A stretch of 64,000 nt of DNA from Vibrio sp. NTOU-M3. GTDB taxonomy: Bacteria > Pseudomonadota > Gammaproteobacteria > Enterobacterales > Vibrionaceae. A program made the translations under genes and the position numbers. The notes under the pieces are model-generated. The model was not told where the DNA came from. It made no database searches and saw nothing but the letters and a program-made list of their open reading frames with translations. Shown piece by piece: positions 1 through 64,000 of this stretch (position 1 is the stretch's first letter; the number at the start of each line of letters is the position of its first letter). The stretch spans positions 1,798,001 to 1,862,000 of the forward strand of contig NZ_CP162100.1 in NCBI RefSeq assembly GCF_040869035.1. Reading direction: 5' to 3'.

Positions 1-112
1 TAAAGCCAAACGGCGGTAACCCTTGAATGGCTTCTTTGGAAAATACCCAGCCAAACGCGGCAAACAGCGTGGTGACGACTAAAATAGAGGCAGCTTTACG
101 TTCAGCGTTCAA
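1..112 (-). CDS. EamA/DMT-family transporter, N-terminal fragment
   Basis: Only the first ~37 codons are in the window; the gene continues beyond position 1. Translation begins MLNAERKAASILVV and continues through a hydrophobic stretch into GWVFSKEAIQGLPPFGF, which resembles the first membrane helix of EamA (drug/metabolite transporter) permeases. The proposed start is the TTG at 112-110, preceded by AAGAG at a 9-nt spacing. An in-frame stop lies just upstream of the other TTG (118-116), so no longer start exists. No ATG start is available, which lowers confidence. Transcribed divergently from the glycerophosphodiesterase gene. Confidence 0.55.
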   Translation of the reverse strand, partial: MNAERKAASILVVTTLFAAFGWVFSKEAIQGLPPFGF

Positions 113-353
113 TATCAATTACTCTTAGTATTTATTGTGTTTTACAACGCATTTTTTGTTGTGTGTGTTTGACTATGACAAATTCATTCAGAGAGTTCGA
201 CCGCAGTAATGATGATTTTCTCATTGTCCGAGAAAACACAGTGATTAATTTTTAACCAGCCATACTGTAACAAGCATTTCATCAATTGGGTGACGACAAA
301 ACTCAATCTTGGCGTTATTCTGCGCTTGTTCACGGTATAGAAAGAAGAGAATT

Positions 354-1070
354 ATGTCGCCAATCATTGTCGGCCATCGAGGTGTCTCTGGCCGTTTTCC
401 AGAAAATACACGAGTGAGTATTGAGGCCGCGATTCAGCTTGGCCTGAAATGGATTGAAGTGGATGTTCAACCTACAAAGGACAATGTGTTAGTGGTTTGC
501 CATGATCACACGGTAAATCGTTGCAGCAACGGCTATGGCCGGGTGGATGCTCATACGTTGGCTGAATTACAAACGCTAGACTTTGGGGCTTGGTTTTCAT
601 CGGAGTTTCGTGGTGAATCAATCATGACCTTAGAAGCCCTTCTCCATTTGGCCTCTGTTCACGGCGTAAACCTTAATATCGAAGTGAAGATTGATCAGCA
701 AGACACTGCGGCTGTCACGCAACAATTAAAAACCATGTTAGACAAAGGCCCACTGGAACCTGATGCCATTGTATTGTCGAGTTTTAACCACGATATTATT
801 CGCCAACTCCACCAACATTGTCCGGGGTATCGATTAGCGGTGCTCAGTGACCGGCTACGAAAGAAAGACTGGCAACTGTTAGAAGAAGTAAACGCATTTG
901 GCTGTAACTTAAAGTTCCGCTGGGTTACTCAAAAGCAAGTCCGCATGCTGCAAAACCATGGGTATCAAGTATGGTGCTTTACGGTAAACAACCCACGTAA
1001 GTTGAAGCATTTCTCAATGTTAGATGGCATTTTTTCTGACTATCCCGAACGTTTTCTTAAGGAACAATAG
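354..1070 (+). CDS. ugpQ: Glycerophosphodiester phosphodiesterase (UgpQ/GlpQ type)
   Basis: 238-residue cytosolic enzyme of the GDPD family, which hydrolyses glycerophosphodiesters to glycerol-3-phosphate and an alcohol. Family signatures seen: the N-terminal HRG motif (IIVGHRGVSG), the metal-binding EVDVQ segment, the catalytic HDHTVNR, and IEVKI in the middle. There is no signal peptide, which fits the cytoplasmic UgpQ type rather than periplasmic GlpQ. The ATG at 354 is chosen over an upstream TTG at 309 because a purine-rich AAGAAGAGA lies just before it and the HRG motif then falls at the usual N-terminal position. Apparently monocistronic. Confidence 0.85.
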   Translation: MSPIIVGHRGVSGRFPENTRVSIEAAIQLGLKWIEVDVQPTKDNVLVVCHDHTVNRCSNGYGRVDAHTLAELQTLDFGAWFSSEFRGESIMTLEALLHLASVHGVNLNIEVKIDQQDTAAVTQQLKTMLDKGPLEPDAIVLSSFNHDIIRQLHQHCPGYRLAVLSDRLRKKDWQLLEEVNAFGCNLKFRWVTQKQVRMLQNHGYQVWCFTVNNPRKLKHFSMLDGIFSDYPERFLKEQ

Positions 1071-1090
1071 TTCGCTTTATTGCCCTTAAG
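1056..1090. repeat. Hairpin between convergent ugpQ and maiA
   Basis: CTTAAG...CTTAAG outer arms and CAATA/TATTG inner arms form an imperfect stem spanning the ugpQ stop codon, 5 bases short of the maiA stop. There is no clear T-run, so it may be a weak bidirectional terminator or an mRNA 3'-end stabiliser. Confidence 0.35.
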
Positions 1091-1094
1091 TGCC

Positions 1095-1739
1095 TCAGTT
1101 GGCATCGGGCTGGTTCTCCGGCGCAGCTTTGATAAATGCAGGATGGCTGCTCAGCGCTTCGTAGATGCGTGAGATAATCGGAAATGACGACATATCCACG
1201 TTAAATCGAAGCGCGTTATACACTTGAGGGACAAGGCAAACATCCACCAATGTGATTTGGTTTCCGACGCTGTACATTCCACTGGTTGAAACCAATTTCT
1301 TTTCGAGGGCGTGAAAGCCCAGCGCAATCCAGTGGTGATACCAAGCCATCTTCTGCGCTTCCGTTACCTCAAAATCATCGGTTAAGAATTGCAACACACG
1401 TAAATTGTTAAGGGGATGGATGTCGACAGCAATGTCTTGCGCCAATGCTTTTACAAGATATCGATCTTTTTTTCGTGACGGCGTCACTAAATGCTGAGGA
1501 TAAACCTCATCGAGATAGTCGATGATGGCAAGCGATTGATTTAAGACCACGTCACCATCCACAAGTACAGGCACCAGTTCACTTGGATTAAGCGCTTGGT
1601 AGCGAGCAGTGTGTTGCTCGCCTCCCTCTTTGATCAAGTGAACCGAATGATGTTCATAGTCGAGCTGCTTAAGGTTTAGCGCAATCCGCACCCGATAGGC
1701 TGCGGATGAACGCCAGTAACCATAGAGTTGAATCGCCAT
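1095..1739 (-). CDS. maiA: Maleylacetoacetate isomerase (zeta-class GST)
   Basis: 214 aa. Glutathione-dependent isomerisation of maleylacetoacetate to fumarylacetoacetate, a late step of tyrosine/homogentisate catabolism. The zeta-GST signature near the N-terminus ([16 protein letters not shown]) carries the catalytic serine; the cysteine of the eukaryotic SSCS form is alanine here. NPSELVPVL and the [12 protein letters not shown] helix are typical of the glutathione site. Last gene of the hppD-hmgA-fahA-maiA operon; its ATG overlaps the fahA stop (TAATG), implying translational coupling. Confidence 0.92.
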
Positions 1740-2749
1740 TAATACTTCACCACGCGTTGGTCGATGCTACCGAAGATGCTATTGCCATCTACATCACGCA
1801 TTTCCATTCTGATGCGGTCGCCAAATTTCATAAATGACGTCGACGGTTTACCATCGCGTATGGTTTCGATCATCCGAACTTCCGCAATGCACGAATACCC
1901 AACACCGCCTTCTTTAATCGCGGTGCCATATTCTGTGCCTTGTTTGTTGGATACGGTGCCAGAGCCAATAATCGCCCCTGCCGACAATGGACGCGTTTTC
2001 GCAGCATGGGAGACCAGTTGAGGGAATTCAAACGTCATGTCTACCCCCGCATTTGGGCAGCCAAACGGTTCGTCATTGTAGTAAGACAGCAAAGGTAGAT
2101 TCACTTTGCCACCATCCCATGCCTGTCCCAATTCATCCGGCGTAACAGCCACCGGAGAAAAAACCGATGATGGCTTTGATTGGAAGAAGCCAAATCCTTT
2201 GGATAATTCTCCCGGGATCAAACCACGCAGTGACACATCATTCACCAGCATCAGCAGGCGAATGCATTCTGCCGCTTGTTGATTCGATGCGCCCATGGGA
2301 ACATCGTCAGTGATCACGGCCACTTCTCCCTCGAAATCGATTCCCCATTCTTCGCTGCCAAGTGGAATGTCATCTCTCGGGCCGATAAACGCATCAGAGC
2401 CGCCTTGGTACATCAGCGGATCGGTCCAGAAGCTGGCGGGCATTTCGGCATTTCTTGCTTTGCGTACCAGCTCAACATGGTTCACGTAGGCAGAACCATC
2501 TGCCCACTGAAAGGCACGTGGTAGAGGCGATTCACATAAGGTTTCATCAAAGGTGATTTCATTTACTAATTCGCCATTGTTCAACGCAGTAGAGACTTCA
2601 TTGAGCTGAGGAGCAACATTTTCCCAATTGTCCAAAGCTTGCTGCATGGTCTCGGCGATCTCCGGTACGGCAACACACTTGCTTAAATCTTTGTTGACGA
2701 CAACAAGCAAACCATCACGGTTTTCATTCTTCAGGGTCGCTAATTTCAT
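1739..2749 (-). CDS. fahA: Fumarylacetoacetate hydrolase family protein (fumarylacetoacetase)
   Basis: 336 aa. Predicted to hydrolyse fumarylacetoacetate to fumarate and acetoacetate, the final step of tyrosine degradation. FAH-fold motifs seen: the metal-binding [16 protein letters not shown], the LVNDVSLRG segment, [17 protein letters not shown], and [15 protein letters not shown]. It is shorter than the mammalian ~420-aa enzyme and matches the compact bacterial form. An AGGGA lies 6 nt before the ATG. Placed between hmgA and maiA, so the pathway role is well supported by context. Confidence 0.92.
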
Positions 2750-2758
2750 ATTCTTTCC

Positions 2759-3898
2759 CTATTTAGCAGCGCTCTCTTTCCAACTGTAGACATACGCTTT
2801 GTTTTCCACTTTTTGTGCTTCTTCACCAAAGTTAAGTGCATGACGCGTATCAATCATCACAGCGACTTCGTCGGTGAATTTTTTCTCATGCGCTTGTCCC
2901 GCTTTGAAGGCCTTTGGATGCGGGCCATGGGCAAATCCGGCAGGATGAAAAGTCACCATACCCGCTTCGATATTGTCGCGGCTAAAAAAGTCACCCGCAT
3001 GGTAAAACAGCACTTCATCATAGTCATCATTATTGTGGTAGAACGGCACTTTCAACGCACCGGAATCGCTCTCGATTGGGCGCGGTACAAACGTACAAAT
3101 TACAAACCCATTCCCGACAAAGGTAGTGTGCGCAGATGGGGGTAAATGATAGCGATGAGACATGAGCGGACGTATGTCTCGCCAGTTCAATTTGACCACG
3201 GAAAGATCGCCATGCCATCCGATGGCATCAAGCGGGTTAAATGGGTATGTGATCACGCTGACTTGGTCATGGCGCTTAACCTGAACTTGGGTTTGTTGCT
3301 CTGAATATTGAGCGCGAAATGAATCGTTGATCGAAGGAACTTCAAGCACTGCTGGGTCAAATACCGCATGATTTCCCACCAAACCTTTTTCCGGCAAAGA
3401 ATACGCCGCGTCGGTATTTTCAATCATCAAGATAAACATGGGTGCGCTTGGCTCAAGTCGCCAGTTGGTTGAACGCGGGATCATCACATAATCTCCTTCG
3501 CTCACTTCAAGGTGCCCATAGTCAGAATACAGGTCGGCGCTCCCTTGATGAATGAATAGCAAATCATCACCATCGGCATTGCGGACTAAAAATTCCATCT
3601 TCTCATCTAACCGCCAGACGCGAATTTTACAGTCATTGTTGTGCAATAAATGCGGAACGGTCCAAGGAGAGTATTTCGCTGCACTTTCCACCAAATTGAA
3701 GTTGAATGCACGTGGTCTAAGCTCGCCTTCCCACTCACTCCAACCTGTTGGGGCATGTTGATGATGAAAGTGCGCTGCCGGGCCGAAAAAACCACTTCTT
3801 CCCGCTTCTCGCTCATAAATTGCTTCATCAGGAAAATCGGCATGGGCTTGTTTGGAGCACACCCCCTCCCGATGTGGAAAAGAAATCCATTTATGCAT
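2759..3898 (-). CDS. hmgA: Homogentisate 1,2-dioxygenase
   Basis: 379 aa cupin-fold Fe(II) dioxygenase opening the ring of homogentisate to maleylacetoacetate. The C-terminal half carries the iron-ligand region (YHNNDDYDEVLFYHAG and FHPAGFAHGPHP) expected of HmgA. It starts inside the end of hppD: an 8-bp overlap, with GAGGAG 9 nt before the ATG, so the two dioxygenases are coupled. Loss of this enzyme is known in vibrios to cause homogentisate accumulation and pyomelanin; the frame here is intact. Confidence 0.93.
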   Translation of the reverse strand: MHKWISFPHREGVCSKQAHADFPDEAIYEREAGRSGFFGPAAHFHHQHAPTGWSEWEGELRPRAFNFNLVESAAKYSPWTVPHLLHNNDCKIRVWRLDEKMEFLVRNADGDDLLFIHQGSADLYSDYGHLEVSEGDYVMIPRSTNWRLEPSAPMFILMIENTDAAYSLPEKGLVGNHAVFDPAVLEVPSINDSFRAQYSEQQTQVQVKRHDQVSVITYPFNPLDAIGWHGDLSVVKLNWRDIRPLMSHRYHLPPSAHTTFVGNGFVICTFVPRPIESDSGALKVPFYHNNDDYDEVLFYHAGDFFSRDNIEAGMVTFHPAGFAHGPHPKAFKAGQAHEKKFTDEVAVMIDTRHALNFGEEAQKVENKAYVYSWKESAAK

Positions 3899-4964
3899 CG
3901 TTGAGTACTCCTCGGCGAATTTGATCTTCTTCTATCGATTCAAACAGCGCTTTAAAGTTACCTTCACCAAATCCTTCATTGCCCTTGCGCTGAATGATTT
4001 CAAAGAACACCGGACCAATTACGGTCTGGGTGAATATTTGCAGCAAAATGCCGTCTTTCATAGGTGCACCATCGATTAAGATACGCAAATCACGCAGCGC
4101 TTCGATATCTTCACTGTGCCCTTCAACACGCTCATTAACCTTTTCATAGTAGGTGTCTGGCGTTGGCATAAAGTCCATTCCTCGGTCACGAAGGGTGCGA
4201 ACTGTGGTATAGATGTCATCGGTGGTTAGTGCGATGTGCTGGATGCCTTCGCCGTTGTACTCTCGGATAAACTCTTCAATTTGCGATTTGTCATCTGACG
4301 ACTCATTGATGGGGATCCGGATCTTTCCACATGGTGCGGTCATCGCTTTACTCACCAGCCCTGTCAACTTACCTTCGATATCGAAGTAGCGGATCTCACG
4401 GAAACTACCAATGCGTTCATAGAAGTTCGCCCATACTTCCATGTTGCCTTGCTTGACGTTGTGCGTTAGGTGGTCAATCTCATACAAACCGACGTCCATT
4501 TTGCTAAGGCGGGAATCCACATCGCCGTAAAAAACGAAATCCACATCGTAAATGCTTTGTTTTCCGTAACGATCGACGAAATACAGTAAGCTGCCACCAA
4601 TGCCGTAGATTGCCGGAATACTGAGCTCCATTGGCCCAATTTCTGTCACATACGCTTTGCCACCGTTGTTCAGTGCCTGCTCCAACGCGGTTGTCGAATT
4701 TTGCACCCGAAAAGCCATACCGCACACCGACGGACCATGTTCTTTCGCAAATTCTTCCGCCTGACTATGGGGTTGTGCATTGACGATGAAATTAATGTCA
4801 CCTTGGCGATAGAGCCATGCTTCTTTTGAACGATGCTTTGCCACTTCAGCAAACCCCAGTGAATTAAAGAGCGTTTTTAATGCCTCAATTCCTTTTGTAT
4901 CCGCCGCGGTGTATTCAACAAACTCAAACCCGTCGGTACCAAGGGGGTTATACAGTTCAGACAT
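3891..4964 (-). CDS. hppD: 4-hydroxyphenylpyruvate dioxygenase
   Basis: 357 aa. Converts 4-hydroxyphenylpyruvate to homogentisate. Two vicinal-oxygen-chelate halves are visible. Probable iron ligands sit in YEIDHLTHNV, EGIQHIALTT and VFFEIIQRKG, the last being the usual HppD C-terminal glutamate motif. Start set at the ATG 4964 with AAGGAG six bases upstream; a TTG two codons earlier directly abuts that SD and is unlikely. First gene of the tyrosine-catabolic operon; the long AT-rich leader upstream probably holds its promoter and operator. Confidence 0.94.
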   Translation of the reverse strand: MSELYNPLGTDGFEFVEYTAADTKGIEALKTLFNSLGFAEVAKHRSKEAWLYRQGDINFIVNAQPHSQAEEFAKEHGPSVCGMAFRVQNSTTALEQALNNGGKAYVTEIGPMELSIPAIYGIGGSLLYFVDRYGKQSIYDVDFVFYGDVDSRLSKMDVGLYEIDHLTHNVKQGNMEVWANFYERIGSFREIRYFDIEGKLTGLVSKAMTAPCGKIRIPINESSDDKSQIEEFIREYNGEGIQHIALTTDDIYTTVRTLRDRGMDFMPTPDTYYEKVNERVEGHSEDIEALRDLRILIDGAPMKDGILLQIFTQTVIGPVFFEIIQRKGNEGFGEGNFKALFESIEEDQIRRGVLNDA

Positions 4965-5442
4965 TGGCAACTCCTTCCGTTTCTTTGCTTTTAGTCATCT
5001 TTTAAAACTGAATTACCCACTGAAAAAAAGAAACCTTCGGCCCTCAATTCGCTAAACTAGAGAAAGCAGAATTAAGTGTAATATTTACATTACATTAACA
5101 TCCCCATCTTTAGCAAAATCCAAAATAAGTCATTTAAATACAAAAGATTAGATTCAATAACATCAATAGTACCAATAAGAAAAAAGTGTATTTTAGAGTA
5201 CTCTCATGCTTACAATGTACATTTCATTAACATCTCATCTATTCAATGCATTTCTAACCAATTCATAAACAAATGAACAGCTCACATCAGAAGTAGTGAT
5301 TAATTCCAAACAAAACATCAAATTCAATAATTATCACCAACAATCAGACACAAATAGAGACATATTTATTGATTTAACTCAGTGTTAAAGCGCATCAAAC
5401 GGCGGTATGGTATCGGCCTCTGTTCCCTCATGAGGTATAACC
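4965..5442. other. AT-rich divergent intergenic region hppD / peptidase
   Basis: 478 bp without a gene. It must hold the promoters of the leftward tyrosine operon and the rightward peptidase. At 5077-5089 there is a perfect interrupted palindrome TGTAA-N3-TTACA. It resembles a TyrR box (TGTAAA-N6-TTTACA) but the spacing is too short, so I do not name the regulator. A related TTACAATGTACA lies near 5211. GAGG seven bases before 5443 supports that start. Confidence 0.4.
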
Positions 5443-6549
5443 ATGACTCAAGTGAATCAAGAACGCTTAGTTGAACACTTTATCCAGCTAGTAAAAATCG
5501 ACAGCGAATCACGCAACGAAAAACAAATCGCCGAGACACTGGCTGAACAGCTAGGTGAAATGGGCTTTACTGTACACAAACTTCCAGTACCTGAAGACGT
5601 TTCTAACGGCTTTAACGTCTATGCTCGCCTTGAAGGTAAGCTTGATGACAGCATCGTATTTAGCTGCCATATGGATACGGTAACTCCGGGAATCGGCATC
5701 GAACCTATCATTGAAGATGGCATCATTCGCTCAAAAGGCGACACTATCTTAGGTGGTGACGATAAATCAGGTATTGCAGCTGTGATGGAAGCTGTTCGTT
5801 GTATCCAAGCGGAAAACAAAGAACACAAAACCATCGAGATCGCATTTACGGTTCACGAAGAAGGCGGTTTATTTGGCTCGCTTCACTTCGATATGGATTA
5901 CATTCAGTCAGATAAAGCGATCGTTCTTGATACAGGCGGTCCAATCGGTACCATCGTGAACTCAGCACCAGGCCAACAAAAAATTGTTGCTCACATTAAA
6001 GGCCGCCCTGCTCACGCTGGTCTAGCACCAGAAGAAGGGATCAGCGCAATCCAAGTGGCTGCTGATGCCATCACGCAAATGAAGCTGCTTCGCATTGATG
6101 AAGAAACGACAGCAAACATTGGTGTTGTACGCGGTGGTCAGGCAACGAATATTGTCATGCCAGCACTTGAAATTGTGGCTGAAGCACGCTCACTGAATGC
6201 TGATAAACTTGATCAACAAGTCGCTCATATGATTGAAACTTTCCAAGCAACTGCAGAAAAACACGGTGCAGAAGTCGAGATTGAATCGAGCAGAGCATAC
6301 AATGCGTTCGTTATCGCAGATGATCACCCTCACATTCTAGCCATCAAATCGTCTTTTGAAGCGGTTGGCCTAGAACCATTCACTAAACGTACGGGTGGTG
6401 GTAGTGACGCGAATAACTTCAACGAAAAAGGGTTAACCACAGTAAACCTTTCTACGGGAATGGCAAAAGTTCATACTACGGAAGAGCATATTGCTGTCTC
6501 AGATATGGTAAAAATCACTGAATTTGTTAAGCATTACTTAACTAACTAA
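5443..6549 (+). CDS. M20-family metallopeptidase (peptidase T-like)
   Basis: 368 aa cytosolic di-zinc aminopeptidase of the PepT-like M20 group. Seen: the first metal/catalytic motif SCHMDTV (His76, Asp78), the bridging aspartate in LGGDDKSG (around 106-107), the catalytic/metal glutamate pair in TVHEEGG (139-140), VLDTGGP, a central lid domain beginning near HIKGRPAHAG, and a late ligand region TGGGSDANNF. It is shorter than enterobacterial PepT (~408 aa) and closer to the Bacillus YqjE-like form, so substrate (tripeptides) is inferred. Single gene with its own terminator. Confidence 0.85.
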   Translation: MTQVNQERLVEHFIQLVKIDSESRNEKQIAETLAEQLGEMGFTVHKLPVPEDVSNGFNVYARLEGKLDDSIVFSCHMDTVTPGIGIEPIIEDGIIRSKGDTILGGDDKSGIAAVMEAVRCIQAENKEHKTIEIAFTVHEEGGLFGSLHFDMDYIQSDKAIVLDTGGPIGTIVNSAPGQQKIVAHIKGRPAHAGLAPEEGISAIQVAADAITQMKLLRIDEETTANIGVVRGGQATNIVMPALEIVAEARSLNADKLDQQVAHMIETFQATAEKHGAEVEIESSRAYNAFVIADDHPHILAIKSSFEAVGLEPFTKRTGGGSDANNFNEKGLTTVNLSTGMAKVHTTEEHIAVSDMVKITEFVKHYLTN

Positions 6550-6579
6550 TTAGTTTTGGTTAAATCTGTTGATTGCGTG

Positions 6580-6607
6580 AGGCTGCTCTCAGGAGCGGCC
6601 TTTTTAT
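6580..6607 (+). terminator. Rho-independent terminator after the M20 peptidase
   Basis: GGCTGCTC-TCAG-GAGCGGCC stem with one mismatch, followed by TTTTT. Confidence 0.75.
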
Positions 6608-6640
6608 GGGTAATTTATTTATTTTCATACATTTACGCTA

Positions 6641-6671
6641 TTGACCTTCCCCTAGGGGATCCCTTTATAGT
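6641..6671 (+). promoter_or_regulatory. MerR/CueR-type promoter 1
   Basis: TTGACC (6641-6646), a 19-bp spacer, and TATAGT (6666-6671). The overlong spacer contains the palindrome CCCCTAGGGG (6649-6658). A 19-bp spacer with a central dyad beginning CCTTCCCC is the hallmark of promoters untwisted by CueR/MerR regulators. It points at a copper-responsive transcript starting near 6678. No ORF of meaningful size follows before the hairpin-T-run at 6772-6792. Confidence 0.7.
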
Positions 6672-6677
6672 ATTTAA

Positions 6678-6792
6678 CGTTTATCATTAAAGATACGTTA
6701 TACGTCCCTTCTCTACGTATATGCCGGATAACCATTTTTATATCGCTTCTGTGGTGTTATTTTCACTTCCGACGTATCTTTAATGATTTTTT
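6678..6792 (+). ncRNA. Predicted copper-responsive small RNA
   Basis: A transcript from the MerR-type promoter at 6641-6671 would begin near 6678. It would end at a run of Ts (6787-6792) directly after a 16-base arm (6772-6787) that is a perfect inverted repeat of 6683-6698. The whole ~115-nt RNA would therefore fold back on itself, 5' end against 3' end. The intervening 73 nt contain a competing short hairpin (ATACGT/ACGTAT with loop CCCTTCTCT around 6699-6720). No convincing ORF with a ribosome site is seen. Existence and size are inferred from promoter plus terminator only. Confidence 0.45.
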
Positions 6793-6935
6793 CTTTCTAC
6801 TTCTCCTACTCCAACATTAATTCCCTTAGTTCTGCTTCAACCTCATCACAATCAAGCTGATATTTCCCTGTTAAATTTATGTGTACTGTTGATGTTGAGC
6901 TGCTAAATTTGCCGCTTACAATACGATTTGTCCCC

Positions 6936-6966
6936 TTGACCTTACCCCTAGGGCAAACTTTATTAT
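6936..6966 (+). promoter_or_regulatory. MerR/CueR-type promoter 2, for the cus operon
   Basis: TTGACC (6936-6941), a 19-bp spacer with the dyad ACCCCTAGGGC, and TATTAT (6961-6966). The same architecture as the promoter ~295 bp upstream. It lies 30 bp before the His/Met/Cys-rich protein start at 6996, so it is the likely copper-inducible promoter of that gene and cusCBA. The regulator gene itself is not in the window. Confidence 0.75.
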
Positions 6967-6995
6967 GTCGAAACTTCATTTAGTTAGGGCTTGCA

Positions 6996-7397
6996 ATGCG
7001 TTACTCACGACTTCGCATTTTTTGGATTACAGCACTCAGCATTATGACAATGCTGGTGTCGTCTGTTGTATCCAGCGCCCCACTAATGACCTTTCATATG
7101 CTCAGCAATAACCAGACTCAAATGATGTCTAGTCATTGCGGCGAGCCAAGCTCAGACACAATGCAACATCACGACACAAGCCACACGATGAAACACCAAA
7201 GCAGTTTTATGGCGTGTGCTGGTGATGTAGACATGCAACACAATTGCTGCGGTGCAACCTGTGTCAGCGTTCTCGGTTTTGTTCCTGTTACTACAAATTC
7301 CGCCTTACTCCCTGCCCAATTGGCACTCATCCCCCATGAGCCTTTGCTGGTTGCAGTGAGTCGCGGCCGATCCCTTTACCGCCCTCCTATAGCATAA
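6996..7397 (+). CDS. Small exported His/Met/Cys-rich protein, probable copper binder
   Basis: 133 aa. A hydrophobic N-terminal segment (residues ~8-28, ending VSSAP) looks like a signal peptide. The middle is rich in metal ligands: MMSSHCGEP, QHHDTSHTMKH, MACAGDVDMQHNCCGATC. The C-terminal SLYRPPIA resembles the tail of DUF2946/CzcI-like small proteins that precede RND metal-efflux genes. No enzymatic motif. First gene after the CueR-type promoter and 74 bp before cusC, so a periplasmic copper-binding or sensing role is inferred. AGGG lies just before the ATG. Confidence 0.65.
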   Translation: MRYSRLRIFWITALSIMTMLVSSVVSSAPLMTFHMLSNNQTQMMSSHCGEPSSDTMQHHDTSHTMKHQSSFMACAGDVDMQHNCCGATCVSVLGFVPVTTNSALLPAQLALIPHEPLLVAVSRGRSLYRPPIA

Positions 7398-7470
7398 ATC
7401 CTCTTTCACTCTTGATGCCGTTTGCTATTGCAACGGCGAGTTTTAGCACGCCTTTTTAGGCGCATATAAA

Positions 7471-8856
7471 GTGGATTTATTTGTGAAAATGACCCCAAGC
7501 TTACTGGCACTTTCTATAAGTGCTATGGCATTGGTCAGCTCACCCGTATTTTCTGCCGTACAAGCGGCCCAGACTACGCAGTCAGCAACCAATGTCGATT
7601 CTTTAACGCTTCTCATCGAGCAAGCACTGGCTCACGATGCAAGTAGAAAACAGTTTTACGCACAATCTCAGGCGATGAGGGAAACGGGTGTTGCGAGTTC
7701 AACACTCATGGATCCAAAACTAAAAGTCGGTTTTGGTGGCTTACCCGTTGATAGTTTCAAATTTGATGACGATCCGATGACCAATATTTCAGTTGGATTG
7801 ATGCAGCAATTTGAAAGAGGCGACACTCTCGATTTACAAGCGAAAAAAACCAATCAACAAGCTGATGGTATTGCGCTGAAGGTCTCTGCAAGAGAGCTTG
7901 ATGTAGCTAATAACATGACCAAGCTATGGCTTGAACTTGGCTATCAACAACAAGCAAGAAAAATCCTGACTCAGAATAAACAGCTGATGTCGGAACTTGC
8001 ACGCTACATTCAAACTAACTATTCAATTGGTAAAAGTGAAGCTCAAGATCTGCTTAACGCTCAACTTCAAGTCAGCAAGCTTGATGAGAAGTTACAAGCC
8101 AACTTACAAGTACAAAACCGCATCATCTCTCAGCTCTCTGAATGGCTTGGCTCTGACTGGCTTGCAACCAATCAACACATTCAAGCTTCTAACCAACTCA
8201 ACTGGGCGTTGCTTAATCAACGATTAAGTGAAGGCAATCAAACCAAGCATTACGCACAGCTTAGCCAACATCCGCTGATCAAAATGGCCGATGTGACAAT
8301 AAAAACCAATCAAACTCAGGTTGAAATCGCCGAACAGGCTTACAACCCGCAATTCGGTGTTGAAGTCATGTACGCCTATCGCCAAGCCAATAACATGCGT
8401 GGAGAACCCGCATCTGACTTGGTCAGTGCCTACCTCACCATGGACATTCCCCTTTTCACCGGGAATCGTCAGGATAAAAATCATGCGGCTGCGCAATATC
8501 AAGTCGGAGCCGCAAAGTCTCAAAAAGATCAGCTACTAGCGCAGATGAATGCTCAGATGAACGCTTTACTCGTTGACAAACACAACCTTGAACAGCGATT
8601 AGCTCGTTATCAAGGAACCTTGCTCACACAAGCAAAAGCACGAACCAAGGCTGTTGAACGAGGGTATCAAAACAATACCTCTCAATTTAACGATGTGATT
8701 CTGGCAGCACGTGATGAGCTCAGCCTCCAACTTGAAGAGCTGCGTCTCGTGACGGATCTCAATATTGTTCAGAGTAATTTAGCGTCACTACTGAACGGTT
8801 TTGAGTTTTCGACTCAGACACCGGTTATCACGCAAACATCATCAGCAAACGACTAA
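7471..8856 (+). CDS. cusC: Outer-membrane channel of Cus-type RND copper efflux
   Basis: 461 aa TolC/OEP-family protein with a signal peptide (about residues 1-32, LVSSPVFSAVQAAQ). Two repeated helical/strand OEP halves are visible, with long coiled regions (for example residues ~130-210 and ~340-430). It would trimerise as the outer-membrane exit duct for CusBA. The start used is the GTG at 7471 with AGG ten bases upstream; a GTG at 7483 or ATG at 7489 is possible without changing the mature protein. Only 18 bp separate it from cusB. Family assignment is firm; copper specificity comes from the neighbours. Confidence 0.85.
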   Translation: MDLFVKMTPSLLALSISAMALVSSPVFSAVQAAQTTQSATNVDSLTLLIEQALAHDASRKQFYAQSQAMRETGVASSTLMDPKLKVGFGGLPVDSFKFDDDPMTNISVGLMQQFERGDTLDLQAKKTNQQADGIALKVSARELDVANNMTKLWLELGYQQQARKILTQNKQLMSELARYIQTNYSIGKSEAQDLLNAQLQVSKLDEKLQANLQVQNRIISQLSEWLGSDWLATNQHIQASNQLNWALLNQRLSEGNQTKHYAQLSQHPLIKMADVTIKTNQTQVEIAEQAYNPQFGVEVMYAYRQANNMRGEPASDLVSAYLTMDIPLFTGNRQDKNHAAAQYQVGAAKSQKDQLLAQMNAQMNALLVDKHNLEQRLARYQGTLLTQAKARTKAVERGYQNNTSQFNDVILAARDELSLQLEELRLVTDLNIVQSNLASLLNGFEFSTQTPVITQTSSAND

Positions 8857-8874
8857 TCTCTGCGAGGAAAAATT

Positions 8875-10584
8875 ATGAAAACAATGCAAGTCGCCACCAT
8901 CGCTTTGCTGATTGGTGGAGCCATTGGCTTCGGTGCAAACACATTTATCAACGGCCACAACATGACCACAATGGCCAATGCGGATAGCAGCAGCGCATCG
9001 AACGAGCCACTTTATTGGGTTGCCCCAATGGACCCAAACTACAAACGTGACAAGCCCGGCAAATCACCAATGGGCATGGATCTTATCCCTGTTTATGCAG
9101 AAGATTTGGCTGGCGAAAATGATAAGCCGGGCACGGTTAAAATTGACCCAGCGGTGGAAAACAATCTCGGTGTAAAAACCGCGTCAGTGACGTCAGCACA
9201 GCTTTCTCCACGCATTGAAACCGTGGGCTATATTGCCTTTGATGAAAGTCTACTTTGGCAAACTAACGTCCGTGTTGCGGGTTGGGTAGAAAAACTCTAC
9301 ATCAATGCAGTTGGGGAACAGGTGCGACGTGGTGATGTGCTTTTCACACTCTACTCACCTGAGCTTGTGAAAGCACAAGAAGAGTTACTCAATGCTTACC
9401 GAACGGGTCGCAGTGGCTTAGTGAAAGGCGCAACAGAGCGCTTAGTTTCTCTCGGTGTAGACCGCGCCCAGATAAAACAAATTGTTAAGCGTGGAAAGGC
9501 TTCACAAACCATTGAAGTAAAAGCGTTGGCCGATGGTGTTATTGCCAGCCTTAACATTCGCGAAGGGGGTTACTTGTCACCTGCGCAAGCGGTGATCAGT
9601 GCCGGGCCACTGGAAGAAGTTTGGGTCGATGCGGAAGTATTTGAACGCCAAGCGCATTGGATTAACGCCGGTAGCAAAGCCACTATGACATTAGACGCCC
9701 TACCCGGTAAACAATGGGTTGGCGCGGTCGATTATGTTTACCCCATTCTCGACCCGAGTACTCGAACCCTGCGTGTAAGGCTTAAATTTACCAATCCAGA
9801 TGGAGCCTTGAAGCCAAACATGTTTGCCAACATTGCGCTGCAGCCTGTCAGTAAGCAATCCGTTTTGACCATTCCAAAAGCGTCGGTCATTCGATCCGGT
9901 GGTATGACACGTGTTGTTTTAGCCCAAGGTAACGGTAAGTATCGCTCAGCCCGCATTGAAGTTGGACGTGAAGCGGGTGACAAAATCGAAGTGCTGCAAG
10001 GCCTAACAGAGCAAGACCGCGTTGTGACTTCTGCTCATTTCATGCTGGATTCTGAATCTAGCCAGTCCGCAGATTTATCAAGAATCAACGGCATTGAGCC
10101 ACCAGCAGAAACCGTTTGGGCAAAAGGCGAAATCACCGACATCATGGCCGACCACGGCATGCTGACCATCAATCACCAACCCGTACCAAAATGGGATTGG
10201 CCAGGTATGACGATGAACTTCAATGCTTCAAAAACACTGGATATTTCATCGCTGACAAAAGGCCAAGCGATTGAATTTGAGATGCAAAAAACACCAGATG
10301 GTCAATATGAGGTTGTCGACTTCAAAGCCGATGACAGCATCATCACACCAGAGATTTGGGTGACTGGAGACATCTCCATGCTAATGGCTGATTTTGGCAT
10401 GATCACCCTTTCACACTTGCCTGTTGCCGAGTGGAACTGGGACGCTGGTGAAATGAACTTCTCTGTTGGTGAGGAGGTCGACCTAAGCGGCTTTCAAGAA
10501 GGCCAGAAGGTTCGGTTTCTGATCAGCAAGAATGGTTCCGAATACGCCCTAAAAGCTTTGAAAGCATTGGAGGGTGAACAATGA
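8875..10584 (+). CDS. cusB: CusB periplasmic adaptor with tandem C-terminal CusF-like domains
   Basis: 569 aa membrane-fusion protein. Order: N-terminal membrane anchor/signal (1-25); heavy-metal-binding domain (about 46-74, YWVAPMDP...KSPMGMDLIPVY); adaptor barrel-hairpin-lipoyl core (about 85-400); then two CusF-like copper-chaperone domains (about 412-483 and 492-563). The first has the CusF ligand set at exact spacing: His434, Trp442, Met445, Met447. The second keeps His514, Trp522 and Met527 but has Gly525 in place of the first methionine. In E. coli CusF is a separate protein; here the chaperone is fused and duplicated. The stop overlaps the cusA start (ATGA). Confidence 0.92.
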   Translation: MKTMQVATIALLIGGAIGFGANTFINGHNMTTMANADSSSASNEPLYWVAPMDPNYKRDKPGKSPMGMDLIPVYAEDLAGENDKPGTVKIDPAVENNLGVKTASVTSAQLSPRIETVGYIAFDESLLWQTNVRVAGWVEKLYINAVGEQVRRGDVLFTLYSPELVKAQEELLNAYRTGRSGLVKGATERLVSLGVDRAQIKQIVKRGKASQTIEVKALADGVIASLNIREGGYLSPAQAVISAGPLEEVWVDAEVFERQAHWINAGSKATMTLDALPGKQWVGAVDYVYPILDPSTRTLRVRLKFTNPDGALKPNMFANIALQPVSKQSVLTIPKASVIRSGGMTRVVLAQGNGKYRSARIEVGREAGDKIEVLQGLTEQDRVVTSAHFMLDSESSQSADLSRINGIEPPAETVWAKGEITDIMADHGMLTINHQPVPKWDWPGMTMNFNASKTLDISSLTKGQAIEFEMQKTPDGQYEVVDFKADDSIITPEIWVTGDISMLMADFGMITLSHLPVAEWNWDAGEMNFSVGEEVDLSGFQEGQKVRFLISKNGSEYALKALKALEGEQ

Positions 10585-13500
10585 TTGGCGCAATTATCCG
10601 TTGGTCAATCAACAACCGATTCATGGTATTGATTGCCACGTTATTTCTCACGTTAGCGGGGTTGTACAGCGTAAAAAACACGCCAGTTGATGCCCTTCCC
10701 GACTTGTCAGATGTTCAGGTGATCATCAAGACAAGCTACCCGGGTCAAGCTCCTCAAGTGGTTGAAGACCAAGTGACTTATCCGCTCACAACCGCCATGT
10801 TGGCGGTACCGGGTGCGGAAACAGTTCGAGGTTATTCCTTCTTTGGTGACTCTTACGTTTACATCATCTTTAACGATGATACCGACATGTATTGGGCACG
10901 TTCTCGTGTGCTTGAATACTTAAGCCAAGTTGCCCCTAAGCTGCCACCAAGTGCAAAACCAACATTGGGACCGGATGCAACCGGTGTGGGCTGGATTTAC
11001 AGTTATGTATTGCAGGATAAAACGGGCAAACATGACTTAGCGCAGCTGCGCACGCTGCAAGATTGGTTCTTAAAATACGAGTTGCAAACCGTTGAAGGGG
11101 TTTCTGAAGTCGCTACTGTTGGCGGAATGGTGAAACAGTATCAAGTCCAAATCGATCCAGCGAAGCTACGTGCTTACGATTTGACACTGCAACAAGTCAA
11201 TATGGCGATTCAAAACGGCAACCAAGAAACGGGAGCCTCAGTTATCGAAGTGGCCGAAGCGGAACACATGGTCCGTACAACAGGTTACTTAACCGATATT
11301 GAAGACATCAAGTCCCTGCCGTTAAAAGTCACGAAGAAAGGAACGCCGTTGTTACTCGGCGACATTGCTGACATCAACATCGGCCCACAAATGCGCCGTG
11401 GTATTTCTGAATTTAACGGTGAAGGTGAAGCCGTCGGTGGGGTCATTGTGATGCGCTTTGGTGAAAACGCCAGTGAAGTCATTGATAACGTGAAAGCAAA
11501 GCTCAGCGAACTTCAACGCGGCCTACCGGAAGGCGTTGAGATTGTTGCGACCTACGATCGCTCAACGTTGATCAATGCTGCCGTCGAAAACTTATGGAAA
11601 AAGCTCGCTGAAGAATTCATCGTGGTCGCGATAGTGTGTGCGCTGTTCTTGTTCCATATTCGTTCTTCGCTTGTTATCGCCTTGAGCTTGCCTGTTGGGA
11701 TCTTATCTGCCTTTATCGTCATGCACTGGCAAGGGATCAACGCCAACATCATGTCTCTTGGCGGTATTGCGATAGCCATTGGCGCTATGGTGGACGGCGC
11801 AATCGTGATGATTGAAAACGTTCACAAGCATATTGAACGAACACCACTGACCGATAAAAATCGCTGGCAAGTAATAGGTAAAGCAGCGGAAGAAGTGGGC
11901 GCGCCACTGTTCTTCTCACTCCTTATCATTACGTTAAGCTTTGTTCCTGTATTCGCATTGGAAGGACAAGAAGGCAAAATGTTCTCTCCTCTTGCCTTCA
12001 CAAAAACCTATGCGATGGCGGCCGCGGCTGGTTTAGCCATCACCTTAGTCCCTGTGCTGATGGGCTACTTTATTCGCGGTAACGTGCTACCTGAGCATAA
12101 AAACCCAGTGAATAAAGGTTTGGTTGCACTTTATCGTCCGCTGCTCAACCTTAGCCTTAGCTATCCAAAAACGATGATCGTACTCGCTCTAGGTTTAATG
12201 GCATCAGCTTACTACCCGACAACAAAACTGGGCAGTGAGTTCATCCCACCATTGGATGAAGGCGATTTAATGTACATGCCAACGACCTATCCGGGGATCT
12301 CAATTGGTAAAGCACGCGAGTTGCTGCAACAAACCAACAAGCTGATCAAAACCGTACCGGAAGTACAAACGGTATGGGGCAAAATTGGCCGTGCTGAAAC
12401 CGCAACCGATCCAGCGCCACTGACTATGATTGAAACTGTCATCCAACTTAAACCGCGCGACCAATGGCGTGACGGCGTCACCACCGAATCATTACGTAAG
12501 GAGTTCGACGACTTAGTACAGTTCCCCGGATTAACCAATGCTTGGGTGATGCCAATTAAAACGCGTATCGACATGCTAGCGACCGGGATCAAGACACCGA
12601 TTGGTATCAAGATCGCAGGCCCAGACTTAAAAGTCATTGAGAAAATCGGGGCAGATTTAGAGCCGATTCTAAATGGCATCAACGGCACAGCGTCTGTTTA
12701 TGCAGAACGTGTCGCAGGTGGTCGCTATGTGACAATAGACATCAAGCGTCGCGCGGCTGCTCGTTATGGGTTGAGCATCAAAGATGTTCAGCAAGTGATT
12801 TCAACGGCCGTTGGCGGTATGAACGTCGGAGAAACCATTGAAGGGCTTGAGCGTTACCCAATTAACGTTCGTTACCCACAAGACTATCGTGATTCGGTTG
12901 TGAAGTTGCAGAACTTGCCACTTGTAACACCAAATGGGGCTCGCATTGCACTCGCTGACGTTGCCGACATCCGTTATGAAGATGGCCCACCAATGATCAA
13001 GACCGAAAACGCACGTCCTAACGGCTGGGTGTTTGTCGACATCGAAGGCAGAGACCTTGGCTCCTACGTCGTTGAAGCGCAGCAGATCGTTGCTGACCAA
13101 CTTGTGTTGCCCGCGGGATACTCACTTGCTTGGTCTGGGCAATATGAATACATGGAACGTGCGAAAGAGCGCTTAAGTGTTGTGGTCCCTATCACGCTGG
13201 CCATCATCATGTTGCTGCTCTACTTCAGCTTCCGCCGCATTGGTGAAGTGCTGATCATCATGGCGACGTTACCGCTGGCAATGGTTGGCGGCCTGTGGCT
13301 AATGCATTACCTCGGTTACAACTTCTCCATTGCCGTTGGCGTGGGCTTCATCGCCCTTGCGGGGGTTGCCGTAGAAATCGGCGTGATCATGCTGGTGTAC
13401 CTAAACCAAGCTTGGCATTACCGAAAACTGCATGCGAGCGAAAACCAGCAATCACTCAATCATGAGGATCTCACAGATGCGATTCGTGAAGGTGCCGGCT

Positions 13501-13718
13501 TACGTGTCCGTCCCGTAATGATGACCGTACTGACCGTCATTATCGGCTTGATCCCAATTATGTACGGTGAAGGAACGGGTTCTGAAGTGATGCAACGTAT
13601 CGCAGCCCCCATGATCGGCGGTATGGCTTCTGCCCTACTTCTTACTTTGTTAGTACTTCCTGCCATTTTCAAATTATGGAAATCCAGAGAAGTGAAAAAA
13701 AGCTTAAACAAACACTAA
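10581..13718 (+). CDS. cusA: CusA copper/silver RND efflux pump
   Basis: 1045 aa inner-membrane HME-RND transporter exporting Cu(I)/Ag(I) with CusB and CusC. Twelve hydrophobic helices in the RND pattern, with two large periplasmic loops. The proton-relay aspartate lies in GAMVDGAIVMIENVHK. The three methionines of the E. coli copper site (573/623/672) correspond here to Met566, Met616 and Met665, with the same 50- and 49-residue spacings. Translationally coupled to cusB by a 4-bp overlap. Other heavy-metal RND types (Czc) are less likely because the Met triad is intact. Confidence 0.95.
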   Translation: MIGAIIRWSINNRFMVLIATLFLTLAGLYSVKNTPVDALPDLSDVQVIIKTSYPGQAPQVVEDQVTYPLTTAMLAVPGAETVRGYSFFGDSYVYIIFNDDTDMYWARSRVLEYLSQVAPKLPPSAKPTLGPDATGVGWIYSYVLQDKTGKHDLAQLRTLQDWFLKYELQTVEGVSEVATVGGMVKQYQVQIDPAKLRAYDLTLQQVNMAIQNGNQETGASVIEVAEAEHMVRTTGYLTDIEDIKSLPLKVTKKGTPLLLGDIADINIGPQMRRGISEFNGEGEAVGGVIVMRFGENASEVIDNVKAKLSELQRGLPEGVEIVATYDRSTLINAAVENLWKKLAEEFIVVAIVCALFLFHIRSSLVIALSLPVGILSAFIVMHWQGINANIMSLGGIAIAIGAMVDGAIVMIENVHKHIERTPLTDKNRWQVIGKAAEEVGAPLFFSLLIITLSFVPVFALEGQEGKMFSPLAFTKTYAMAAAAGLAITLVPVLMGYFIRGNVLPEHKNPVNKGLVALYRPLLNLSLSYPKTMIVLALGLMASAYYPTTKLGSEFIPPLDEGDLMYMPTTYPGISIGKARELLQQTNKLIKTVPEVQTVWGKIGRAETATDPAPLTMIETVIQLKPRDQWRDGVTTESLRKEFDDLVQFPGLTNAWVMPIKTRIDMLATGIKTPIGIKIAGPDLKVIEKIGADLEPILNGINGTASVYAERVAGGRYVTIDIKRRAAARYGLSIKDVQQVISTAVGGMNVGETIEGLERYPINVRYPQDYRDSVVKLQNLPLVTPNGARIALADVADIRYEDGPPMIKTENARPNGWVFVDIEGRDLGSYVVEAQQIVADQLVLPAGYSLAWSGQYEYMERAKERLSVVVPITLAIIMLLLYFSFRRIGEVLIIMATLPLAMVGGLWLMHYLGYNFSIAVGVGFIALAGVAVEIGVIMLVYLNQAWHYRKLHASENQQSLNHEDLTDAIREGAGLRVRPVMMTVLTVIIGLIPIMYGEGTGSEVMQRIAAPMIGGMASALLLTLLVLPAIFKLWKSREVKKSLNKH

Positions 13719-13726
13719 TTCAACTC

Positions 13727-13772
13727 TCCCTAGGGCTGTCCCAACAAAAGAAACACTTTGTTGCCCTAGGGA
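13727..13772 (+). repeat. Strong intergenic hairpin between cusA and the cupredoxin gene
   Basis: Perfect 10-bp arms TCCCTAGGGC (13727-13736) and GCCCTAGGGA (13763-13772), with inner AACAAA/TTTGTT pairing extending the stem past a 6-nt bulge. There is no T-run, so it is not a simple terminator. It may stabilise or process the cus mRNA. The CCCTAGGG core is the same octamer found in both CueR-type promoters upstream. Confidence 0.6.
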
Positions 13773-13795
13773 ACCTTATTAAAAAGGAACAAACC

Positions 13796-14332
13796 ATGAA
13801 AAAAACACTGATTACTCTGGCACTAGCGCTTACTACAACCACTGCATTTGCTGACAAAATGGACCATTCAAATATGGATCATGGCAATATGGACCACGGT
13901 TCAATGAAAATGGACCACAGCAAGATGGATCACTCAGGCATGATGAATATGGAAGGCATGTCTGATGTCGGTATGCCAGCAAAAGGAGCTAAACCAGATA
14001 AAGTTGTGCATGTTCTTCTTAGCGATGACATGAAAATCACTTTCAAAAAAGAAGTAAAGATCGAGCCAAATGACGTCGTTCAATTTGTGGTGATGAACAC
14101 TGGTAAAATTGACCATGAATTTTCCATCGGTTCTGCAGCTGAACAATTAAAACATCGCGAGATGATGAAAACCATGAGTGCACATGCACACGATAGTGGC
14201 AGCACGGTTACGGTAAAACCGGGTAAAGCTAAGCAACTACTTTGGCATTTCCACGGCGACAATAACGTTGAGTTTGCGTGCAATATTCCAGGCCACACTG
14301 AGGCCGGCATGGTGAAGTCTATTCGCCTATAA
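13796..14332 (+). CDS. copI: Periplasmic cupredoxin, CopI-like copper-resistance protein
   Basis: 178 aa. Signal peptide (MKKTLITLALALTTTTAFA), then a His/Met-rich linker with repeated MDHSNMDHG-type units (residues ~21-57), then a cupredoxin domain. Type-1 copper ligands are evident: His in KIDHEFSIG, and Cys/His/Met in FACNIPGHTEAGM near the C-terminus. It probably binds or buffers periplasmic copper exported by CusCBA. A longer in-frame reading begins at 13676 inside cusA, but the ATG at 13796 has AAGGA upstream and gives a clean signal peptide. Followed by a strong terminator. Confidence 0.88.
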   Translation: MKKTLITLALALTTTTAFADKMDHSNMDHGNMDHGSMKMDHSKMDHSGMMNMEGMSDVGMPAKGAKPDKVVHVLLSDDMKITFKKEVKIEPNDVVQFVVMNTGKIDHEFSIGSAAEQLKHREMMKTMSAHAHDSGSTVTVKPGKAKQLLWHFHGDNNVEFACNIPGHTEAGMVKSIRL

Positions 14333-14340
14333 TTACGCTT

Positions 14341-14374
14341 CTCTGAGCTAAGTTTGGCTTAGCTCAGAGATTTC
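14341..14374 (+). terminator. Terminator of the cus/copI operon
   Basis: Perfect 12-bp stem CTCTGAGCTAAG / CTTAGCTCAGAG with loop TTTGG, followed by a short ATTT. It separates the copper operon from the cytochrome genes. Confidence 0.7.
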
Positions 14375-14393
14375 GAACACAATGCGATTAAAC

Positions 14394-14407
14394 TTGATTT
14401 TGATCAA
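14394..14407 (+). promoter_or_regulatory. Consensus FNR box upstream of the cytochrome operon
   Basis: TTGAT-TTTG-ATCAA matches the FNR consensus TTGAT-N4-ATCAA at every fixed position. It is centred ~75 bp before the ATG at 14476. A weak -10 (TACGCT, 14431-14436) at the class II distance would give activation under low oxygen. Confidence 0.7.
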
Positions 14408-14475
14408 TTGAACAACACCACTCTGCTTCCTACGCTTACTGATAATAAGGACTAAACGAAAGCTGGAGGCACCCC

Positions 14476-15519
14476 ATGAAAACCACAACCATAGCATTAG
14501 GGATTGCAGCTATTTTCGTCTGCACAACCGCTCTTGCTGCAAAAACCATGACCTTAGAAACAACCAAACTTAACACCAATCTTAATTTAGATGGACAAGT
14601 TGATGAGGTATGGAATAAGGCTAAATCCCTGAAAGTCAAAGTAAACAAACTCCCTTACAAACCCAACAATGGTTATGAAGGGATCAAGAGAACCAATGTT
14701 GTAATGCGTTCATTTTATGATGATGCGTATATCTACTTTCTGGTTGAGTACGCAGACCCAACCCTTAGTATTGAACGTTTTCCTTGGATGAAACAAGCCG
14801 ATGGCAGTTGGAAACAATTGATCAATAAAGACAGCACAGGCCACGAAAATACCTACTACGAAGACAAATTTGCCCTGTATTGGAACATCAATGCCGACGG
14901 TTTTGACCAAAAAGGCTGTAACGCAGCTTGCCACCGAGCCAAAGACGGCATGATCGAAGGCCGTAAAGATAAAAACCCAGCGCGAAAATTTACCAAGGTA
15001 GACGGTCAATATATCGATATGTGGCATTGGAAAGGCGTGCGAACTGCCCCTCACAATCAACTTGATGATCAATATGTCGATAGCAATACCGATCCTAAGC
15101 AAAACAAAGGCTGGGGTCGAAAAGGCGACAGTAAAACTGGTGGCGGCTATGTCACTAACATCAAAGATGGTCAACCTGCTTTTGTAGCAGACAACCTAAC
15201 TGACACCACCCTACTGATCCTTGAATCTGAGAAAAAACCTTTCACTCAAGAGTACAACCAATCCAATCGCATTCCGGGATTAACAGGCGCACCATTTACG
15301 GGTTCACGTGGTGACATTGATGTTTATGCACAGTGGAACGATGGAATGTGGACACTAGAAATGAGACGAAAACTGGTGACCACGGGTGAAAACGCAGAAA
15401 CACAAGATGTCCAGTTTAATGACCTCACCAAGCCATATCCATTTGGCGTGGCTGTGTTTGACAATACCCAGATAAATCACATCTATCACCTTGGTGTGAT
15501 TAACCTTCAGTTCAAATGA
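14476..15519 (+). CDS. Periplasmic ethylbenzene-dehydrogenase-like haem-binding protein
   Basis: 347 aa with a signal peptide (cleavage near LAAKT, residue ~22). The body fits the EB_dh / DMSO-reductase-like haem-binding domain, a beta-sandwich seen in gamma subunits of type II molybdoenzymes and in stand-alone cytochromes. An unusual CX3CH motif, Cys148-Asn-Ala-Ala-Cys152-His153, could bind a c-type haem covalently. It opens an operon with NrfB-like and STC-like cytochromes behind a consensus FNR box, so a role in anaerobic periplasmic electron transfer is inferred. No molybdoenzyme catalytic subunit is nearby. Confidence 0.7.
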   Translation: MKTTTIALGIAAIFVCTTALAAKTMTLETTKLNTNLNLDGQVDEVWNKAKSLKVKVNKLPYKPNNGYEGIKRTNVVMRSFYDDAYIYFLVEYADPTLSIERFPWMKQADGSWKQLINKDSTGHENTYYEDKFALYWNINADGFDQKGCNAACHRAKDGMIEGRKDKNPARKFTKVDGQYIDMWHWKGVRTAPHNQLDDQYVDSNTDPKQNKGWGRKGDSKTGGGYVTNIKDGQPAFVADNLTDTTLLILESEKKPFTQEYNQSNRIPGLTGAPFTGSRGDIDVYAQWNDGMWTLEMRRKLVTTGENAETQDVQFNDLTKPYPFGVAVFDNTQINHIYHLGVINLQFK

Positions 15520-15576
15520 TGCTCGGGCTGAGGTGGGCCAATGTTGGCCTACCTCTTCGAACGTTTGGGAGGCGAT

Positions 15577-16137
15577 ATGCACACATGGTCTGTTCGTGCC
15601 GTTTGTATTGTCCTATTTACAACTTTCAGTGGCTGCATGTTCTATGCTCATGCCGAAGAGACATTTAGCGCTCAATTGTCCCCCAGCAACACTCTTGAAC
15701 ACATTCAAAAAGAGAACAAACGCTGTATTCGATGCCACCAGAAAGAACGTTTATTGAAACAAATTAGTGCAATTCATTCCGTAGGGAAACACGCAAGTAG
15801 TGAGTACGAGAACAACTGTACGGCCTGCCACGGCGATAAAGAAAAACACCCAAAAGATGATCACACCATCATTCCCCAACGAGATAGCTTACTCTTTAGT
15901 GCTTGGGAGCAAAACCAGCGTTGTGTTTCATGTCACTCCCCTATTCTGTTACGACACTCAGACTGGACCCATGATGTACATGCCGCCAAGTTAACCTGTT
16001 CTAATTGTCATCAACTTCATCGCTCCCAAGACCCGATTATTGGCATACAGCCCCGTTTTAGAATTGGGTTATGTGTGACCTGTCATGAAAGCATGAAACA
16101 GATAAAGCATTACAAACAATTGAAAAGCGAGGAATAA
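15577..16137 (+). CDS. NrfB-like pentahaem c-type cytochrome
   Basis: 186 aa. An N-terminal export signal ends near YAHAEE. There are five CXXCH motifs: CIRCH (50-54), CTACH (81-85), CVSCH (116-120), CSNCH (141-145) and CVTCH (166-170). Haem number, spacing and length match E. coli NrfB (188 aa), including the WTHDVHAAKLTCSNCH region. NrfB carries electrons to nitrite reductase NrfA, but no nrfA is in this window, so the partner is unknown. The ATG at 15577 follows GGGAGG; an ATG at 15541 gives a less convincing N-terminus. Confidence 0.82.
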   Translation: MHTWSVRAVCIVLFTTFSGCMFYAHAEETFSAQLSPSNTLEHIQKENKRCIRCHQKERLLKQISAIHSVGKHASSEYENNCTACHGDKEKHPKDDHTIIPQRDSLLFSAWEQNQRCVSCHSPILLRHSDWTHDVHAAKLTCSNCHQLHRSQDPIIGIQPRFRIGLCVTCHESMKQIKHYKQLKSEE

Positions 16138-16141
16138 GATC

Positions 16142-16600
16142 ATGAAGAAAACGTTGATATTAATAGTGTTCCTGCTTACCAGCGCTGTTTATTCAGCGGC
16201 TGACGAATTACCAAATCCAGAGCAAGACAACCTTGCCAACCGGCATTTGCAAGATGAGACTTGTGCTGGGCAGTGCCATGAAGGGGAGGAAGTCTCTGAT
16301 GATTTGGAATTTGAGTATCAAAGCTGTATTGAATGCCATGATTTGATGGTGAATCTTGACGGTAAAGCACACAACATAAAACACCAAGATGACGAACAGA
16401 TGGTCTGTGTGGACTGCCACGTTCCACATGAAGCCTATGCCCCCAAAGAAGGTTGCATTGACTGCCACGATGAAGAGGACGAAGCGATATCAAGTGAGTT
16501 ATCCCACTTTCATATCAAAGCTCAGCCTTCCTATTTTCAGTTTATTTTTAAACGATTTAACAACCAAACTTTATCCCAAAGCGAGAGAGCCTTATTCTAA
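16142..16600 (+). CDS. STC/CctA-like small tetrahaem cytochrome c
   Basis: 152 aa with a signal peptide (about 1-20). Haem sites: CAGQCH (Cys41, an unusual CX3CH), CIECH (62-66), CVDCH (89-93) and CIDCH (105-109). Spacing and the CVDCHVPH segment resemble the Shewanella small tetrahaem cytochrome and the FccA haem domain. After the last haem there are ~40 extra residues ending FIFKRFNNQTLSQSERALF, not typical of STC. The gene then stops in AT-rich DNA at the edge of the glycosaminoglycan island. It starts 4 bp after the pentahaem gene, so the two are co-translated. Confidence 0.75.
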   Translation: MKKTLILIVFLLTSAVYSAADELPNPEQDNLANRHLQDETCAGQCHEGEEVSDDLEFEYQSCIECHDLMVNLDGKAHNIKHQDDEQMVCVDCHVPHEAYAPKEGCIDCHDEEDEAISSELSHFHIKAQPSYFQFIFKRFNNQTLSQSERALF

Positions 16601-16635
16601 ATAATTAATTATAAAACAATAAGTTAACAATATTA

Positions 16636-17340
16636 TTATTGGAAAGACATAGCGTAAGAACTCATTTTCAAACTATCACGCAAACCTTGCAGGTTAACCT
16701 CTGCCAGCGAGAGAAAAATACGATGTGCATATTTTTTCGAGTAGTGACAAGGGGCTTCGAGATCTGGAACCATTATCGTTGTACACCCAGCCATTCTGCT
16801 TGCTTTGATCCGATAATTGCTTCGCTCAAAAACAATGCACTTTCTTGTCGGGAGCTTCAGTTTGGTACTAATAAAGTGATACGTCTCAGAAGTGACTTTC
16901 TGAAACCTTAAATCCTCTCCGCTAATAATCAATTCAAACTTCTCCAATAAATCCGTTTTTGAGAAGTTAAATTCTATACATTGATAAGGTGAAGACGTCA
17001 CAAGAACACATGGAATACCATTTTCAATAGCCTGATCAAATAAATCTCTAAATCCTCGTTTAAAAACAGGAACTGTGCTAGTTAGGTTTAAATAATACGC
17101 TTCACGAACCGCTTTAAATCGGACCATGTCTATTTTACTTCTATATAATTTCTCTATAATTTTGTAGCTTTCTTCCTCACTAATGCCGATAAGTTCAGTA
17201 TATTGATATTCGTTGATAAAAATACCCTGCTCAAATGCAGCATAATACCAACTCCGCTGATAGGCTAACTCGGTTTCAAATATTAACCCATTCATATCAA
17301 ATAATAATGCACAATCCTTTTCATACGGCATAGAAAACAT
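16636..17340 (-). CDS. HAD-superfamily protein with degenerate active site
   Basis: 234 aa with the fold order of beta-phosphoglucomutase-like HAD phosphatases. Motif I reads LLFDMNGLIFETE: the nucleophile Asp15 is kept, but the acid/base Asp is Asn17 and the usual third Asp is Glu22. Motif II (LVTSSP, ~113-118) is present. Motif III keeps Lys148 but loses the following proline. Motif IV reads VFERSNYRIKAS, with Arg173 where a Mg-binding Asp is expected. Phosphatase activity is therefore doubtful; a regulatory or binding role is possible. It lies downstream of a PL8 lyase, beyond a terminator hairpin. Its DNA is visibly AT-rich. Confidence 0.7.
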   Translation of the reverse strand: MFSMPYEKDCALLFDMNGLIFETELAYQRSWYYAAFEQGIFINEYQYTELIGISEEESYKIIEKLYRSKIDMVRFKAVREAYYLNLTSTVPVFKRGFRDLFDQAIENGIPCVLVTSSPYQCIEFNFSKTDLLEKFELIISGEDLRFQKVTSETYHFISTKLKLPTRKCIVFERSNYRIKASRMAGCTTIMVPDLEAPCHYSKKYAHRIFLSLAEVNLQGLRDSLKMSSYAMSFQ

Positions 17341-17383
17341 TAGCTAATCCTTATTAAATACATTACGAGAATAACGCGCATTT

Positions 17384-17412
17384 AAAACCTGCTATCATCA
17401 GATAGCAGGTTT
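17384..17412 (-). terminator. Terminator after the first PL8 lyase
   Basis: Perfect 12-bp stem AAACCTGCTATC / GATAGCAGGTTT with loop ATCA. On the minus strand it is followed by TTTAAATG, a modest T-run. Confidence 0.65.
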
Positions 17413-17426
17413 CCATTCGATCAAAT

Positions 17427-19988
17427 TTAGTGATTTAAAATTAATGTTGGTTTGGTGTCAGATTCGGTACTAAAGAAACTCACGTCCGATCGACCCGATT
17501 GCTCTCCTCGGTTTTCAAGCAGTAAGCTCACAACCCCATGATTGGTGTCGGTTAACAGAGAAGAAACATCAAATTCGACCCACTCTCCAACGTGCGCTGA
17601 TGACACATTCACTGTTGGGCCGACGAGCTCTGGAGTCGGCAATGAGTTCCATGTAATAGACTCTTGCGTCCAATCATTATGACTTAATCGAGATACGGTA
17701 ATTTGACGACTCGAGTCTGTATTCGATGCCCGGACTTTCATTTTCAGAATAGAGGATGATAAATCCGTTGTATCCACATCGCTTAGGTCAAACTTAAGCA
17801 CCGCTTTTCTGTCATAGCTATCATTGTCATTTTTGACCACAAGGTAATTCATATCGCTGTAGTTCGTATTGGCGTATCTTCCACCACGAACAAATGCATC
17901 TTCTTGCGCGTAGACTTCCGCTACATTGAGACTCACAACAACACTCTTGCCTAAATCTTCCACCAAACTCGGGGTAATAACAGCGATATTACGATGACCC
18001 AACTTAGGAGAAGACAACGAAATATTCACTTCAGCACCCGCCACTCCAGGGGTAGAAACCGACAACGTTCCATTGGTTTCATCAAACATAACCACACTCT
18101 GATGATCGACAGACAGACTTGTACCATCAGCCAACTGAACTAAACCAGGCTGATAGAAGACTGCGCCAGTGACACCAAGACCTGAATGCGTAACTGACTG
18201 AAGCTCTGACGTATTTGAAACCACCTGTACTGGTGAATTTTGTGCATATTGCGCAGTTCGATCGACATCTGAATTCGGCAGTATGATGTATTGATATTGT
18301 CCATCGGTAGGTTTAATCCCGTGCCCGATTCGCAAAGTAAATACCTCTTTTTGCACAAGTTCATTTGAATACTTGCTGTTGATGCGGTTCCAGTTGCCAG
18401 AATGGGTATTGTTGCTCATTTGACCATACCAGTTCTCTGGAAAAACGTATCCGACATTATCGTGATGTACCCACTTGGCATTCACTAGCTGGCGCGCACC
18501 ATTTTGATAAACACGGCCATCTACCGTAACCAGCCCATCCAATGAGGTTTGGTTTACCGTTGTGTTAATGTGCTCACCACGTTGAGAAGTAATTCCAGCC
18601 CCTAACGCCACTACCTCATCATTAAAGCTAAACCACGCTTTTTTGGCTTGCGTGCTGTAGTAGTTCATATCAAAAACGCCAACACCAACGTTGCCATCCG
18701 TCACCCCGCCAGTGAACGTGGTACTTTGAACCACCTTGCCCCAAAGTGCCGGACGTTTAACCAACACCGGAGCAGTTACGCCGGGAACAAATTTCCAATC
18801 CCAAACTGGAAAGATTTCATGATATTCATCGCCATCTTGCATCAAAAACATGCTGCCAAAACCGAGCCAAAAACCTAACTTGTTTTCACCGTTTCCATAT
18901 TCATTCGGTTCTGTTCGGTTTGAATTCATTTTAATGCCAATAAAATGATGGTCCGCGAGTTTGGTGACATAATCTGAGCGCCAAAATGATTTAAAACCAT
19001 TCAGTCCGGATACACCGCCATTGACATGATGTTGAAACGCTTCTGCCTCTGCTTTTCTTTGCTCCGTCAACCCTTGTACATACTGCGTTTGCGCTCTTAG
19101 TATCGGGTTATCTAGCGGGACTTTTCGGCTAATTCCTCGACCTTCGACGTTATAATCTAAGACACCATTCCAATTTAACCAACGCACGCCATCAAGGAAG
19201 TAATTGACCACAATCTCTCGTTTCTCGGCCGGGAAAGCCCATTGCAAATCTCGAACGTGATAAGCCCAAAACGTTAGGGATTTAATAAATGTTTCGCCAT
19301 ATCCACCGCTATATAGCTGCTTGCCATGTTGATGAAAAGAATAATCTTTTTGGATACCTTCACCGTTTGTGATCTCAATAACATCGAGCAATCCATTGAT
19401 GCCTCGGTCAACTAATTGTTCGTTGTCATTTAGCAAACCTTTGTAAATCACACTGGTTGAAATATCAGATTTGTTCGCACCCGTTTTACTCGGAAAATCA
19501 GGCATATAACGAACAATATTACTCTTAACTTGTTCTGGGACCTTATCACCCAAAATGAGCAAAATTGGCCCTAATAGTCGTGGAATCCCAATATCATTCC
19601 ACCACCAACTGCTATTTTCGCGGTTCTCATGTGCCCAAAATTGCAAGCTGATCAAAAGGGCATTCTGAGCTTCAGGGTGTACGTCATAATGTGCGCCGGC
19701 CGCAAGCGTTAACATTCGCTCACCGTGTTTCATCAACTCATCCGCATTTGTTTGATACTCATAATCGATGTCACTCCAAGTACCGTCTGGATTCATGCTT
19801 GAAATAAGTTGAGACACGGTATCTTGAAAGCTAGTGCCTGACTGTGGAAATCTATCGGCTTCTTGCTGTGCTAAATCGGGGACTATACGGCTTTTTAATA
19901 ACTCTATTTGTTCACTAGCATAAGATGTGAAACTCATAGAGACCATTGCTGCTAATATTGTACTTTTGATAAAGGTGTATTTCTTCAT
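17427..19988 (-). CDS. Secreted polysaccharide lyase family 8 (chondroitin/hyaluronan lyase) with DNRLRE module
   Basis: 853 aa. Signal peptide about 1-24. The N-terminal alpha/alpha toroid carries the PL8 catalytic set: Asn131 (SWWWNDIGIPR), His221 and Tyr230 (FHQHGKQLYSGGYG, the 9-residue His-Tyr spacing known from hyaluronate lyase), and Arg284/Arg288 (EGRGISR). PL8 beta-sandwich domains follow. From about residue 690 there is a DNRLRE/CBM96-like module (EDAFVRGGRYANTNY...), which probably binds carbohydrate or a surface. It cleaves the 1,4 bond to uronic acid, giving unsaturated disaccharides. Chondroitin versus hyaluronan preference cannot be read; xanthan lyase is a less likely relative. 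Confidence 0.85.
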   Translation of the reverse strand: MKKYTFIKSTILAAMVSMSFTSYASEQIELLKSRIVPDLAQQEADRFPQSGTSFQDTVSQLISSMNPDGTWSDIDYEYQTNADELMKHGERMLTLAAGAHYDVHPEAQNALLISLQFWAHENRENSSWWWNDIGIPRLLGPILLILGDKVPEQVKSNIVRYMPDFPSKTGANKSDISTSVIYKGLLNDNEQLVDRGINGLLDVIEITNGEGIQKDYSFHQHGKQLYSGGYGETFIKSLTFWAYHVRDLQWAFPAEKREIVVNYFLDGVRWLNWNGVLDYNVEGRGISRKVPLDNPILRAQTQYVQGLTEQRKAEAEAFQHHVNGGVSGLNGFKSFWRSDYVTKLADHHFIGIKMNSNRTEPNEYGNGENKLGFWLGFGSMFLMQDGDEYHEIFPVWDWKFVPGVTAPVLVKRPALWGKVVQSTTFTGGVTDGNVGVGVFDMNYYSTQAKKAWFSFNDEVVALGAGITSQRGEHINTTVNQTSLDGLVTVDGRVYQNGARQLVNAKWVHHDNVGYVFPENWYGQMSNNTHSGNWNRINSKYSNELVQKEVFTLRIGHGIKPTDGQYQYIILPNSDVDRTAQYAQNSPVQVVSNTSELQSVTHSGLGVTGAVFYQPGLVQLADGTSLSVDHQSVVMFDETNGTLSVSTPGVAGAEVNISLSSPKLGHRNIAVITPSLVEDLGKSVVVSLNVAEVYAQEDAFVRGGRYANTNYSDMNYLVVKNDNDSYDRKAVLKFDLSDVDTTDLSSSILKMKVRASNTDSSRQITVSRLSHNDWTQESITWNSLPTPELVGPTVNVSSAHVGEWVEFDVSSLLTDTNHGVVSLLLENRGEQSGRSDVSFFSTESDTKPTLILNH

Positions 19989-20532
19989 AACCTTACCTTT
20001 TTATTATCTATCGAAAACAGGCCTTTCCCCTACCAACAAGACCAAACAAATTAGATTTGACTACATGTATTATTAACTAAGAAACTGAACAGACTTAGTT
20101 AAAGATATATTTATTAAAACCTCATCATAAACTCCTTATTCACATAAACAGAAACTATCTTAAAATTAAATGTAACAAGTTAATAATTAACAGAATTATG
20201 ACTAAAGTAATAAGTATTATTTATATAGAGATAATATTTAATTATTAACATTGAAATTATTAAATTAAAAAACAAACATTAGGAACACCATACATTACAA
20301 TGGTAGCAATAATACATTTTTAATATAATTAATGTAATAACATGACAATAATCACGTTCAGTGCATAAAGATGAATAGGAAATAATAAATAAAGCCGCGA
20401 TTAATCACGTTAAGCTACTTTTATATTGGTGTGCTATAAAAAGAGGGGGTAAAAAGTCTCTACCTAAGTAGAGACTTTATTAGCAGATGACACTTTTTAC
20501 TACGAAAGAGTAAAAGTGGCAGATTAAGTGTA
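19989..20532. other. AT-rich gap between the two PL8 lyase genes
   Basis: 544 bp. It holds the promoter of the leftward PL8 gene (start 19988, preceded by AAAGGTAAGGTT on the minus strand) and, at its right end, the terminator of the second PL8 gene. Several TGTAA/TTACA-like half sites (for example around 20170 and 20290-20340) could be operator material, but no clear dyad is assignable. Confidence 0.4.
20448..20478 (-). terminator. Terminator of the second PL8 lyase gene
   Basis: Perfect 11-bp stem AAAGTCTCTAC (20453-20463) / GTAGAGACTTT (20468-20478), loop CTAA. On the minus strand it is followed by TTACCCCC; together with the U-rich stem end this gives a TTTTT run. Confidence 0.75.
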
Positions 20533-23500
20533 TTAATAACTTGAGGTGCTTAACGAAGGCGCCGTAAAGTCACTGTCTTTACTATAAAAAGTGGCGTATT
20601 TTTGCCCTCCAGAATCACCACTGTACAATCGCAATGAGATCTGTTGTTTACCCTGCTCTAATGCAGATTTCACTAATCCAGTCACGTCAATCGCTACCGT
20701 CTGATCCGTAGTATTGACTGCAACCGTAATCGGCGTGCTATTTCCTCTCGATAGTGAATTAAAGGTCACATTACTTTCACTCCAATTAGAGTCAATTTCT
20801 GCAATATTGAACGTCATGGCTTGGCCAATTGATTTCACCTCAAGTACGACTTCAGCACGACTCAACGCATCAGCTCTTAAATGCCCAATAGGGAACTTAA
20901 GCACACTTTCACGTGTATAGCTTGGCGAGTTTGGATCCAGTTTTACGATCAAGCGTGAATCCTGACCAAAATTCCCATCAGCAGAAGTGCCACCTTGAAC
21001 AAATGCATCTTCAACAACATTAGCCTGCTCTTCTATCGGATTATAATCGATGTTAATCACAGGGCCCTCAGCTGCACTTTCTTTACTGTTAAACGTCACC
21101 CAGTTATTTGAACCATTATTGGCAACTTCAAGTTTCAGGCTAATCGCGTTTAAGCCTTGTTGGGCAGCTGTACGTACAGCATCCGTGATATCCCATTGGA
21201 ATACACCATTGTTGTTCGTTGCCGTTGCCACTTGCACGCCGGTTGCAGGTGCAGTATTCGCAGTTATTGCAGACTCATCCCACGAGTTATCATTCACCAA
21301 ATAAGCAACAACGGGCTGAGCTGCGCCGACATTGAAAACAGATAACTCAAGCTTAGCGGTATTTAATGCAGAGGCATTTACCTGATCGATTGGAAATTGA
21401 AGGTAAGCATGACGTCGATATGCGGAATTAGAATCTGCTTTAACCGCGATTTTTTCAGAGGTACCGTAGTTGTCATCAGAGTAGCCTCCGTAACGGACAA
21501 AGGCATCTGATGCGACTTGCAACACGAGATCAGGAGTGAGTTGAATGTCCCCCATAGCCAAGGAGTCCGATGAAACATTGGTTTGCTGGTAATTCGGCGC
21601 ACTCAATTGGGATGATGCCCCACCGTGCGAATTGTATAAGCTCACCGTTGCAGCGGTATACGCCTGATCCGGATCAGCAAAATACAGTGTTGGTTGCTGC
21701 GAACTGACACCCGTGACCACAAACATGCCAGCTTGATCAGACACCAGCGTCAGCTCCGTATTACTCCATTGACCCGCTTCTCGCAGTACAAGTTGCAAAA
21801 CGTCATCACGCTTATCATATACCGCCAATGTGCTCCCTTCTTGATAGGTCACAAACCGGTCACGAGGGTTTAAGTTTGATACTGAATTAGCAGTGACTCC
21901 CGGATAGATAGCGTAACTGAAGGTTGCGTTTGCAGGATAAGCACCATGATCAATCCAGCTAGTAAACACCGTGCCCGTAATGTCACGGTCACTTTCTGAG
22001 CTATTTACTCGCGTCCACTTGCCAGTACGCTCTTCAACACTGACCTTATAGGTATTGTTGTCCAATGGCATATAAGCCGTGCCATTATGCAGCAGGTAGG
22101 CCAGCTCTTCGCCGCTATAGCTATTTTCACCCAAAGTTAAAGAGTCTGTACTCCCATTACTAAGCCCAACGGTCACATTATCGCGAAACCAATTTTGCTC
22201 AAGGGATGTGGTAACCAGACCTGCTTTACTGGAAGTGACCTCTGAGGCCATCGCAACAATAGCGTCGGAGAAAACGAAGTTCGCCTTCTGAACTGTGACC
22301 CCAAATTTATTTTGGCTATGTACCATGATGGCGTTGTTTGCAGCCGACATAACACCAGAAAATGCAATACCTTTGCTATTCCAGCCTACGTTCATCGACT
22401 GGCCTTCTCTTCCAGTCACACCAGGAATTTTCAACCAGTCCCACAAAGGAAAGATGTTGTAGTACTCATCTCCTGACAAACGGATGGAATGCGATCCCAT
22501 AGACATCAAAGCGCCTAGTAAGTTTTCACCATTGCCCTGTTCAATCGCCATGGTTCGATTAGAATGAGTGAGTGCAGAATATTGATAAGCCTGTTCATTT
22601 TTAAGCAAATAATCGCCATTCCAATACCCTTTCACGCCCCGGTACGGCATTTGATCTGCAGATACTTGTCCACTGGTCACTTTATTAACCAGTTCAAAGT
22701 GTTCAGCTCTATCAGGATTGAGTCGTTGTAATGCATCCGTAGAGAACCCGCGACCAAGGTTGTTTTCTCTTGAAACACCACCTCGTCCACCCGTTAGATA
22801 ATCATGATAGCGACCGCGGAATGTGGGATACATGCCTTGATCCATAAAACCTTCTAACGAGTTTTGGCTATTGGTGCTCATCGAGTAATAACCGCGCGTA
22901 AACGCTTCAACCTGAAGTGTCCGCATGACCAAAACCCAACCATAAGAGTTAGTATTAAGCATCGGACCATGAGCAAAGAAACTCTTATCTGCATTGATCC
23001 CAATATCATTACGACCAACTTCATTCAGTGCTTCATTACTGTAATAGCTCAACCTTTCTGAGTTGTCTCTTACCACGCCGCTATACATGTTCGCTATGGC
23101 AATATCAATCGCATTCGCCCCTCGACCATAGCTCCAGTGACTTCGGGCATTCAGGTATTTCGCGTCAACTAACGCTTGGTAATCTACCGCATTGACCGGG
23201 ATTTGATTCGCTCTGACATACACCACCAATTCACCTACCTTGTGGGGAATACCAATGTAATTGAACCACCAGCCTGTATGAGTATATTGAGCTTCTGCAA
23301 AGTGTTTCATTCCCGCTGAAATGGTTGTAAGCAGTGCCGGAGATGTACTTTCGTTACATTGAGTATTGGTGTAACAACGCGCTAAAGCCAGCAAGCGATC
23401 TAAATGTTCGGTCACAGGAAAAGCTGCTGCGGTTGAGGATACATAGTCAATATCCGACCATTGACCGGTCTCTGGATTAAACTCTCCGCCTTCCGATATC

Positions 23501-23718
23501 GGAACAATCCAATTGCCTACGTCAGTCACACTAGGCTTTGTAGCATCGATATACGCTGCCATTTGCTGCGCTACACCATCGCGAATATCTGCGTCACTCT
23601 GAACCGAGGCAGTAACGGCAGACGTTGTATCTACAGGCATCGCAATTGCTATCGGCGTCGCTAAAAGCCCCAGACTCATCGTAAGAGCGCTTAACTTAAG
23701 TACTGTCATTTTTTTCAT
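20533..23718 (-). CDS. Secreted PL8 polysaccharide lyase with two C-terminal DNRLRE modules
   Basis: 1061 aa. Signal peptide about 1-27 (LLATPIAIA). Catalytic set in ATG-based numbering: Asn153 (GWWFNYIGIPH), His250 and Tyr259 (FFAHGPMLNTNSYG, again 9 apart), and Arg312/Arg317 (GGRGGVSR). PL8 beta domains follow, then two DNRLRE/CBM96-like modules (about 730-895 and 900-1061), one more than its neighbour. The two lyases are clearly related but diverged, suggesting different glycosaminoglycan preferences. The ATG at 23718 has GGTGA five bases upstream; TTG/GTG starts 9-12 bp earlier are possible. Transcribed divergently from murQ and the PTS genes. Confidence 0.85.
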   Translation of the reverse strand: MKKMTVLKLSALTMSLGLLATPIAIAMPVDTTSAVTASVQSDADIRDGVAQQMAAYIDATKPSVTDVGNWIVPISEGGEFNPETGQWSDIDYVSSTAAAFPVTEHLDRLLALARCYTNTQCNESTSPALLTTISAGMKHFAEAQYTHTGWWFNYIGIPHKVGELVVYVRANQIPVNAVDYQALVDAKYLNARSHWSYGRGANAIDIAIANMYSGVVRDNSERLSYYSNEALNEVGRNDIGINADKSFFAHGPMLNTNSYGWVLVMRTLQVEAFTRGYYSMSTNSQNSLEGFMDQGMYPTFRGRYHDYLTGGRGGVSRENNLGRGFSTDALQRLNPDRAEHFELVNKVTSGQVSADQMPYRGVKGYWNGDYLLKNEQAYQYSALTHSNRTMAIEQGNGENLLGALMSMGSHSIRLSGDEYYNIFPLWDWLKIPGVTGREGQSMNVGWNSKGIAFSGVMSAANNAIMVHSQNKFGVTVQKANFVFSDAIVAMASEVTSSKAGLVTTSLEQNWFRDNVTVGLSNGSTDSLTLGENSYSGEELAYLLHNGTAYMPLDNNTYKVSVEERTGKWTRVNSSESDRDITGTVFTSWIDHGAYPANATFSYAIYPGVTANSVSNLNPRDRFVTYQEGSTLAVYDKRDDVLQLVLREAGQWSNTELTLVSDQAGMFVVTGVSSQQPTLYFADPDQAYTAATVSLYNSHGGASSQLSAPNYQQTNVSSDSLAMGDIQLTPDLVLQVASDAFVRYGGYSDDNYGTSEKIAVKADSNSAYRRHAYLQFPIDQVNASALNTAKLELSVFNVGAAQPVVAYLVNDNSWDESAITANTAPATGVQVATATNNNGVFQWDITDAVRTAAQQGLNAISLKLEVANNGSNNWVTFNSKESAAEGPVINIDYNPIEEQANVVEDAFVQGGTSADGNFGQDSRLIVKLDPNSPSYTRESVLKFPIGHLRADALSRAEVVLEVKSIGQAMTFNIAEIDSNWSESNVTFNSLSRGNSTPITVAVNTTDQTVAIDVTGLVKSALEQGKQQISLRLYSGDSGGQKYATFYSKDSDFTAPSLSTSSY

Positions 23719-24021
23719 GTTTGTCACCAATTCCTTCTATCAAGTAAGGATTAAATGGTTGAACACTATTCTCGAACACGAACCCTAAATAGCCCCCTAC
23801 CTGTTACCTGCGAGAATCTAAATGCTGACTACAAAAACCCCCTTTCCCATAATCAACAGCATCAGTATGTAACATTAATACATAAATGCACTTAATAATT
23901 GTACTCTTATGACATAACTCACACTTCTATTTATAAAATCACAAATGTACTTTCATTACACACCAAAAAGAAGATACGGTAATGAAACTACAGATAAGTT
24001 TATAAATAAGGATTTGAATTT
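23719..24021. other. Divergent control region, PL8 lyase / murQ-PTS operon
   Basis: 303 bp holding both promoters. A CRP-like site lies at 23908-23923, and TGTA-N7-TACA (about 23947-23961) is a possible operator for the RpiR regulator encoded at the operon end. Otherwise AT-rich. Confidence 0.45.
23908..23923. promoter_or_regulatory. Candidate CRP-cAMP site
   Basis: TATGA-CATAAC-TCACA matches TGTGA-N6-TCACA at 9 of 10 positions. Carbon-catabolite control would suit a PTS sugar operon and its lyase. Confidence 0.4.
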
Positions 24022-24948
24022 ATGCGAGACACCAAGATTGATGCATTGATTGAAAATGAAATGAATTCAAAAACATTAGGGCTTTCAAAAATGAGTACGT
24101 TTGAAATCCTACAAACCATCAATACACACGATAAAACGGTCGCTAGAGCCATTGAAAAACAACTTCCTGCTGTAGAAAAAGCCGTGGATGCGATTTGCAT
24201 GCAACTACTCAACGGTGGTCGGATATTTTATGTCGGCGCCGGAACGAGTGGTCGTCTGGCCGTTCTGGATAGTGCTGAATGTCCCCCTACCTTCGGTACC
24301 GATCCAGAACTGGTTCAGTCGATCATCGCTGGCGGGTTAGATGCCATGCTAGCCGCTGTCGAAGATGTGGAAGACAGCGATACCTTATCGATCAGCGCAT
24401 TAGAATACCGAAACCTCAAGCCTGTCGATGTAGTCATCGGTATTTCTGCCAGTGGACGAACGCCGTTTGCACTTTCAGCACTGAAATACGCCAATGAAAT
24501 GGGTTGCTTAACCATTGCCATTTGTACTCGTGGCACATCCCCAATGGAACAAGAAGCTAACATTGCAATTGCACCTGACGTTGGCCCTGAAGTGCTAAGC
24601 GGCTCTTCGAGAATGAAAAGTGGTACTGCACAAAAAATGCTGCTGGGCATGATCAGTACCACCGTTATGACCCGTTTAGGCAAAGTCTATAACAACCAGA
24701 TGATCGATCTTGTTGCTAACAACGAAAAGCTGATTTATCGCGCAGAGAATATGGTCGCCTCTATCTGCCAAATCCCAGTGGAGAAAGCCAAAGAATTTCT
24801 CGAAAAGGCCCAATACAACCCACGAATTGCAGCGCTTATGTGCCTAGGAAAAGTCTCCTATGAACAAGCACTTAAGTGCATTGAGAACGAATTCCAAACA
24901 CTAGAAGAACAACTTATTACCGCTAAACAGCGCTACACCAGTAACTAA
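24022..24948 (+). CDS. murQ: MurQ-type N-acetylmuramate-6-phosphate etherase family protein
   Basis: 308 aa SIS-domain enzyme. Known MurQ removes the D-lactyl ether from O3 of MurNAc-6-phosphate by beta-elimination, giving GlcNAc-6-phosphate. Both E. coli catalytic glutamates (83 and 114) are present at the same 31-residue spacing: Glu86 (SAECPPTFG) and Glu117 (VEDVED). The SIS phosphosugar loops GAGTSGRLAVLD, ISASGRTPF and SGSSRMKSGTAQK are intact. It leads a mannose-family PTS operon and is divergent from a PL8 lyase; there is no MurP or peptidoglycan-recycling gene nearby. The substrate here may be an O3-linked unsaturated uronyl-HexNAc-6-phosphate; that is inference. Confidence 0.85.
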   Translation: MRDTKIDALIENEMNSKTLGLSKMSTFEILQTINTHDKTVARAIEKQLPAVEKAVDAICMQLLNGGRIFYVGAGTSGRLAVLDSAECPPTFGTDPELVQSIIAGGLDAMLAAVEDVEDSDTLSISALEYRNLKPVDVVIGISASGRTPFALSALKYANEMGCLTIAICTRGTSPMEQEANIAIAPDVGPEVLSGSSRMKSGTAQKMLLGMISTTVMTRLGKVYNNQMIDLVANNEKLIYRAENMVASICQIPVEKAKEFLEKAQYNPRIAALMCLGKVSYEQALKCIENEFQTLEEQLITAKQRYTSN

Positions 24949-24972
24949 AAAACATTAGAAAGAGAGAACACT

Positions 24973-25455
24973 ATGGGTATCAATCTAACTCGAGTCGACA
25001 ATCGTTTGCTCCATGGTCAAGTTGCGGTGGCATGGAGCCATCACTCCGGTGCCAATTTGATCGTCATCGCCAATGATGATGTTGCAGAAGACTCAGTACA
25101 ACAAAACCTGATGACTATGTTAGCAGGAAACATGGGCGTACGATTTTTCTCCATTCAAAAAACCATCGATGTCATCCACAACGCCTCACCAGAGCAGCAC
25201 ATCATTCTTGTCGTAAGAACGCCTCAAGACGTGGTTCGCTTGGTTGAAGGTGGTGTGCCACTCAATGACATCAACATTGGCAACATGCACTTCTCCGAAG
25301 GCAAAAAACAAATTCATGTCACCGTATCAGTTGATGACAACGACATGCAAGCGTTCAAGCGCCTTAAAGAACTCGGAGTACGTTTTGCCATCCAGCGTAT
25401 GCCTGATGAAGACAAGCTGGATATCTTTGAACTCTACGACGCATATAAGGGATAG
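24973..25455 (+). CDS. PTS mannose/sorbose-family EIIB component
   Basis: 160 aa cytosolic phosphotransfer domain of the PTSIIB_sorb family (AgaB/AgaV-like). The active-site histidine is His14 in TRVDNRLLHGQV. It passes phosphate from EIIA (encoded at 27137) to the sugar during import through EIIC-EIID. Two bases separate it from the EIIC gene. In Firmicutes such PTS units import hyaluronan/chondroitin disaccharides; the lyase genes next door suggest the same substrate class here. Confidence 0.9.
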   Translation: MGINLTRVDNRLLHGQVAVAWSHHSGANLIVIANDDVAEDSVQQNLMTMLAGNMGVRFFSIQKTIDVIHNASPEQHIILVVRTPQDVVRLVEGGVPLNDINIGNMHFSEGKKQIHVTVSVDDNDMQAFKRLKELGVRFAIQRMPDEDKLDIFELYDAYKG

Positions 25456-25457
25456 AT

Positions 25458-26231
25458 ATGTTTGAAATACTATTAATCGGACTGTGGGCAGCCTTTGCAG
25501 GCGTCGACTTTTATAGCGGGCAGTTTTATTTTGGACGCCCTATCGTAACCGGCCCTGTTGTTGGTTTGATCTTAGGTGATTACCAAACGGGCCTAGCAGT
25601 AGGTGCTGCACTTGAGCTCGCATGGCTTGGCTTGGTGCCGATTGCTGGCGCGCAGCCACCGAATGTCACCATCGGTGCTGTGGTAGGTACAGCATTCGCA
25701 ATCCAAGGCGGTTTTGCACCAGAAGTCGTAGTGGGTATTGCACTACCGTTCGCTATCTTGATGCAACAACTGATCGTACTTCAATTTACCGTGTTCTCAG
25801 GCTTAATGCACAAAGCTGACGACTTAGCACAACAAGGTGATGATAAAGGGATAGCCCGTATCAACCATTTAGGCATGCTCTCTTTAGGGTGTCTTTATTT
25901 TATCACCGCGGTACTGCCTGTTTACTTTGGTGAAGAAGTTGCTAACACCATTATTACCTACGTTCCTGAAAGCATCATCACTGGCCTTAAAATAGCGGGT
26001 GGTTTAATGCCTGCACTTGGCTTCGCGATGCTACTTAAGATCATGTTTAAAAAAGCATTCATTCCCTACTTTGTTGCCGGGTTTGCAGCCATGACATATT
26101 TGAATCTTCCAGTACTTGCTATCGCTATTTTCGCTACATGTATCGCTGTTATTGACTACATGACGCGCCAACGAATCGAAGAAAACAAGCCAGCTGTTAC
26201 GTCAAACCAAAACCAAGGCGGAGGTATTTAA
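25458..26231 (+). CDS. PTS mannose/sorbose-family EIIC permease
   Basis: 257 aa multi-helix inner-membrane channel component (AgaW/ManY-like). Family motifs: the N-terminal GVDFYSGQFYFGRP segment, ALELAWLGLVPIAGAQPPNV, and a long hydrophobic C-terminal half. With EIID it forms the sugar translocator. Spacing to EIID is 1 bp, so these are tightly coupled. Confidence 0.92.
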   Translation: MFEILLIGLWAAFAGVDFYSGQFYFGRPIVTGPVVGLILGDYQTGLAVGAALELAWLGLVPIAGAQPPNVTIGAVVGTAFAIQGGFAPEVVVGIALPFAILMQQLIVLQFTVFSGLMHKADDLAQQGDDKGIARINHLGMLSLGCLYFITAVLPVYFGEEVANTIITYVPESIITGLKIAGGLMPALGFAMLLKIMFKKAFIPYFVAGFAAMTYLNLPVLAIAIFATCIAVIDYMTRQRIEENKPAVTSNQNQGGGI

Positions 26232-26232
26232 G

Positions 26233-27069
26233 ATGTCAGAACAACTAACTCAACCAGCATCTGTTGCCGAACAAAATGAGACAAGCTCAAATGCACTGCC
26301 AAAGAGTGTGGTTAGAAAAATATTGTGGCGACAACTCTTTATTCAGGCTTCTTTTAACTACGAGCGGATGCAAGCGTGTGGTTTTCTCTGGGCAATTTCG
26401 CCGGGTTTAAAGCATATCCACAAGCAAAAAGAACGTTTGGGTGAGTCAATGCGGGCTCACATGGACTTCTTTAACTCACACACTTATTTGGTGACGTTTA
26501 TTCTGGGCCTTGTCCTTGCAATGGAGCAGAGCAAACAAAAGGTAGAAACCATTCGTGCATTTAAAGTAGCCGCAATGGGACCCATTGCAGGTATTGGCGA
26601 TGCGATGTTTAACCTTACGTTAAAGCCAATTAGTGCAGCCATTGCGGCCTCTTTAGCACTGGATAATGTGGCATTAGCGCCCATTTTCTATCTGTTGCTA
26701 CTGAACGTGACCCGACTAAGCATACAGATTCCGTTGTTCAAGTATGGATACGAGTCTGGCTTGAAAGCACTGGACAAGCTGAAAGACCACACCGTTGCGA
26801 TGGCTCGCTCTGCAACCATCGTCGGTATTATGGTAATTGGTGCCATGTCTGCCCAGTTTGTAAAACTGAAGACAACAGCCACCATTGGTTATGCGGACAC
26901 AACCTTTAATATCCAAACCGACTTACTGGATAAAATTGTCCCTAACATTCTACCAGTGCTGTTCGTACTCCTGACTTATCGCCTACTTATGAAAGGCCTC
27001 TCTCCAACGAAGATCATATTCCTGATGATTTTGTTCGGTATAGGTGGTCATTACATCGGCATTTTATAA
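26233..27069 (+). CDS. PTS mannose-family EIID component
   Basis: 278 aa (AgaE/ManZ-like). A cytosolic N-terminal domain with RQLFIQASFNYERMQACGF and HMDFFNSHTYL, then hydrophobic C-terminal segments (MGPIAGIGDAMFNLTLKPI is the family glycine-rich region). Partner of EIIC in the translocation complex. The next gene, EIIA, is 67 bp downstream beyond a hairpin. Confidence 0.92.
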   Translation: MSEQLTQPASVAEQNETSSNALPKSVVRKILWRQLFIQASFNYERMQACGFLWAISPGLKHIHKQKERLGESMRAHMDFFNSHTYLVTFILGLVLAMEQSKQKVETIRAFKVAAMGPIAGIGDAMFNLTLKPISAAIAASLALDNVALAPIFYLLLLNVTRLSIQIPLFKYGYESGLKALDKLKDHTVAMARSATIVGIMVIGAMSAQFVKLKTTATIGYADTTFNIQTDLLDKIVPNILPVLFVLLTYRLLMKGLSPTKIIFLMILFGIGGHYIGIL

Positions 27070-27086
27070 CGGCTCTTGTTGCCTCT

Positions 27087-27110
27087 AATGCGGGCTTTGC
27101 CCGCATTCTT
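27087..27110 (+). terminator. Intra-operon hairpin between EIID and EIIA
   Basis: Perfect 9-bp stem AATGCGGGC / GCCCGCATT, loop TTT, followed only by CTT. It is probably a partial terminator or mRNA stabiliser that sets the EIIA level relative to EIIBCD. Confidence 0.5.
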
Positions 27111-27136
27111 AACCTAATTCATTCATAGGACGAAAT

Positions 27137-27571
27137 ATGATAGCTGTAATTCTCGTTGGTCACGGTCATTTTGGCTCAGGTTTAGGCCAAGCAATTCACC
27201 AGATTATTGGTGCCCAACCTAATTTCTCAACCATTGATTTTGTTGAAGGCATTTCTGTTCCTGAACTCGAAATCCTGATGCTGAAAGAAGTCGACAAACT
27301 AGACACCACAGACGGCGTGGTTTTCTTCACCGACTTATTAGGTGGCAGCCCGTTCCGAGTAGCCTCACAAATCGCCCTACAACGGGATGATGTCGAAGTA
27401 ATTTCAGGTACGAACTTACAACTGTGTGTCGAGATGTTGTTAGAGCGAGAGGATTTAGATCTAATTGAATTTGCCAAGACAGCAGTAGTCAGTGGGCATA
27501 ACGGACTGACACGATTAGCCGACGCACTAGAAGCCTCACGCCAAGATAACTCATCAGAAGATGGTATCTAA
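27137..27571 (+). CDS. PTS mannose-family EIIA component
   Basis: 144 aa cytosolic EIIA-man domain (AgaF/ManX N-terminal-like). The phosphorylated histidine is expected to be His9 in LVGHGHFG. DLLGGSPFRVAS is a typical family segment. It accepts phosphate from HPr and hands it to EIIB. Stand-alone rather than fused to EIIB. Confidence 0.9.
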   Translation: MIAVILVGHGHFGSGLGQAIHQIIGAQPNFSTIDFVEGISVPELEILMLKEVDKLDTTDGVVFFTDLLGGSPFRVASQIALQRDDVEVISGTNLQLCVEMLLEREDLDLIEFAKTAVVSGHNGLTRLADALEASRQDNSSEDGI

Positions 27572-27588
27572 CAACTGAGGTTGGACGC

Positions 27589-28425
27589 ATGGAATTCATT
27601 TCACTCTTAGTCAATAACGCTACCTTCTATAGCATATTACTTCAACTTGCGATGGGATTAGTGCTTGGGCTAGCGATGGGGTTAACCGGTGTGGGCGGTG
27701 GAATTCTTATCATCCCACTTCTTCAGTTCGTATTTCATATGGAACCAGTGCTTGCGGTCGGAACCGCAAGCCTGATTGCATCATTAGTAAAAGTGAATGC
27801 GAGCTTTTGCCATATTAAAGCCGCCAATGTCGACTGGCGCAGTGTTAAAGGCATTCTACTTGGGGCGATTCCTATTGGAATGTTAAGTGCTTCAACGGTC
27901 GTGTATTTGCATCAACATGAAGACTATAACCAACTGATTTCCACCGCAACACAGGTTCTCATTGTGTTGATGATGTTTTATGCCCTTTTTTCACTCATGC
28001 GCAAATATATGAAAAGCCAACACCCTCAGCCGCAAACAATGCCGTTATCTGCACCATCAAATTGGTCTTATCGTCGCGCTTCCAGCTCGGGGGCTTTTTG
28101 TGGGCTTATCATAGGAACGACTGGCATTGGTGGTGGCGTATTGCTTCTTCCAGTTCTCAATTCTTACTTAGGTATTGGGATAAAAAAAGCCGTTGGCTCG
28201 TCTATTGTTATTGCATTGGCTTTATCAGCCAGTACATCTTTCATTTATGCGAAAGGAGGCCAAAGTGATATCCCTACTGCGTTTACCTTGGTTGTAGGGT
28301 CTTTGCTTGGTGTTCCACTTTCAACCGTGTTGCTTAAACAACTCTCTGAAGCCAAGTTGTATTTAACGACGTTAAGCGTGATATGTGTAAGCATATTGAT
28401 TATGATGTTAAGCAACATTCTTTAA
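27589..28425 (+). CDS. TauE/SafE-family membrane permease
   Basis: 278 aa with about eight hydrophobic helices in two repeats. Each repeat carries the glycine-rich signature (AMGLTGVGGGILIIPLL near residue 28 and IGTTGIGGGVLLLPVL near 180). Family members export or import sulphite, sulphoacetate or other small anions. In this island it might export sulphate released from chondroitin sulphate or an acidic sugar product, but no sulphatase is encoded here, so the cargo is unknown. It lies 17 bp after EIIA in the same operon. Confidence 0.8.
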   Translation: MEFISLLVNNATFYSILLQLAMGLVLGLAMGLTGVGGGILIIPLLQFVFHMEPVLAVGTASLIASLVKVNASFCHIKAANVDWRSVKGILLGAIPIGMLSASTVVYLHQHEDYNQLISTATQVLIVLMMFYALFSLMRKYMKSQHPQPQTMPLSAPSNWSYRRASSSGAFCGLIIGTTGIGGGVLLLPVLNSYLGIGIKKAVGSSIVIALALSASTSFIYAKGGQSDIPTAFTLVVGSLLGVPLSTVLLKQLSEAKLYLTTLSVICVSILIMMLSNIL

Positions 28426-28452
28426 ACTTCAACATATATTTCAGGCGTCTAT

Positions 28453-29304
28453 ATGTCAGATCTTATTCCTAGGTTGGAAACACTATCGGTACATGGTAGT
28501 GAAGCAGAAAAGAAAATTTCTGGATTTCTTCTGAACGATAAAAAAAACAACATCTCTACACTTAGCGCCATCGCTCTAGGGAAACAGTGCGGTGTGAGTA
28601 ATGCGTCTGTCATCCGCTTCGCACAACACCTTGGATACAAAGGATACTCCGAATTCAAGCTGGAATATTTAGCGATTCAAAAACACGATGTAGGAGAAAT
28701 TCTATACAGCGACGTCCGCTTAGATGACTCCCCTTCGGAGGTGATCCAAAAAGCAGGATATCTATTTAGCAAGAATGTTGAAAATTCCATTAAAGTTGTT
28801 GAACCTGAAGTGTTAGACCAGCTTGCAAATGCTATCGTCAACGCTGGAAAAATTGCGTTATTTGGCGTCGGCTCATCCGGTGTCGTGGCATCTGATGCTT
28901 GCCAAAAGCTCATTCGAATTAATAAAAACGTACTCTTTAATTCAGACACGCACGTACAACGTGCCTATGCGAGTATGTTGACGGAAAACGATCTTGCTCT
29001 GGCTTTTACTACCCGAGGGCAAACTAAAGAAGTCCTTCAATCACTCGAAATTGCTCAACAATCAGGTTGCACAGTGTCTGCGATTACTCGTTATGGTAAA
29101 ACACCAACAACCAAAATGGCGGATCTTGTGCTGCCATTTGCTTACCGAGAGCGCCACCACGAATTAGGCATGATCACTCCTCAATTATCTCAAATGATGC
29201 TGTTTGATATTTTGTTCTTTAGAGTCACGGCCTTGATGGGTGACAGTGCAACCTCTTCCTTAAAACGTATCCGTAACACCTTTTCAAATCTCACATCAAA
29301 ATAA
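28453..29304 (+). CDS. RpiR/MurR-family transcriptional regulator
   Basis: 283 aa. An N-terminal RpiR helix-turn-helix (residues ~1-77, with ISTLSAIALGKQCGVSNASV) and a SIS phosphosugar-binding domain (~110-260, with LFGVGSSGVVASDACQKL and FTTRGQTKEVL). Such proteins sense phosphorylated sugars; MurR, the regulator of E. coli murQ, belongs to this family. As last gene of the murQ-PTS operon it probably responds to the imported sugar phosphate and controls the operon and the divergent lyase. Confidence 0.85.
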   Translation: MSDLIPRLETLSVHGSEAEKKISGFLLNDKKNNISTLSAIALGKQCGVSNASVIRFAQHLGYKGYSEFKLEYLAIQKHDVGEILYSDVRLDDSPSEVIQKAGYLFSKNVENSIKVVEPEVLDQLANAIVNAGKIALFGVGSSGVVASDACQKLIRINKNVLFNSDTHVQRAYASMLTENDLALAFTTRGQTKEVLQSLEIAQQSGCTVSAITRYGKTPTTKMADLVLPFAYRERHHELGMITPQLSQMMLFDILFFRVTALMGDSATSSLKRIRNTFSNLTSK

Positions 29305-29305
29305 T

Positions 29306-29336
29306 AAAAAAGCCGAACGCTGGGTTCGGCTTTTTT
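29306..29336. terminator. Bidirectional terminator, rpiR / lipoprotein
   Basis: 12-bp stem AAAAAGCCGAAC / GTTCGGCTTTTT, loop GCTGG, with T-runs on both strands. It serves the convergent gene ending at 29361 as well. Confidence 0.9.
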
Positions 29337-29360
29337 ATTACTGAAATCTTGTTAGCTACA

Positions 29361-29849
29361 TCATTTCGTACACGTCTGCTGCTCTTGATTTGGTTGTATT
29401 TTTAATAACAGAGAATCGGTTAACTCAGCGATAGTGTACTCAGTCCAGCTGCCAGTTCTCACATCTTTACGTAAGTTGTAGGCAAAGAACTTTGAATCGT
29501 TATTTAATGGTGTGGCCTCAAATTTATCAATGACTTGCTTTAACTTATTCTTTTCTAACTTCCAACGTCCTGCGATATCAATTTCAATATTTATATCACC
29601 ATCAAAGTCAGGTATTCGACCAGACATTAAAGCGTGACCCGATAATTTTCCATCGGCTAAGAAGGTCGTCGTCGCATCAAGTTGAAACATTTTATCGAAC
29701 TGCTCATCAGGCGACTGGCAATTCCATGTACCAAGTAGTGTGTCTTTGTCGTAACTAACGACGACTTCTTCAACCACAGATTCACTTTGCGTCGAGGCAC
29801 ACCCAAGAATCAGGGTCGAGAAAATGAAAGCCAAACAATATCGTATCAT
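29361..29849 (-). CDS. Hypothetical lipoprotein
   Basis: 162 aa. A lipoprotein signal peptide with lipobox LILGC (MIRYCLAFIFSTLILGCAS) gives a diacylated mature N-terminus. The rest is a soluble beta-rich domain (LLGTWNCQSPDEQ..., lipocalin-like opening) with Cys residues at both ends (NCQS, QQTCTK) that may form a disulphide. Family not recognised. The ATG at 29849 is chosen over 29903 because GGGAGA precedes it and the lipobox then falls at residue ~16. Confidence 0.7.
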   Translation of the reverse strand: MIRYCLAFIFSTLILGCASTQSESVVEEVVVSYDKDTLLGTWNCQSPDEQFDKMFQLDATTTFLADGKLSGHALMSGRIPDFDGDINIEIDIAGRWKLEKNKLKQVIDKFEATPLNNDSKFFAYNLRKDVRTGSWTEYTIAELTDSLLLKIQPNQEQQTCTK

Positions 29850-29906
29850 CACATCTCCCAAAATATCTTTAAAACAATGGCTACAAGGCTGCTTGAATGC
29901 CAAGCA

Positions 29907-30278
29907 TTACAGCTGAGTCACCGCTTCTAATTTGTTCCCATCTAAATCAATGATATAAGCGGCGTAATAACCTTCAGCATATTCCGCTCTTAAACCTGGT
30001 TTACCATTACACGTCGCTCCATGCTGCATAGCGATACGATAGAATTCGTCAACTGAAGCCTTACTTGGTGCGTTGAAAGCAATATGAGAACCGTTCCCTG
30101 ACGTTGCTTTATCGCTACACGGACAACCGATCCAAAATTCAAATTGCTCGCCATAACATGCTGCAACATTGTCTATAGTGTGAGAGCGCTTTATGTTTAA
30201 CGACGCGAATAATGCATCATAAAAAGACATTGCCGTATTTAAGTCTCTTACGCCAACAGAGACATGATTAATGATCAT
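29907..30278 (-). CDS. VOC-family (glyoxalase/bleomycin-resistance-like) protein
   Basis: 123 aa single VOC unit: MIINHVSVGVRDLNTAMSFY at the start (metal-ligand His), HIAFNAPSKASVDEF in the middle and YAAYIIDLDGNKLEAV with the C-terminal glutamate. Substrate unknown. It may share a transcript with the lipoprotein gene downstream (gap 57 bp). Confidence 0.82.
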   Translation of the reverse strand: MIINHVSVGVRDLNTAMSFYDALFASLNIKRSHTIDNVAACYGEQFEFWIGCPCSDKATSGNGSHIAFNAPSKASVDEFYRIAMQHGATCNGKPGLRAEYAEGYYAAYIIDLDGNKLEAVTQL

Positions 30279-30657
30279 ATTGCCTTTTACCTTTCTTGCG
30301 GAACAAATATAGCAAGCAACATATTACTTAATCAGCAACCATCATTTCGAAGCTATTGATTTATCTGTGATATTAACCTTGACAAAACACCTATTTTTCG
30401 GTTTGGGACTCGTTTTAAAACCAAAATAATCTGAAAATAAAAAGTGTCGTAACGTTCAGCCACCATTATTCAAGTATTTGTTGTTGTGAACTACCCTACT
30501 CAACTTTTTACTTACATTTTTATTATCAAAAAACAAGTTATTCAAGAGACCTGTCACAAACCATAAAACCTATGTCTCGATCACAAAAATGCCATCTAGA
30601 CTGTAAGTAAACAAAAAATACGAATGGAAATCCCCTTGCTGAACTGGATGTTTTATT
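30279..30657. other. Intergenic region upstream of the 81-aa protein
   Basis: 379 bp, AT-rich. It holds the promoter of the leftward VOC gene and of the rightward small gene. A CTGTCACAAA around 30551 resembles half of a PhoB site but the second half is not convincing. No other structure assigned. Confidence 0.3.
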
Positions 30658-30903
30658 ATGCTAAAAAATAACCACACCTTTCTTGAAGAATCAAAAATTG
30701 TCGTCGTATTAAGAAGTCAATTTTTATGTTTTTGTAACCAGAATATCAACTGCCGAGCACCGTTATGTCACGTCAAATGTGACGATAAACAGCGTTCTAT
30801 TCAACTCAGCCACACTGAGAGTATTAAGCTGCAAAAACATGATTACGACGTATTAAGGCATTTCATCAAGGACTGTCAGGGTGAGGAGTACCTAACGCAT
30901 TAA
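30658..30903 (+). CDS. Hypothetical small cysteine-rich protein
   Basis: 81 aa, no signal peptide. Seven cysteines; most cluster between residues 24 and 41 (FLCFCNQNINCRAPLCHVKC), which could bind a metal; the C-terminal half is helical and charged. I do not recognise the family. Support for a real gene: isolated position, no better frame, and a strong terminator 23 bp after the stop. The ribosome site is weak. Confidence 0.5.
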   Translation: MLKNNHTFLEESKIVVVLRSQFLCFCNQNINCRAPLCHVKCDDKQRSIQLSHTESIKLQKHDYDVLRHFIKDCQGEEYLTH

Positions 30904-30926
30904 ATAGATGCTGCCCCTAAACACAT

Positions 30927-30955
30927 AAGGCAATGCCAATGCATTGCCTTTTTTA
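30927..30955 (+). terminator. Terminator after the 81-aa protein
   Basis: 10-bp stem AAGGCAATGC / GCATTGCCTT, loop CAAT, then TTTT. Confidence 0.85.
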
Positions 30956-31019
30956 GTGGGTACGAAAATGGTTGGTAACCTAAGCAGAGAGTAAAAAGGA
31001 GCTCAATGAGCTCCTTTTA

Positions 31020-32222
31020 TTATGGGTATAGCGATACAGGCCCTCGGAACATTGATTGATCAGTAGGTACTAAGCCTTGAGGTGTCCCACTTTCTCTGAC
31101 CTGACTATCAACATACGTCGCATGTACTTCTAATACTGGAACATTGGCCGCTCCGGGGTATGCTGGTTTCTTAATTATTCTGTTAACTAACAACTGCGCA
31201 CTAGGTGGTAATAAGAACTCGGCTTGAACAGCGACAACACTCTCATGTCCCCTCAACGCCATCAGCTTGGCAAGGTTCTCATAACCCGCTTTCATTTTTT
31301 TAATGCGTCGTTTCTCAAACCATAAATCCTTACTTTTTACGATCACGTCAGTGACGTACTTCTTTTCGTAATCCACAACACCATTTACGGTTTGATCTTC
31401 CAACACGCCCAAAGAAATCTTCGCGTAGGTATCTAGTTGTTTGGCTTGGTTAGTACTGTTGTATCCACTAAAAGCACTGATATTAATTCCTCTTGCTTTA
31501 CGGATAACAAAATTCAGAATGCCTTCGGTATTTTTGTACTCAGGGAAGCACGCCCCTTCGATAAAACCTTTATGGAAACTGCATGAGATGTAGCGGCTGC
31601 TCTTAATGACACCGACTGGGCCTCGGGGGTTTGCGCCATTCACCATATCATTTGCGTACTTCCACCACGCTGAGTTTTGCGGGCTTGGTATCGTCATTTG
31701 GCGATAAACAGGAGCATCGGCGATTGTTGTGGAGTTCTGGCTCCACTTTTTATAAGCATTCCAGACATTCACATCGTTAGTTGAAAGCGCCGTGCCTGAT
31801 GTTGTGTATGCTGTCATGGCATTATTGATCCGGCTGGAGTTATAAGTATAAAACGCTAGTGCCGTGACCATTTCAATTTGTTCTAATAACCGCTGTTCTT
31901 CTTGAGAAGACACTAAACGACGTACCTTTTCAGGTACTCCCCACATCTTCCGTGGTTCTTGTCTGTGTTTATATTGGCTAACGAATTCACGGAGCATATC
32001 AAGCCAAATCGTCGGGCTATTAGTTTGCCGAAAGCGACTGTATGAAGCTTGTGTTAGTTTCAAAGCCATTTGATGAAGCGAATCCATACACTCTTTTTCA
32101 GCTGCTTCATTGATTTTCAAGTACTTAAGGCGTTTATCGAGGTTTTGCACCCCTAACGCTTTAAGCTGCTCGTAGCGATACTCATCGTAACCACCAATTT
32201 CCATCCTCACATCCTTATTCAA
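31020..32222 (-). CDS. Probable mono-ADP-ribosyltransferase (C3/exoenzyme-like fold)
   Basis: 400 aa, no signal peptide. The region from ~115 follows the ADP-ribosyltransferase exoenzyme pattern: ALAFYTYNSSRINNAM (119-134) like the conserved pre-catalytic helix; Arg174 in PVYRQM (NAD-binding Arg); S-x-S at 213-215 (YISCSF); ISAFSGY (248-254); and Q-x-E at 333-335 in VQAEFLLPPSAQ, with the usual LLPP tail. About 80 residues are inserted between the ISAFS strand and the Q-x-E loop. Q-x-E rather than E-x-E is typical of C3-like, non-arginine targets. The N-terminal ~110 aa are unrecognised. Toxin, effector or host-modifying roles are all possible; no immunity gene is obvious. Confidence 0.6.
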   Translation of the reverse strand: MNKDVRMEIGGYDEYRYEQLKALGVQNLDKRLKYLKINEAAEKECMDSLHQMALKLTQASYSRFRQTNSPTIWLDMLREFVSQYKHRQEPRKMWGVPEKVRRLVSSQEEQRLLEQIEMVTALAFYTYNSSRINNAMTAYTTSGTALSTNDVNVWNAYKKWSQNSTTIADAPVYRQMTIPSPQNSAWWKYANDMVNGANPRGPVGVIKSSRYISCSFHKGFIEGACFPEYKNTEGILNFVIRKARGINISAFSGYNSTNQAKQLDTYAKISLGVLEDQTVNGVVDYEKKYVTDVIVKSKDLWFEKRRIKKMKAGYENLAKLMALRGHESVVAVQAEFLLPPSAQLLVNRIIKKPAYPGAANVPVLEVHATYVDSQVRESGTPQGLVPTDQSMFRGPVSLYP

Positions 32223-32546
32223 ATGAAGTTGCTAACTTTACTTTTGTGTTAATTCTTTGTTGTAACTGTAAACTTAGAATGTAGTTAGTGCACGCTCAAC
32301 GGTAAGCATGAGAAAAAAATGATCGGATCAGAATTACTAGATGCATGTCGAATTGTTTTGAAACATTGTTAGTAACATTATCATTAAATACAAAAAGATA
32401 TTACGCTCCAATTCTGACGAGGAAAGCTGTCACTCGCCCACCCTCTTGCCAAAACAGTTCGACCAAAATTCAACCGTGCACCCCCACTAGACCAGCACTT
32501 CAGACCAGCCTAACTTGAATTCAGCCCTGAGCTCTTGCAAACAAAC

Positions 32547-32678
32547 ATGACTAAAAAGCCATCTATCAATCAAAATAACAAATGGATCAAGTTCACAATC
32601 ATGACGCTTAGTACAATTATTGTCATTTGCCCCAACGTTATTCATTTTCTTAATTTTCAACTAGTTAAATATTTTTAA
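32547..32678 (+). CDS. Possible 43-aa single-span membrane peptide
   Basis: ATG to TAA, 43 residues: a basic N-terminus (MTKKPSINQNNKWIK), then a hydrophobic span (FTIMTLSTIIVICPNVIHF) and a short tail. The layout resembles small toxic or stress membrane peptides. No good ribosome site is visible, and an open frame this short can arise by chance. Confidence 0.25.
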   Translation: MTKKPSINQNNKWIKFTIMTLSTIIVICPNVIHFLNFQLVKYF

Positions 32679-32749
32679 CTGTAAATCCCGAACAATATCG
32701 TCCAAAAAAACATCAAAAAAAAGCTTGATCAATTACCAATTAAAAACTA

Positions 32750-32765
32750 CTGTATAGACATACAG
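32750..32765 (+). promoter_or_regulatory. LexA (SOS) box of sulA
   Basis: CTG-TATAGACATA-CAG fits CTG-N10-CAG with the expected AT-rich alternation, 21 bp before the sulA ATG. Confidence 0.9.
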
Positions 32766-32786
32766 CATGCATGGAGAGACAGTAAA

Positions 32787-33176
32787 ATGACGCAAGCACG
32801 TACTCAAACATTTTCTAAACACAATATTCTGGCTCAGCCGACTCAACCAATGAATGTCGCTGATACTACGTTGTCTCGTTGGGCTCACCTATCGATGCAA
32901 CATCAATGGATTTTGTTTACCTCAGAGTGTTTACGCCCTGACTACGCGCAGCTTTCTGCCTCAAACGTTCGCTGTCAAAACATCATTCAGATGAAACCAT
33001 CCCTCTCGCATAGCGAAATGGAAATTGCCATTAAAGCCATTAAGTCAGGAAATGCGAGTGCAGTGGTTGCCTCTAATAATATCGATTATGTCAATCAGGA
33101 GTTACTTCGCCAGTTAGGTGAGCAGTACGAGTGTGAAGTCTTTTTCGTTGAGGGCAGAGAGACCCAGTACCATTAA
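32787..33176 (+). CDS. sulA: SOS cell-division inhibitor SulA
   Basis: 129 aa, shorter than E. coli SulA (169). The core is typical: a WAHLSMQHQWILFTSECLRP segment, then IIQMKPSLSHSEMEIAIKAIKSGNASAVVAS, resembling the RecA-like fold of SulA/ImuA-type proteins. SulA binds FtsZ and blocks division during SOS. The consensus LexA box directly upstream strongly supports the call. GGAGAG lies before the ATG and a terminator follows. Confidence 0.88.
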   Translation: MTQARTQTFSKHNILAQPTQPMNVADTTLSRWAHLSMQHQWILFTSECLRPDYAQLSASNVRCQNIIQMKPSLSHSEMEIAIKAIKSGNASAVVASNNIDYVNQELLRQLGEQYECEVFFVEGRETQYH

Positions 33177-33205
33177 TTAAGCTCAACAAAAAACTACTGT
33201 CTTAT

Positions 33206-33230
33206 ACCTCCCAAATGGGAGGTTTTTTTT
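33206..33230 (+). terminator. Terminator of sulA
   Basis: ACCTCCC / GGGAGGT stem, loop AAAT, followed by eight Ts. Confidence 0.9.
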
Positions 33231-33337
33231 GCTTGTCATTCCCTTCTCGCTCTCTATGTTGTTACCTATAGCTCATAAAGTTACGACACGTTTAGATCAA
33301 CCAAATGTACAACATAGGAAACATCATCAATCAATTT

Positions 33338-33353
33338 AAGCAATCGTTTGCTT
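33338..33353 (+). promoter_or_regulatory. PurR operator upstream of purC
   Basis: AAGCAATCGTTTGCTT, a full 16-bp match to the PurR pattern (ANGCAANCGNTTNCNT), ~100 bp before the purC ATG. Predicts purine repression. Confidence 0.85.
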
Positions 33354-33455
33354 TTTATCTGGAAGCTAAGATTAGATCTGGTATGATGCCTGTCAAATCC
33401 GTGCTTCTGAGAGAAGAAACACGTTTATTTGCCGTTTGACTGATAGGATTGCCTC

Positions 33456-34559
33456 ATGAGCCTCTCGAATCAAGTTCTCGCCGTTAACGACGATCTACCC
33501 ATTCGCACTCACAAACCTGTACATAGTGGAAAAGTACGCTCTGTTTACTGGCTAACTGAAGAAGATAGCCGTCGCCTTATTGAAGAAAAGGGTTACGACG
33601 TTTCACCAGATGCACCACTTGCAATTATGGTGATCAGCGATCGCATTTCTGCATTTGACTGTATTTGGCATGCTGAAGGTGGGTTAAAAGGCGTACCTGG
33701 TAAAGGTGCTGCGCTTAATGCGATCTCTAATCACTGGTTTAAACTGTTTAAAGAAAATGGCCTAGCGGATAGCCATATTCTCGACATCCCTCACCCACTG
33801 GTTTGGATTGTTCAAAAAGCAAAACCAATCATGATCGAAGCTATTTGTCGTAAGTACATTACTGGCTCTATGTGGCGCGCTTATGAAAAAGGCGAACGTG
33901 AGTTTTGTGGCATTCAATTGCCTGAAGGTTTGGAAAGAGATAAAGCCTTACCCAACCTATTGATGACACCATCTACCAAAGGCATTCTAAAAGGTATTCC
34001 TGGCGTACCGGAAGCGGACGACGTCAACATCACTCGTAAAAATATTGAAGATAACTACGCGGCGTTTAATTTCTCTAAACAAGAAGATATCGCACTGTAC
34101 GAGAAGCTACTGAGCGATGGCTTTGTTGTCATTAGCGAAGCACTTGAGAAAGTCGATCAAATCTTTGTCGATACCAAGTTTGAATTTGGCTATGTTCATG
34201 ATGCCGCGGGTAACGAAAAATTGATTTATATGGATGAAGTCGGCACACCAGACTCCTCTCGTATTTGGGATAACGAAGAATACCAAGCAGGTAAGATCGT
34301 GGAAAATTCCAAGGAAGGCTTCCGCCAGTTTCTCCTTAACCACTTCCCTGATCCAGATATTCTGTTAAATAAAGAACGAATGCCTGAGCGCGAAGCACTT
34401 GCTCGTGACAATGAGTTACCACTTCAAGCCCTAATGGATATCTCGACAACCTATACAGGTATCGCAGAAAAAATTACCGGACAACCGATTCAACTTAGCG
34501 ACAATCCAAAGCAAGAAATTATCGACATTCTTGGCTCACAATACGGTTTAATTGATTAA
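33456..34559 (+). CDS. purC: SAICAR synthetase (long form)
   Basis: 367 aa. Phosphoribosylaminoimidazole-succinocarboxamide synthase, the aspartate-adding step of purine synthesis. Motifs: [10 protein letters not shown] (ATP loop), [51 protein letters not shown] and [13 protein letters not shown]. It is longer than the ~237-aa E. coli PurC and matches the vibrio/eukaryote-like form. Single gene with PurR box and terminator. Confidence 0.95.
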
Positions 34560-34570
34560 CCCATATATTT

Positions 34571-34598
34571 AAAACGCCCTAACTTAGGGCGTTTTTTT
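34571..34598 (+). terminator. Terminator of purC
   Basis: 11-bp stem AAAACGCCCTA / TAGGGCGTTTT, loop ACT, followed by more Ts. Confidence 0.9.
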
Positions 34599-34713
34599 GT
34601 TGAAGACGGCAGCAACTATCTGGCTTTATCTCACGCTATTGTTTCTTTGGCTATCACTCTTGTGAGCAAACAAAGATATAATAAGCGCACTTATTTTCAG
34701 ACTGTAGCCAACC

Positions 34714-35631
34714 ATGGATTTTGTCGCCCTATCGCGTATTAGCTTAAAACACCTAACCGTGCTTCACGTTATGCTCTCTACAAACAGTGTTACCCGTACT
34801 GCGGCTAGGCTATGTGTGACGCCATCAAGTGTCAGTAAAACCTTGTCTCAGTTGAGAGTTCAGCTCGATGATGAGCTTTTTTACCGCGAAGGTGCCCTAC
34901 TGTTACCCACGTCTTTTGCTTTAAACATTGCACCTCAAATTCACGGTATTCTATCGAGCATGAACGGCATCCTTCATCAGGGTGAGTTCGAACCACACAA
35001 CTACACTGGCACTATCTCACTGTCGATGCGAGAAAGTACCTTTGAGTTATTTGCGAATAAAATTGACCACATATGCCTGCAATTAAGTACAGCAAAACAG
35101 ATTCAGCTTTATGCCAAAGAACAGATGAACTTTGATGCACTGAGCCGAGGGCAAGTTGATTTTATGCTACTACCGCATGATATTAGCCAACCCCCAACAC
35201 GTAGCCGAGAACTAATGTGGCAACAAATACTTACGGATAAAATGATCTGTTTGATGTCACCGAATCATCCGTTGGCCCAGAAAGAGGTCATTTCAATCGA
35301 TGACTATCTGGCTTGCCAGCACATTGGCATTCAAGATAACGATCTCTCTGAACCTTACTTCGAACAAAACCTGACCCAACAGTACCGCTCCCGCCATGTG
35401 ACGATTTCAGTCTCAGACTTTGGCTCTGGTGCTGTGTTATGCCATCAGTCCGACCGAATACTGACATGTTCAAAAGCTTGGGCAGACAAGGCATTTCAAG
35501 CACAAGGGCTGGAACAAAAAGCACTACCCTTTGACTATGGACAAGTGGGATACAGCTTAGTCTGGAATGAAGCCAGTTTAAATCATCCTGCACTGCGTTG
35601 GCTTCATCAACAATTATTGGTTGTTAGTTAA
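34714..35631 (+). CDS. LysR-family transcriptional regulator
   Basis: 305 aa. N-terminal winged HTH (LKHLTVLHVMLSTNSVTRTA ... VTPSSVSKTLSQLR) and a periplasmic-binding-like effector domain from ~95. Convergent with yjjW; their stop codons overlap by 4 bp. Target unknown; the glycyl-radical genes are the nearest candidates. Confidence 0.88.
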   Translation: MDFVALSRISLKHLTVLHVMLSTNSVTRTAARLCVTPSSVSKTLSQLRVQLDDELFYREGALLLPTSFALNIAPQIHGILSSMNGILHQGEFEPHNYTGTISLSMRESTFELFANKIDHICLQLSTAKQIQLYAKEQMNFDALSRGQVDFMLLPHDISQPPTRSRELMWQQILTDKMICLMSPNHPLAQKEVISIDDYLACQHIGIQDNDLSEPYFEQNLTQQYRSRHVTISVSDFGSGAVLCHQSDRILTCSKAWADKAFQAQGLEQKALPFDYGQVGYSLVWNEASLNHPALRWLHQQLLVVS

Positions 35632-36497
35632 ATATATACGCTGGGTAAGAGAATCGGGTGTGAAATCAACTCACGTAGTGATTGGTAAAATGTATCCATT
35701 TGCAATTCACTGCACTTGGGCCAATTTAATGCTTCCCCCACCACTCCATGATGCTGAAATGCATTCAATCTCACGTTTATATTTTGAGGTAATTGGTTAA
35801 TAAGACGGGCCACTTGCACTACCTCCATATCCAGATCACTTCTGCTTGGAATATGCAGTAAGCGCAGTTCATGTAACTTGCGATGATCTGCTAATAAACG
35901 AATGGAGTTGATGACTTTATGGTTGTCCCTCCCCACCAGCCACTGATGTGTTTCGTTTTGCCACGATTTAAGGTCTATCATCGCGCCATCCAAGTAAGGC
36001 ATCACTTTTTGCCAGCCTTGCTGCGAGAGATAGCCATTACTGTCAATAAAACAGGTAAGATGCTGAAGCTGTTTGTCCACTTTAATGGCTTGAAACAGCT
36101 GAATAATAAAAGGGAGCTGCATCGTTGCTTCTCCGCCAGACACAGTAATGCCAGCAATGAAGTAATGCTGTTTCCTGATAACTTGCAGCATCTCTCCCAC
36201 GGAATAAAGCTTAACCTTGGGGCTAGCATGATGAGCACAAACCTCAATGCAGTGATCGCAATGAATGCATTTCGTTTCATCCCACATCACTTTTCCATCA
36301 TTGCTGTTCACCGTTAACGCTTGGCTCGGGCATCCAGAGACGCAGTCACCACAATGATTACAATGGTTGATGGTATGTGGGTTATGGCAGTTTTTACAAT
36401 TGAAATTGCACCCTTGAAGAAAGATGACCAGGCGATTGCCTGGCCCGTCAACACATGAAAAATTGAGGATTCGACTCACGAATGCGCTTTTTTCCAT
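35628..36497 (-). CDS. yjjW: YjjW-type glycyl-radical enzyme activase
   Basis: 289 aa radical-SAM protein. The SAM cluster is Cys30-x3-Cys34-x2-Cys37 (QGCNFNCKNCHNP). Two ferredoxin-like 4Fe-4S motifs follow (CNHCGDCVSGCP and CIHCDHCIEVCA), as in PflA-like activases with an inserted ferredoxin domain. TVSGGEATMQ is the SAM-binding GGE motif. It would install the glycyl radical on YjjI, encoded just upstream. The ATG at 36497 is used; an upstream in-frame ATG at 36638 lies within yjjI coding sequence and adds a non-family leader. Confidence 0.9.
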   Translation of the reverse strand: MEKSAFVSRILNFSCVDGPGNRLVIFLQGCNFNCKNCHNPHTINHCNHCGDCVSGCPSQALTVNSNDGKVMWDETKCIHCDHCIEVCAHHASPKVKLYSVGEMLQVIRKQHYFIAGITVSGGEATMQLPFIIQLFQAIKVDKQLQHLTCFIDSNGYLSQQGWQKVMPYLDGAMIDLKSWQNETHQWLVGRDNHKVINSIRLLADHRKLHELRLLHIPSRSDLDMEVVQVARLINQLPQNINVRLNAFQHHGVVGEALNWPKCSELQMDTFYQSLRELISHPILLPSVYI

Positions 36498-36507
36498 GAC
36501 TCTCGCC

Positions 36508-38049
36508 TTACTTATAGATTGGTTTCGATTCCATACTGACAACTCGTGGCATCCTGTCGAGTATGCCAGTGTTGTTTGCCGCTTCGGCCCCCAAGAAGGT
36601 GGTATTGTTTCGCGACCCTTCTTCAGCAAACTTTTCAATATCTGATAGCTTAACCATATAGCCCGTTACACGAACTAAATCATTCGAGGCCACATTCGCA
36701 GTGAATTCTCGATACCCAAATGTGAGCGCGCCTTTGCATAAGTTGAACATCGCTTCAGGGTTGGATTTTACCGTTTCATCAATGGTCAAAATATCACTGA
36801 TACCTGAGGTGTAATATTGGTGATGTTGCGCCGTTGCCTGAATATAAGTTATAGGGTCAGGTTCTGTTCCATAAGGAATACGAACACCCGGTGTAACATC
36901 TTTATCTAGACTAATTCCACCTTGAGCATGCAACAATGCTTTGCCTTCAAGGCCATATTTAACGGGTGTGCTTTCAACAATCCGATGTAAAGTCTGAGAG
37001 ATCCTATGACCCAGCTGATTCGCTTTTTCATCATGACCATACTTTGTTAAGTCGCCCTGTTTATGCATCAGAATATTCACCGCTTCTGCCATACCATAAA
37101 TACCAAACATGGGTGCAAAGCGCTGCTCTTCAATCAATCCTTCTTGAGTCAAAAAACCTTTAAAGAAGTTTGATTCTTCATGCAAATGGCAACTACGCAC
37201 ATCAATTAGCTCGGCCATCAAAGCACTGTATTTCGGAAGAAGATGGGTTAAGAAATCTTCTACGCCAGTCGCTAGCTTAGCAACTTCTTTCAGGTTCATT
37301 CGCACTAGCGTATTGGCTCCGCCAGCTAAAGGAAGCGAATTGTAACAACTCACAATACCAAAGCGTTTATCGCCGTAACTTGCCGCATGAACTGGGTAAT
37401 TCGCAATATGTGGTTTGCTGCATTCACAGATATTTGAACAAGCATGGCGCAGCAAATCATCTGGCGTGATCGCTGGGTCGTACATAAAAGTTAAATTTGG
37501 TGCAATTTGCTTCAGCTCAGCATCCACCTTTAGAATCGTACGACAGATAACATTGTCTGACGGGCCGATGTTTACGTGCATAAAGGCATCGGGCAAGGTT
37601 CGATCCAGCATGATCCAGAAACGCTTGAGCTTCATGTAAACTTGCTCTTCAGTCAGTTTCCCTACGTATGGAAGGAGCACATCATCAAGTTGACCAAGGT
37701 AGACCGGAATATTGGTGACTGAAGGTACGTGATGGTAAAGAATCGTCAATAAATTCAGCGCATCATCAAAATCTTCCGCCGGGCCAACTTCAAGGTATGT
37801 GGAACCTTGCTTAAGGTACTTGGCATAGTCAGGTAATACGTAGCGCGGCTTAAATGGTGCGTGGCCTTCGAACATGTCACACAAGATTCCCTGTGCCATC
37901 GCGGCGGTTGTAGGCTCGGAAAGCTCCAAATATGGTAAGTTTGCCTCCGCTTCTAATGCCAGAAATTGATTTTTCTGTTTAGGGTTGAGATGGGCATCGG
38001 TAACGATCTCTTGGATACGTTGCTGGAAACTATTGAGTTGAGTTGGCAT
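36508..38049 (-). CDS. yjjI: YjjI-type glycyl-radical enzyme
   Basis: 513 aa (DUF3029). Near the C-terminus VRVTGYMVKL holds the glycyl-radical Gly in an RVxGY context. Cysteine-containing central segments (ICECSKPHIANYP and others) could include the thiyl site. Substrate is not established for the family. Pairs with YjjW (10-bp gap) and should function only without oxygen. A perfect palindrome lies ~80 bp upstream. Confidence 0.9.
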   Translation of the reverse strand: MPTQLNSFQQRIQEIVTDAHLNPKQKNQFLALEAEANLPYLELSEPTTAAMAQGILCDMFEGHAPFKPRYVLPDYAKYLKQGSTYLEVGPAEDFDDALNLLTILYHHVPSVTNIPVYLGQLDDVLLPYVGKLTEEQVYMKLKRFWIMLDRTLPDAFMHVNIGPSDNVICRTILKVDAELKQIAPNLTFMYDPAITPDDLLRHACSNICECSKPHIANYPVHAASYGDKRFGIVSCYNSLPLAGGANTLVRMNLKEVAKLATGVEDFLTHLLPKYSALMAELIDVRSCHLHEESNFFKGFLTQEGLIEEQRFAPMFGIYGMAEAVNILMHKQGDLTKYGHDEKANQLGHRISQTLHRIVESTPVKYGLEGKALLHAQGGISLDKDVTPGVRIPYGTEPDPITYIQATAQHHQYYTSGISDILTIDETVKSNPEAMFNLCKGALTFGYREFTANVASNDLVRVTGYMVKLSDIEKFAEEGSRNNTTFLGAEAANNTGILDRMPRVVSMESKPIYK

Positions 38050-38128
38050 TACACATATTCCTTATTGTTTATAAGGACTTTAAGTGTTCGCTAAAGGTTT
38101 CTACAAATGAAATATAGAAAAGTACATC

Positions 38129-38143
38129 TTTCCAAATTGGAAA
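38129..38143. promoter_or_regulatory. Palindrome upstream of yjjI
   Basis: TTTCCAA-A-TTGGAAA, a perfect 15-bp odd palindrome 80 bp before the yjjI start. Possible operator; it is not an FNR site. Confidence 0.4.
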
Positions 38144-38158
38144 TTTATAGTTAAAAGA

Positions 38159-38182
38159 AAGCCCAGTACAATAACTGGGCTT
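38159..38182 (-). terminator. Terminator of the chemoreceptor gene
   Basis: AAGCCCAGT / ACTGGGCTT stem. On the minus strand it is followed by TCTTTT. Confidence 0.75.
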
Positions 38183-38209
38183 GGACAGAACATCGTCGGA
38201 TAACTTTGA

Positions 38210-40093
38210 TTAGAGTTTAAAGCGATTAATTTCTTGCTCTAATTCATGTGACAATTCAGAAAGCTGCGCCGCTTGTGATGCTGCATCGTGCGCTTCATCG
38301 GCAAGATCGTTAGATACATCGCGGATACCAACCGTATTACGCGTGATCTCCGAAGTAACAGAAGCCTGCTCTTCTGCCGCAGAGGCAATTTGAGTCGCCA
38401 TATCACTGATGCGCTCTACTGCTGCCTGAATTTGAGTCAGGCTAACGGCTGCTGAGTCAGCATCATTGACACTGGTACCTGCTAACTGGCGACTATCGCC
38501 CATAATACCGACAGCTTTCCCTGTTGTACCTTGCAATGTTTCGATCATTTGCTGAATTTCTTTTGTCGAAGCATGGGTACGTTGGCTCAAAACACGAACT
38601 TCATCAGCAACAACCGCAAAGCCGCGCCCTTGCTCTCCTGCACGTGCCGCTTCGATTGCCGCGTTCAACGCCAGAAGATTGGTTTGCTCTGCAATATCTT
38701 GAATGGTCGACAAAATAGTACTGATGCTGTTTCCATGAGCTTCCAATTCTTGGATTACTTCAGTCGCTACCTGCACCTCTTGAGCAAGGTTTTGGATCGA
38801 ACTTTGTGTTTGTACTACTTGTTCACCACCGTGGACACATGCCGATACCGCTTCAGATGAGCTCTGAGCTGTGTGGTCGGCATTGCCCGCTATCTCTTGA
38901 GTCGCGGCCGCCATTTCGTTGATCGCCGTAGCAACCATATTGATTTCATCTTGCTGATGACGGATTCGTGCGCTGCGCTCTTCTGCATGTTGCGCCGTTT
39001 GCTGCGCTTGTTCAGACAGTGATGCCGACACCAAACTTAGTTTGGATACCATGGTGTGCATGTTGCCGACAAAAGTGTTGAAATTCGTCGCCAGTTGACC
39101 AACTTCATCGTTACTGCGTGGCTCTAAACGTTGAGTTAGATCCCCTTCTCCAGAAGCAATTTCTTCCAAAGCTTTTGACACATGGCCAAGATCACGGAAT
39201 AGGAAGTTTACTAACCACGACACAACGGCAATCACTAAAAGAGTGATCACAACTGCAGCAATAAACAGGCCTTGTAATAGTTCTGTATGCGCAGCCTCTT
39301 CAGTTGCACGATCCATCTCAATAGCGAATATCCACTCCGTTCCAGGCACTTCTTTGAAGAAGTAGAGTTTTTCTTTCCCGTTACGTTCCGTAGTTTCAAT
39401 TCGACCTGATTTCGCTGATTTACTGATCAAACTTAGTGTCAATCGGTTATCCAGATCTGTTACAGGCTTTAATAGTAGATCTTTACTAGGATGGGCTAAA
39501 AAAGTGCCGTCTTGAGCATCAATCAACATTGCATAAGCATTTGCACCAGCATCTAAGTTGATAACGTCGTTGATCAGCTGATCGATAAGAACATCGGCAC
39601 CAACAACCCCAACAAACTGACCTTTCTTCCTTACAGGCTCTGCAATTGTCACTAAAAGAGCATTGGTAATAGCATCTTGGTATGCAGTCGTAATGATTTG
39701 CTTTCCTGCGCTGTCAGCATCTTTGTACCACGGACGAGTACGAGGATCATAACCAGCACGATTACGCTCTGGGTGAGAGCGATGCATTTCTCCAGCGGGT
39801 GTCCCTAGAAAAATATCATCAAAGCCACCAGCCTTTCGTGCTTGCTGCAGGTATGGCACGACATCACTTTCTAAACTGTAATCATTAAAGGCTCGAGCGA
39901 TATCTTTTCTGATCGAAATCCAATCCGAGATCCCTTCAGAAGCTGCCGTAGATAAGCTTTCTGCGCGAGAATACACCCCATTTCGAGTTTGTTTGAACAA
40001 CTGATCAGCAGACAACCATGTAAGAGCACCAGCCATTAGCACAACGGCTAATAGGCTCGCACCGATTAATTTCTGTTTAAGCGTTAGTTTCAT
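38210..40093 (-). CDS. Methyl-accepting chemotaxis protein with amino-acid-type dCache sensor
   Basis: 627 aa. TM1 near residues 11-30, a periplasmic dCache_1 sensor (about 35-275), TM2 (~278-300), HAMP (~300-355) and a long signalling coiled coil whose tip reads [20 protein letters not shown]. The sensor shows the amino-acid-binding pattern: Tyr115, Arg118/Arg120 and Trp122-Tyr123 in [10 protein letters not shown], Asp140 in YQDA, and Asp167 in VGADV. It probably mediates taxis to amino acids, as V. cholerae Mlp24 does. The ATG at 40093 gives the usual MKLTLKQKL leader. Confidence 0.9.
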
Positions 40094-40271
40094 GTTGCGA
40101 TAGATACAATATTTATATGAAAGCGCGCATGTTATAGACAACAAACAAATGTTGCACGCGTTTTTTTATAAAATCACTTGAAAAGTAAGCTATTGTATTA
40201 TAGGCAAAATATTGACGTCAGACGTTTGTCGGATATAAACAATCTACGCAACTGTTCTAACTTGAGAAATA

Positions 40272-40298
40272 GAAAAAGCCCGGTAATAACCGAGCTTT
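40272..40298 (-). terminator. Terminator of the small membrane protein gene
   Basis: AAAGCCCGGT / ACCGAGCTTT stem with one mismatch, loop AATA; a run of Ts follows on the minus strand. Confidence 0.7.
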
Positions 40299-40301
40299 GA
40301 A

Positions 40302-40562
40302 TCAGGAATTTTTGTCAGAATTATTAAGGTAATAAGCATCAAGCAGTTCTTTGCCATAATAGACTTCTGTTTGCATGTGGAAAACAAACAATAACAGCGT
40401 GAGTATTCCACAGATCAGGTTCACTCGACTTATCACAACTTTACGTCGCTGCTCAGAATAAATGGCGATAGAAATACCAACAAGAACAAATGGATAAATA
40501 AAAAGCATTGCTAGCAAACCTGCAAGATAATTGGATATTGCCATAGGTGTGTCCATACCCAT
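40302..40562 (-). CDS. Small two-helix membrane protein
   Basis: 86 aa, with two hydrophobic spans (about 9-34 and 47-63) joined by a basic loop (SEQRRKVVISR). Family not recognised. A perfect AAGGAGG lies 6 nt before the ATG and a terminator follows, so the gene is credible. Confidence 0.65.
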   Translation of the reverse strand: MGMDTPMAISNYLAGLLAMLFIYPFVLVGISIAIYSEQRRKVVISRVNLICGILTLLLFVFHMQTEVYYGKELLDAYYLNNSDKNS

Positions 40563-40630
40563 AACGCCCTCCTTAAATCCACTTAATCAATTAGTAGAAA
40601 CGATAACCTCAATTTATATAAGTTTTCATC

Positions 40631-41260
40631 TTAAGTCCGAGACGTCGTCGACAGTAAAGCGCCCGCACTCACAAAAACACTACCAGATAAGCGATTAAAT
40701 AACTTAGCTCTGCCTTTTGCTAGGATCCAGCTCGATGACTTCGCACCAAGAGAAGCATAGAGTAGCAACCAACTTAACTCCATCACCATGAAGGTACTAG
40801 CAAAAATCAGATACTGTTGGAACATAGGTTCCGTCGGTGAAATGAACTGAGGGAAAAGTGCTGTAAAAAACAAGATGGCTTTGGGGTTACTCGCACCTAC
40901 AATAAAGCCGCTGACATAGTGCTCTAAAGCGTTTTTCTCTTGAACTTCTCCTTGCTTTGACAGTTCATATTGCTCCTCTTTAGAGAAAATCGCTTTTGCC
41001 CCCAAATAAATTAGGTATGCAGCTCCCGTATATTTGATGATATTGAAGACCAATTCAGAAGAAGCAATCACGACCCCTAAACCAGTAAATGAAAGGCTAA
41101 GAATGATGGTAATTGCCGTTAAGCTCCCTAACGCCGTATAGGTACCACTGCGCATCCCCTGCGTCACCCCTTTTGTCATACACAATAAGGAGCTAGGGCC
41201 TGGTGACGCTGTTAAGATTAAGACAGCTAAAAAATAAAGAATCCAAGTATCTACACTCAT
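40631..41260 (-). CDS. LysE/RhtB-family exporter
   Basis: 209 aa, about six hydrophobic helices. The family signature LTASPGPSSLLCMTKGVTQG is at the start, with NPKAILFFTALFPQFI in the middle. Probably exports an amino acid or derivative (homoserine-lactone/threonine type); cargo not readable. GGAGG precedes the ATG. Confidence 0.88.
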   Translation of the reverse strand: MSVDTWILYFLAVLILTASPGPSSLLCMTKGVTQGMRSGTYTALGSLTAITIILSLSFTGLGVVIASSELVFNIIKYTGAAYLIYLGAKAIFSKEEQYELSKQGEVQEKNALEHYVSGFIVGASNPKAILFFTALFPQFISPTEPMFQQYLIFASTFMVMELSWLLLYASLGAKSSSWILAKGRAKLFNRLSGSVFVSAGALLSTTSRT

Positions 41261-41345
41261 TAGTGTTCCTCCATTAACACTATGATTTTATGAATCTTTA
41301 ATTGAACAAATTTCCAACATTATGTAAACATTTTTTTCTTAAGGC

Positions 41346-41376
41346 ATAAAAAAACCGAGCATTTCGCTCGGTTTTT
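41346..41376 (-). terminator. Terminator of gyrA
   Basis: 11-bp stem AAAAACCGAGC / GCTCGGTTTTT, loop ATTTC, T-rich on both strands. Confidence 0.9.
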
Positions 41377-41393
41377 ATGACTAGCTAAGAAGA

Positions 41394-44024
41394 TTATTCT
41401 TCAGATGTCACATCATCTGAACCTTCTGAGGAAGCTTCAGCATCAGTTGTTGCTGCTGCAACTTCTTCGCCTTCTTCACCCTCTGGTAATTCTACTTCTT
41501 CGACTTCATCGATTCGTTGTAGGCCAACAACGTTCTCGTCTTCAGCGGTACGAATTAACGTAACACCTTGAGTATTACGACCCACTTGGCTTACTTCAGC
41601 CACACGGGTACGAACCAGAGTACCAGCGTCGGTGATCATCATCATCTCGTCGCCTTCTTCTACTTGTACCGCGCCAACAACAGGGCCATTACGCTCAGAA
41701 ACCTTGATAGACACAACGCCCTGAGTCGCACGACCTTTTGTTGGGTATTCAGCAAGTTCAGTACGTTTACCGTAACCGTTTTGTGTCACAGTCAGAATGT
41801 CACCTTCGTTTGAAGGTACAATCAAGGATACCACTTGGTCTTCATCCGCCAGTTTCATACCACGTACACCAGCAGCTGTACGACCCATCGCACGAACTTT
41901 ATCTTCACTAAAGCGAACCACTTTACCCGCTTTCGAGAACAGCATGATGTCGCTTTCGCCGTTAGTAATATCAACGCCAATTAGAGAGTCATCATCACGT
42001 AGGTTAACTGCAATCAGACCGTTTGAACGAACATTCGCAAACTGGTCTAAAGAGGTCTTCTTAACAGTACCGTCACCTGTAGCCATGAAGATGAACTTCT
42101 CTGGAGAGAACTCATCTACTGGTAGGATCGCAGTAATACGCTCACCTTCTTCTAGTGGAAGAATATTAACGATTGGCTTACCACGAGCAGTACGGCTCGC
42201 TAATGGTAGTTGATACACTTTCAGACGGTAAGTCTTACCACGCGTAGAGAAACATAAGATGTTGTCGTGAGTATTCGCAACAAGCAAGCGCTCGATGTAA
42301 TCCTCTTCTTTCATCTTAGTTGCACTCTTACCTTTACCACCACGACGCTGTGCTTCGTAATCACTTAGGATTTGATACTTAACGTAACCTTCGTGAGAAA
42401 GAGTTACAACTACGTCTTCACGTGCAATCAGCTCTTCCATGTCGATATCATGGCTTGCTGCAGTGATTTCAGTGCGGCGAACGTCACCGAATCCATCACG
42501 AACAGATTCTAGCTCTTCACGGATCACTTCCATTAGACGCTCAGTGCTTGCAAGGATGTGCATTAGTTCAGCGATTTCATCCAGAAGTGCCTTGTATTCA
42601 TCAAGGATCTTCTCGTGCTCAAGACCAGTAAGCTTATGTAGACGTAGATCTAGAATTGCTTGTGCTTGAGTTTCAGTCAGGAAGTACTGACCGTCACGGA
42701 TACCGTATTGCTCTTCTAGCCAGTCTGGGCGAGCTGCGTCAGTACCAGCACGTTCTAGCATTGCTGCAACGTTACCCAGGTCCCAACCGCGAGCAACCAA
42801 GCCAGCTTTTGCTTCTGCTGGTGTCGGTGCGTTACGGATCAGTTCAATGATTTCATCGATGTTAGCTAGCGCTAGTGCCAGACCTTCAAGGATGTGTGCA
42901 CGGTCACGTGCTTTACGCAGTTCGTAGATAGTACGACGTGTAACAACTTCACGGCGGTGATCAACGAAGCACTTCAACATATCTTTTAGGTTGAATAGCT
43001 GAGGCTGACCATTGTTCAGTGCAACCATGTTGATGCCGAAAGTCGTTTGCAGCTGAGTTTGTGCGTATAGGTTGTTTAGAACCACTTCGCCTACTGCATC
43101 ACGCTTACATTCAATAACAATACGCATACCGTCTTTATCAGACTCATCACGTAGTGCACTGATGCCTTCTACTTTCTTATCTTTAACAAGCTCAGCAATC
43201 TTTTCGATCAGACGAGCTTTGTTAACTTGGTAAGGAATCTCAGTAACAATAATGGTTTCTTTACCATTCTTGTCTGCTTCTACTTCCGCTTTAGAGCGCA
43301 TGTAGATTTTGCCGCGGCCAGTTTTGTACGCGTCTACGATGCCTTTACGGCCACTGATTAGTGCTGCCGTCGGGAAGTCAGGACCAGGAATGTAGTCCAT
43401 TAGCTCATCAATAGTGATTTCTTCATTATTGATGTATGCAAGACAGCCATCAATCACCTCAGTTAGGTTATGAGGTGGAATGTTGGTTGCCATACCTACT
43501 GCGATACCAGAAGCACCGTTAACCAGTAGGTTAGGAATTTTTGTAGGAAGAACTGCTGGGATTTGTTCCGTACCATCATAGTTAGGTACGTAATCCACAG
43601 TTTCTTTATCTAGATCTGCCAAAAGTTCATGGGCAATTTTTGCCATGCGAACTTCGGTATAACGCATTGCCGCTGCGGAATCGCCATCGATCGAGCCAAA
43701 GTTACCTTGACCATCGACTAGCATGTAACGTAATGAGAACGGCTGAGCCATACGTACAATTGTGTCGTATACAGCACTATCACCATGTGGGTGATATTTA
43801 CCGATTACGTCGCCGACAACACGAGCAGATTTTTTATATGGTTTGTTCCAATCGTTGCCTAGTACGTTCATCGCGAAAAGAACGCGTCGATGTACTGGTT
43901 TTAGGCCATCACGCACATCTGGAAGAGCACGACCAACGATGACGGACATCGCATAGTCTAGGTATGAACCTCGTAGCTCATCTTCAATGTTTACGGGCGT
44001 GATCTCTTTAGCTAGATCGCTCAT
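41394..44024 (-). CDS. gyrA: DNA gyrase subunit A
   Basis: 876 aa. ATP-dependent supercoiling with GyrB. The breakage-reunion domain includes the active-site tyrosine region, followed by the C-terminal six-bladed DNA-wrapping domain with GyrA-box [10 protein letters not shown]. The quinolone-resistance-determining region reads [10 protein letters not shown] with Ser83 and Asp87, the susceptible type. The tail is very acidic ([18 protein letters not shown]...), as in vibrios. Divergent from ubiG. Confidence 0.98.
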
Positions 44025-44311
44025 AGAGCCATTATCCCTCTATTTGTAGATCGTATGTACAATACGTTTAAGGTGCAAAAATATAACACACAATTCGCCA
44101 GTTCGGCATTACTTTCCCTCTCCTTTTATCAGGTTGTGAGCTTGGTTGTGAATCAAATGACGAGAAAATGCACACTTTGATCTTATCTTGCTGATTATTG
44201 GTTATATTTGCACCAATGCATAATAAAAATCTAACAACCTATGGTATGAGCCAACCCAGACGCTATAATGCGATCTCCGATTCAGGGAAGCACTAACTAT
44301 CAGAAGACGTT

Positions 44312-45019
44312 ATGACAAATACACAAAACGTAGACCCAAACGAAATTAAAAAATTTGAAGATATGGCCTCACGTTGGTGGGATTTAGAAGGCGAGTTCAA
44401 GCCCCTTCACCAAATTAACCCATTGCGGCTGGGTTACGTTTTACAAAAAGCAGATGGCTTATTTGGTAAGACAGTACTAGACGTAGGTTGCGGTGGTGGC
44501 ATCTTGGCAGAAAGCATGGCAAAGGAAGGCGCCACTGTAACCGGATTAGACATGGGTAAAGAGCCATTAGAAGTTGCTCGCCTCCATGCTTTAGAAACCG
44601 GCACTAAGCTCGAATACATACAAAGCACCATTGAAGAGCACGCTAAAGAAAATGCGGGTAAATACGATGTGGTTACCTGTATGGAAATGTTGGAGCACGT
44701 TCCTGACCCACTCTCTGTCATTCGTTCATGTGCTCAGCTAGTGAAACCTGAAGGCCATGTTTTCTTCTCAACGCTAAACCGAAATTTTAAATCATATCTG
44801 TTCGCAATTGTTGGCGCAGAAAAGCTATTGAAGATTGTTCCTGAAGGTACACATGACCATGAAAAATTTATTCGCCCTTCAGAATTGATCAAAATGATCG
44901 ATCAAACTGATCTTATTGAGCAAGGTATCACAGGGTTGCACTACAACCCATTGAATGACACGTATAAACTTGGTCGGAATGTCGATGTAAATTACATTGT
45001 CCATACACAAAAATTCTGA
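44312..45019 (+). CDS. ubiG: Ubiquinone biosynthesis O-methyltransferase
   Basis: 235 aa SAM-dependent methyltransferase performing both O-methylations of ubiquinone synthesis. Motif [17 protein letters not shown]; the N-terminal [19 protein letters not shown] is diagnostic for UbiG. Divergent from gyrA as in enterobacteria. Confidence 0.97.
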
Positions 45020-45052
45020 TCTCAATATATGCAATTCAATCGAAGGCGGTAG

Positions 45053-45073
45053 CACAAAGTGGCCGCCTTTTTT
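45053..45073 (+). terminator. Terminator of ubiG
   Basis: Short stem AAGGCGG (45053-45059) / CCGCCTT (45063-45069 region) with T-run; part of the loop also pairs weakly. Confidence 0.6.
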
Positions 45074-45274
45074 AGTTATTTGAATCACAATTTCGAGGCT
45101 TTGATTCCAAAATAATCAGCTCGATCATCACTACCAATTTTCCCTAAAGATCAAGAAATTTTTTTTTGTTTATGGTTAAGAAAAAACCGATCTAAAAGGG
45201 ACGCTTTTCTGCTGCTAAATACCACCGTAGATCTTAAGTTAGTAGATACTTACTGTTTTTTTTAATTTTGTTAG

Positions 45275-45283
45275 TTATCCACA
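45275..45283 (+). promoter_or_regulatory. DnaA box
   Basis: TTATCCACA, exact DnaA consensus, ~190 bp before nrdA. DnaA is known to regulate nrdAB in E. coli. Confidence 0.7.
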
Positions 45284-45352
45284 AGTCTTCCAAGATCTGT
45301 TCCTTGAAAATCTACTCTCATAGCACTATCTTGTAACCCGAAAACCAAATCA

Positions 45353-45368
45353 CCCCTATATGTTGTGT
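45353..45368 (+). promoter_or_regulatory. Candidate NrdR box
   Basis: CCCCTATATGTTGTGT matches the NrdR consensus ACACWATATATWGTGT at 13 of 16 positions. A weaker second site may lie at about 45323; the usual tandem arrangement is not clean. Confidence 0.45.
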
Positions 45369-45475
45369 TTGCACTACAATATAAAGATAGATTTTGATCA
45401 CAAAGCCGCTATCTAATTTACAAGAATTACACAAAAACACGGCTTTCATCAGTTTTGTTAGGGAAATGAAGCAGA

Positions 45476-47758
45476 ATGAACCAACAACTAACCGTCACTA
45501 AGCGTGATGGACGAAAAGAAAGTATTGATCTGGAGAAACTTCATCGCGTAATCACTTGGGCCGCAGAAGGCCTAGATAACGTGTCCGTTTCTCAAGTTGA
45601 ACTACGTGCTCACATTCAGTTCTACGATGGCATCACCACAACAGATATTCATGAAACCATCATTAAATCTGCTGCGGATCTGATCTCAGAAGAGACGCCT
45701 GATTACCAATATCTTGCTGCTCGCCTTGCTGTCTTCCACCTACGTAAAAAAGCATACGGCCAATACGAGCCGCCAACGCTTTATGATCACGTAGCGCGTT
45801 TGGTAGACATGGGTAAATACGACAAGCATATTCTCGAAGATTATACAAAAGCAGAATTGGACGAGCTTGATGCGTACATCGACCACAAGCGCGACTTAGA
45901 CTTCTCTTACGCGGCAGTAAAGCAGTTAGAAGGTAAGTACTTTGTTCAAAACCGCGTATCAGGTGAAATCTACGAAAGTGCTCAGTTCCTGTACATCCTC
46001 GTTTCAGCGTGCCTGTTTGCAAATTACCCGAAAGAAACGCGCCTTAGCTACATCAAGCGTTTCTATGATGCGACATCTACATTTAAGATTTCGCTACCAA
46101 CACCAATCATGTCTGGTGTACGTACCCCTACTCGTCAATTCAGCTCATGTGTGCTGATCGAGTGTGGTGACAGCCTTGACTCTATTAATGCGACAGCAAG
46201 TTCCATCGTACGTTACGTTTCTCAACGTGCGGGTATTGGTATCAACGCGGGTCGTATTCGTGCACTAGGTTCTGAAATCCGTGGTGGTGAAGCATTCCAC
46301 ACTGGCTGTATTCCTTTCTACAAATACTTCCAAACAGCGGTTAAATGCTGTTCTCAAGGCGGTGTGCGTGGTGGTGCAGCTACTGTGTTCTACCCACTAT
46401 GGCACGGTGAAGCTCGTTCACTCTTAGTTCTTAAGAACAACCGTGGTGTTGAAGAGAACCGTGTACGTCACATGGACTACGGTGTGCAGTTGAACAAACT
46501 GATGTACCAACGTTTAGTTGAAGGTGGCAACATCACACTATTCTCACCATCAGATGTTCCGGGTCTGTACGACGCATTCTTCGAAAACCAAGAAGAATTC
46601 GAACGTCTATATGTGAAATACGAAAACGATCCGTCAATTAAGAAAGAGACGGTTAAAGCTGTTGAAATGTTCACATTGTTGATGCAAGAACGTGCATCAA
46701 CAGGTCGTATCTACATCCAGAACGTGGACCACTGTAACACGCACAGCCCATTCGATTCAGAAGTAGCACCAGTTCGTCAGTCAAACCTATGTTTGGAAAT
46801 CGCATTGCCGACTAAGCCTCTAACGAACGTTGAAGACGATTCAGGCGAAATTGCATTGTGTACACTGTCTGCATTTAACTTGGGTGTCATTGAGTCTCTA
46901 GATGACTTTGAAGAACTTTCTGAGCTTGTGGTTCGTGCACTAGATGCACTGCTTGATTACCAAGACTACCCACTGCCAGCTGCATATAAATCGTCCATGA
47001 ACCGTCGTACGCTTGGTGTTGGTGTGATTAACTTCGCTTACTACTTAGCGAAAAATGGTGTGAAGTATTCAGATGGTAGTGCGAATGGCCTAACCCACCG
47101 TACATTTGAAGCCATCCAGTACTACTTATTGAAAGCATCTGTTGAGCTTGCGAAAGAACAAGGTAAATGCCCATCGTTTGATGAAACTAACTATGCGAAA
47201 GGCCTATTACCTATCGATACTTACAAAAAGGATATCGACCTAATTTGTGAGGAAGAACTTCATTATGATTGGGATGGCCTACGTCAAGAGATCATGGAAC
47301 ACGGTCTGCGCAACTCAACGTTAACTGCGTTGATGCCTTCTGAAACTTCTTCTCAGATTTCAAACGCGACAAACGGCATTGAACCACCACGTGGTTACGT
47401 ATCTGTGAAGGCATCAAAAGATGGTATTCTGAAGCAGGTTGTACCGGACTTTACTGAGTTGAAAGACAACTACGAGCTACTTTGGGATATTGGATCTAAC
47501 AACGGTTATTTGCACCTTGTTGGCATCATGCAGAAGTTTGTCGACCAAGCTATCTCTGCCAATACCAACTACGACCCTAGCCGTTTCGAAACCGGTAAAG
47601 TACCGATGAAGAAACTGCTGCAAGATCTTCTGACCGCTTATAAGTTTGGTGTAAAAACGCTTTATTACCATAACACTCGTGACGGCGCGAAAGACGATCA
47701 AAAAGACGCAGTACAAGCACAAGACGATGATTGTGCAGGCGGCGGTTGTAAGATCTAA
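45476..47758 (+). CDS. nrdA: Class Ia ribonucleotide reductase alpha subunit
   Basis: 760 aa. Reduces NDPs to dNDPs with NrdB. N-terminal ATP-cone (TVTKRDGRKESIDLEKLHRV), active-site cysteines in QFSSCVLIECGD, SNLCLEIALPT and ALCTLSAFNLG, and the C-terminal redox pair CAGGGCKI. Followed by nrdB and yfaE. Confidence 0.98.
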   Translation: MNQQLTVTKRDGRKESIDLEKLHRVITWAAEGLDNVSVSQVELRAHIQFYDGITTTDIHETIIKSAADLISEETPDYQYLAARLAVFHLRKKAYGQYEPPTLYDHVARLVDMGKYDKHILEDYTKAELDELDAYIDHKRDLDFSYAAVKQLEGKYFVQNRVSGEIYESAQFLYILVSACLFANYPKETRLSYIKRFYDATSTFKISLPTPIMSGVRTPTRQFSSCVLIECGDSLDSINATASSIVRYVSQRAGIGINAGRIRALGSEIRGGEAFHTGCIPFYKYFQTAVKCCSQGGVRGGAATVFYPLWHGEARSLLVLKNNRGVEENRVRHMDYGVQLNKLMYQRLVEGGNITLFSPSDVPGLYDAFFENQEEFERLYVKYENDPSIKKETVKAVEMFTLLMQERASTGRIYIQNVDHCNTHSPFDSEVAPVRQSNLCLEIALPTKPLTNVEDDSGEIALCTLSAFNLGVIESLDDFEELSELVVRALDALLDYQDYPLPAAYKSSMNRRTLGVGVINFAYYLAKNGVKYSDGSANGLTHRTFEAIQYYLLKASVELAKEQGKCPSFDETNYAKGLLPIDTYKKDIDLICEEELHYDWDGLRQEIMEHGLRNSTLTALMPSETSSQISNATNGIEPPRGYVSVKASKDGILKQVVPDFTELKDNYELLWDIGSNNGYLHLVGIMQKFVDQAISANTNYDPSRFETGKVPMKKLLQDLLTAYKFGVKTLYYHNTRDGAKDDQKDAVQAQDDDCAGGGCKI

Positions 47759-47780
47759 TCACCAGGCTTAACAGAATGAC

Positions 47781-47806
47781 AGCCTCCCACATTAGGGAGG
47801 CTTTAA
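47781..47806 (+). terminator. Attenuating hairpin between nrdA and nrdB
   Basis: AGCCTCCC / GGGAGGCT stem, loop ACATTA, followed by only TTT. Probably partial, lowering or tuning nrdB transcription. Confidence 0.5.
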
Positions 47807-47821
47807 AGGAATTGAGGCACC

Positions 47822-48955
47822 ATGGCTTACAGTACTTTTAACAGAAATAAAAATGACCAACTAAAAGAACCAATGTTTCTTGGTCAATCAGTCAACGTTG
47901 CACGTTACGACCAACAAAAGTTCGAGATCTTCGAAAAACTTATTGAGAAGCAACTTTCTTTCTTCTGGCGTCCGGAAGAAGTAGATGTATCTAGCGACCG
48001 TATCGATTACAACAAGTTACCTGATCACGAAAAACACATTTTCATCTCTAACTTAAAATACCAAACACTGCTGGATTCAATTCAAGGTCGTAGCCCAAAC
48101 GTAGCGCTACTACCACTCGTTTCTCTGCCTGAAGTTGAAACATGGATTGAGACATGGTCTTTCTCAGAGACAATCCACTCACGCTCATACACACACATCA
48201 TCCGTAATATCGTGAATGATCCAGGTATCGTCTTTGATGATATCGTAGAGAATGAACACATCTTAAAACGTGCAGAAGACATTTCTCACTATTACGATGA
48301 TCTGATTAAGCTGACGAACGATTACCATCGCTACGGTGAAGGTACTCACCATATCAATGGTGAAGAAGTCTCTATCAAGCTTCATGACCTAAAGAAAAAG
48401 CTATACCTATGCTTAATGTCCGTTAACGCACTAGAAGCGATTCGTTTTTATGTCAGTTTCGCTTGCTCTTTTGCGTTTGCAGAGCGTGAGTTGATGGAAG
48501 GTAATGCGAAGATCATCAAGCTTATTGCTCGTGACGAAGCGCTTCACCTAACAGGTACGCAGCACATGATTAACTTACTGCGTAACGGTCAAGATGACTT
48601 CTCATTCATGCAAGTTGCTGAAGAGTGTAAACAAGAGTGTTTCGACCTGTTTAAAGCAGCGGCTGAACAAGAAAAAGAATGGGCAGAATACCTATTCAAA
48701 GATGGTTCAATGATTGGCCTAAACAAAGACATTTTGTGCCAATACGTTGAATACATTACAAACATTCGTATGCAAGCTGTAGGCTTAGGTGTCGCTTATC
48801 CTGACGCAACATCAAACCCTATTCCTTGGATAAACTCATGGTTATCATCTGACAATGTTCAAGTAGCCCCTCAAGAAGCTGAAATTTCTTCTTACTTGGT
48901 TGGCCAAATTGAAAGTGATGTCAAGGCAGATGACTTTAAGGACTTCGAACTGTAA
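47822..48955 (+). CDS. nrdB: Class Ia ribonucleotide reductase beta subunit
   Basis: 377 aa diiron protein carrying the stable tyrosyl radical, here Tyr123 in [12 protein letters not shown]. Ligand helices ([13 protein letters not shown] and [13 protein letters not shown]) are intact. Its stop overlaps the yfaE start (TAATG). Confidence 0.98.
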
Positions 48956-49233
48956 TGCCAACAATCAAAATCAACCGTATTACGACTATCGAATCAAACC
49001 CGTCTAATACTATCTTAGAAACCTTGGAGAGTGCGGGAGTCCAACCTGAATATAATTGCCGCGATGGTCACTGTGGCGCTTGTCGCTGCACCCTTATTTC
49101 AGGTGAAGTTGAATACGTTGGTTTTGCAATGGCTTACACTCAAGGCCAAGAAATTCTTCCTTGTATATGCAAAGCAAAGACCGACATCGAGTTAGATGAC
49201 GTCATCTATAAGCTTAAGGAAAAACGTGCATAG
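48955..49233 (+). CDS. yfaE: 2Fe-2S ferredoxin YfaE (NrdB cofactor maintenance)
   Basis: 92 aa plant-type ferredoxin: Cys35-x4-Cys40-x2-Cys43 (NCRDGHCGACRC), with the fourth ligand at Cys70 or Cys72 (LPCICKA). In E. coli it donates electrons to rebuild the NrdB diferric-tyrosyl cofactor. Overlaps nrdB by one base. Confidence 0.93.
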   Translation: MPTIKINRITTIESNPSNTILETLESAGVQPEYNCRDGHCGACRCTLISGEVEYVGFAMAYTQGQEILPCICKAKTDIELDDVIYKLKEKRA

Positions 49234-49262
49234 TTATGCACTATAAGAAACCAATAATAACG

Positions 49263-49290
49263 AAGGCCAGACTATGTGCTGGCCTTTTTA
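49263..49290 (+). terminator. Terminator of nrdAB-yfaE
   Basis: AAGGCCAG / CTGGCCTT stem, 8-nt loop, then TTTTT. It overlaps the last codons of the convergent gene. Confidence 0.85.
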
Positions 49291-49526
49291 ATACCTGATA
49301 GAAACTCGTCTGCAGTCAACATTGATACGGGTTTGGCCGCGATCTCTCGTCCATCATCATCGAATAACGATAATCGATAGCCTTGATTACTCATGCGGGA
49401 GCCAAGTTCAGGCGCACGACGCCACATTGAAATCACATCAAAAAACTCGCTACTAAGTGCCTCACCCAAAACAACTTTTTGACTTGACACTTGATACTGA
49501 ACTTGAATCTTTGACTGATGAAACAT
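49272..49526 (-). CDS. Conserved hypothetical protein
   Basis: 84 aa, soluble, no signal. Segment WRRAPELGSRMSNQGYRLSLFDDDGREI suggests a small alpha/beta protein. GAGGAG five bases before the ATG supports translation. Its 3' end overlaps the yfaE terminator. Function unknown. Confidence 0.6.
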   Translation of the reverse strand: MFHQSKIQVQYQVSSQKVVLGEALSSEFFDVISMWRRAPELGSRMSNQGYRLSLFDDDGREIAAKPVSMLTADEFLSGIKKAST

Positions 49527-49724
49527 GCCCGCTCCTCACAATAGAACCACTGATGAACTCTCAGTTTAAGCAGATTTGTATTAAATGCACGTCGCAAAGT
49601 GAAGACATTTTAGCCTTCTATTAAAAATCATTCGTTTAGCACTTAGACCAAATTGTCATAAAAAAAACATATGAAACCCAATTGGTAATATAGAGCATAT
49701 TCATTCACTTATTGTCAAACGCAA

Positions 49725-49748
49725 AGCGGGTGTCATTTGACACCCGCT
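49725..49748 (-). terminator. Terminator of the CinA-like gene
   Basis: 11-bp stem AGCGGGTGTCA / TGACACCCGCT with loop TT; weak T-run on the minus strand. Confidence 0.6.
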
Positions 49749-49774
49749 CGCTTTTCATATACCGCTTTCTAACA

Positions 49775-51019
49775 CTATGATCCAATAACACTTTGCGGTA
49801 CAAACATTTCTTTTTCTGATTTTAGAGAACTGTAACGCACAAAAATGGGCTTTGATGAAAGGTAACGACGCAACATGTCCGCTGCGACTGTTGAAATCAC
49901 TAACCTCTGTTCTTTTTTCGAATACGTTCGATTAAATTGCAGCTTTTGTCCCCACTCACCTTCTGGAGCTGCTAGTGCTACAGTAAACGTATCTTCCACT
50001 ACTTTCCCTGTTACCAGAGCCAGATCAGTCGCACACTTTTCACGAGTGGCACCGGCAAGCGCAAAGGTTGCAGCCAGATGATCACTTTCTTCATTGCCTA
50101 GTTGCACTCGGTGCCCCAATACCCAGCCATGACCACAGTATGTCGCAACATGATCATCTTCATGTAACCAATTTGATAACCAACCGAATGTCGACTGTTC
50201 GGTGATCGCCAGTGATTGTTTTCTATGTTCAATCAAACTACCAAGGTGAACTAACATCGGCTCATCAACACTCACGACGTGTGTTTCAATTAAATTAAAT
50301 AGGATCTGCATTAACTTAGATCGATTTTCAACATCGTTCACAGGGCCGAACAGCTTTACTTCAATGAATGGGAGATAAGAGCGATAGCCAAGAGTATAAC
50401 CCGCTGGTAGTTCAACTTTATCTAGCTTATCCGACAATGCAGACTCTGATGTGCCAAAAGTATAGAGACGACTACACTCCTCGCCAGTTACATGTGGAAA
50501 TAAATTTTTTAAATCTGGCAAGATTTGTTCATCGACCATGCGCTTAAATTCTTTTGGTACGCCCGGCGTAAAATAGAACAAACAATCATTGATGTGCATC
50601 TTGAACCCACACGCTGTGCCTATTGGGTTATCTAAAATCTGGCACGACTTCGGTAAGGTTGCTTGTTTTATATTGCTTTCCGGCATGGTGACACCGCGCT
50701 GAGCGAAAAACGCTTCTAATCTGTCGCGCCATTCGGGAAAGACCACAAGCTCCTGCTCCGCAACGTTTGCGGCAGCTTCTGCACTGAGATCATCACTTGT
50801 CGGCCCAAGACCGCCATTAACAATCACAACATCGGTATTGAAACTAAGCATTAACAGCTCTTCCATTAACGATGACATTGCATCGCCAACCGTAGAACGT
50901 TTAATAAGCGAGAAACCGTGAACAAAGAAACGCTCAGACAACCATGCTGCATTGGTATCTAAAATATCTCCATGGAGAACTTCTTCTCCTGTACTAAGCA
51001 TTGCGATCTTCAACATCAT
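49775..51019 (-). CDS. CinA-like protein (YfaY type) with degenerate amidase domain
   Basis: 414 aa. The N-terminal MoCF/COG1058 domain (~1-170) is well kept: STGEEVLHGDILDTNAAWLS, GGLGPTSDD and TPGVPKEF. The C-terminal CinA/PncC domain reads TEQSTFGWL where active NMN deamidases have ESCTGG; the catalytic Ser position is Gln275. Deamidation is therefore unlikely, as proposed for E. coli YfaY, which lies in the same wider neighbourhood. The N-terminal ADP-ribose pyrophosphatase-like activity may remain. A second ATG three bases downstream is equally usable. Confidence 0.8.
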   Translation of the reverse strand: MMLKIAMLSTGEEVLHGDILDTNAAWLSERFFVHGFSLIKRSTVGDAMSSLMEELLMLSFNTDVVIVNGGLGPTSDDLSAEAAANVAEQELVVFPEWRDRLEAFFAQRGVTMPESNIKQATLPKSCQILDNPIGTACGFKMHINDCLFYFTPGVPKEFKRMVDEQILPDLKNLFPHVTGEECSRLYTFGTSESALSDKLDKVELPAGYTLGYRSYLPFIEVKLFGPVNDVENRSKLMQILFNLIETHVVSVDEPMLVHLGSLIEHRKQSLAITEQSTFGWLSNWLHEDDHVATYCGHGWVLGHRVQLGNEESDHLAATFALAGATREKCATDLALVTGKVVEDTFTVALAAPEGEWGQKLQFNRTYSKKEQRLVISTVAADMLRRYLSSKPIFVRYSSLKSEKEMFVPQSVIGS

Positions 51020-51314
51020 TGTTTCCTTTTTATACTTATTTAGACCAAGATTATATACCTAACTTCCGCCAACATGCAGTAAGTATGCTGGTTTAAAAAG
51101 ATTGAGCGAAGCCTTGCATAGGCTCATTCTTATATCCAAAAATTATCACTCAAAACTCGGTTTATTACTTCTGTTATATACATTGTTAAAACTATCTTAA
51201 ACAAAGTTCACGGTACATATTTCATTTTTCATCAATTTTCCGGTTTCCATTCTTTTGGCTTTGTATGATAATTGTGAACCTGATCATTAAAACTATAAGA
51301 TTGTGGAGTTTTCC
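51020..51314. other. Divergent promoter region, CinA-like / DUF3943 genes
   Basis: 295 bp, AT-rich; no specific operator recognised. Confidence 0.3.
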
Positions 51315-52211
51315 GTGTATAAAAAACACATCGCTGCCCTGATGTTGTCTGTTTCAACCTGCGCTAATGCAAGTACATTTGATTCCAACCAACATATCGA
51401 ATTTTCATACACGGTAGATCAACCAGATACTTTCGAGATTTACAATCACTCATATCAGTATGAGGCTCAACCAAGTTATATCTTGGGTTTAACTGAAGGT
51501 GATTTAAAATTAGAAGAGCCATCTTTACCTAAATACCTGCAAGTTCAGGATGGGAAAGATTGGGATTATCTTATGGGTCAAACCTACACGATTTTGGGGT
51601 TAAGTGTTGCTACAGTAGGTTTGATGACGCTATTGCCTGAATCAATCACCAAATGGGATGAAGAGTCCCGTGACTTAAGTAAACTTGGTAGTAAGTGGAA
51701 AGATAATGTTTCTGAAGGCCCAGTATGGGATCGCGATGAGCACTTTCTAAACTACATCATGCACCCATATTTTGGCGGTGTGTACTACACTGCTGCTCGC
51801 CACGCTGGATTCAATGAGTTTGAATCTTTCGTTTACTCTGCAACTATGTCGACATTCTTCTGGGAGTATGGCGTAGAAGCATTCGCAGAAGTTCCTTCAT
51901 GGCAAGATATCTTCATCACGCCGTTTTTCGGCGCGGTTGTGGGTGAATTGATGTTTGAAGCAGAGCAAAACATCGTTTCGACAGGCGGTGAAGTTTGGGG
52001 CTCAGAAACAATGGGTGATGTAACATTGTTTTTCTTAAACCCAGTTGGCCATATTCATGGCTGGGTCACTGACTCTTGGGGTGGCAGTGCAGACTTCCAG
52101 TTCAGCAGCAAACCTTGGTTTGGTAATCAAGATGCCGCTCAATTTGCCATGGATGCTGGCGCAAGCTACGATTCTCAGTTCTATGGTGTAGAACTAAAAA
52201 TTGCTTTTTAA
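51315..52211 (+). CDS. DUF3943-family exported protein
   Basis: 298 aa with a signal peptide (about 1-20, STCANAS). Conserved-looking hydrophobic/aromatic segments WDYLMGQTYTILGLSVATVG, HFLNYIMHPYFGGVYYTAAR and FFWEYGVEAFAEVPSWQD are typical of DUF3943, whose function is unknown; probably envelope-associated. The GTG at 51315 with GGAG six bases upstream is chosen over the GTG at 51303, which precedes that SD. Confidence 0.75.
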   Translation: MYKKHIAALMLSVSTCANASTFDSNQHIEFSYTVDQPDTFEIYNHSYQYEAQPSYILGLTEGDLKLEEPSLPKYLQVQDGKDWDYLMGQTYTILGLSVATVGLMTLLPESITKWDEESRDLSKLGSKWKDNVSEGPVWDRDEHFLNYIMHPYFGGVYYTAARHAGFNEFESFVYSATMSTFFWEYGVEAFAEVPSWQDIFITPFFGAVVGELMFEAEQNIVSTGGEVWGSETMGDVTLFFLNPVGHIHGWVTDSWGGSADFQFSSKPWFGNQDAAQFAMDAGASYDSQFYGVELKIAF

Positions 52212-52240
52212 TCAAAGTAATTTGTCTTCTTTAGAATACA

Positions 52241-52266
52241 AAAAAAGCGGCTAAGCCGCTTTTTTT
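52241..52266 (+). terminator. Terminator of the DUF3943 gene
   Basis: AAAAAAGCGGC / GCCGCTTTTTT, loop TAA. Confidence 0.9.
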
Positions 52267-52407
52267 GTGTCCAAGGTTTAATATTCAATAACTGGCTTAC
52301 TAATTAGGTTAAAAAATTGACCTGTATCAAATCTTATAACCACTCAACTTCTACACTGAAACCAGAAACTTAATAAAAATAAGTCCCTACAATTCAGGAG
52401 GCCTGCT

Positions 52408-52920
52408 ATGAACAGCACTTTTATCGTCAATTTCGTCGGTAAAGCGACGCCAGCCACCATTAAGCAACTTGCTGCCACAACTCATGAAAACGACGGGAAA
52501 TGGTTAATCAGTAAAGTAAACTTTATTGAAGATCAAGTCGCGGCCGTTATCAAGATTGAACTCCCCCAAGACAATGAAGAAACGGTAAAAGAGGCCTTTC
52601 GTAATCAACCTGAACTTCTCGTGCAGTTTGTCGATTCTGATCTTCATGGACACCACGAAGATACAATTTATCAACTTCGTCTTGACTCCAATGATCGCGC
52701 TGGGATTGTGAATGAAATCACTCACGTCTTAGATGGCCAAGGCATTAGTATTCTTGATATGGACTGTCAGCGAGTTTTCATCGCTGGTGGTGGTGGCGTT
52801 AGCTCTAGCCTATTCACCGCAAACATGGCCATTAAATTGCCAAGCGAAGTCGATATTCAAGATGTAGCAAATGAGCTAGAGTCTTTGAGTGAAGATACGC
52901 GAGTAATGCTCGAAGCTTAA
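52408..52920 (+). CDS. GcvR-like ACT-domain protein
   Basis: 170 aa with two ACT domains (about 3-80 and 87-165; second opens YQLRLDSNDRAGIVNEITHVL). Resembles the glycine-cleavage repressor GcvR family, which binds small ligands and partner proteins rather than DNA. No gcv genes nearby, so it may be a paralogue. GGAGG lies upstream of the ATG. Confidence 0.75.
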   Translation: MNSTFIVNFVGKATPATIKQLAATTHENDGKWLISKVNFIEDQVAAVIKIELPQDNEETVKEAFRNQPELLVQFVDSDLHGHHEDTIYQLRLDSNDRAGIVNEITHVLDGQGISILDMDCQRVFIAGGGGVSSSLFTANMAIKLPSEVDIQDVANELESLSEDTRVMLEA

Positions 52921-52939
52921 TTAAACAAAAGATTAACAA

Positions 52940-52966
52940 AGAGCAGCCAATAGGCTGCTCTTTTTG
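52940..52966. terminator. Bidirectional terminator, ACT protein / nspC
   Basis: AGAGCAGCC / GGCTGCTCT stem, loop AATA, with TTTT on the plus strand and TTTG on the minus. Confidence 0.85.
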
Positions 52967-52978
52967 TATGTAATCCAA

Positions 52979-54118
52979 TTATTTGATAGTCCACTGAGAC
53001 AGTGAGCGTTTAAAGTCTGAATAGTCAAACTCATTCAGTTTTTGGATATCGCCATTTGAGCGCTCACAATACACCGACGGCATACGAAGGCCATTAAACC
53101 AATTAAGCTTTACCATGGTGTAACCTGCACTATCTAGAATATGCAGGCGCTGACCAATCTCTAGTGGTTGGTCAAAGTTCGCCACACAGAATTGATCGCC
53201 AGCCAAACAAGAACATGAACCAATGACATATTCGTGCTCGCCGTTTTCTGATGCTTCAAAAATCGACGCTGGCTCGTTGTAAATCAGAGTATCCAAGCGG
53301 TGCGCTTCGGTTGCCGAATCCACAATCGCAGTCTTCTTCACGTTTTCAACGATATCCACCACAGTAACCACAAGATCCGTAGTCTTAGTAATGATCGCTT
53401 CACCCGGCTCTAGGTACATTTGTACTCCATGCTTTTCAGAGAACGATTTCAGCGCTAACCCTAGTTTTTCGATGCCATAACCCGGCCATGTGAAGAACAC
53501 ACCGCCACCCATACTGACCCAATCCAACTTATCTAGGTATTCACCAAACTGTTCAGAAATTGAATCTAACAAACCGATAAACGCGTCCACATCTTTGTTC
53601 TCACAGTTCATGTGGAACATCACACCATCAATACCATCGAAGATTTCTGGTTTGATATGATCGGCTTGAACGCCTAGACGAGAAAACTGACGTGCAGGGT
53701 TTGCCAAGTCTTGACCCGCGTAGCTTACACCTGGGTTAAGGCGAAGACCGATAGACACTTTACCTTCAACGATATGGCGATAAGCCGCTAGCTGTGACTG
53801 CGAGTTGAAAATCATTTTGTCACAGATATCCGCCACTTCGCGTACGTCATCTTCGCTGTAGCCCACACTGTATGCGTGGGTTTCACCACCGAATGTTTCA
53901 TAGCCAAGTTTTACTTCAAACGGGCCTGAACTTGTCGTGCCGTCTAAGTATGGCTTGATGATGTCGAATACACCCCAAGTAGAGAAACACTTCAGCGCTA
54001 ACACTAGCTTAACACCAGAAATCTCTTTGAGCTGCTTCGCTTTCTCTAGGTTCTCAATCAACTTATCTTCGTTGATCATAAAGTATGGGGTTTTAAGTTC
54101 TTCTTTCTTAAATGTCAT
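52979..54118 (-). CDS. nspC: Carboxynorspermidine decarboxylase
   Basis: 379 aa PLP enzyme (alanine-racemase-fold decarboxylase) making norspermidine from carboxynorspermidine. The PLP lysine is in [11 protein letters not shown] near the N-terminus; [23 protein letters not shown] and the C-terminal CLAGDQFC with the catalytic Cys are typical. The ATG at 54118 is used; a GTG 12 bp upstream is possible. Third gene of the norspermidine operon, 199 bp after the dehydrogenase with a large hairpin in the gap. Confidence 0.95.
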
Positions 54119-54170
54119 TTCTATACGCACTCAAGCAGCATCTAACAGATGGATAAGGAAAATTAGTTGA

Positions 54171-54241
54171 TTGGTGTGATTTAGTTTGATTTTGTCCTGT
54201 TCGAACGCAGTGAGTTACAAAATCAAACTAAATGATACCAA
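54171..54241 (-). repeat. Long perfect inverted repeat in the norspermidine operon
   Basis: 17-bp perfect arms (54179-54195 and 54217-54233) around a 21-nt loop, extended by TTGGT/ACCAA across a 3x3 internal loop. It lies between the dehydrogenase stop and the nspC start and has no T-run in either direction. Possible mRNA stabiliser, attenuator or regulator of nspC translation. Confidence 0.7.
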
Positions 54242-54317
54242 CACCTTAAGGTAGCAATCGCTAAAAAGGGAACAGTCCTTGTCCCCTTTAATAAGTAATC
54301 AGACCAAAGGCCAATTC

Positions 54318-55571
54318 TTATTTATTAAGCTCGTGGATCAATGGTAATCCTTGACCCGCTTCAAGCTCCTGAACATGCCAATCGAGACCAATGCTAGGCA
54401 TAGTGTCTAGGAATGGGTCTGGATTTAGCTGCTCCATGTTGAACACACCTTTATCTGCCCATTCACCACGGAAGAACTGAAGCGCAGCTGTGATCGCTGG
54501 TACACCTGTCGTGTAAGAGATCGCTTGGTGCTCAACATCTTCGTATGCAACTTCGTGATCCGCATTATTGTAGATAAACACGCTACGTTCTTTGCCGTCT
54601 TTCTTGCCTTGCACCCAAGTACCGATACACGTTAAGCCCGTGTAGCCCGGAGCTAGTGATGTTGGGTCTGGCAGTAGTGCTTTTAGTACGTGTAGCGGTT
54701 GGACTACTGTACCGTCGTGTAGAGTAAGCGGGTCTGGGCTTAATAGACCGATATCACGCATTACGTTGAAGTAGTTAAGGTAACGGTCACCGAAGCCCAT
54801 CCAGAATTCAATGCGTTTGGCTGGGATAAACTCTTGCATTGAACGAACTTCATCGTGTGCCATTGAGTACACTTTGTGTGACCCACAGTTCGGGAAAGCA
54901 AACTCTAGCATGCGGGAATGACAAGGTACTTGTTTCCACTCTTCGTTTTCCCAGTAGAACGAGTCGCCTTGAATTTCCAGCATGTTTGTCTCTGGATCAA
55001 AGTTAGTCGCAAACTTCTTACCATGGTCACCTGCGTTAACGTCCATTACGTCGATGGTATCAATTTCATCGAACAAGTGTTTCACCGCATACGCTGCGAA
55101 TACGGATACTACGCCTGGATCGAAACCAGCACCTAAAATACCTGTAATGCCCGCTTCTTTAAACTTCTCGCGGTAACCCCATTGCCAATCATAAGCTTGC
55201 GGTACTTGCTGACCTTCAGAACATAAATCAACCGCTACTGATGTATCTAGGTACGAGACTTTCGCTTGGTAACATGCTTCCATAATCGTCATGTTTACCC
55301 ACGGAGGACCTGCATTGATCACCAAGTCAGGCTGAACTTCTTTAATAAGAGCAACAAGTGCCTCTACGTCGTCAGCATTCACTGCACGAGCTTCTAGTTT
55401 CTTAGATGCATCTTTCAGGTTGTTTTTCTTCTGAATAGATTCGATGATCTTTTCACATTTGCCCACAGTACGTGAAGCGATAGTGATGTCACCTAGTACG
55501 TCGTTGTTTTGTGCTGCTTTGTGTGCAACAACCCAGCCAACACCACCTGCACCAATTTGAAGAATTGCCAT
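54318..55571 (-). CDS. Carboxynorspermidine dehydrogenase (saccharopine-dehydrogenase family)
   Basis: 417 aa. Condenses diaminopropane with aspartate semialdehyde, using NADPH, to carboxynorspermidine. N-terminal Rossmann motif ILQIGAGGVGWVVAHKAA; INAGPPWVNMTIMEAC and GITGILGAGFDPGVVSVF are family segments. It starts 16 bp after the fused enzyme's stop. Confidence 0.95.
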   Translation of the reverse strand: MAILQIGAGGVGWVVAHKAAQNNDVLGDITIASRTVGKCEKIIESIQKKNNLKDASKKLEARAVNADDVEALVALIKEVQPDLVINAGPPWVNMTIMEACYQAKVSYLDTSVAVDLCSEGQQVPQAYDWQWGYREKFKEAGITGILGAGFDPGVVSVFAAYAVKHLFDEIDTIDVMDVNAGDHGKKFATNFDPETNMLEIQGDSFYWENEEWKQVPCHSRMLEFAFPNCGSHKVYSMAHDEVRSMQEFIPAKRIEFWMGFGDRYLNYFNVMRDIGLLSPDPLTLHDGTVVQPLHVLKALLPDPTSLAPGYTGLTCIGTWVQGKKDGKERSVFIYNNADHEVAYEDVEHQAISYTTGVPAITAALQFFRGEWADKGVFNMEQLNPDPFLDTMPSIGLDWHVQELEAGQGLPLIHELNK

Positions 55572-55586
55572 TATTCCCTACCCTTA

Positions 55587-58466
55587 TTACGCCAGCTCAA
55601 CTGCTAGCTGGTTGATATCATTTAAAAGTTTTTCAAAGTCTGACAGAGCCAGACATGGATTTAAGATCGTAAATTTCAGCGCCGATTTCCCATCGACGGT
55701 TGTTTCACCAAGCACAGCAATACCGCGCACCAAGGCTTCAATACGGACTTGCTGATTCAACTTATCCAGATCTTGACCGTTGAATGTAGTGCGGAACAGT
55801 ACGGTTGAAAGTGAAGGTTCGGCTAACAACTCAAAGCTTTGGTGGTTACGTACAAGCTCCGCTACGTCTTGTGTTTGAACAAGCAGGTGATCGTACATCT
55901 CTCCGAGCGCTGTCGGACCTACACTTTGCATCGTCATAAAGACTTTTAATGCGTCAAAGCGTTTGGTGGTTGCGATTGATTTGTCCACCAAATTAGGCAG
56001 CTCATCGTGCTCGCGATTTAGATATTCTGCGTGGTGAAGTAAGAATTTAAAGTTCGCTTTGTCTTTAACCAGCACAGCACCACAACTGATTGTTTGGTAA
56101 AACAACTTATGAAAATCAACGCTGGCAGAATCGGCACGCTCTATTCCTGCTAAACGAGATTTTTGCTTACTGAGAATGAGTGCGCCGCCATAGGCACCGT
56201 CTACATGCATCCACAACTGGTGCTTTTCAGCAACATTCGCAATGCTAGCAAGGTCATCAATTGCGCCATGATCCGTGGTGCCCGCAGTACCAACAACGGC
56301 AAATGGAATCAAACCTTGCGCTTTTGCATCAGCGACTACCGCATCAAGTTGCGAAGCATCCATCGTACCGTCAGGATTAGCAGTAACCGTCAGTACGGCT
56401 TTTTCACCCAATCCCATCCACGATGCTGATTTTTGAACGGTAAAATGTGCCTTCTCAGAACATACAATACGCAGTTTGTCTGCATACTCAGGTAAACCTA
56501 GCTTCTGGATAGAATGCCCACTCAACTTATCAGCAATCCAATCTCTTGCGAGCATCAGGCCCATTTGGTTGCTCTGAGTACCGCCACTGGTAAAAATGCC
56601 GTCTGCCTTTTCACCAAGTTGATACTTATCGCACAACCAATTCACCACCTTTTGTTCAACATAGGTTGCTGAAGAGGCTTGATCCCATGAGTCCATTGAT
56701 TGGTTCAATGCTGCAATCATTGCTTCTGCTGCAATTGCAGGCATCAGAGGTGGTGTATGAAGGTGAGCAATACAATTTGGGTGTTGGGTGAAAATGGCAT
56801 TTTTCGCCACAAGCTCGGTCGTACCGTCAATCACCTCTTTGAGGCTAGTGGTCGAGGCATCTAGATTCGCCGCATTTATCTGAGCTTCAAGAAGCTTAGG
56901 ATCCATACCTGAATATGGTTTATCCACCATTTCAAATAACTGTTTCATCGCCGCTGTCGTGTGGTTCATTACAGAAGCAAACTCATTCGCACCATCTTCA
57001 CCAGTGTGAACAAAATGCTTTTTCCACTCTGAGTTAGATTGAGGCTCAACTAAACTTCCACCAGCAACCAAAATCGCCTCTTCCATCACACGCAGTGCAA
57101 AGTCGATTTGTTCGAATGAAATGATCAGTGGCGGCAAGAAACGGATCACAGATCCTTCTCTGCCTCCTTTCTCAACCATTAGCCCGCGCTCAAGAGCCGC
57201 ACGCTGGATTCGTAGCGTCATTTCACCATCGGCAAGCGGCTCTCCAAACTTGTTTTTATCACCATTCGGATTTTTGATCTCAACACCTAACATTAGGCCT
57301 TTACCGCGAACTTCTGCAATGCAGTTCACGCGCTGTTGAATTTTTTCCAACCCATGACGAAGGTATTGACCAGCGACATTGGCGTGGTCGACAAGGTGAT
57401 CACGCTCGATAATTTCCAATGCCTTTGCACCAGAGACCATCGCCAATTGATTACCACGGAAGGTCCCGGTGTGTTCACCCGCCTTCCAAGTATCTATCGA
57501 TTTATTAAACACCAGAATCGACATTGGTAGACCACCACCAATGGCTTTAGACAAGCAAAGTATATCTGGATTAATGCCAGATTCTTCGAACGCAAATCGG
57601 TAACCTGATTTACCAACGCCACACTGAATTTCATCGAAAATCAGCAAGATACCGTGTTCATCACAAATACGTCGTAATTCACGTAACCAGAATGCAGGAG
57701 CAGGAATCACGCCTCCTTCACCTTGTACAGGCTCTACGACAATTGCCGCAGGTTTCATAATTCCCGCTTCATCATCGTTCAAAAGACGATCGATATAACG
57801 AATACTGGCTTTTGCCCCTTCATCACCACCTAAACCAAATGGGCAACGAAGGTTGTATGGGAATGGCATGAAGTGAACATCAGACATAAGTCCTGTACGA
57901 CGAGCTTTTGTCCCTAAATTGCCCATCATACCCATGGTGCCATTGGTCATACCATGATACGCACCACGGAAAGCAAACATAGTATTGCGACCGGTGGTTT
58001 GCTTTGCAAGCTTGATCGCCGCTTCCACAGCATCTGCCCCTGACGGTCCACAAAATTGTATTGCCGAATTTTGGGCAAAATCCTGCGGTAAAAACGCTTT
58101 AACCTGCTTAATGAATTTATCTTTTGCGTTGGTTGTAATATCAAGCGTTTGATAAGGTAAACCAGAATCCAACTGCTCTTTTAATGCTTGGTTGATCTCT
58201 GGGTGGTTGTAACCCAAAGCTAATGTACCTGCACCAGCAAGACAGTCTAAGAAAACCTGCCCACGAGTATCTTCAACTAGTGCGCCGTAGGCTTGCTTAA
58301 TTGCAATGGGTAATCGTCTTGGGTACGAACGTACTTCTGACTCGTGCTCTGCCTGATCCAGTAAAACCTGATCTGGCGTTAAATCATATACTCCATCCAC
58401 AACAGGGATTTGAGTGGAGAAAATATTTGCGATAGCGTTGTTATCGACTTCAAAGGCGGTGCTCAT
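55587..58466 (-). CDS. Fused diaminobutyrate-2-oxoglutarate aminotransferase / diaminobutyrate decarboxylase
   Basis: 959 aa bifunctional PLP protein supplying 1,3-diaminopropane. The N-terminal half (~1-470) is a class III aminotransferase with FDEIQCGVGKSGY and the PLP lysine in CLSKAIGGG. The C-terminal half (~490-959) is a group II decarboxylase with HVDGAYGGALIL and the PLP lysine in SVDFHKLFYQ. This fusion is characteristic of Vibrio. First gene of the norspermidine operon. Confidence 0.95.
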   Translation of the reverse strand: MSTAFEVDNNAIANIFSTQIPVVDGVYDLTPDQVLLDQAEHESEVRSYPRRLPIAIKQAYGALVEDTRGQVFLDCLAGAGTLALGYNHPEINQALKEQLDSGLPYQTLDITTNAKDKFIKQVKAFLPQDFAQNSAIQFCGPSGADAVEAAIKLAKQTTGRNTMFAFRGAYHGMTNGTMGMMGNLGTKARRTGLMSDVHFMPFPYNLRCPFGLGGDEGAKASIRYIDRLLNDDEAGIMKPAAIVVEPVQGEGGVIPAPAFWLRELRRICDEHGILLIFDEIQCGVGKSGYRFAFEESGINPDILCLSKAIGGGLPMSILVFNKSIDTWKAGEHTGTFRGNQLAMVSGAKALEIIERDHLVDHANVAGQYLRHGLEKIQQRVNCIAEVRGKGLMLGVEIKNPNGDKNKFGEPLADGEMTLRIQRAALERGLMVEKGGREGSVIRFLPPLIISFEQIDFALRVMEEAILVAGGSLVEPQSNSEWKKHFVHTGEDGANEFASVMNHTTAAMKQLFEMVDKPYSGMDPKLLEAQINAANLDASTTSLKEVIDGTTELVAKNAIFTQHPNCIAHLHTPPLMPAIAAEAMIAALNQSMDSWDQASSATYVEQKVVNWLCDKYQLGEKADGIFTSGGTQSNQMGLMLARDWIADKLSGHSIQKLGLPEYADKLRIVCSEKAHFTVQKSASWMGLGEKAVLTVTANPDGTMDASQLDAVVADAKAQGLIPFAVVGTAGTTDHGAIDDLASIANVAEKHQLWMHVDGAYGGALILSKQKSRLAGIERADSASVDFHKLFYQTISCGAVLVKDKANFKFLLHHAEYLNREHDELPNLVDKSIATTKRFDALKVFMTMQSVGPTALGEMYDHLLVQTQDVAELVRNHQSFELLAEPSLSTVLFRTTFNGQDLDKLNQQVRIEALVRGIAVLGETTVDGKSALKFTILNPCLALSDFEKLLNDINQLAVELA

Positions 58467-58938
58467 ATTATGCCCCTTGAAACAATCAATACATACAACA
58501 CGCTTATCTTTTGTAGTTAAGATATGACGTGCAGATACACTTAATCCCTCGTAGCGTAAATTACGGGTACGAGAAAACGACCATCAGTTATAGATGGTTA
58601 ATTCTATTTAAGGAATTCAAGGTTCAGTGATGCAACTGTTTTGCAGAACAGGGCATTTTGGAAGTATGAAGCTGATTAATGTGTGTTTATTAAATGAGTT
58701 CAATGTTGGGTTTCCCATTCACATGCCGATTCCACGACATTAAGTATCCCGTCTATCGACAAAAGGACTTGCCGATACCTACCCTACGTATAATTACTCA
58801 GCCCGAATATTTATACGCGTATCCCCCAGAGCGCCACTTCATGGGCTCACATCCGAGATTGCGCGCGAAAATAACATAATAATCATTAAAATTGCAAAGG
58901 ATTTTTAGTGATGTGATTCCAGAATGTTGATGCAAATT
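58467..58938. other. Leader region of the norspermidine operon
   Basis: About 470 bp. Holds the promoter of the leftward operon and a 26-bp imperfect palindrome (58548-58573). The rest, toward the adhesin terminator, shows nothing assignable. Confidence 0.4.
58548..58573 (-). repeat. Palindrome upstream of the norspermidine operon
   Basis: CTCGTA ... TACGAG outer arms with CGTA/TACG nested inside, ~85 bp before the start codon. Could be an operator or a leader hairpin. Confidence 0.45.
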
Positions 58939-58968
58939 AAAAAAGAGGCCATTCAACTGAACGGCCTC
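58939..58968 (-). terminator. Terminator of the adhesin gene
   Basis: GAGGCC-TTCA / TGAA-GGCCTC stem with one G-T pair, then TTTTTT on the minus strand. Confidence 0.9.
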
Positions 58969-58977
58969 AAGTTACTC

Positions 58978-61900
58978 CTATGCTGCATCGTTCTTTATGA
59001 TTTGTGACAACAATTCTACTGAGTCAAAGGTGTTATCTGGCGCTATATAATCCCCTAATATATTGGCACCATCTTCCAAGATTATAGTTTGCTCGCCATC
59101 TTCATGCTCAATGATAAGCGCAAGATCGTCATCAACAATTTCCACATCCATATTGGTGATCAGCTCATCAACATCAAGGCTATCTGTATCATCAAGCACA
59201 TCATCTAAATCGATAATATCTTCATCGAGGACAAAGTCTTTGATGATGTCAGTACCATTATCTAAAGTGTCGTCTAACCAACTGAAGACGTTTGCATTGT
59301 CATCACCAACCATCACTTCATTACCTAGTTCAGAGTTCAATGCATCACCATTCGCAGCTGACAACACTTGATATGCCGGTGATTCTGATACATCAATAGT
59401 GACCTTGGCTTCCTCACTTAAAGCGAGTTCAGAATCAACAGCAAGGTAATCAAAGGTCACATCTTCGGTAATTTCCTGAGTACCTGTAATATACCTTAGC
59501 TCCCAGTTACCACCCGTTGATGACATATCCATCGATACGATAGGATTGTCCGGTGAAGAGTAAGTGAACTCATAAAGAATTTGAGCATTACCGGTATCGC
59601 CGGGATCTTTTTGGTACTGCTCGGTGTGAGTTGAACCATCGGCTAAAGTAAATATAACCTCGATATAAACATGACTACCATCAATGAAGGCTCCCCCCAT
59701 ACCATCTAAGCCGAACGTCACCACTTCAAGCGGGTTATTAGATAAATCAATAATCAAATGCTCTTCTTTGTTCATCCCCTGTCCATCACTATCGCCAATA
59801 CCAAAGCCAACATGAGGTTGCTGGCCATTGTACTGTTTCAAAGGTTTGTCATTATTATCTACGAGTGTAATAGTGATGGTATTACCATTGTCTAGTGTAA
59901 TAAGCCGTTCTGAGTCACTTACATACTCACCCCAGTTATAGAAGCCATCTTCACCAACAACAACATCGTTAGGATCGCCACTATACCCCAACTCAAATGG
60001 GTCACCGGCACCGGGAACATAAACAATATTGTTCGGATCTAATAGCTTGTTGGCATCAATGGCTTCTCCAACCACATGTAAATCCGCTTCAGTTAACTCT
60101 CTAGTCACGCCCATATCATCGGTGTATAAAAGCACACCATATTGAGGTAATGAGGTAAGCATGATATTGACTTGAGTTCCCGTGAAGTCATCATCCTCAT
60201 CTGAAATATGGTCTTCACTCTCTATATCCGAGTCGAACACAATGGGTACAATGGCTTCACTTCCCGCATCAACCAAAAAATCTTCAGCCATAGGCAGTTC
60301 ATTAACATTGAGCTCACTAAGCTCAACATTGATATCGGTAAATTTCTGAATACCAAAACCATCAACCTCTGTCGCCGTCACAACTAAGGTGTGAACATTT
60401 GCCAACGCTTCATAATTGTTCGTGAAAGCTAAGACACCAAATGTTGTTAACGTGATTGCGCCAGTTGTGCTGTTAATAGCAAACAGATCGTTACCATCAC
60501 CATCTTTAATATTAGTTTTGATGCTATACGTAACATCTTCACCATCAGCATCGGTTGCAGACACCGTTCCTATAATGTGATCAGAAGTATTATTTTCTTC
60601 ATAGGTAAATGCATACTGATCGCCATCATTTGGGTCAAACACTGGTGCATTATCGTCGAGGTTCTGTTCATTAAGGATCACATCAACATCGCTGGTTTTA
60701 ACCTCACCTAACCCATCCACTTCGGTCGCGGTCACGACTAGGTTATGAGTATTCGCCAGTGTTTCGTAATCATTACTGAATGCAATTACGCCATCTTCGG
60801 TCAGACTGATTTCACCGGTCAGCTCATCGATTTCAAATAATGGGTTGTTATCAGCATCATAAACGTTGGTTTTAATGCTGTAGGTGACATCTTCTCCATC
60901 CGCATCGGTTGCTGAGACAGTACCTATCACATAAGCATCAGTAGAGTTTTCATCGTAGTTGAAGACGTAGTCTCCATCACCATTAGTGTCGTTAAAGATT
61001 GGGCCATTGTCGTCAAGGTTCTGTTCATTAAGGATCACATCAACATCGCTGGTTTTAACCTCACCTAACCCATCCACTTCGGTCGCGGTCACGACTAGGT
61101 TATGAGTATTCGCCAGTGTCTCGTAATCATTACTGAATGCAATTACGCCATCTTCGGTCAGACTGATTTCACCGGTCAGCTCATCGATTTCAAACAATGG
61201 GTTGTTATCAGCATCATAAACGTTGGTTTTAATGCTGTAGGTGACATCTTCTCCATCCGCATCGGTTGCTGAGACGGTACCTATCACGTAAGCATCAGTA
61301 GAGTTTTCATCGTAATTAAAGACGTAGTCTCCATCACCATTAGTGTCGTTAAAGATTGGGCCATTGTCGTCTAGGTTCTGTTCGTTAAGGATCACATCAA
61401 CATCGCTGGTTTTAACCTCACCTAACCCATCCACTTCGGTCGCGGTCACCACTAGGTTATGAGTATTCGCCAGTGTTTCGTAATCGTTGCTGAATGCAGC
61501 TACACCATCTTCTGTCAGACTGATTTCACCGGTCAGCTCGTCGATTTCAAACAATGGGTTGTTATCAGCATCATAAACGTTGGTTTTAATGCTGTAAGTG
61601 ACATCTTCACCATCCGCATCGGTTGCTGAGACGGTACCTATCACGTAAGCATCAGTAGAGTTTTCATCGTAATTAAAGACGTAGTCTCCATCACCATTAG
61701 TGTCATTAAAGATTGGGGCATTGTCGTCTATATTTAATTCATTCAATACAACGTCAACATCGACCGACTGAGGGGTTCCCAGTCCATCAACTTCAATAAC
61801 AGTTACCACTAAGTTGTGAGCATTATTTAATACTTCAAAGTCGTTTGTATATGCAGCTGCACCTTCAGCGGTTAAGCTGATCTCTCCAGTAACCGGATCA

Positions 61901-62850
61901 ATTTGGTAAAGATCATTACCTTCACCATCGGTAATATTGCTGGTAATGCTGAAAGCTAACACTTCATTGTCTGGGTCAGTCGCAGATACCTGCCCTACAG
62001 TGACGCCTTCTGCTGTACCTTCCTCATAGCTAAAGGAATACTGGTCACCATCGTTAGGACTGAATTCTGGTAAGTCATTGGTACCATTAATAGTGACAGT
62101 CACCGTACTAACGGTTCCATCGCTGGCGGTCACTTCAAAGTCTTCACTTAAAGCATCACCTACATTCAATTCATCGAATGCGCTGTTTGCGACAAAAGTC
62201 CAGTTACCAAATTCATCAATCGAAAACAGACCATTGGTTCCGGGAGTGTCTGCTTGCGGGATAAAGGTAGGATCATCGGTATCCGTTGCGATAAGCGTGC
62301 CTTCAACAACAACAGGTTCGTCAGTTTCAAATACCGCAACGTTATCGTCACCAATAATAACTGCTTGCGAGCTAACCAAACTTTCTTCAACAAGATCTAT
62401 CAGTGCCAAACTTTGAGTTTCTGACAGCCCTTGAGACTCTAATCCTGACGTATCGAAGAAGGTCTCAGCCTGAGTTTCAGCCCCAGTTCGGTCAATATCG
62501 CCTGAACCAGTCAAGCTTGAACCATTTTGTCCACCGGCGGCTGTTGCGAAGTCTTCATTTTGAGTCGGGTCGACCCCTTCTTCAATTTGTTCAATGATCG
62601 ACGCAATTTCACTGTCGAGATCCAACGGTAAACCTGTACCTCCATCCTGCACAAATTCAGCGCTTATATCAGGAAAAGAAGCCCCTTCTGTTGAAGACTC
62701 TGTTGCCGCAGTAGCCCCACGCCCTACGGTAACAATGACCTCTCCCGGTCCCGGAATTTCGCCAGGCAGCAATGGACGAATTTGTCCGTTCGTATCAATC
62801 ACAATTGTCGTGTTCGCAAGCACGAATGGAGCGAGAGTTGCTGTATTCAT
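58978..62850 (-). CDS. LapA-like type I-secreted adhesin with cadherin-like repeats
   Basis: 1290 aa. N-terminal retention module (1-~100) followed by DPTQNEDFATAAGGQ: the TAAG at 103-106 matches the periplasmic LapG cleavage motif. Then a VCBS-like domain (~185-275), five cadherin-like repeats of ~119 aa (three almost identical), an acidic Ca-binding region, and a C-terminal type I secretion target (GDDNANVFSWLDDTL...DIIDLDDVL). It should be held in the outer membrane by its TolC partner and released by LapG when c-di-GMP falls. The ATG at 62850 (AGGGA upstream) gives the usual short leader; a start at 62892 is less likely. Confidence 0.85.
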   Translation of the reverse strand: MNTATLAPFVLANTTIVIDTNGQIRPLLPGEIPGPGEVIVTVGRGATAATESSTEGASFPDISAEFVQDGGTGLPLDLDSEIASIIEQIEEGVDPTQNEDFATAAGGQNGSSLTGSGDIDRTGAETQAETFFDTSGLESQGLSETQSLALIDLVEESLVSSQAVIIGDDNVAVFETDEPVVVEGTLIATDTDDPTFIPQADTPGTNGLFSIDEFGNWTFVANSAFDELNVGDALSEDFEVTASDGTVSTVTVTINGTNDLPEFSPNDGDQYSFSYEEGTAEGVTVGQVSATDPDNEVLAFSITSNITDGEGNDLYQIDPVTGEISLTAEGAAAYTNDFEVLNNAHNLVVTVIEVDGLGTPQSVDVDVVLNELNIDDNAPIFNDTNGDGDYVFNYDENSTDAYVIGTVSATDADGEDVTYSIKTNVYDADNNPLFEIDELTGEISLTEDGVAAFSNDYETLANTHNLVVTATEVDGLGEVKTSDVDVILNEQNLDDNGPIFNDTNGDGDYVFNYDENSTDAYVIGTVSATDADGEDVTYSIKTNVYDADNNPLFEIDELTGEISLTEDGVIAFSNDYETLANTHNLVVTATEVDGLGEVKTSDVDVILNEQNLDDNGPIFNDTNGDGDYVFNYDENSTDAYVIGTVSATDADGEDVTYSIKTNVYDADNNPLFEIDELTGEISLTEDGVIAFSNDYETLANTHNLVVTATEVDGLGEVKTSDVDVILNEQNLDDNAPVFDPNDGDQYAFTYEENNTSDHIIGTVSATDADGEDVTYSIKTNIKDGDGNDLFAINSTTGAITLTTFGVLAFTNNYEALANVHTLVVTATEVDGFGIQKFTDINVELSELNVNELPMAEDFLVDAGSEAIVPIVFDSDIESEDHISDEDDDFTGTQVNIMLTSLPQYGVLLYTDDMGVTRELTEADLHVVGEAIDANKLLDPNNIVYVPGAGDPFELGYSGDPNDVVVGEDGFYNWGEYVSDSERLITLDNGNTITITLVDNNDKPLKQYNGQQPHVGFGIGDSDGQGMNKEEHLIIDLSNNPLEVVTFGLDGMGGAFIDGSHVYIEVIFTLADGSTHTEQYQKDPGDTGNAQILYEFTYSSPDNPIVSMDMSSTGGNWELRYITGTQEITEDVTFDYLAVDSELALSEEAKVTIDVSESPAYQVLSAANGDALNSELGNEVMVGDDNANVFSWLDDTLDNGTDIIKDFVLDEDIIDLDDVLDDTDSLDVDELITNMDVEIVDDDLALIIEHEDGEQTIILEDGANILGDYIAPDNTFDSVELLSQIIKNDAA
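60650..61735 (-). repeat. Three near-identical 357-bp tandem repeats within the adhesin
   Basis: The same sequence recurs at offsets of exactly 357 bp (119 codons), for example CTGTTC at 60664, 61021 and 61378, with only scattered third-position changes. The flanking repeats are diverged. Such homogeneity implies recent duplication or gene conversion, and likely copy-number variation between strains. Confidence 0.9.
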
Positions 62851-63135
62851 AGCGTCTGTCCCTATTAAGGTGAGTCGCATCTTCACAGACAAACAGACAC
62901 AGCTTCACCACCTATCCTATTTGTAAAACTAGGGCAGCAAATACCGACATTCAACTCGATAATAAGAAAGTCCAAACGAAATAAATGCAAAGTCAATAAT
63001 CTTTTCTATTATATTGCGTGATTAAATTCTCAAATATCTCACAAGTAATCTAAGCTTCCATTAAATAACAAAAATGCACGGTCATTTCATTACACGCTGA
63101 CCGACTCAAATCCATAAACGAACGAGGGAAGAACA
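62851..63135. other. Divergent promoter region, adhesin / tolC-like gene
   Basis: 285 bp, AT-rich. Contains an inverted repeat CGGTCA-N13-TGACCG (63079-63103) upstream of the rightward gene, a possible operator. Confidence 0.4.
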
Positions 63136-64000
63136 GTGAACTGGAAATCATCCATATTGCTAAGCTGTTCGGTGGCCTTCAGCCTACATACTCAGGCTCA
63201 AACACTCGAACAAGCCGTCGCGATCACTTTGGCGACTAACCCTGAAATCAAAGGCATCTTTAATGAATATGCCAGCGTCGTTAAACAACATGATGCCGCA
63301 AGCGGTGCATACCTACCTAGCTTAGATTTAGATGCAGGTATTGGTTACGAGGGAATTGACCCAGTAAGTTCGAGCGGACGAGAAGATACTGATTTAACCC
63401 GTAAAGAGGCATCAATAACGCTGACTCAACTGATATGGGATGGATCAGCAACGTTGAACGACATGGACCGGACGGCCGCGGATGCCGAATCCATCCGCCT
63501 TCAAATCCTAGCAGATGCTTCTGACATCGCATTACGAGTCACTGAGATATATCTAGATGCCGTAAAAGCAACCGAAGTACTGGCCCTCTCGGAGAGTAAC
63601 CTTGCGGTTCATAAAGATATTTACAGAGATATAAAACGCAGAGCCGATTCAGGAATAGGTTCAACAGCAGACTTGACGCAAGTTGAAGCTCGTGTTGCCA
63701 AAGCTCATGGTAACTTGCTTGCAGCACAAAATAACCTAGTTGACACCCATACCCAATTCCGACGTCTTGTGGGTCAAGAGCCCATTGGCCTGATCTATCC
63801 TCGCGCTGATGCTTCAAAGATTCCTCTATCATTAACAGATGCGCTTGATGATGCATTCGATAATCACCCTGTTATTAAAATTGCAAAAGCCGATGTTGAT
63901 TCAGCCCGCTTCCAATATAAACAGTCGAAAGGTAACTACTACCCAACCTTCTCAATTGAAGCCAGTCAGACATGGCGTAACGACGCCGCCGGTGATGAGG
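63136..64000 (+). CDS. TolC-family outer-membrane protein of the adhesin secretion system (partial)
   Basis: The first 288 codons; the gene runs off the window. GTG start with GAGGGA seven bases upstream. Signal peptide MNWKSSILLSCSVAFSLHTQ... cleaved near AQA. LEQAVAITLATNPEIKG and the following helices are typical of the LapE/AggA branch of TolC proteins. Divergent from the adhesin, so it is very probably its outer-membrane channel and anchor; ABC and adaptor genes probably follow. Confidence 0.85.
   Translation, partial: MNWKSSILLSCSVAFSLHTQAQTLEQAVAITLATNPEIKGIFNEYASVVKQHDAASGAYLPSLDLDAGIGYEGIDPVSSSGREDTDLTRKEASITLTQLIWDGSATLNDMDRTAADAESIRLQILADASDIALRVTEIYLDAVKATEVLALSESNLAVHKDIYRDIKRRADSGIGSTADLTQVEARVAKAHGNLLAAQNNLVDTHTQFRRLVGQEPIGLIYPRADASKIPLSLTDALDDAFDNHPVIKIAKADVDSARFQYKQSKGNYYPTFSIEASQTWRNDAAGDE

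Follow-up and report, generated by a model that had tools for sequence, protein, structure and literature searches.

A probable PTS-linked glycosaminoglycan operon in Vibrio in which a MurQ paralogue may stand in for GH88

The window, a stretch of 64,000 nucleotides from Vibrio sp. NTOU-M3, contains an operon region in which open reading frames and profile matches identify two PL8 lyases, a MurQ paralogue, a mannose-family PTS, a TauE permease and an RpiR regulator. PL8 lyase a (17427..19988, minus strand) is a chondroitinase-AC-like protein of 853 aa with one CBM96 and an N-terminal start that, by reading, resembles a signal peptide; no counterpart was found in the other four genomes that carry the operon when 20 kb stretches surrounding murQ were inspected. 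PL8 lyase b (20533..23730, minus strand, 1065 aa) has two CBM96, is divergent from murQ, which it adjoins in four of the five genomes with a window-type MurQ, and perhaps starts four codons downstream of the position given. Both lyases keep the His/Tyr, Arg/Arg and Glu/Asn motifs, which we take to be the catalytic residues of PL8 lyases, exceed the Pfam cut-offs for PL8 families and have chondroitinase AC (1cb8/1hm2) as their nearest solved structures. The first gene of the operon encodes the MurQ-type SIS enzyme (24022..24948, plus strand, 308 aa) and is followed on the same strand by four PTS components of the mannose/sorbose family: an AgaV-like EIIB (24973..25455), an AgaW-like EIIC (25458..26231), an AgaE-like EIID (26233..27069), which scores under the cut-off of the AgaE model, and an AgaF-like EIIA (27137..27571), with EIIB, EIIC and EIIA assigned by profile match. 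Next come a TauE/SafE permease (27589..28425, plus strand, Pfam match), present in four of the five MurQ operons and missing from L048, and an RpiR/MurR-type (RpiR/SIS) regulator (28453..29304, plus strand, profile match) that is 80–85% identical to its counterparts in the other four operons. The open reading frames, the two PL8 lyases, the mannose-family PTS and the leading MurQ-type gene are all as the original prediction described them. A PL8 lyase beside a mannose-family PTS is found in the window and at three of the four other window-type MurQ loci.

Upstream of murQ lie four operator-like sites, at 23867..23883 (minus strand, 12.3 bits; the outermost, not used for the matrix), 23899..23915 (plus strand, 19.5 bits), 23945..23961 (plus strand, 25.4 bits) and 23977..23993 (minus strand, 15.1 bits; nearest murQ). 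The array, with its 32-46-32 spacing, is conserved in the window and in all four other loci (L045–L048), and PL8 lyase b shares the divergent promoter region with murQ in four of the five genomes. The RpiR/MurR-type regulator is the probable binder of these predicted sites. Elsewhere, one site of 13.0 bits occurs in the flank L043, and sites of at least 13.5 bits were not found in L103/L104. A GH43-like gene of genome G022 is also linked to an operator-like site; the etherase model discussed below leaves it unexplained, which counts against that model.

The window MurQ exceeds the cut-off of the TIGR00274 equivalog (315.5 bits, cut-off 302), keeps the sequence features, SIS sugar-phosphate motifs and length of the MurQ family in alignment, and has 4s12, 4lzj and 1nri as solved relatives. 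Glu86 and Glu117, presumably equivalent to the catalytic pair of E. coli MurQ, are kept as predicted and invariant in all 152 aligned MurQ sequences. Given this full set of conserved motifs, turnover of MurNAc-6P by the window enzyme would be compatible with its sequence. In the tree the window-type sequences nevertheless form a clade of their own with a support of 100/100 and a long stem. Ile6, Ser142, Cys162 and Leu230 occur in 20 of 20 members of this class, while the other MurQs have L, A, A and V at these positions (131, 131, 128 and 131 of 132, respectively), and the fixed substitutions adjoin conserved motifs. Two further candidate residues were dropped: A80 was not clade-specific once the sample was widened (A in 91 of 132 other MurQs), and Q226 was not universal, being Leu in three relatives of 62–68% identity. 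Proteins at this 62–68% level come from the source 'lgn', without genomic context, among the best 120 of 3888 matches.

Of 196 Vibrio genomes, 5 carry a window-type MurQ, in every case as the leading gene of this PTS operon; across the family the count is 5 of 329 genomes, all five in Vibrio (E<=1e-96). A contig scan for the clade outside Vibrio gave two loci, one of them a 40% cyanobacterial relative. None of the five window-type genes adjoins MurP or AnmK, whereas all 12 of the MurP-type murQ genes that were inspected do, as do 11 of the 15 AnmK-type ones. The genome of the window encodes three MurQs: in addition to the copy in the window operon, one is next to AnmK and another next to a MurP-like PTS with a MurR-like regulator. 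This bears on a reading that we consider unlikely, in which the operon provides extra MurNAc uptake: the PTS would take MurNAc, or another 3-O-acid GlcNAc from peptidoglycan, MurQ would be an ordinary MurNAc-6P etherase and the PL8 genes would have a separate role. The equivalog score and the kept catalytic residues agree with it, as does genome G175, in which murQ and the PTS occur without PL8 lyase b adjoining murQ, but the window genome already holds both a MurP-linked and an AnmK-linked MurQ. Among the matches listed, the MurP-linked MurQ class (52–55%) is present in only the window genome of the five, so that in the other four the operon would be non-redundant and could serve MurNAc; however, among the same matches this class occurs in only 12 of 196 Vibrio genomes, and a class that most Vibrio lack gives no hint, where it is missing, of having been replaced. 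Extra MurNAc uptake is also hard to square with the position of PL8 lyase b on the divergent promoter region in four of the five genomes, and with the way MurQ tracks PL8 among PTS loci that lack GH88.

This association was observed in a survey of mannose-type PTS loci, in which 52 of 54 EIIC loci were inspected (G081:C39 and G154:C3:6608 were left out) and PL8 presence was scored within the fetched stretches around them. Ten loci are PL8-linked, and each has exactly one of GH88 (six loci) or MurQ (four loci); in the 38 loci with neither, PL8 was in view in none. Mutual exclusion of GH88 and MurQ was dropped as stand-alone proof, given that zero overlap across 52 loci has a chance probability of 0.37; only the counts conditioned on PL8 are informative. 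Within the ten PL8-linked loci, which are related to each other, the exclusion has a P of 0.005. Among the 43 loci without GH88, all 4 that are PL8-linked have MurQ, as against a single one of the remaining 39 (Fisher p 4e-5, not corrected for relatedness), and the MurQ-bearing loci constitute a single orthologous group. Neither the window operon nor L045–L048 contains a GH88. Judged by gene content, MurQ appears to sit in the slot that GH88 holds in other PL8-linked PTS loci.

The original prediction took GH88 to be absent, which is correct for the operon but not for the genome. A search of the remaining genome found a GH88 at C1:1316562-1317743 (Pfam GH88 37.7 bits, cut-off 26.6), which by its matches is a true unsaturated glucuronyl hydrolase (UGL): its alignment with the structure of a known UGL, 1vd5, scores 259 bits, and that with gbs1889 (3anj), which PMC6837340 names as the UGL of S. 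agalactiae, scores 225 bits. Genome-wide absence of GH88 is thereby ruled out. The refutation originally proposed was a GH88 elsewhere that is needed for growth on the disaccharide, and the first half of this, the enzyme elsewhere, is what the search found. Because the Pfam model scores a true UGL so weakly (37.7 bits, versus 259 to 1vd5), the UGL protein was also used as a query. UGL is present in four of the five operon genomes, namely the window genome, G135, G164 and G175, the last three with additional GH88-domain matches of 140–183 bits, and this counts against a MurQ route. Only G022 (two contigs, 99% complete), which has the murQ cluster, gave no match to the Pfam GH88 model or to the UGL protein query at E up to 10; it does have KduI, KduD, KdgK-like and Eda relatives.

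A UGL encoded elsewhere might thus hydrolyse the PTS-imported disaccharide in trans, leaving MurQ to act on some other 3-O-substituted HexNAc-6P or to clear a by-product. Besides the four genomes with UGL, the streptococcal route, which in the accessible part of PMC6837340 combines a PTS with UGL, speaks for this; with UGL downstream of the PTS there, a phosphorylated disaccharide alone need not require MurQ. We nonetheless regard hydrolysis in trans as distinctly improbable given G022, and given that the UGL locus, approximately 500 kb from the window operon, holds its own PL8 (PL8c), sulfatase-like genes and ABC transporter-like genes. Furthermore, its best operator-like site reaches 10.1 bits, a score that shuffled sequence also attains. 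No site above 10.1 bits was found at the UGL/KduI loci L013/L044, and control of UGL or KduI loci by the same operator-like sites was dropped on these matrix scan scores.

With modest confidence we favour a PTS-linked glycosaminoglycan operon in which the MurQ paralogue replaces GH88. The chemistry originally proposed is a fit, and comparative genomics speaks for this etherase route, through the separate clade that leads the PTS in all five genomes, the GH88 slot and G022, and the UGL in the window genome weighs against it. From family knowledge, secreted PL8 lyases would release unsaturated uronyl-beta-1,3-HexNAc from hyaluronan (or chondroitin), and the mannose-family PTS would import the disaccharide and phosphorylate it on O6 of the reducing HexNAc. 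As a proposed 6-phospho-disaccharide lyase, the MurQ-type enzyme would act on the open-chain HexNAc-6-phosphate by abstracting H2; beta-elimination would then expel the O3-linked unsaturated uronate, and re-addition of water would leave HexNAc-6-phosphate. The freed uronate would enter KduI-KduD-KdgK-Eda. The second route, with PL8c, sulfatase-like genes, ABC transporter and UGL, probably takes disaccharides that lack the phosphate or carry sulfate.

The same lyase mechanism could instead act on a chondroitin disaccharide, with GalNAc-6P passing to an Aga pathway whose genes lie at another genomic site. The window IIB, IIC and IIA exceed the cut-offs of the GalNAc-PTS models, chondroitinase AC is the nearest solved relative of the lyases, and an Aga-type operon is present in the window genome (its AgaS identified by model, the other genes by reading and BLAST). 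However, AgaS, which together with AgaA/AgaY/AgaZ marks a GalNAc (Aga) PTS operon, is found in none of the five MurQ operons compared with 4 of 9 GH88-PTS loci (and it is present in 35 loci of the plain Aga type), no AgaS of G022 exceeds the cut-off, and the product of known MurQ is GlcNAc-6P; we therefore hold the chondroitin variant to be quite unlikely. Given the missing AgaS, GlcNAc-6-phosphate is the likelier HexNAc product, and with GlcNAc as the most likely HexNAc the polymer is most likely hyaluronan. The two substrates first proposed are thus narrowed towards hyaluronan, with chondroitin fitting less well.

If the replacement of GH88 by MurQ is true, a MurQ-type lyase in the GH88 slot is a new way of breaking the uronyl-HexNAc glycosidic bond, the role of MurQ extends past peptidoglycan recycling, and 'MurNAc-6P etherase' annotations outside MurP/AnmK contexts need review. 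A broader idea, which we find doubtful, is that SIS-fold beta-eliminases offer another general means of opening PTS-phosphorylated 3-O-glycosyl-HexNAc, with the MurQ clade and independent NagS-like pairs as phospho-glycoside lyases that would split a sugar-sugar bond by elimination and not by GH88 hydrolysis. Three other HexNAc-type PTS loci of Vibrio, but not the window operon, contain NagS-like SIS pairs of the PRK02947 family, of which one member was compared with 9eol; one of these loci has the closest PTS relative (IIB, IIC and IID approximately 70% identical).

In the accessible parts of PMC6837340, PMC8222515 and PMC12838403, glycosaminoglycan disaccharides made by lyases are opened intracellularly by GH88 hydrolases, and among the open-access PMC titles and abstracts listed we found none that joins MurQ or an etherase with hyaluronan or chondroitin breakdown. 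In passages of the three listed papers that mention both chondroitin and murQ, the two are likewise unconnected. As described in the text available, the streptococcal GAG-PTS cluster (PMC6837340), whose PTS imports the disaccharide with C6 phosphorylation, and the Vibrio alginolyticus hyaluronan locus (PMC8222515) resemble the window in combining a PL8 lyase with a four-component PTS, and the latter likewise has two PL8 lyases. They differ in holding GH88/UGL and uronate-catabolic genes inside the cluster, whereas in the window MurQ occupies the slot and KduI/KduD lie elsewhere. Streptobacillus, in the same part of PMC6837340, imports the disaccharides by an ABC transporter, like the second glycosaminoglycan locus of the window genome (ABC transporter, UGL and PL8c) and unlike the window operon. 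The MurQ-related SIS enzyme NagS (Streptomyces SCO4393, PDB 9eol) dehydrates GlcNAc-6P according to the portion of PMC12680351 at hand and is a precedent for the proposed chemistry; it too eliminates from GlcNAc-6P, but its leaving group is water and no sugar is freed. With the MurNAc-6P etherase MurQ (TIGR00274) the window enzyme has family, SIS motifs, both catalytic glutamates and length in common, but it belongs to a separate clade and is accompanied by a mannose-type PTS and PL8 lyases, not by MurP or AnmK.

The operon that the original prediction described (two PL8 lyases, MurQ and a PTS) is present at 17427–29304 of the window, part of contig C1 (3.27 Mb) in a genome of two contigs, and the gene families match. 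The PL8 lyases (17427–19988 and 20533–23730, the latter PL8b) lie on the minus strand and, divergently on the opposite strand, murQ (24022–24948) is accompanied by genes for EIIB, EIIC, EIID and EIIA, a TauE/SafE permease and an RpiR-type regulator. By family search both lyases contain CBM96 modules; they have chondroitinase AC as their nearest solved structure and retain the motifs of PL8 (His/Tyr, Arg/Arg and Glu/Asn), which we take to be the catalytic residues. IIB, IIC and IIA score above the NCBI cut-offs for GalNAc-PTS subunits, and IID scores below. The adjoining region (10581–16600) reads as an RND-type efflux pump with copper-related and multihaem cytochrome-like proteins.

GH88 was also predicted to be absent, which is correct for the operon but not for the genome, as an unsaturated glucuronyl hydrolase (UGL) of 394 aa is encoded about 500 kb away (C1:1316562–1317743). 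It reaches only 37.7 bits against the Pfam GH88 model but scores 259 bits with the UGL structure 1vd5 and 223–225 bits with gbs1889 structures, one of which is deposited as ‘unsaturated chondroitin disaccharide hydrolase’. Family models place KduI, KduD, Eda and a 1,3-beta-galactosyl-N-acetylhexosamine phosphorylase (GH112-type) nearby, with KdgK slightly below its cut-off (395.5 versus 400), and a third PL8 (PL8c), assigned by similarity to PL8b, adjoins UGL. Three sulfatase-like genes, a sulfatase maturase, GalE, GalT and peptide-type ABC transporter genes were named by sequence reading rather than family search. Given UGL, PL8c, uronate genes and transporter-like genes at one locus (about 1309–1339 kb of C1; L013:6127–16995 and L044:707–17245), the window's genome possesses a further, UGL-containing GAG route. 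A SulP-like gene and DUF2264 also occur there, and the pairing of UGL with a GH112-type phosphorylase and GalE/GalT is puzzling.

With the window EIIC as query (E ≤ 1e-60), 54 places were found in 46 of 196 Vibrio genomes, and 52 of these PTS loci were inspected (51 plus the window). Most (35) are simple Aga loci, in which AgaS is present and PL8, MurQ and GH88 are not in view; GH88 lies inside the PTS cluster in nine (six with PL8 in view), MurQ in five (four with PL8), and three have a NagS-like pair of SIS proteins. One GH88 was compared, and its closest structure is an unsaturated 3S-rhamnoglycuronyl hydrolase. All ten PL8-linked loci have exactly one of GH88 (6) or MurQ (4), and PL8 is in view at none of the 38 loci lacking both. 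MurQ is associated with PL8 across the 52 loci (Fisher p 0.0035) and among those without GH88 (p 4e-5), and the mutual exclusion of GH88 and MurQ is significant within the ten PL8-linked loci (p 0.005) but not across all 52 (p 0.37), p values that overstate independence because the loci are related. The nine GH88-PTS loci resemble the V. alginolyticus hyaluronan locus as presented in the available part of PMC8222515.

The window MurQ may be more than an ordinary MurNAc etherase. It is the third MurQ of its genome, which already has one adjoining AnmK and one adjoining a MurR-like regulator and a PTS that resembles MurP without reaching its cut-off; among the five genomes with a window-type MurQ, though, the MurP-linked class was seen solely in the window's own. 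Window-type MurQs (77–80% identity) occur in 5 of 196 Vibrio genomes (G000, the window's own, and G164, G175, G135 and G022) and in the same five only of a family-level sample of 329. All 12 inspected MurQs of the 52–55% class adjoin MurP, and 11 of 15 of the 45–48% class adjoin AnmK. In a tree whose long basal branches were flagged by the software, the window class is a single clade (support 100/100, stem 0.91) that groups with Proteus and Providencia MurQs, separate from both Vibrio classes, MurP-linked and AnmK-linked. I6, S142, C162 and L230 are fixed in 20 of 20 window-class proteins examined, whereas the other 132 have L (131), A (131), A (128) and V (131) at these positions. The two catalytic glutamates, E86 and E117, are kept as predicted and are invariant throughout the alignment. 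S142 restores the first serine of the SIS SxSGxT loop and, since this loop holds the sugar phosphate in related enzymes, should be close to the active site. Poorer growth on chondroitin sulfate C is described for a ptsH mutant of Proteus mirabilis, and called ‘interesting’ by the authors, in the text available of PMC13289894; in the tree, MurQs of Proteus fall close to the window clade, and the link is possibly coincidence.

The order MurQ-IIB-IIC-IID-IIA-(TauE)-RpiR is common to all five genomes, with TauE missing in G022; four of them have PL8b divergent from murQ, G175 being the one in which it does not adjoin. Upstream of murQ each has a near-palindrome (consensus ATGTACTTTCATTACAT) that occurs four times with 32-46-32 spacing. 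A matrix built from three sites per genome (15.1–25.4 bits) recovered the weaker outermost site (10.2–17.5 bits); ten shuffles of the window sequence gave 0–7 matches of at least 10 bits per 64 kb. UGL is unlikely to belong to this regulon, as the best sites at its locus score 10.1 and 10.0 bits (L013, L044); its flank, L043, has one of 13.0 bits. Five sites of at least 13.5 bits occur in 678 kb of other loci: one in L063, two in L085 and, in two overlapping loci of G054, a 17.4-bit site (L092:10297 = L050:2623) at the start of a GH88-type gene, which may reflect chance or a related regulator. That gene adjoins TRAP-type transporter genes. The top-scoring site (26.3 bits, window 23343–23359) is within the PL8b coding sequence and has no counterpart of at least 9 bits in PL8b of L045, L047 or L048. 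A GH43-like secreted protein of G022 (L048:3762–5290; 28.4 bits, where the Pfam cut-off is 32.2) has two sites upstream (17.1 and 11.9 bits, 32 bases apart), which hints at another polysaccharide enzyme in the regulon.

The idea of a GH88-independent organism, wrong for the window's genome, may hold for a relative. The MurQ cluster with PL8b is present in G022 (two contigs, 99% complete), which has no match to the GH88 family at E ≤ 0.001 or to the UGL protein at E ≤ 1e-10, nor at E ≤ 10. Since it encodes KduI, KduD, a KdgK-like protein and Eda, it could use unsaturated uronate; one KduI copy is intact and one is split by a stop codon into two ORFs (L103:9531–10370), adjoining KduD and TRAP-type transporter genes. 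No AgaS scores above cut-off in G022, so GalNAc-6P would be without its usual outlet, while GlcNAc-6P presumably leaves through NagA/NagB, whose presence we assume. As AgaS is also absent from all five MurQ operons, gene content favours hyaluronan as the polymer.

For MurQ to act, a sugar must have its reducing end free, carry a 2-acetamido group and a 6-phosphate, and bear a leaving group at O3. Once imported by the PTS, unsaturated-uronyl-beta-1,3-GlcNAc would offer all four, and would share with MurNAc a carboxylate on the O3 substituent. PRK02947-family SIS pairs in HexNAc-type PTS loci (L102:7270–8756 in G071, L105:7045–8514 in G024 and L106:10985–12463 in G081) possibly perform O3 elimination on HexNAc-6P derivatives; all six proteins pass the family cut-off, and the single member compared gives a match to the NagS structure 9eol at 8e-39. 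Leaving aside the MurQ operons, the G071 PTS is the closest by EIIC among the Vibrio genomes sampled (69–72% for IIB, IIC and IID). NagS, a SIS-family relative of MurQ, removes water from GlcNAc-6P to give 6P-chromogen I, according to the available part of PMC12680351.

The operon is thus real and unusual and its chemistry plausible; we consider a MurQ-type lyase slightly the better bet, and infer a hyaluronan-type disaccharide phosphate as its substrate. The window's genome has a PTS with MurQ at one locus and an ABC transporter, sulfatase-like genes and UGL at the other. In the available portion of PMC6837340, the authors state that a streptococcal PTS adds phosphate to C6 of the hyaluronan disaccharide and that, in contrast to ABC import, it is not suited to disaccharides sulfated at C6, a PTS/ABC split that these two loci fit.
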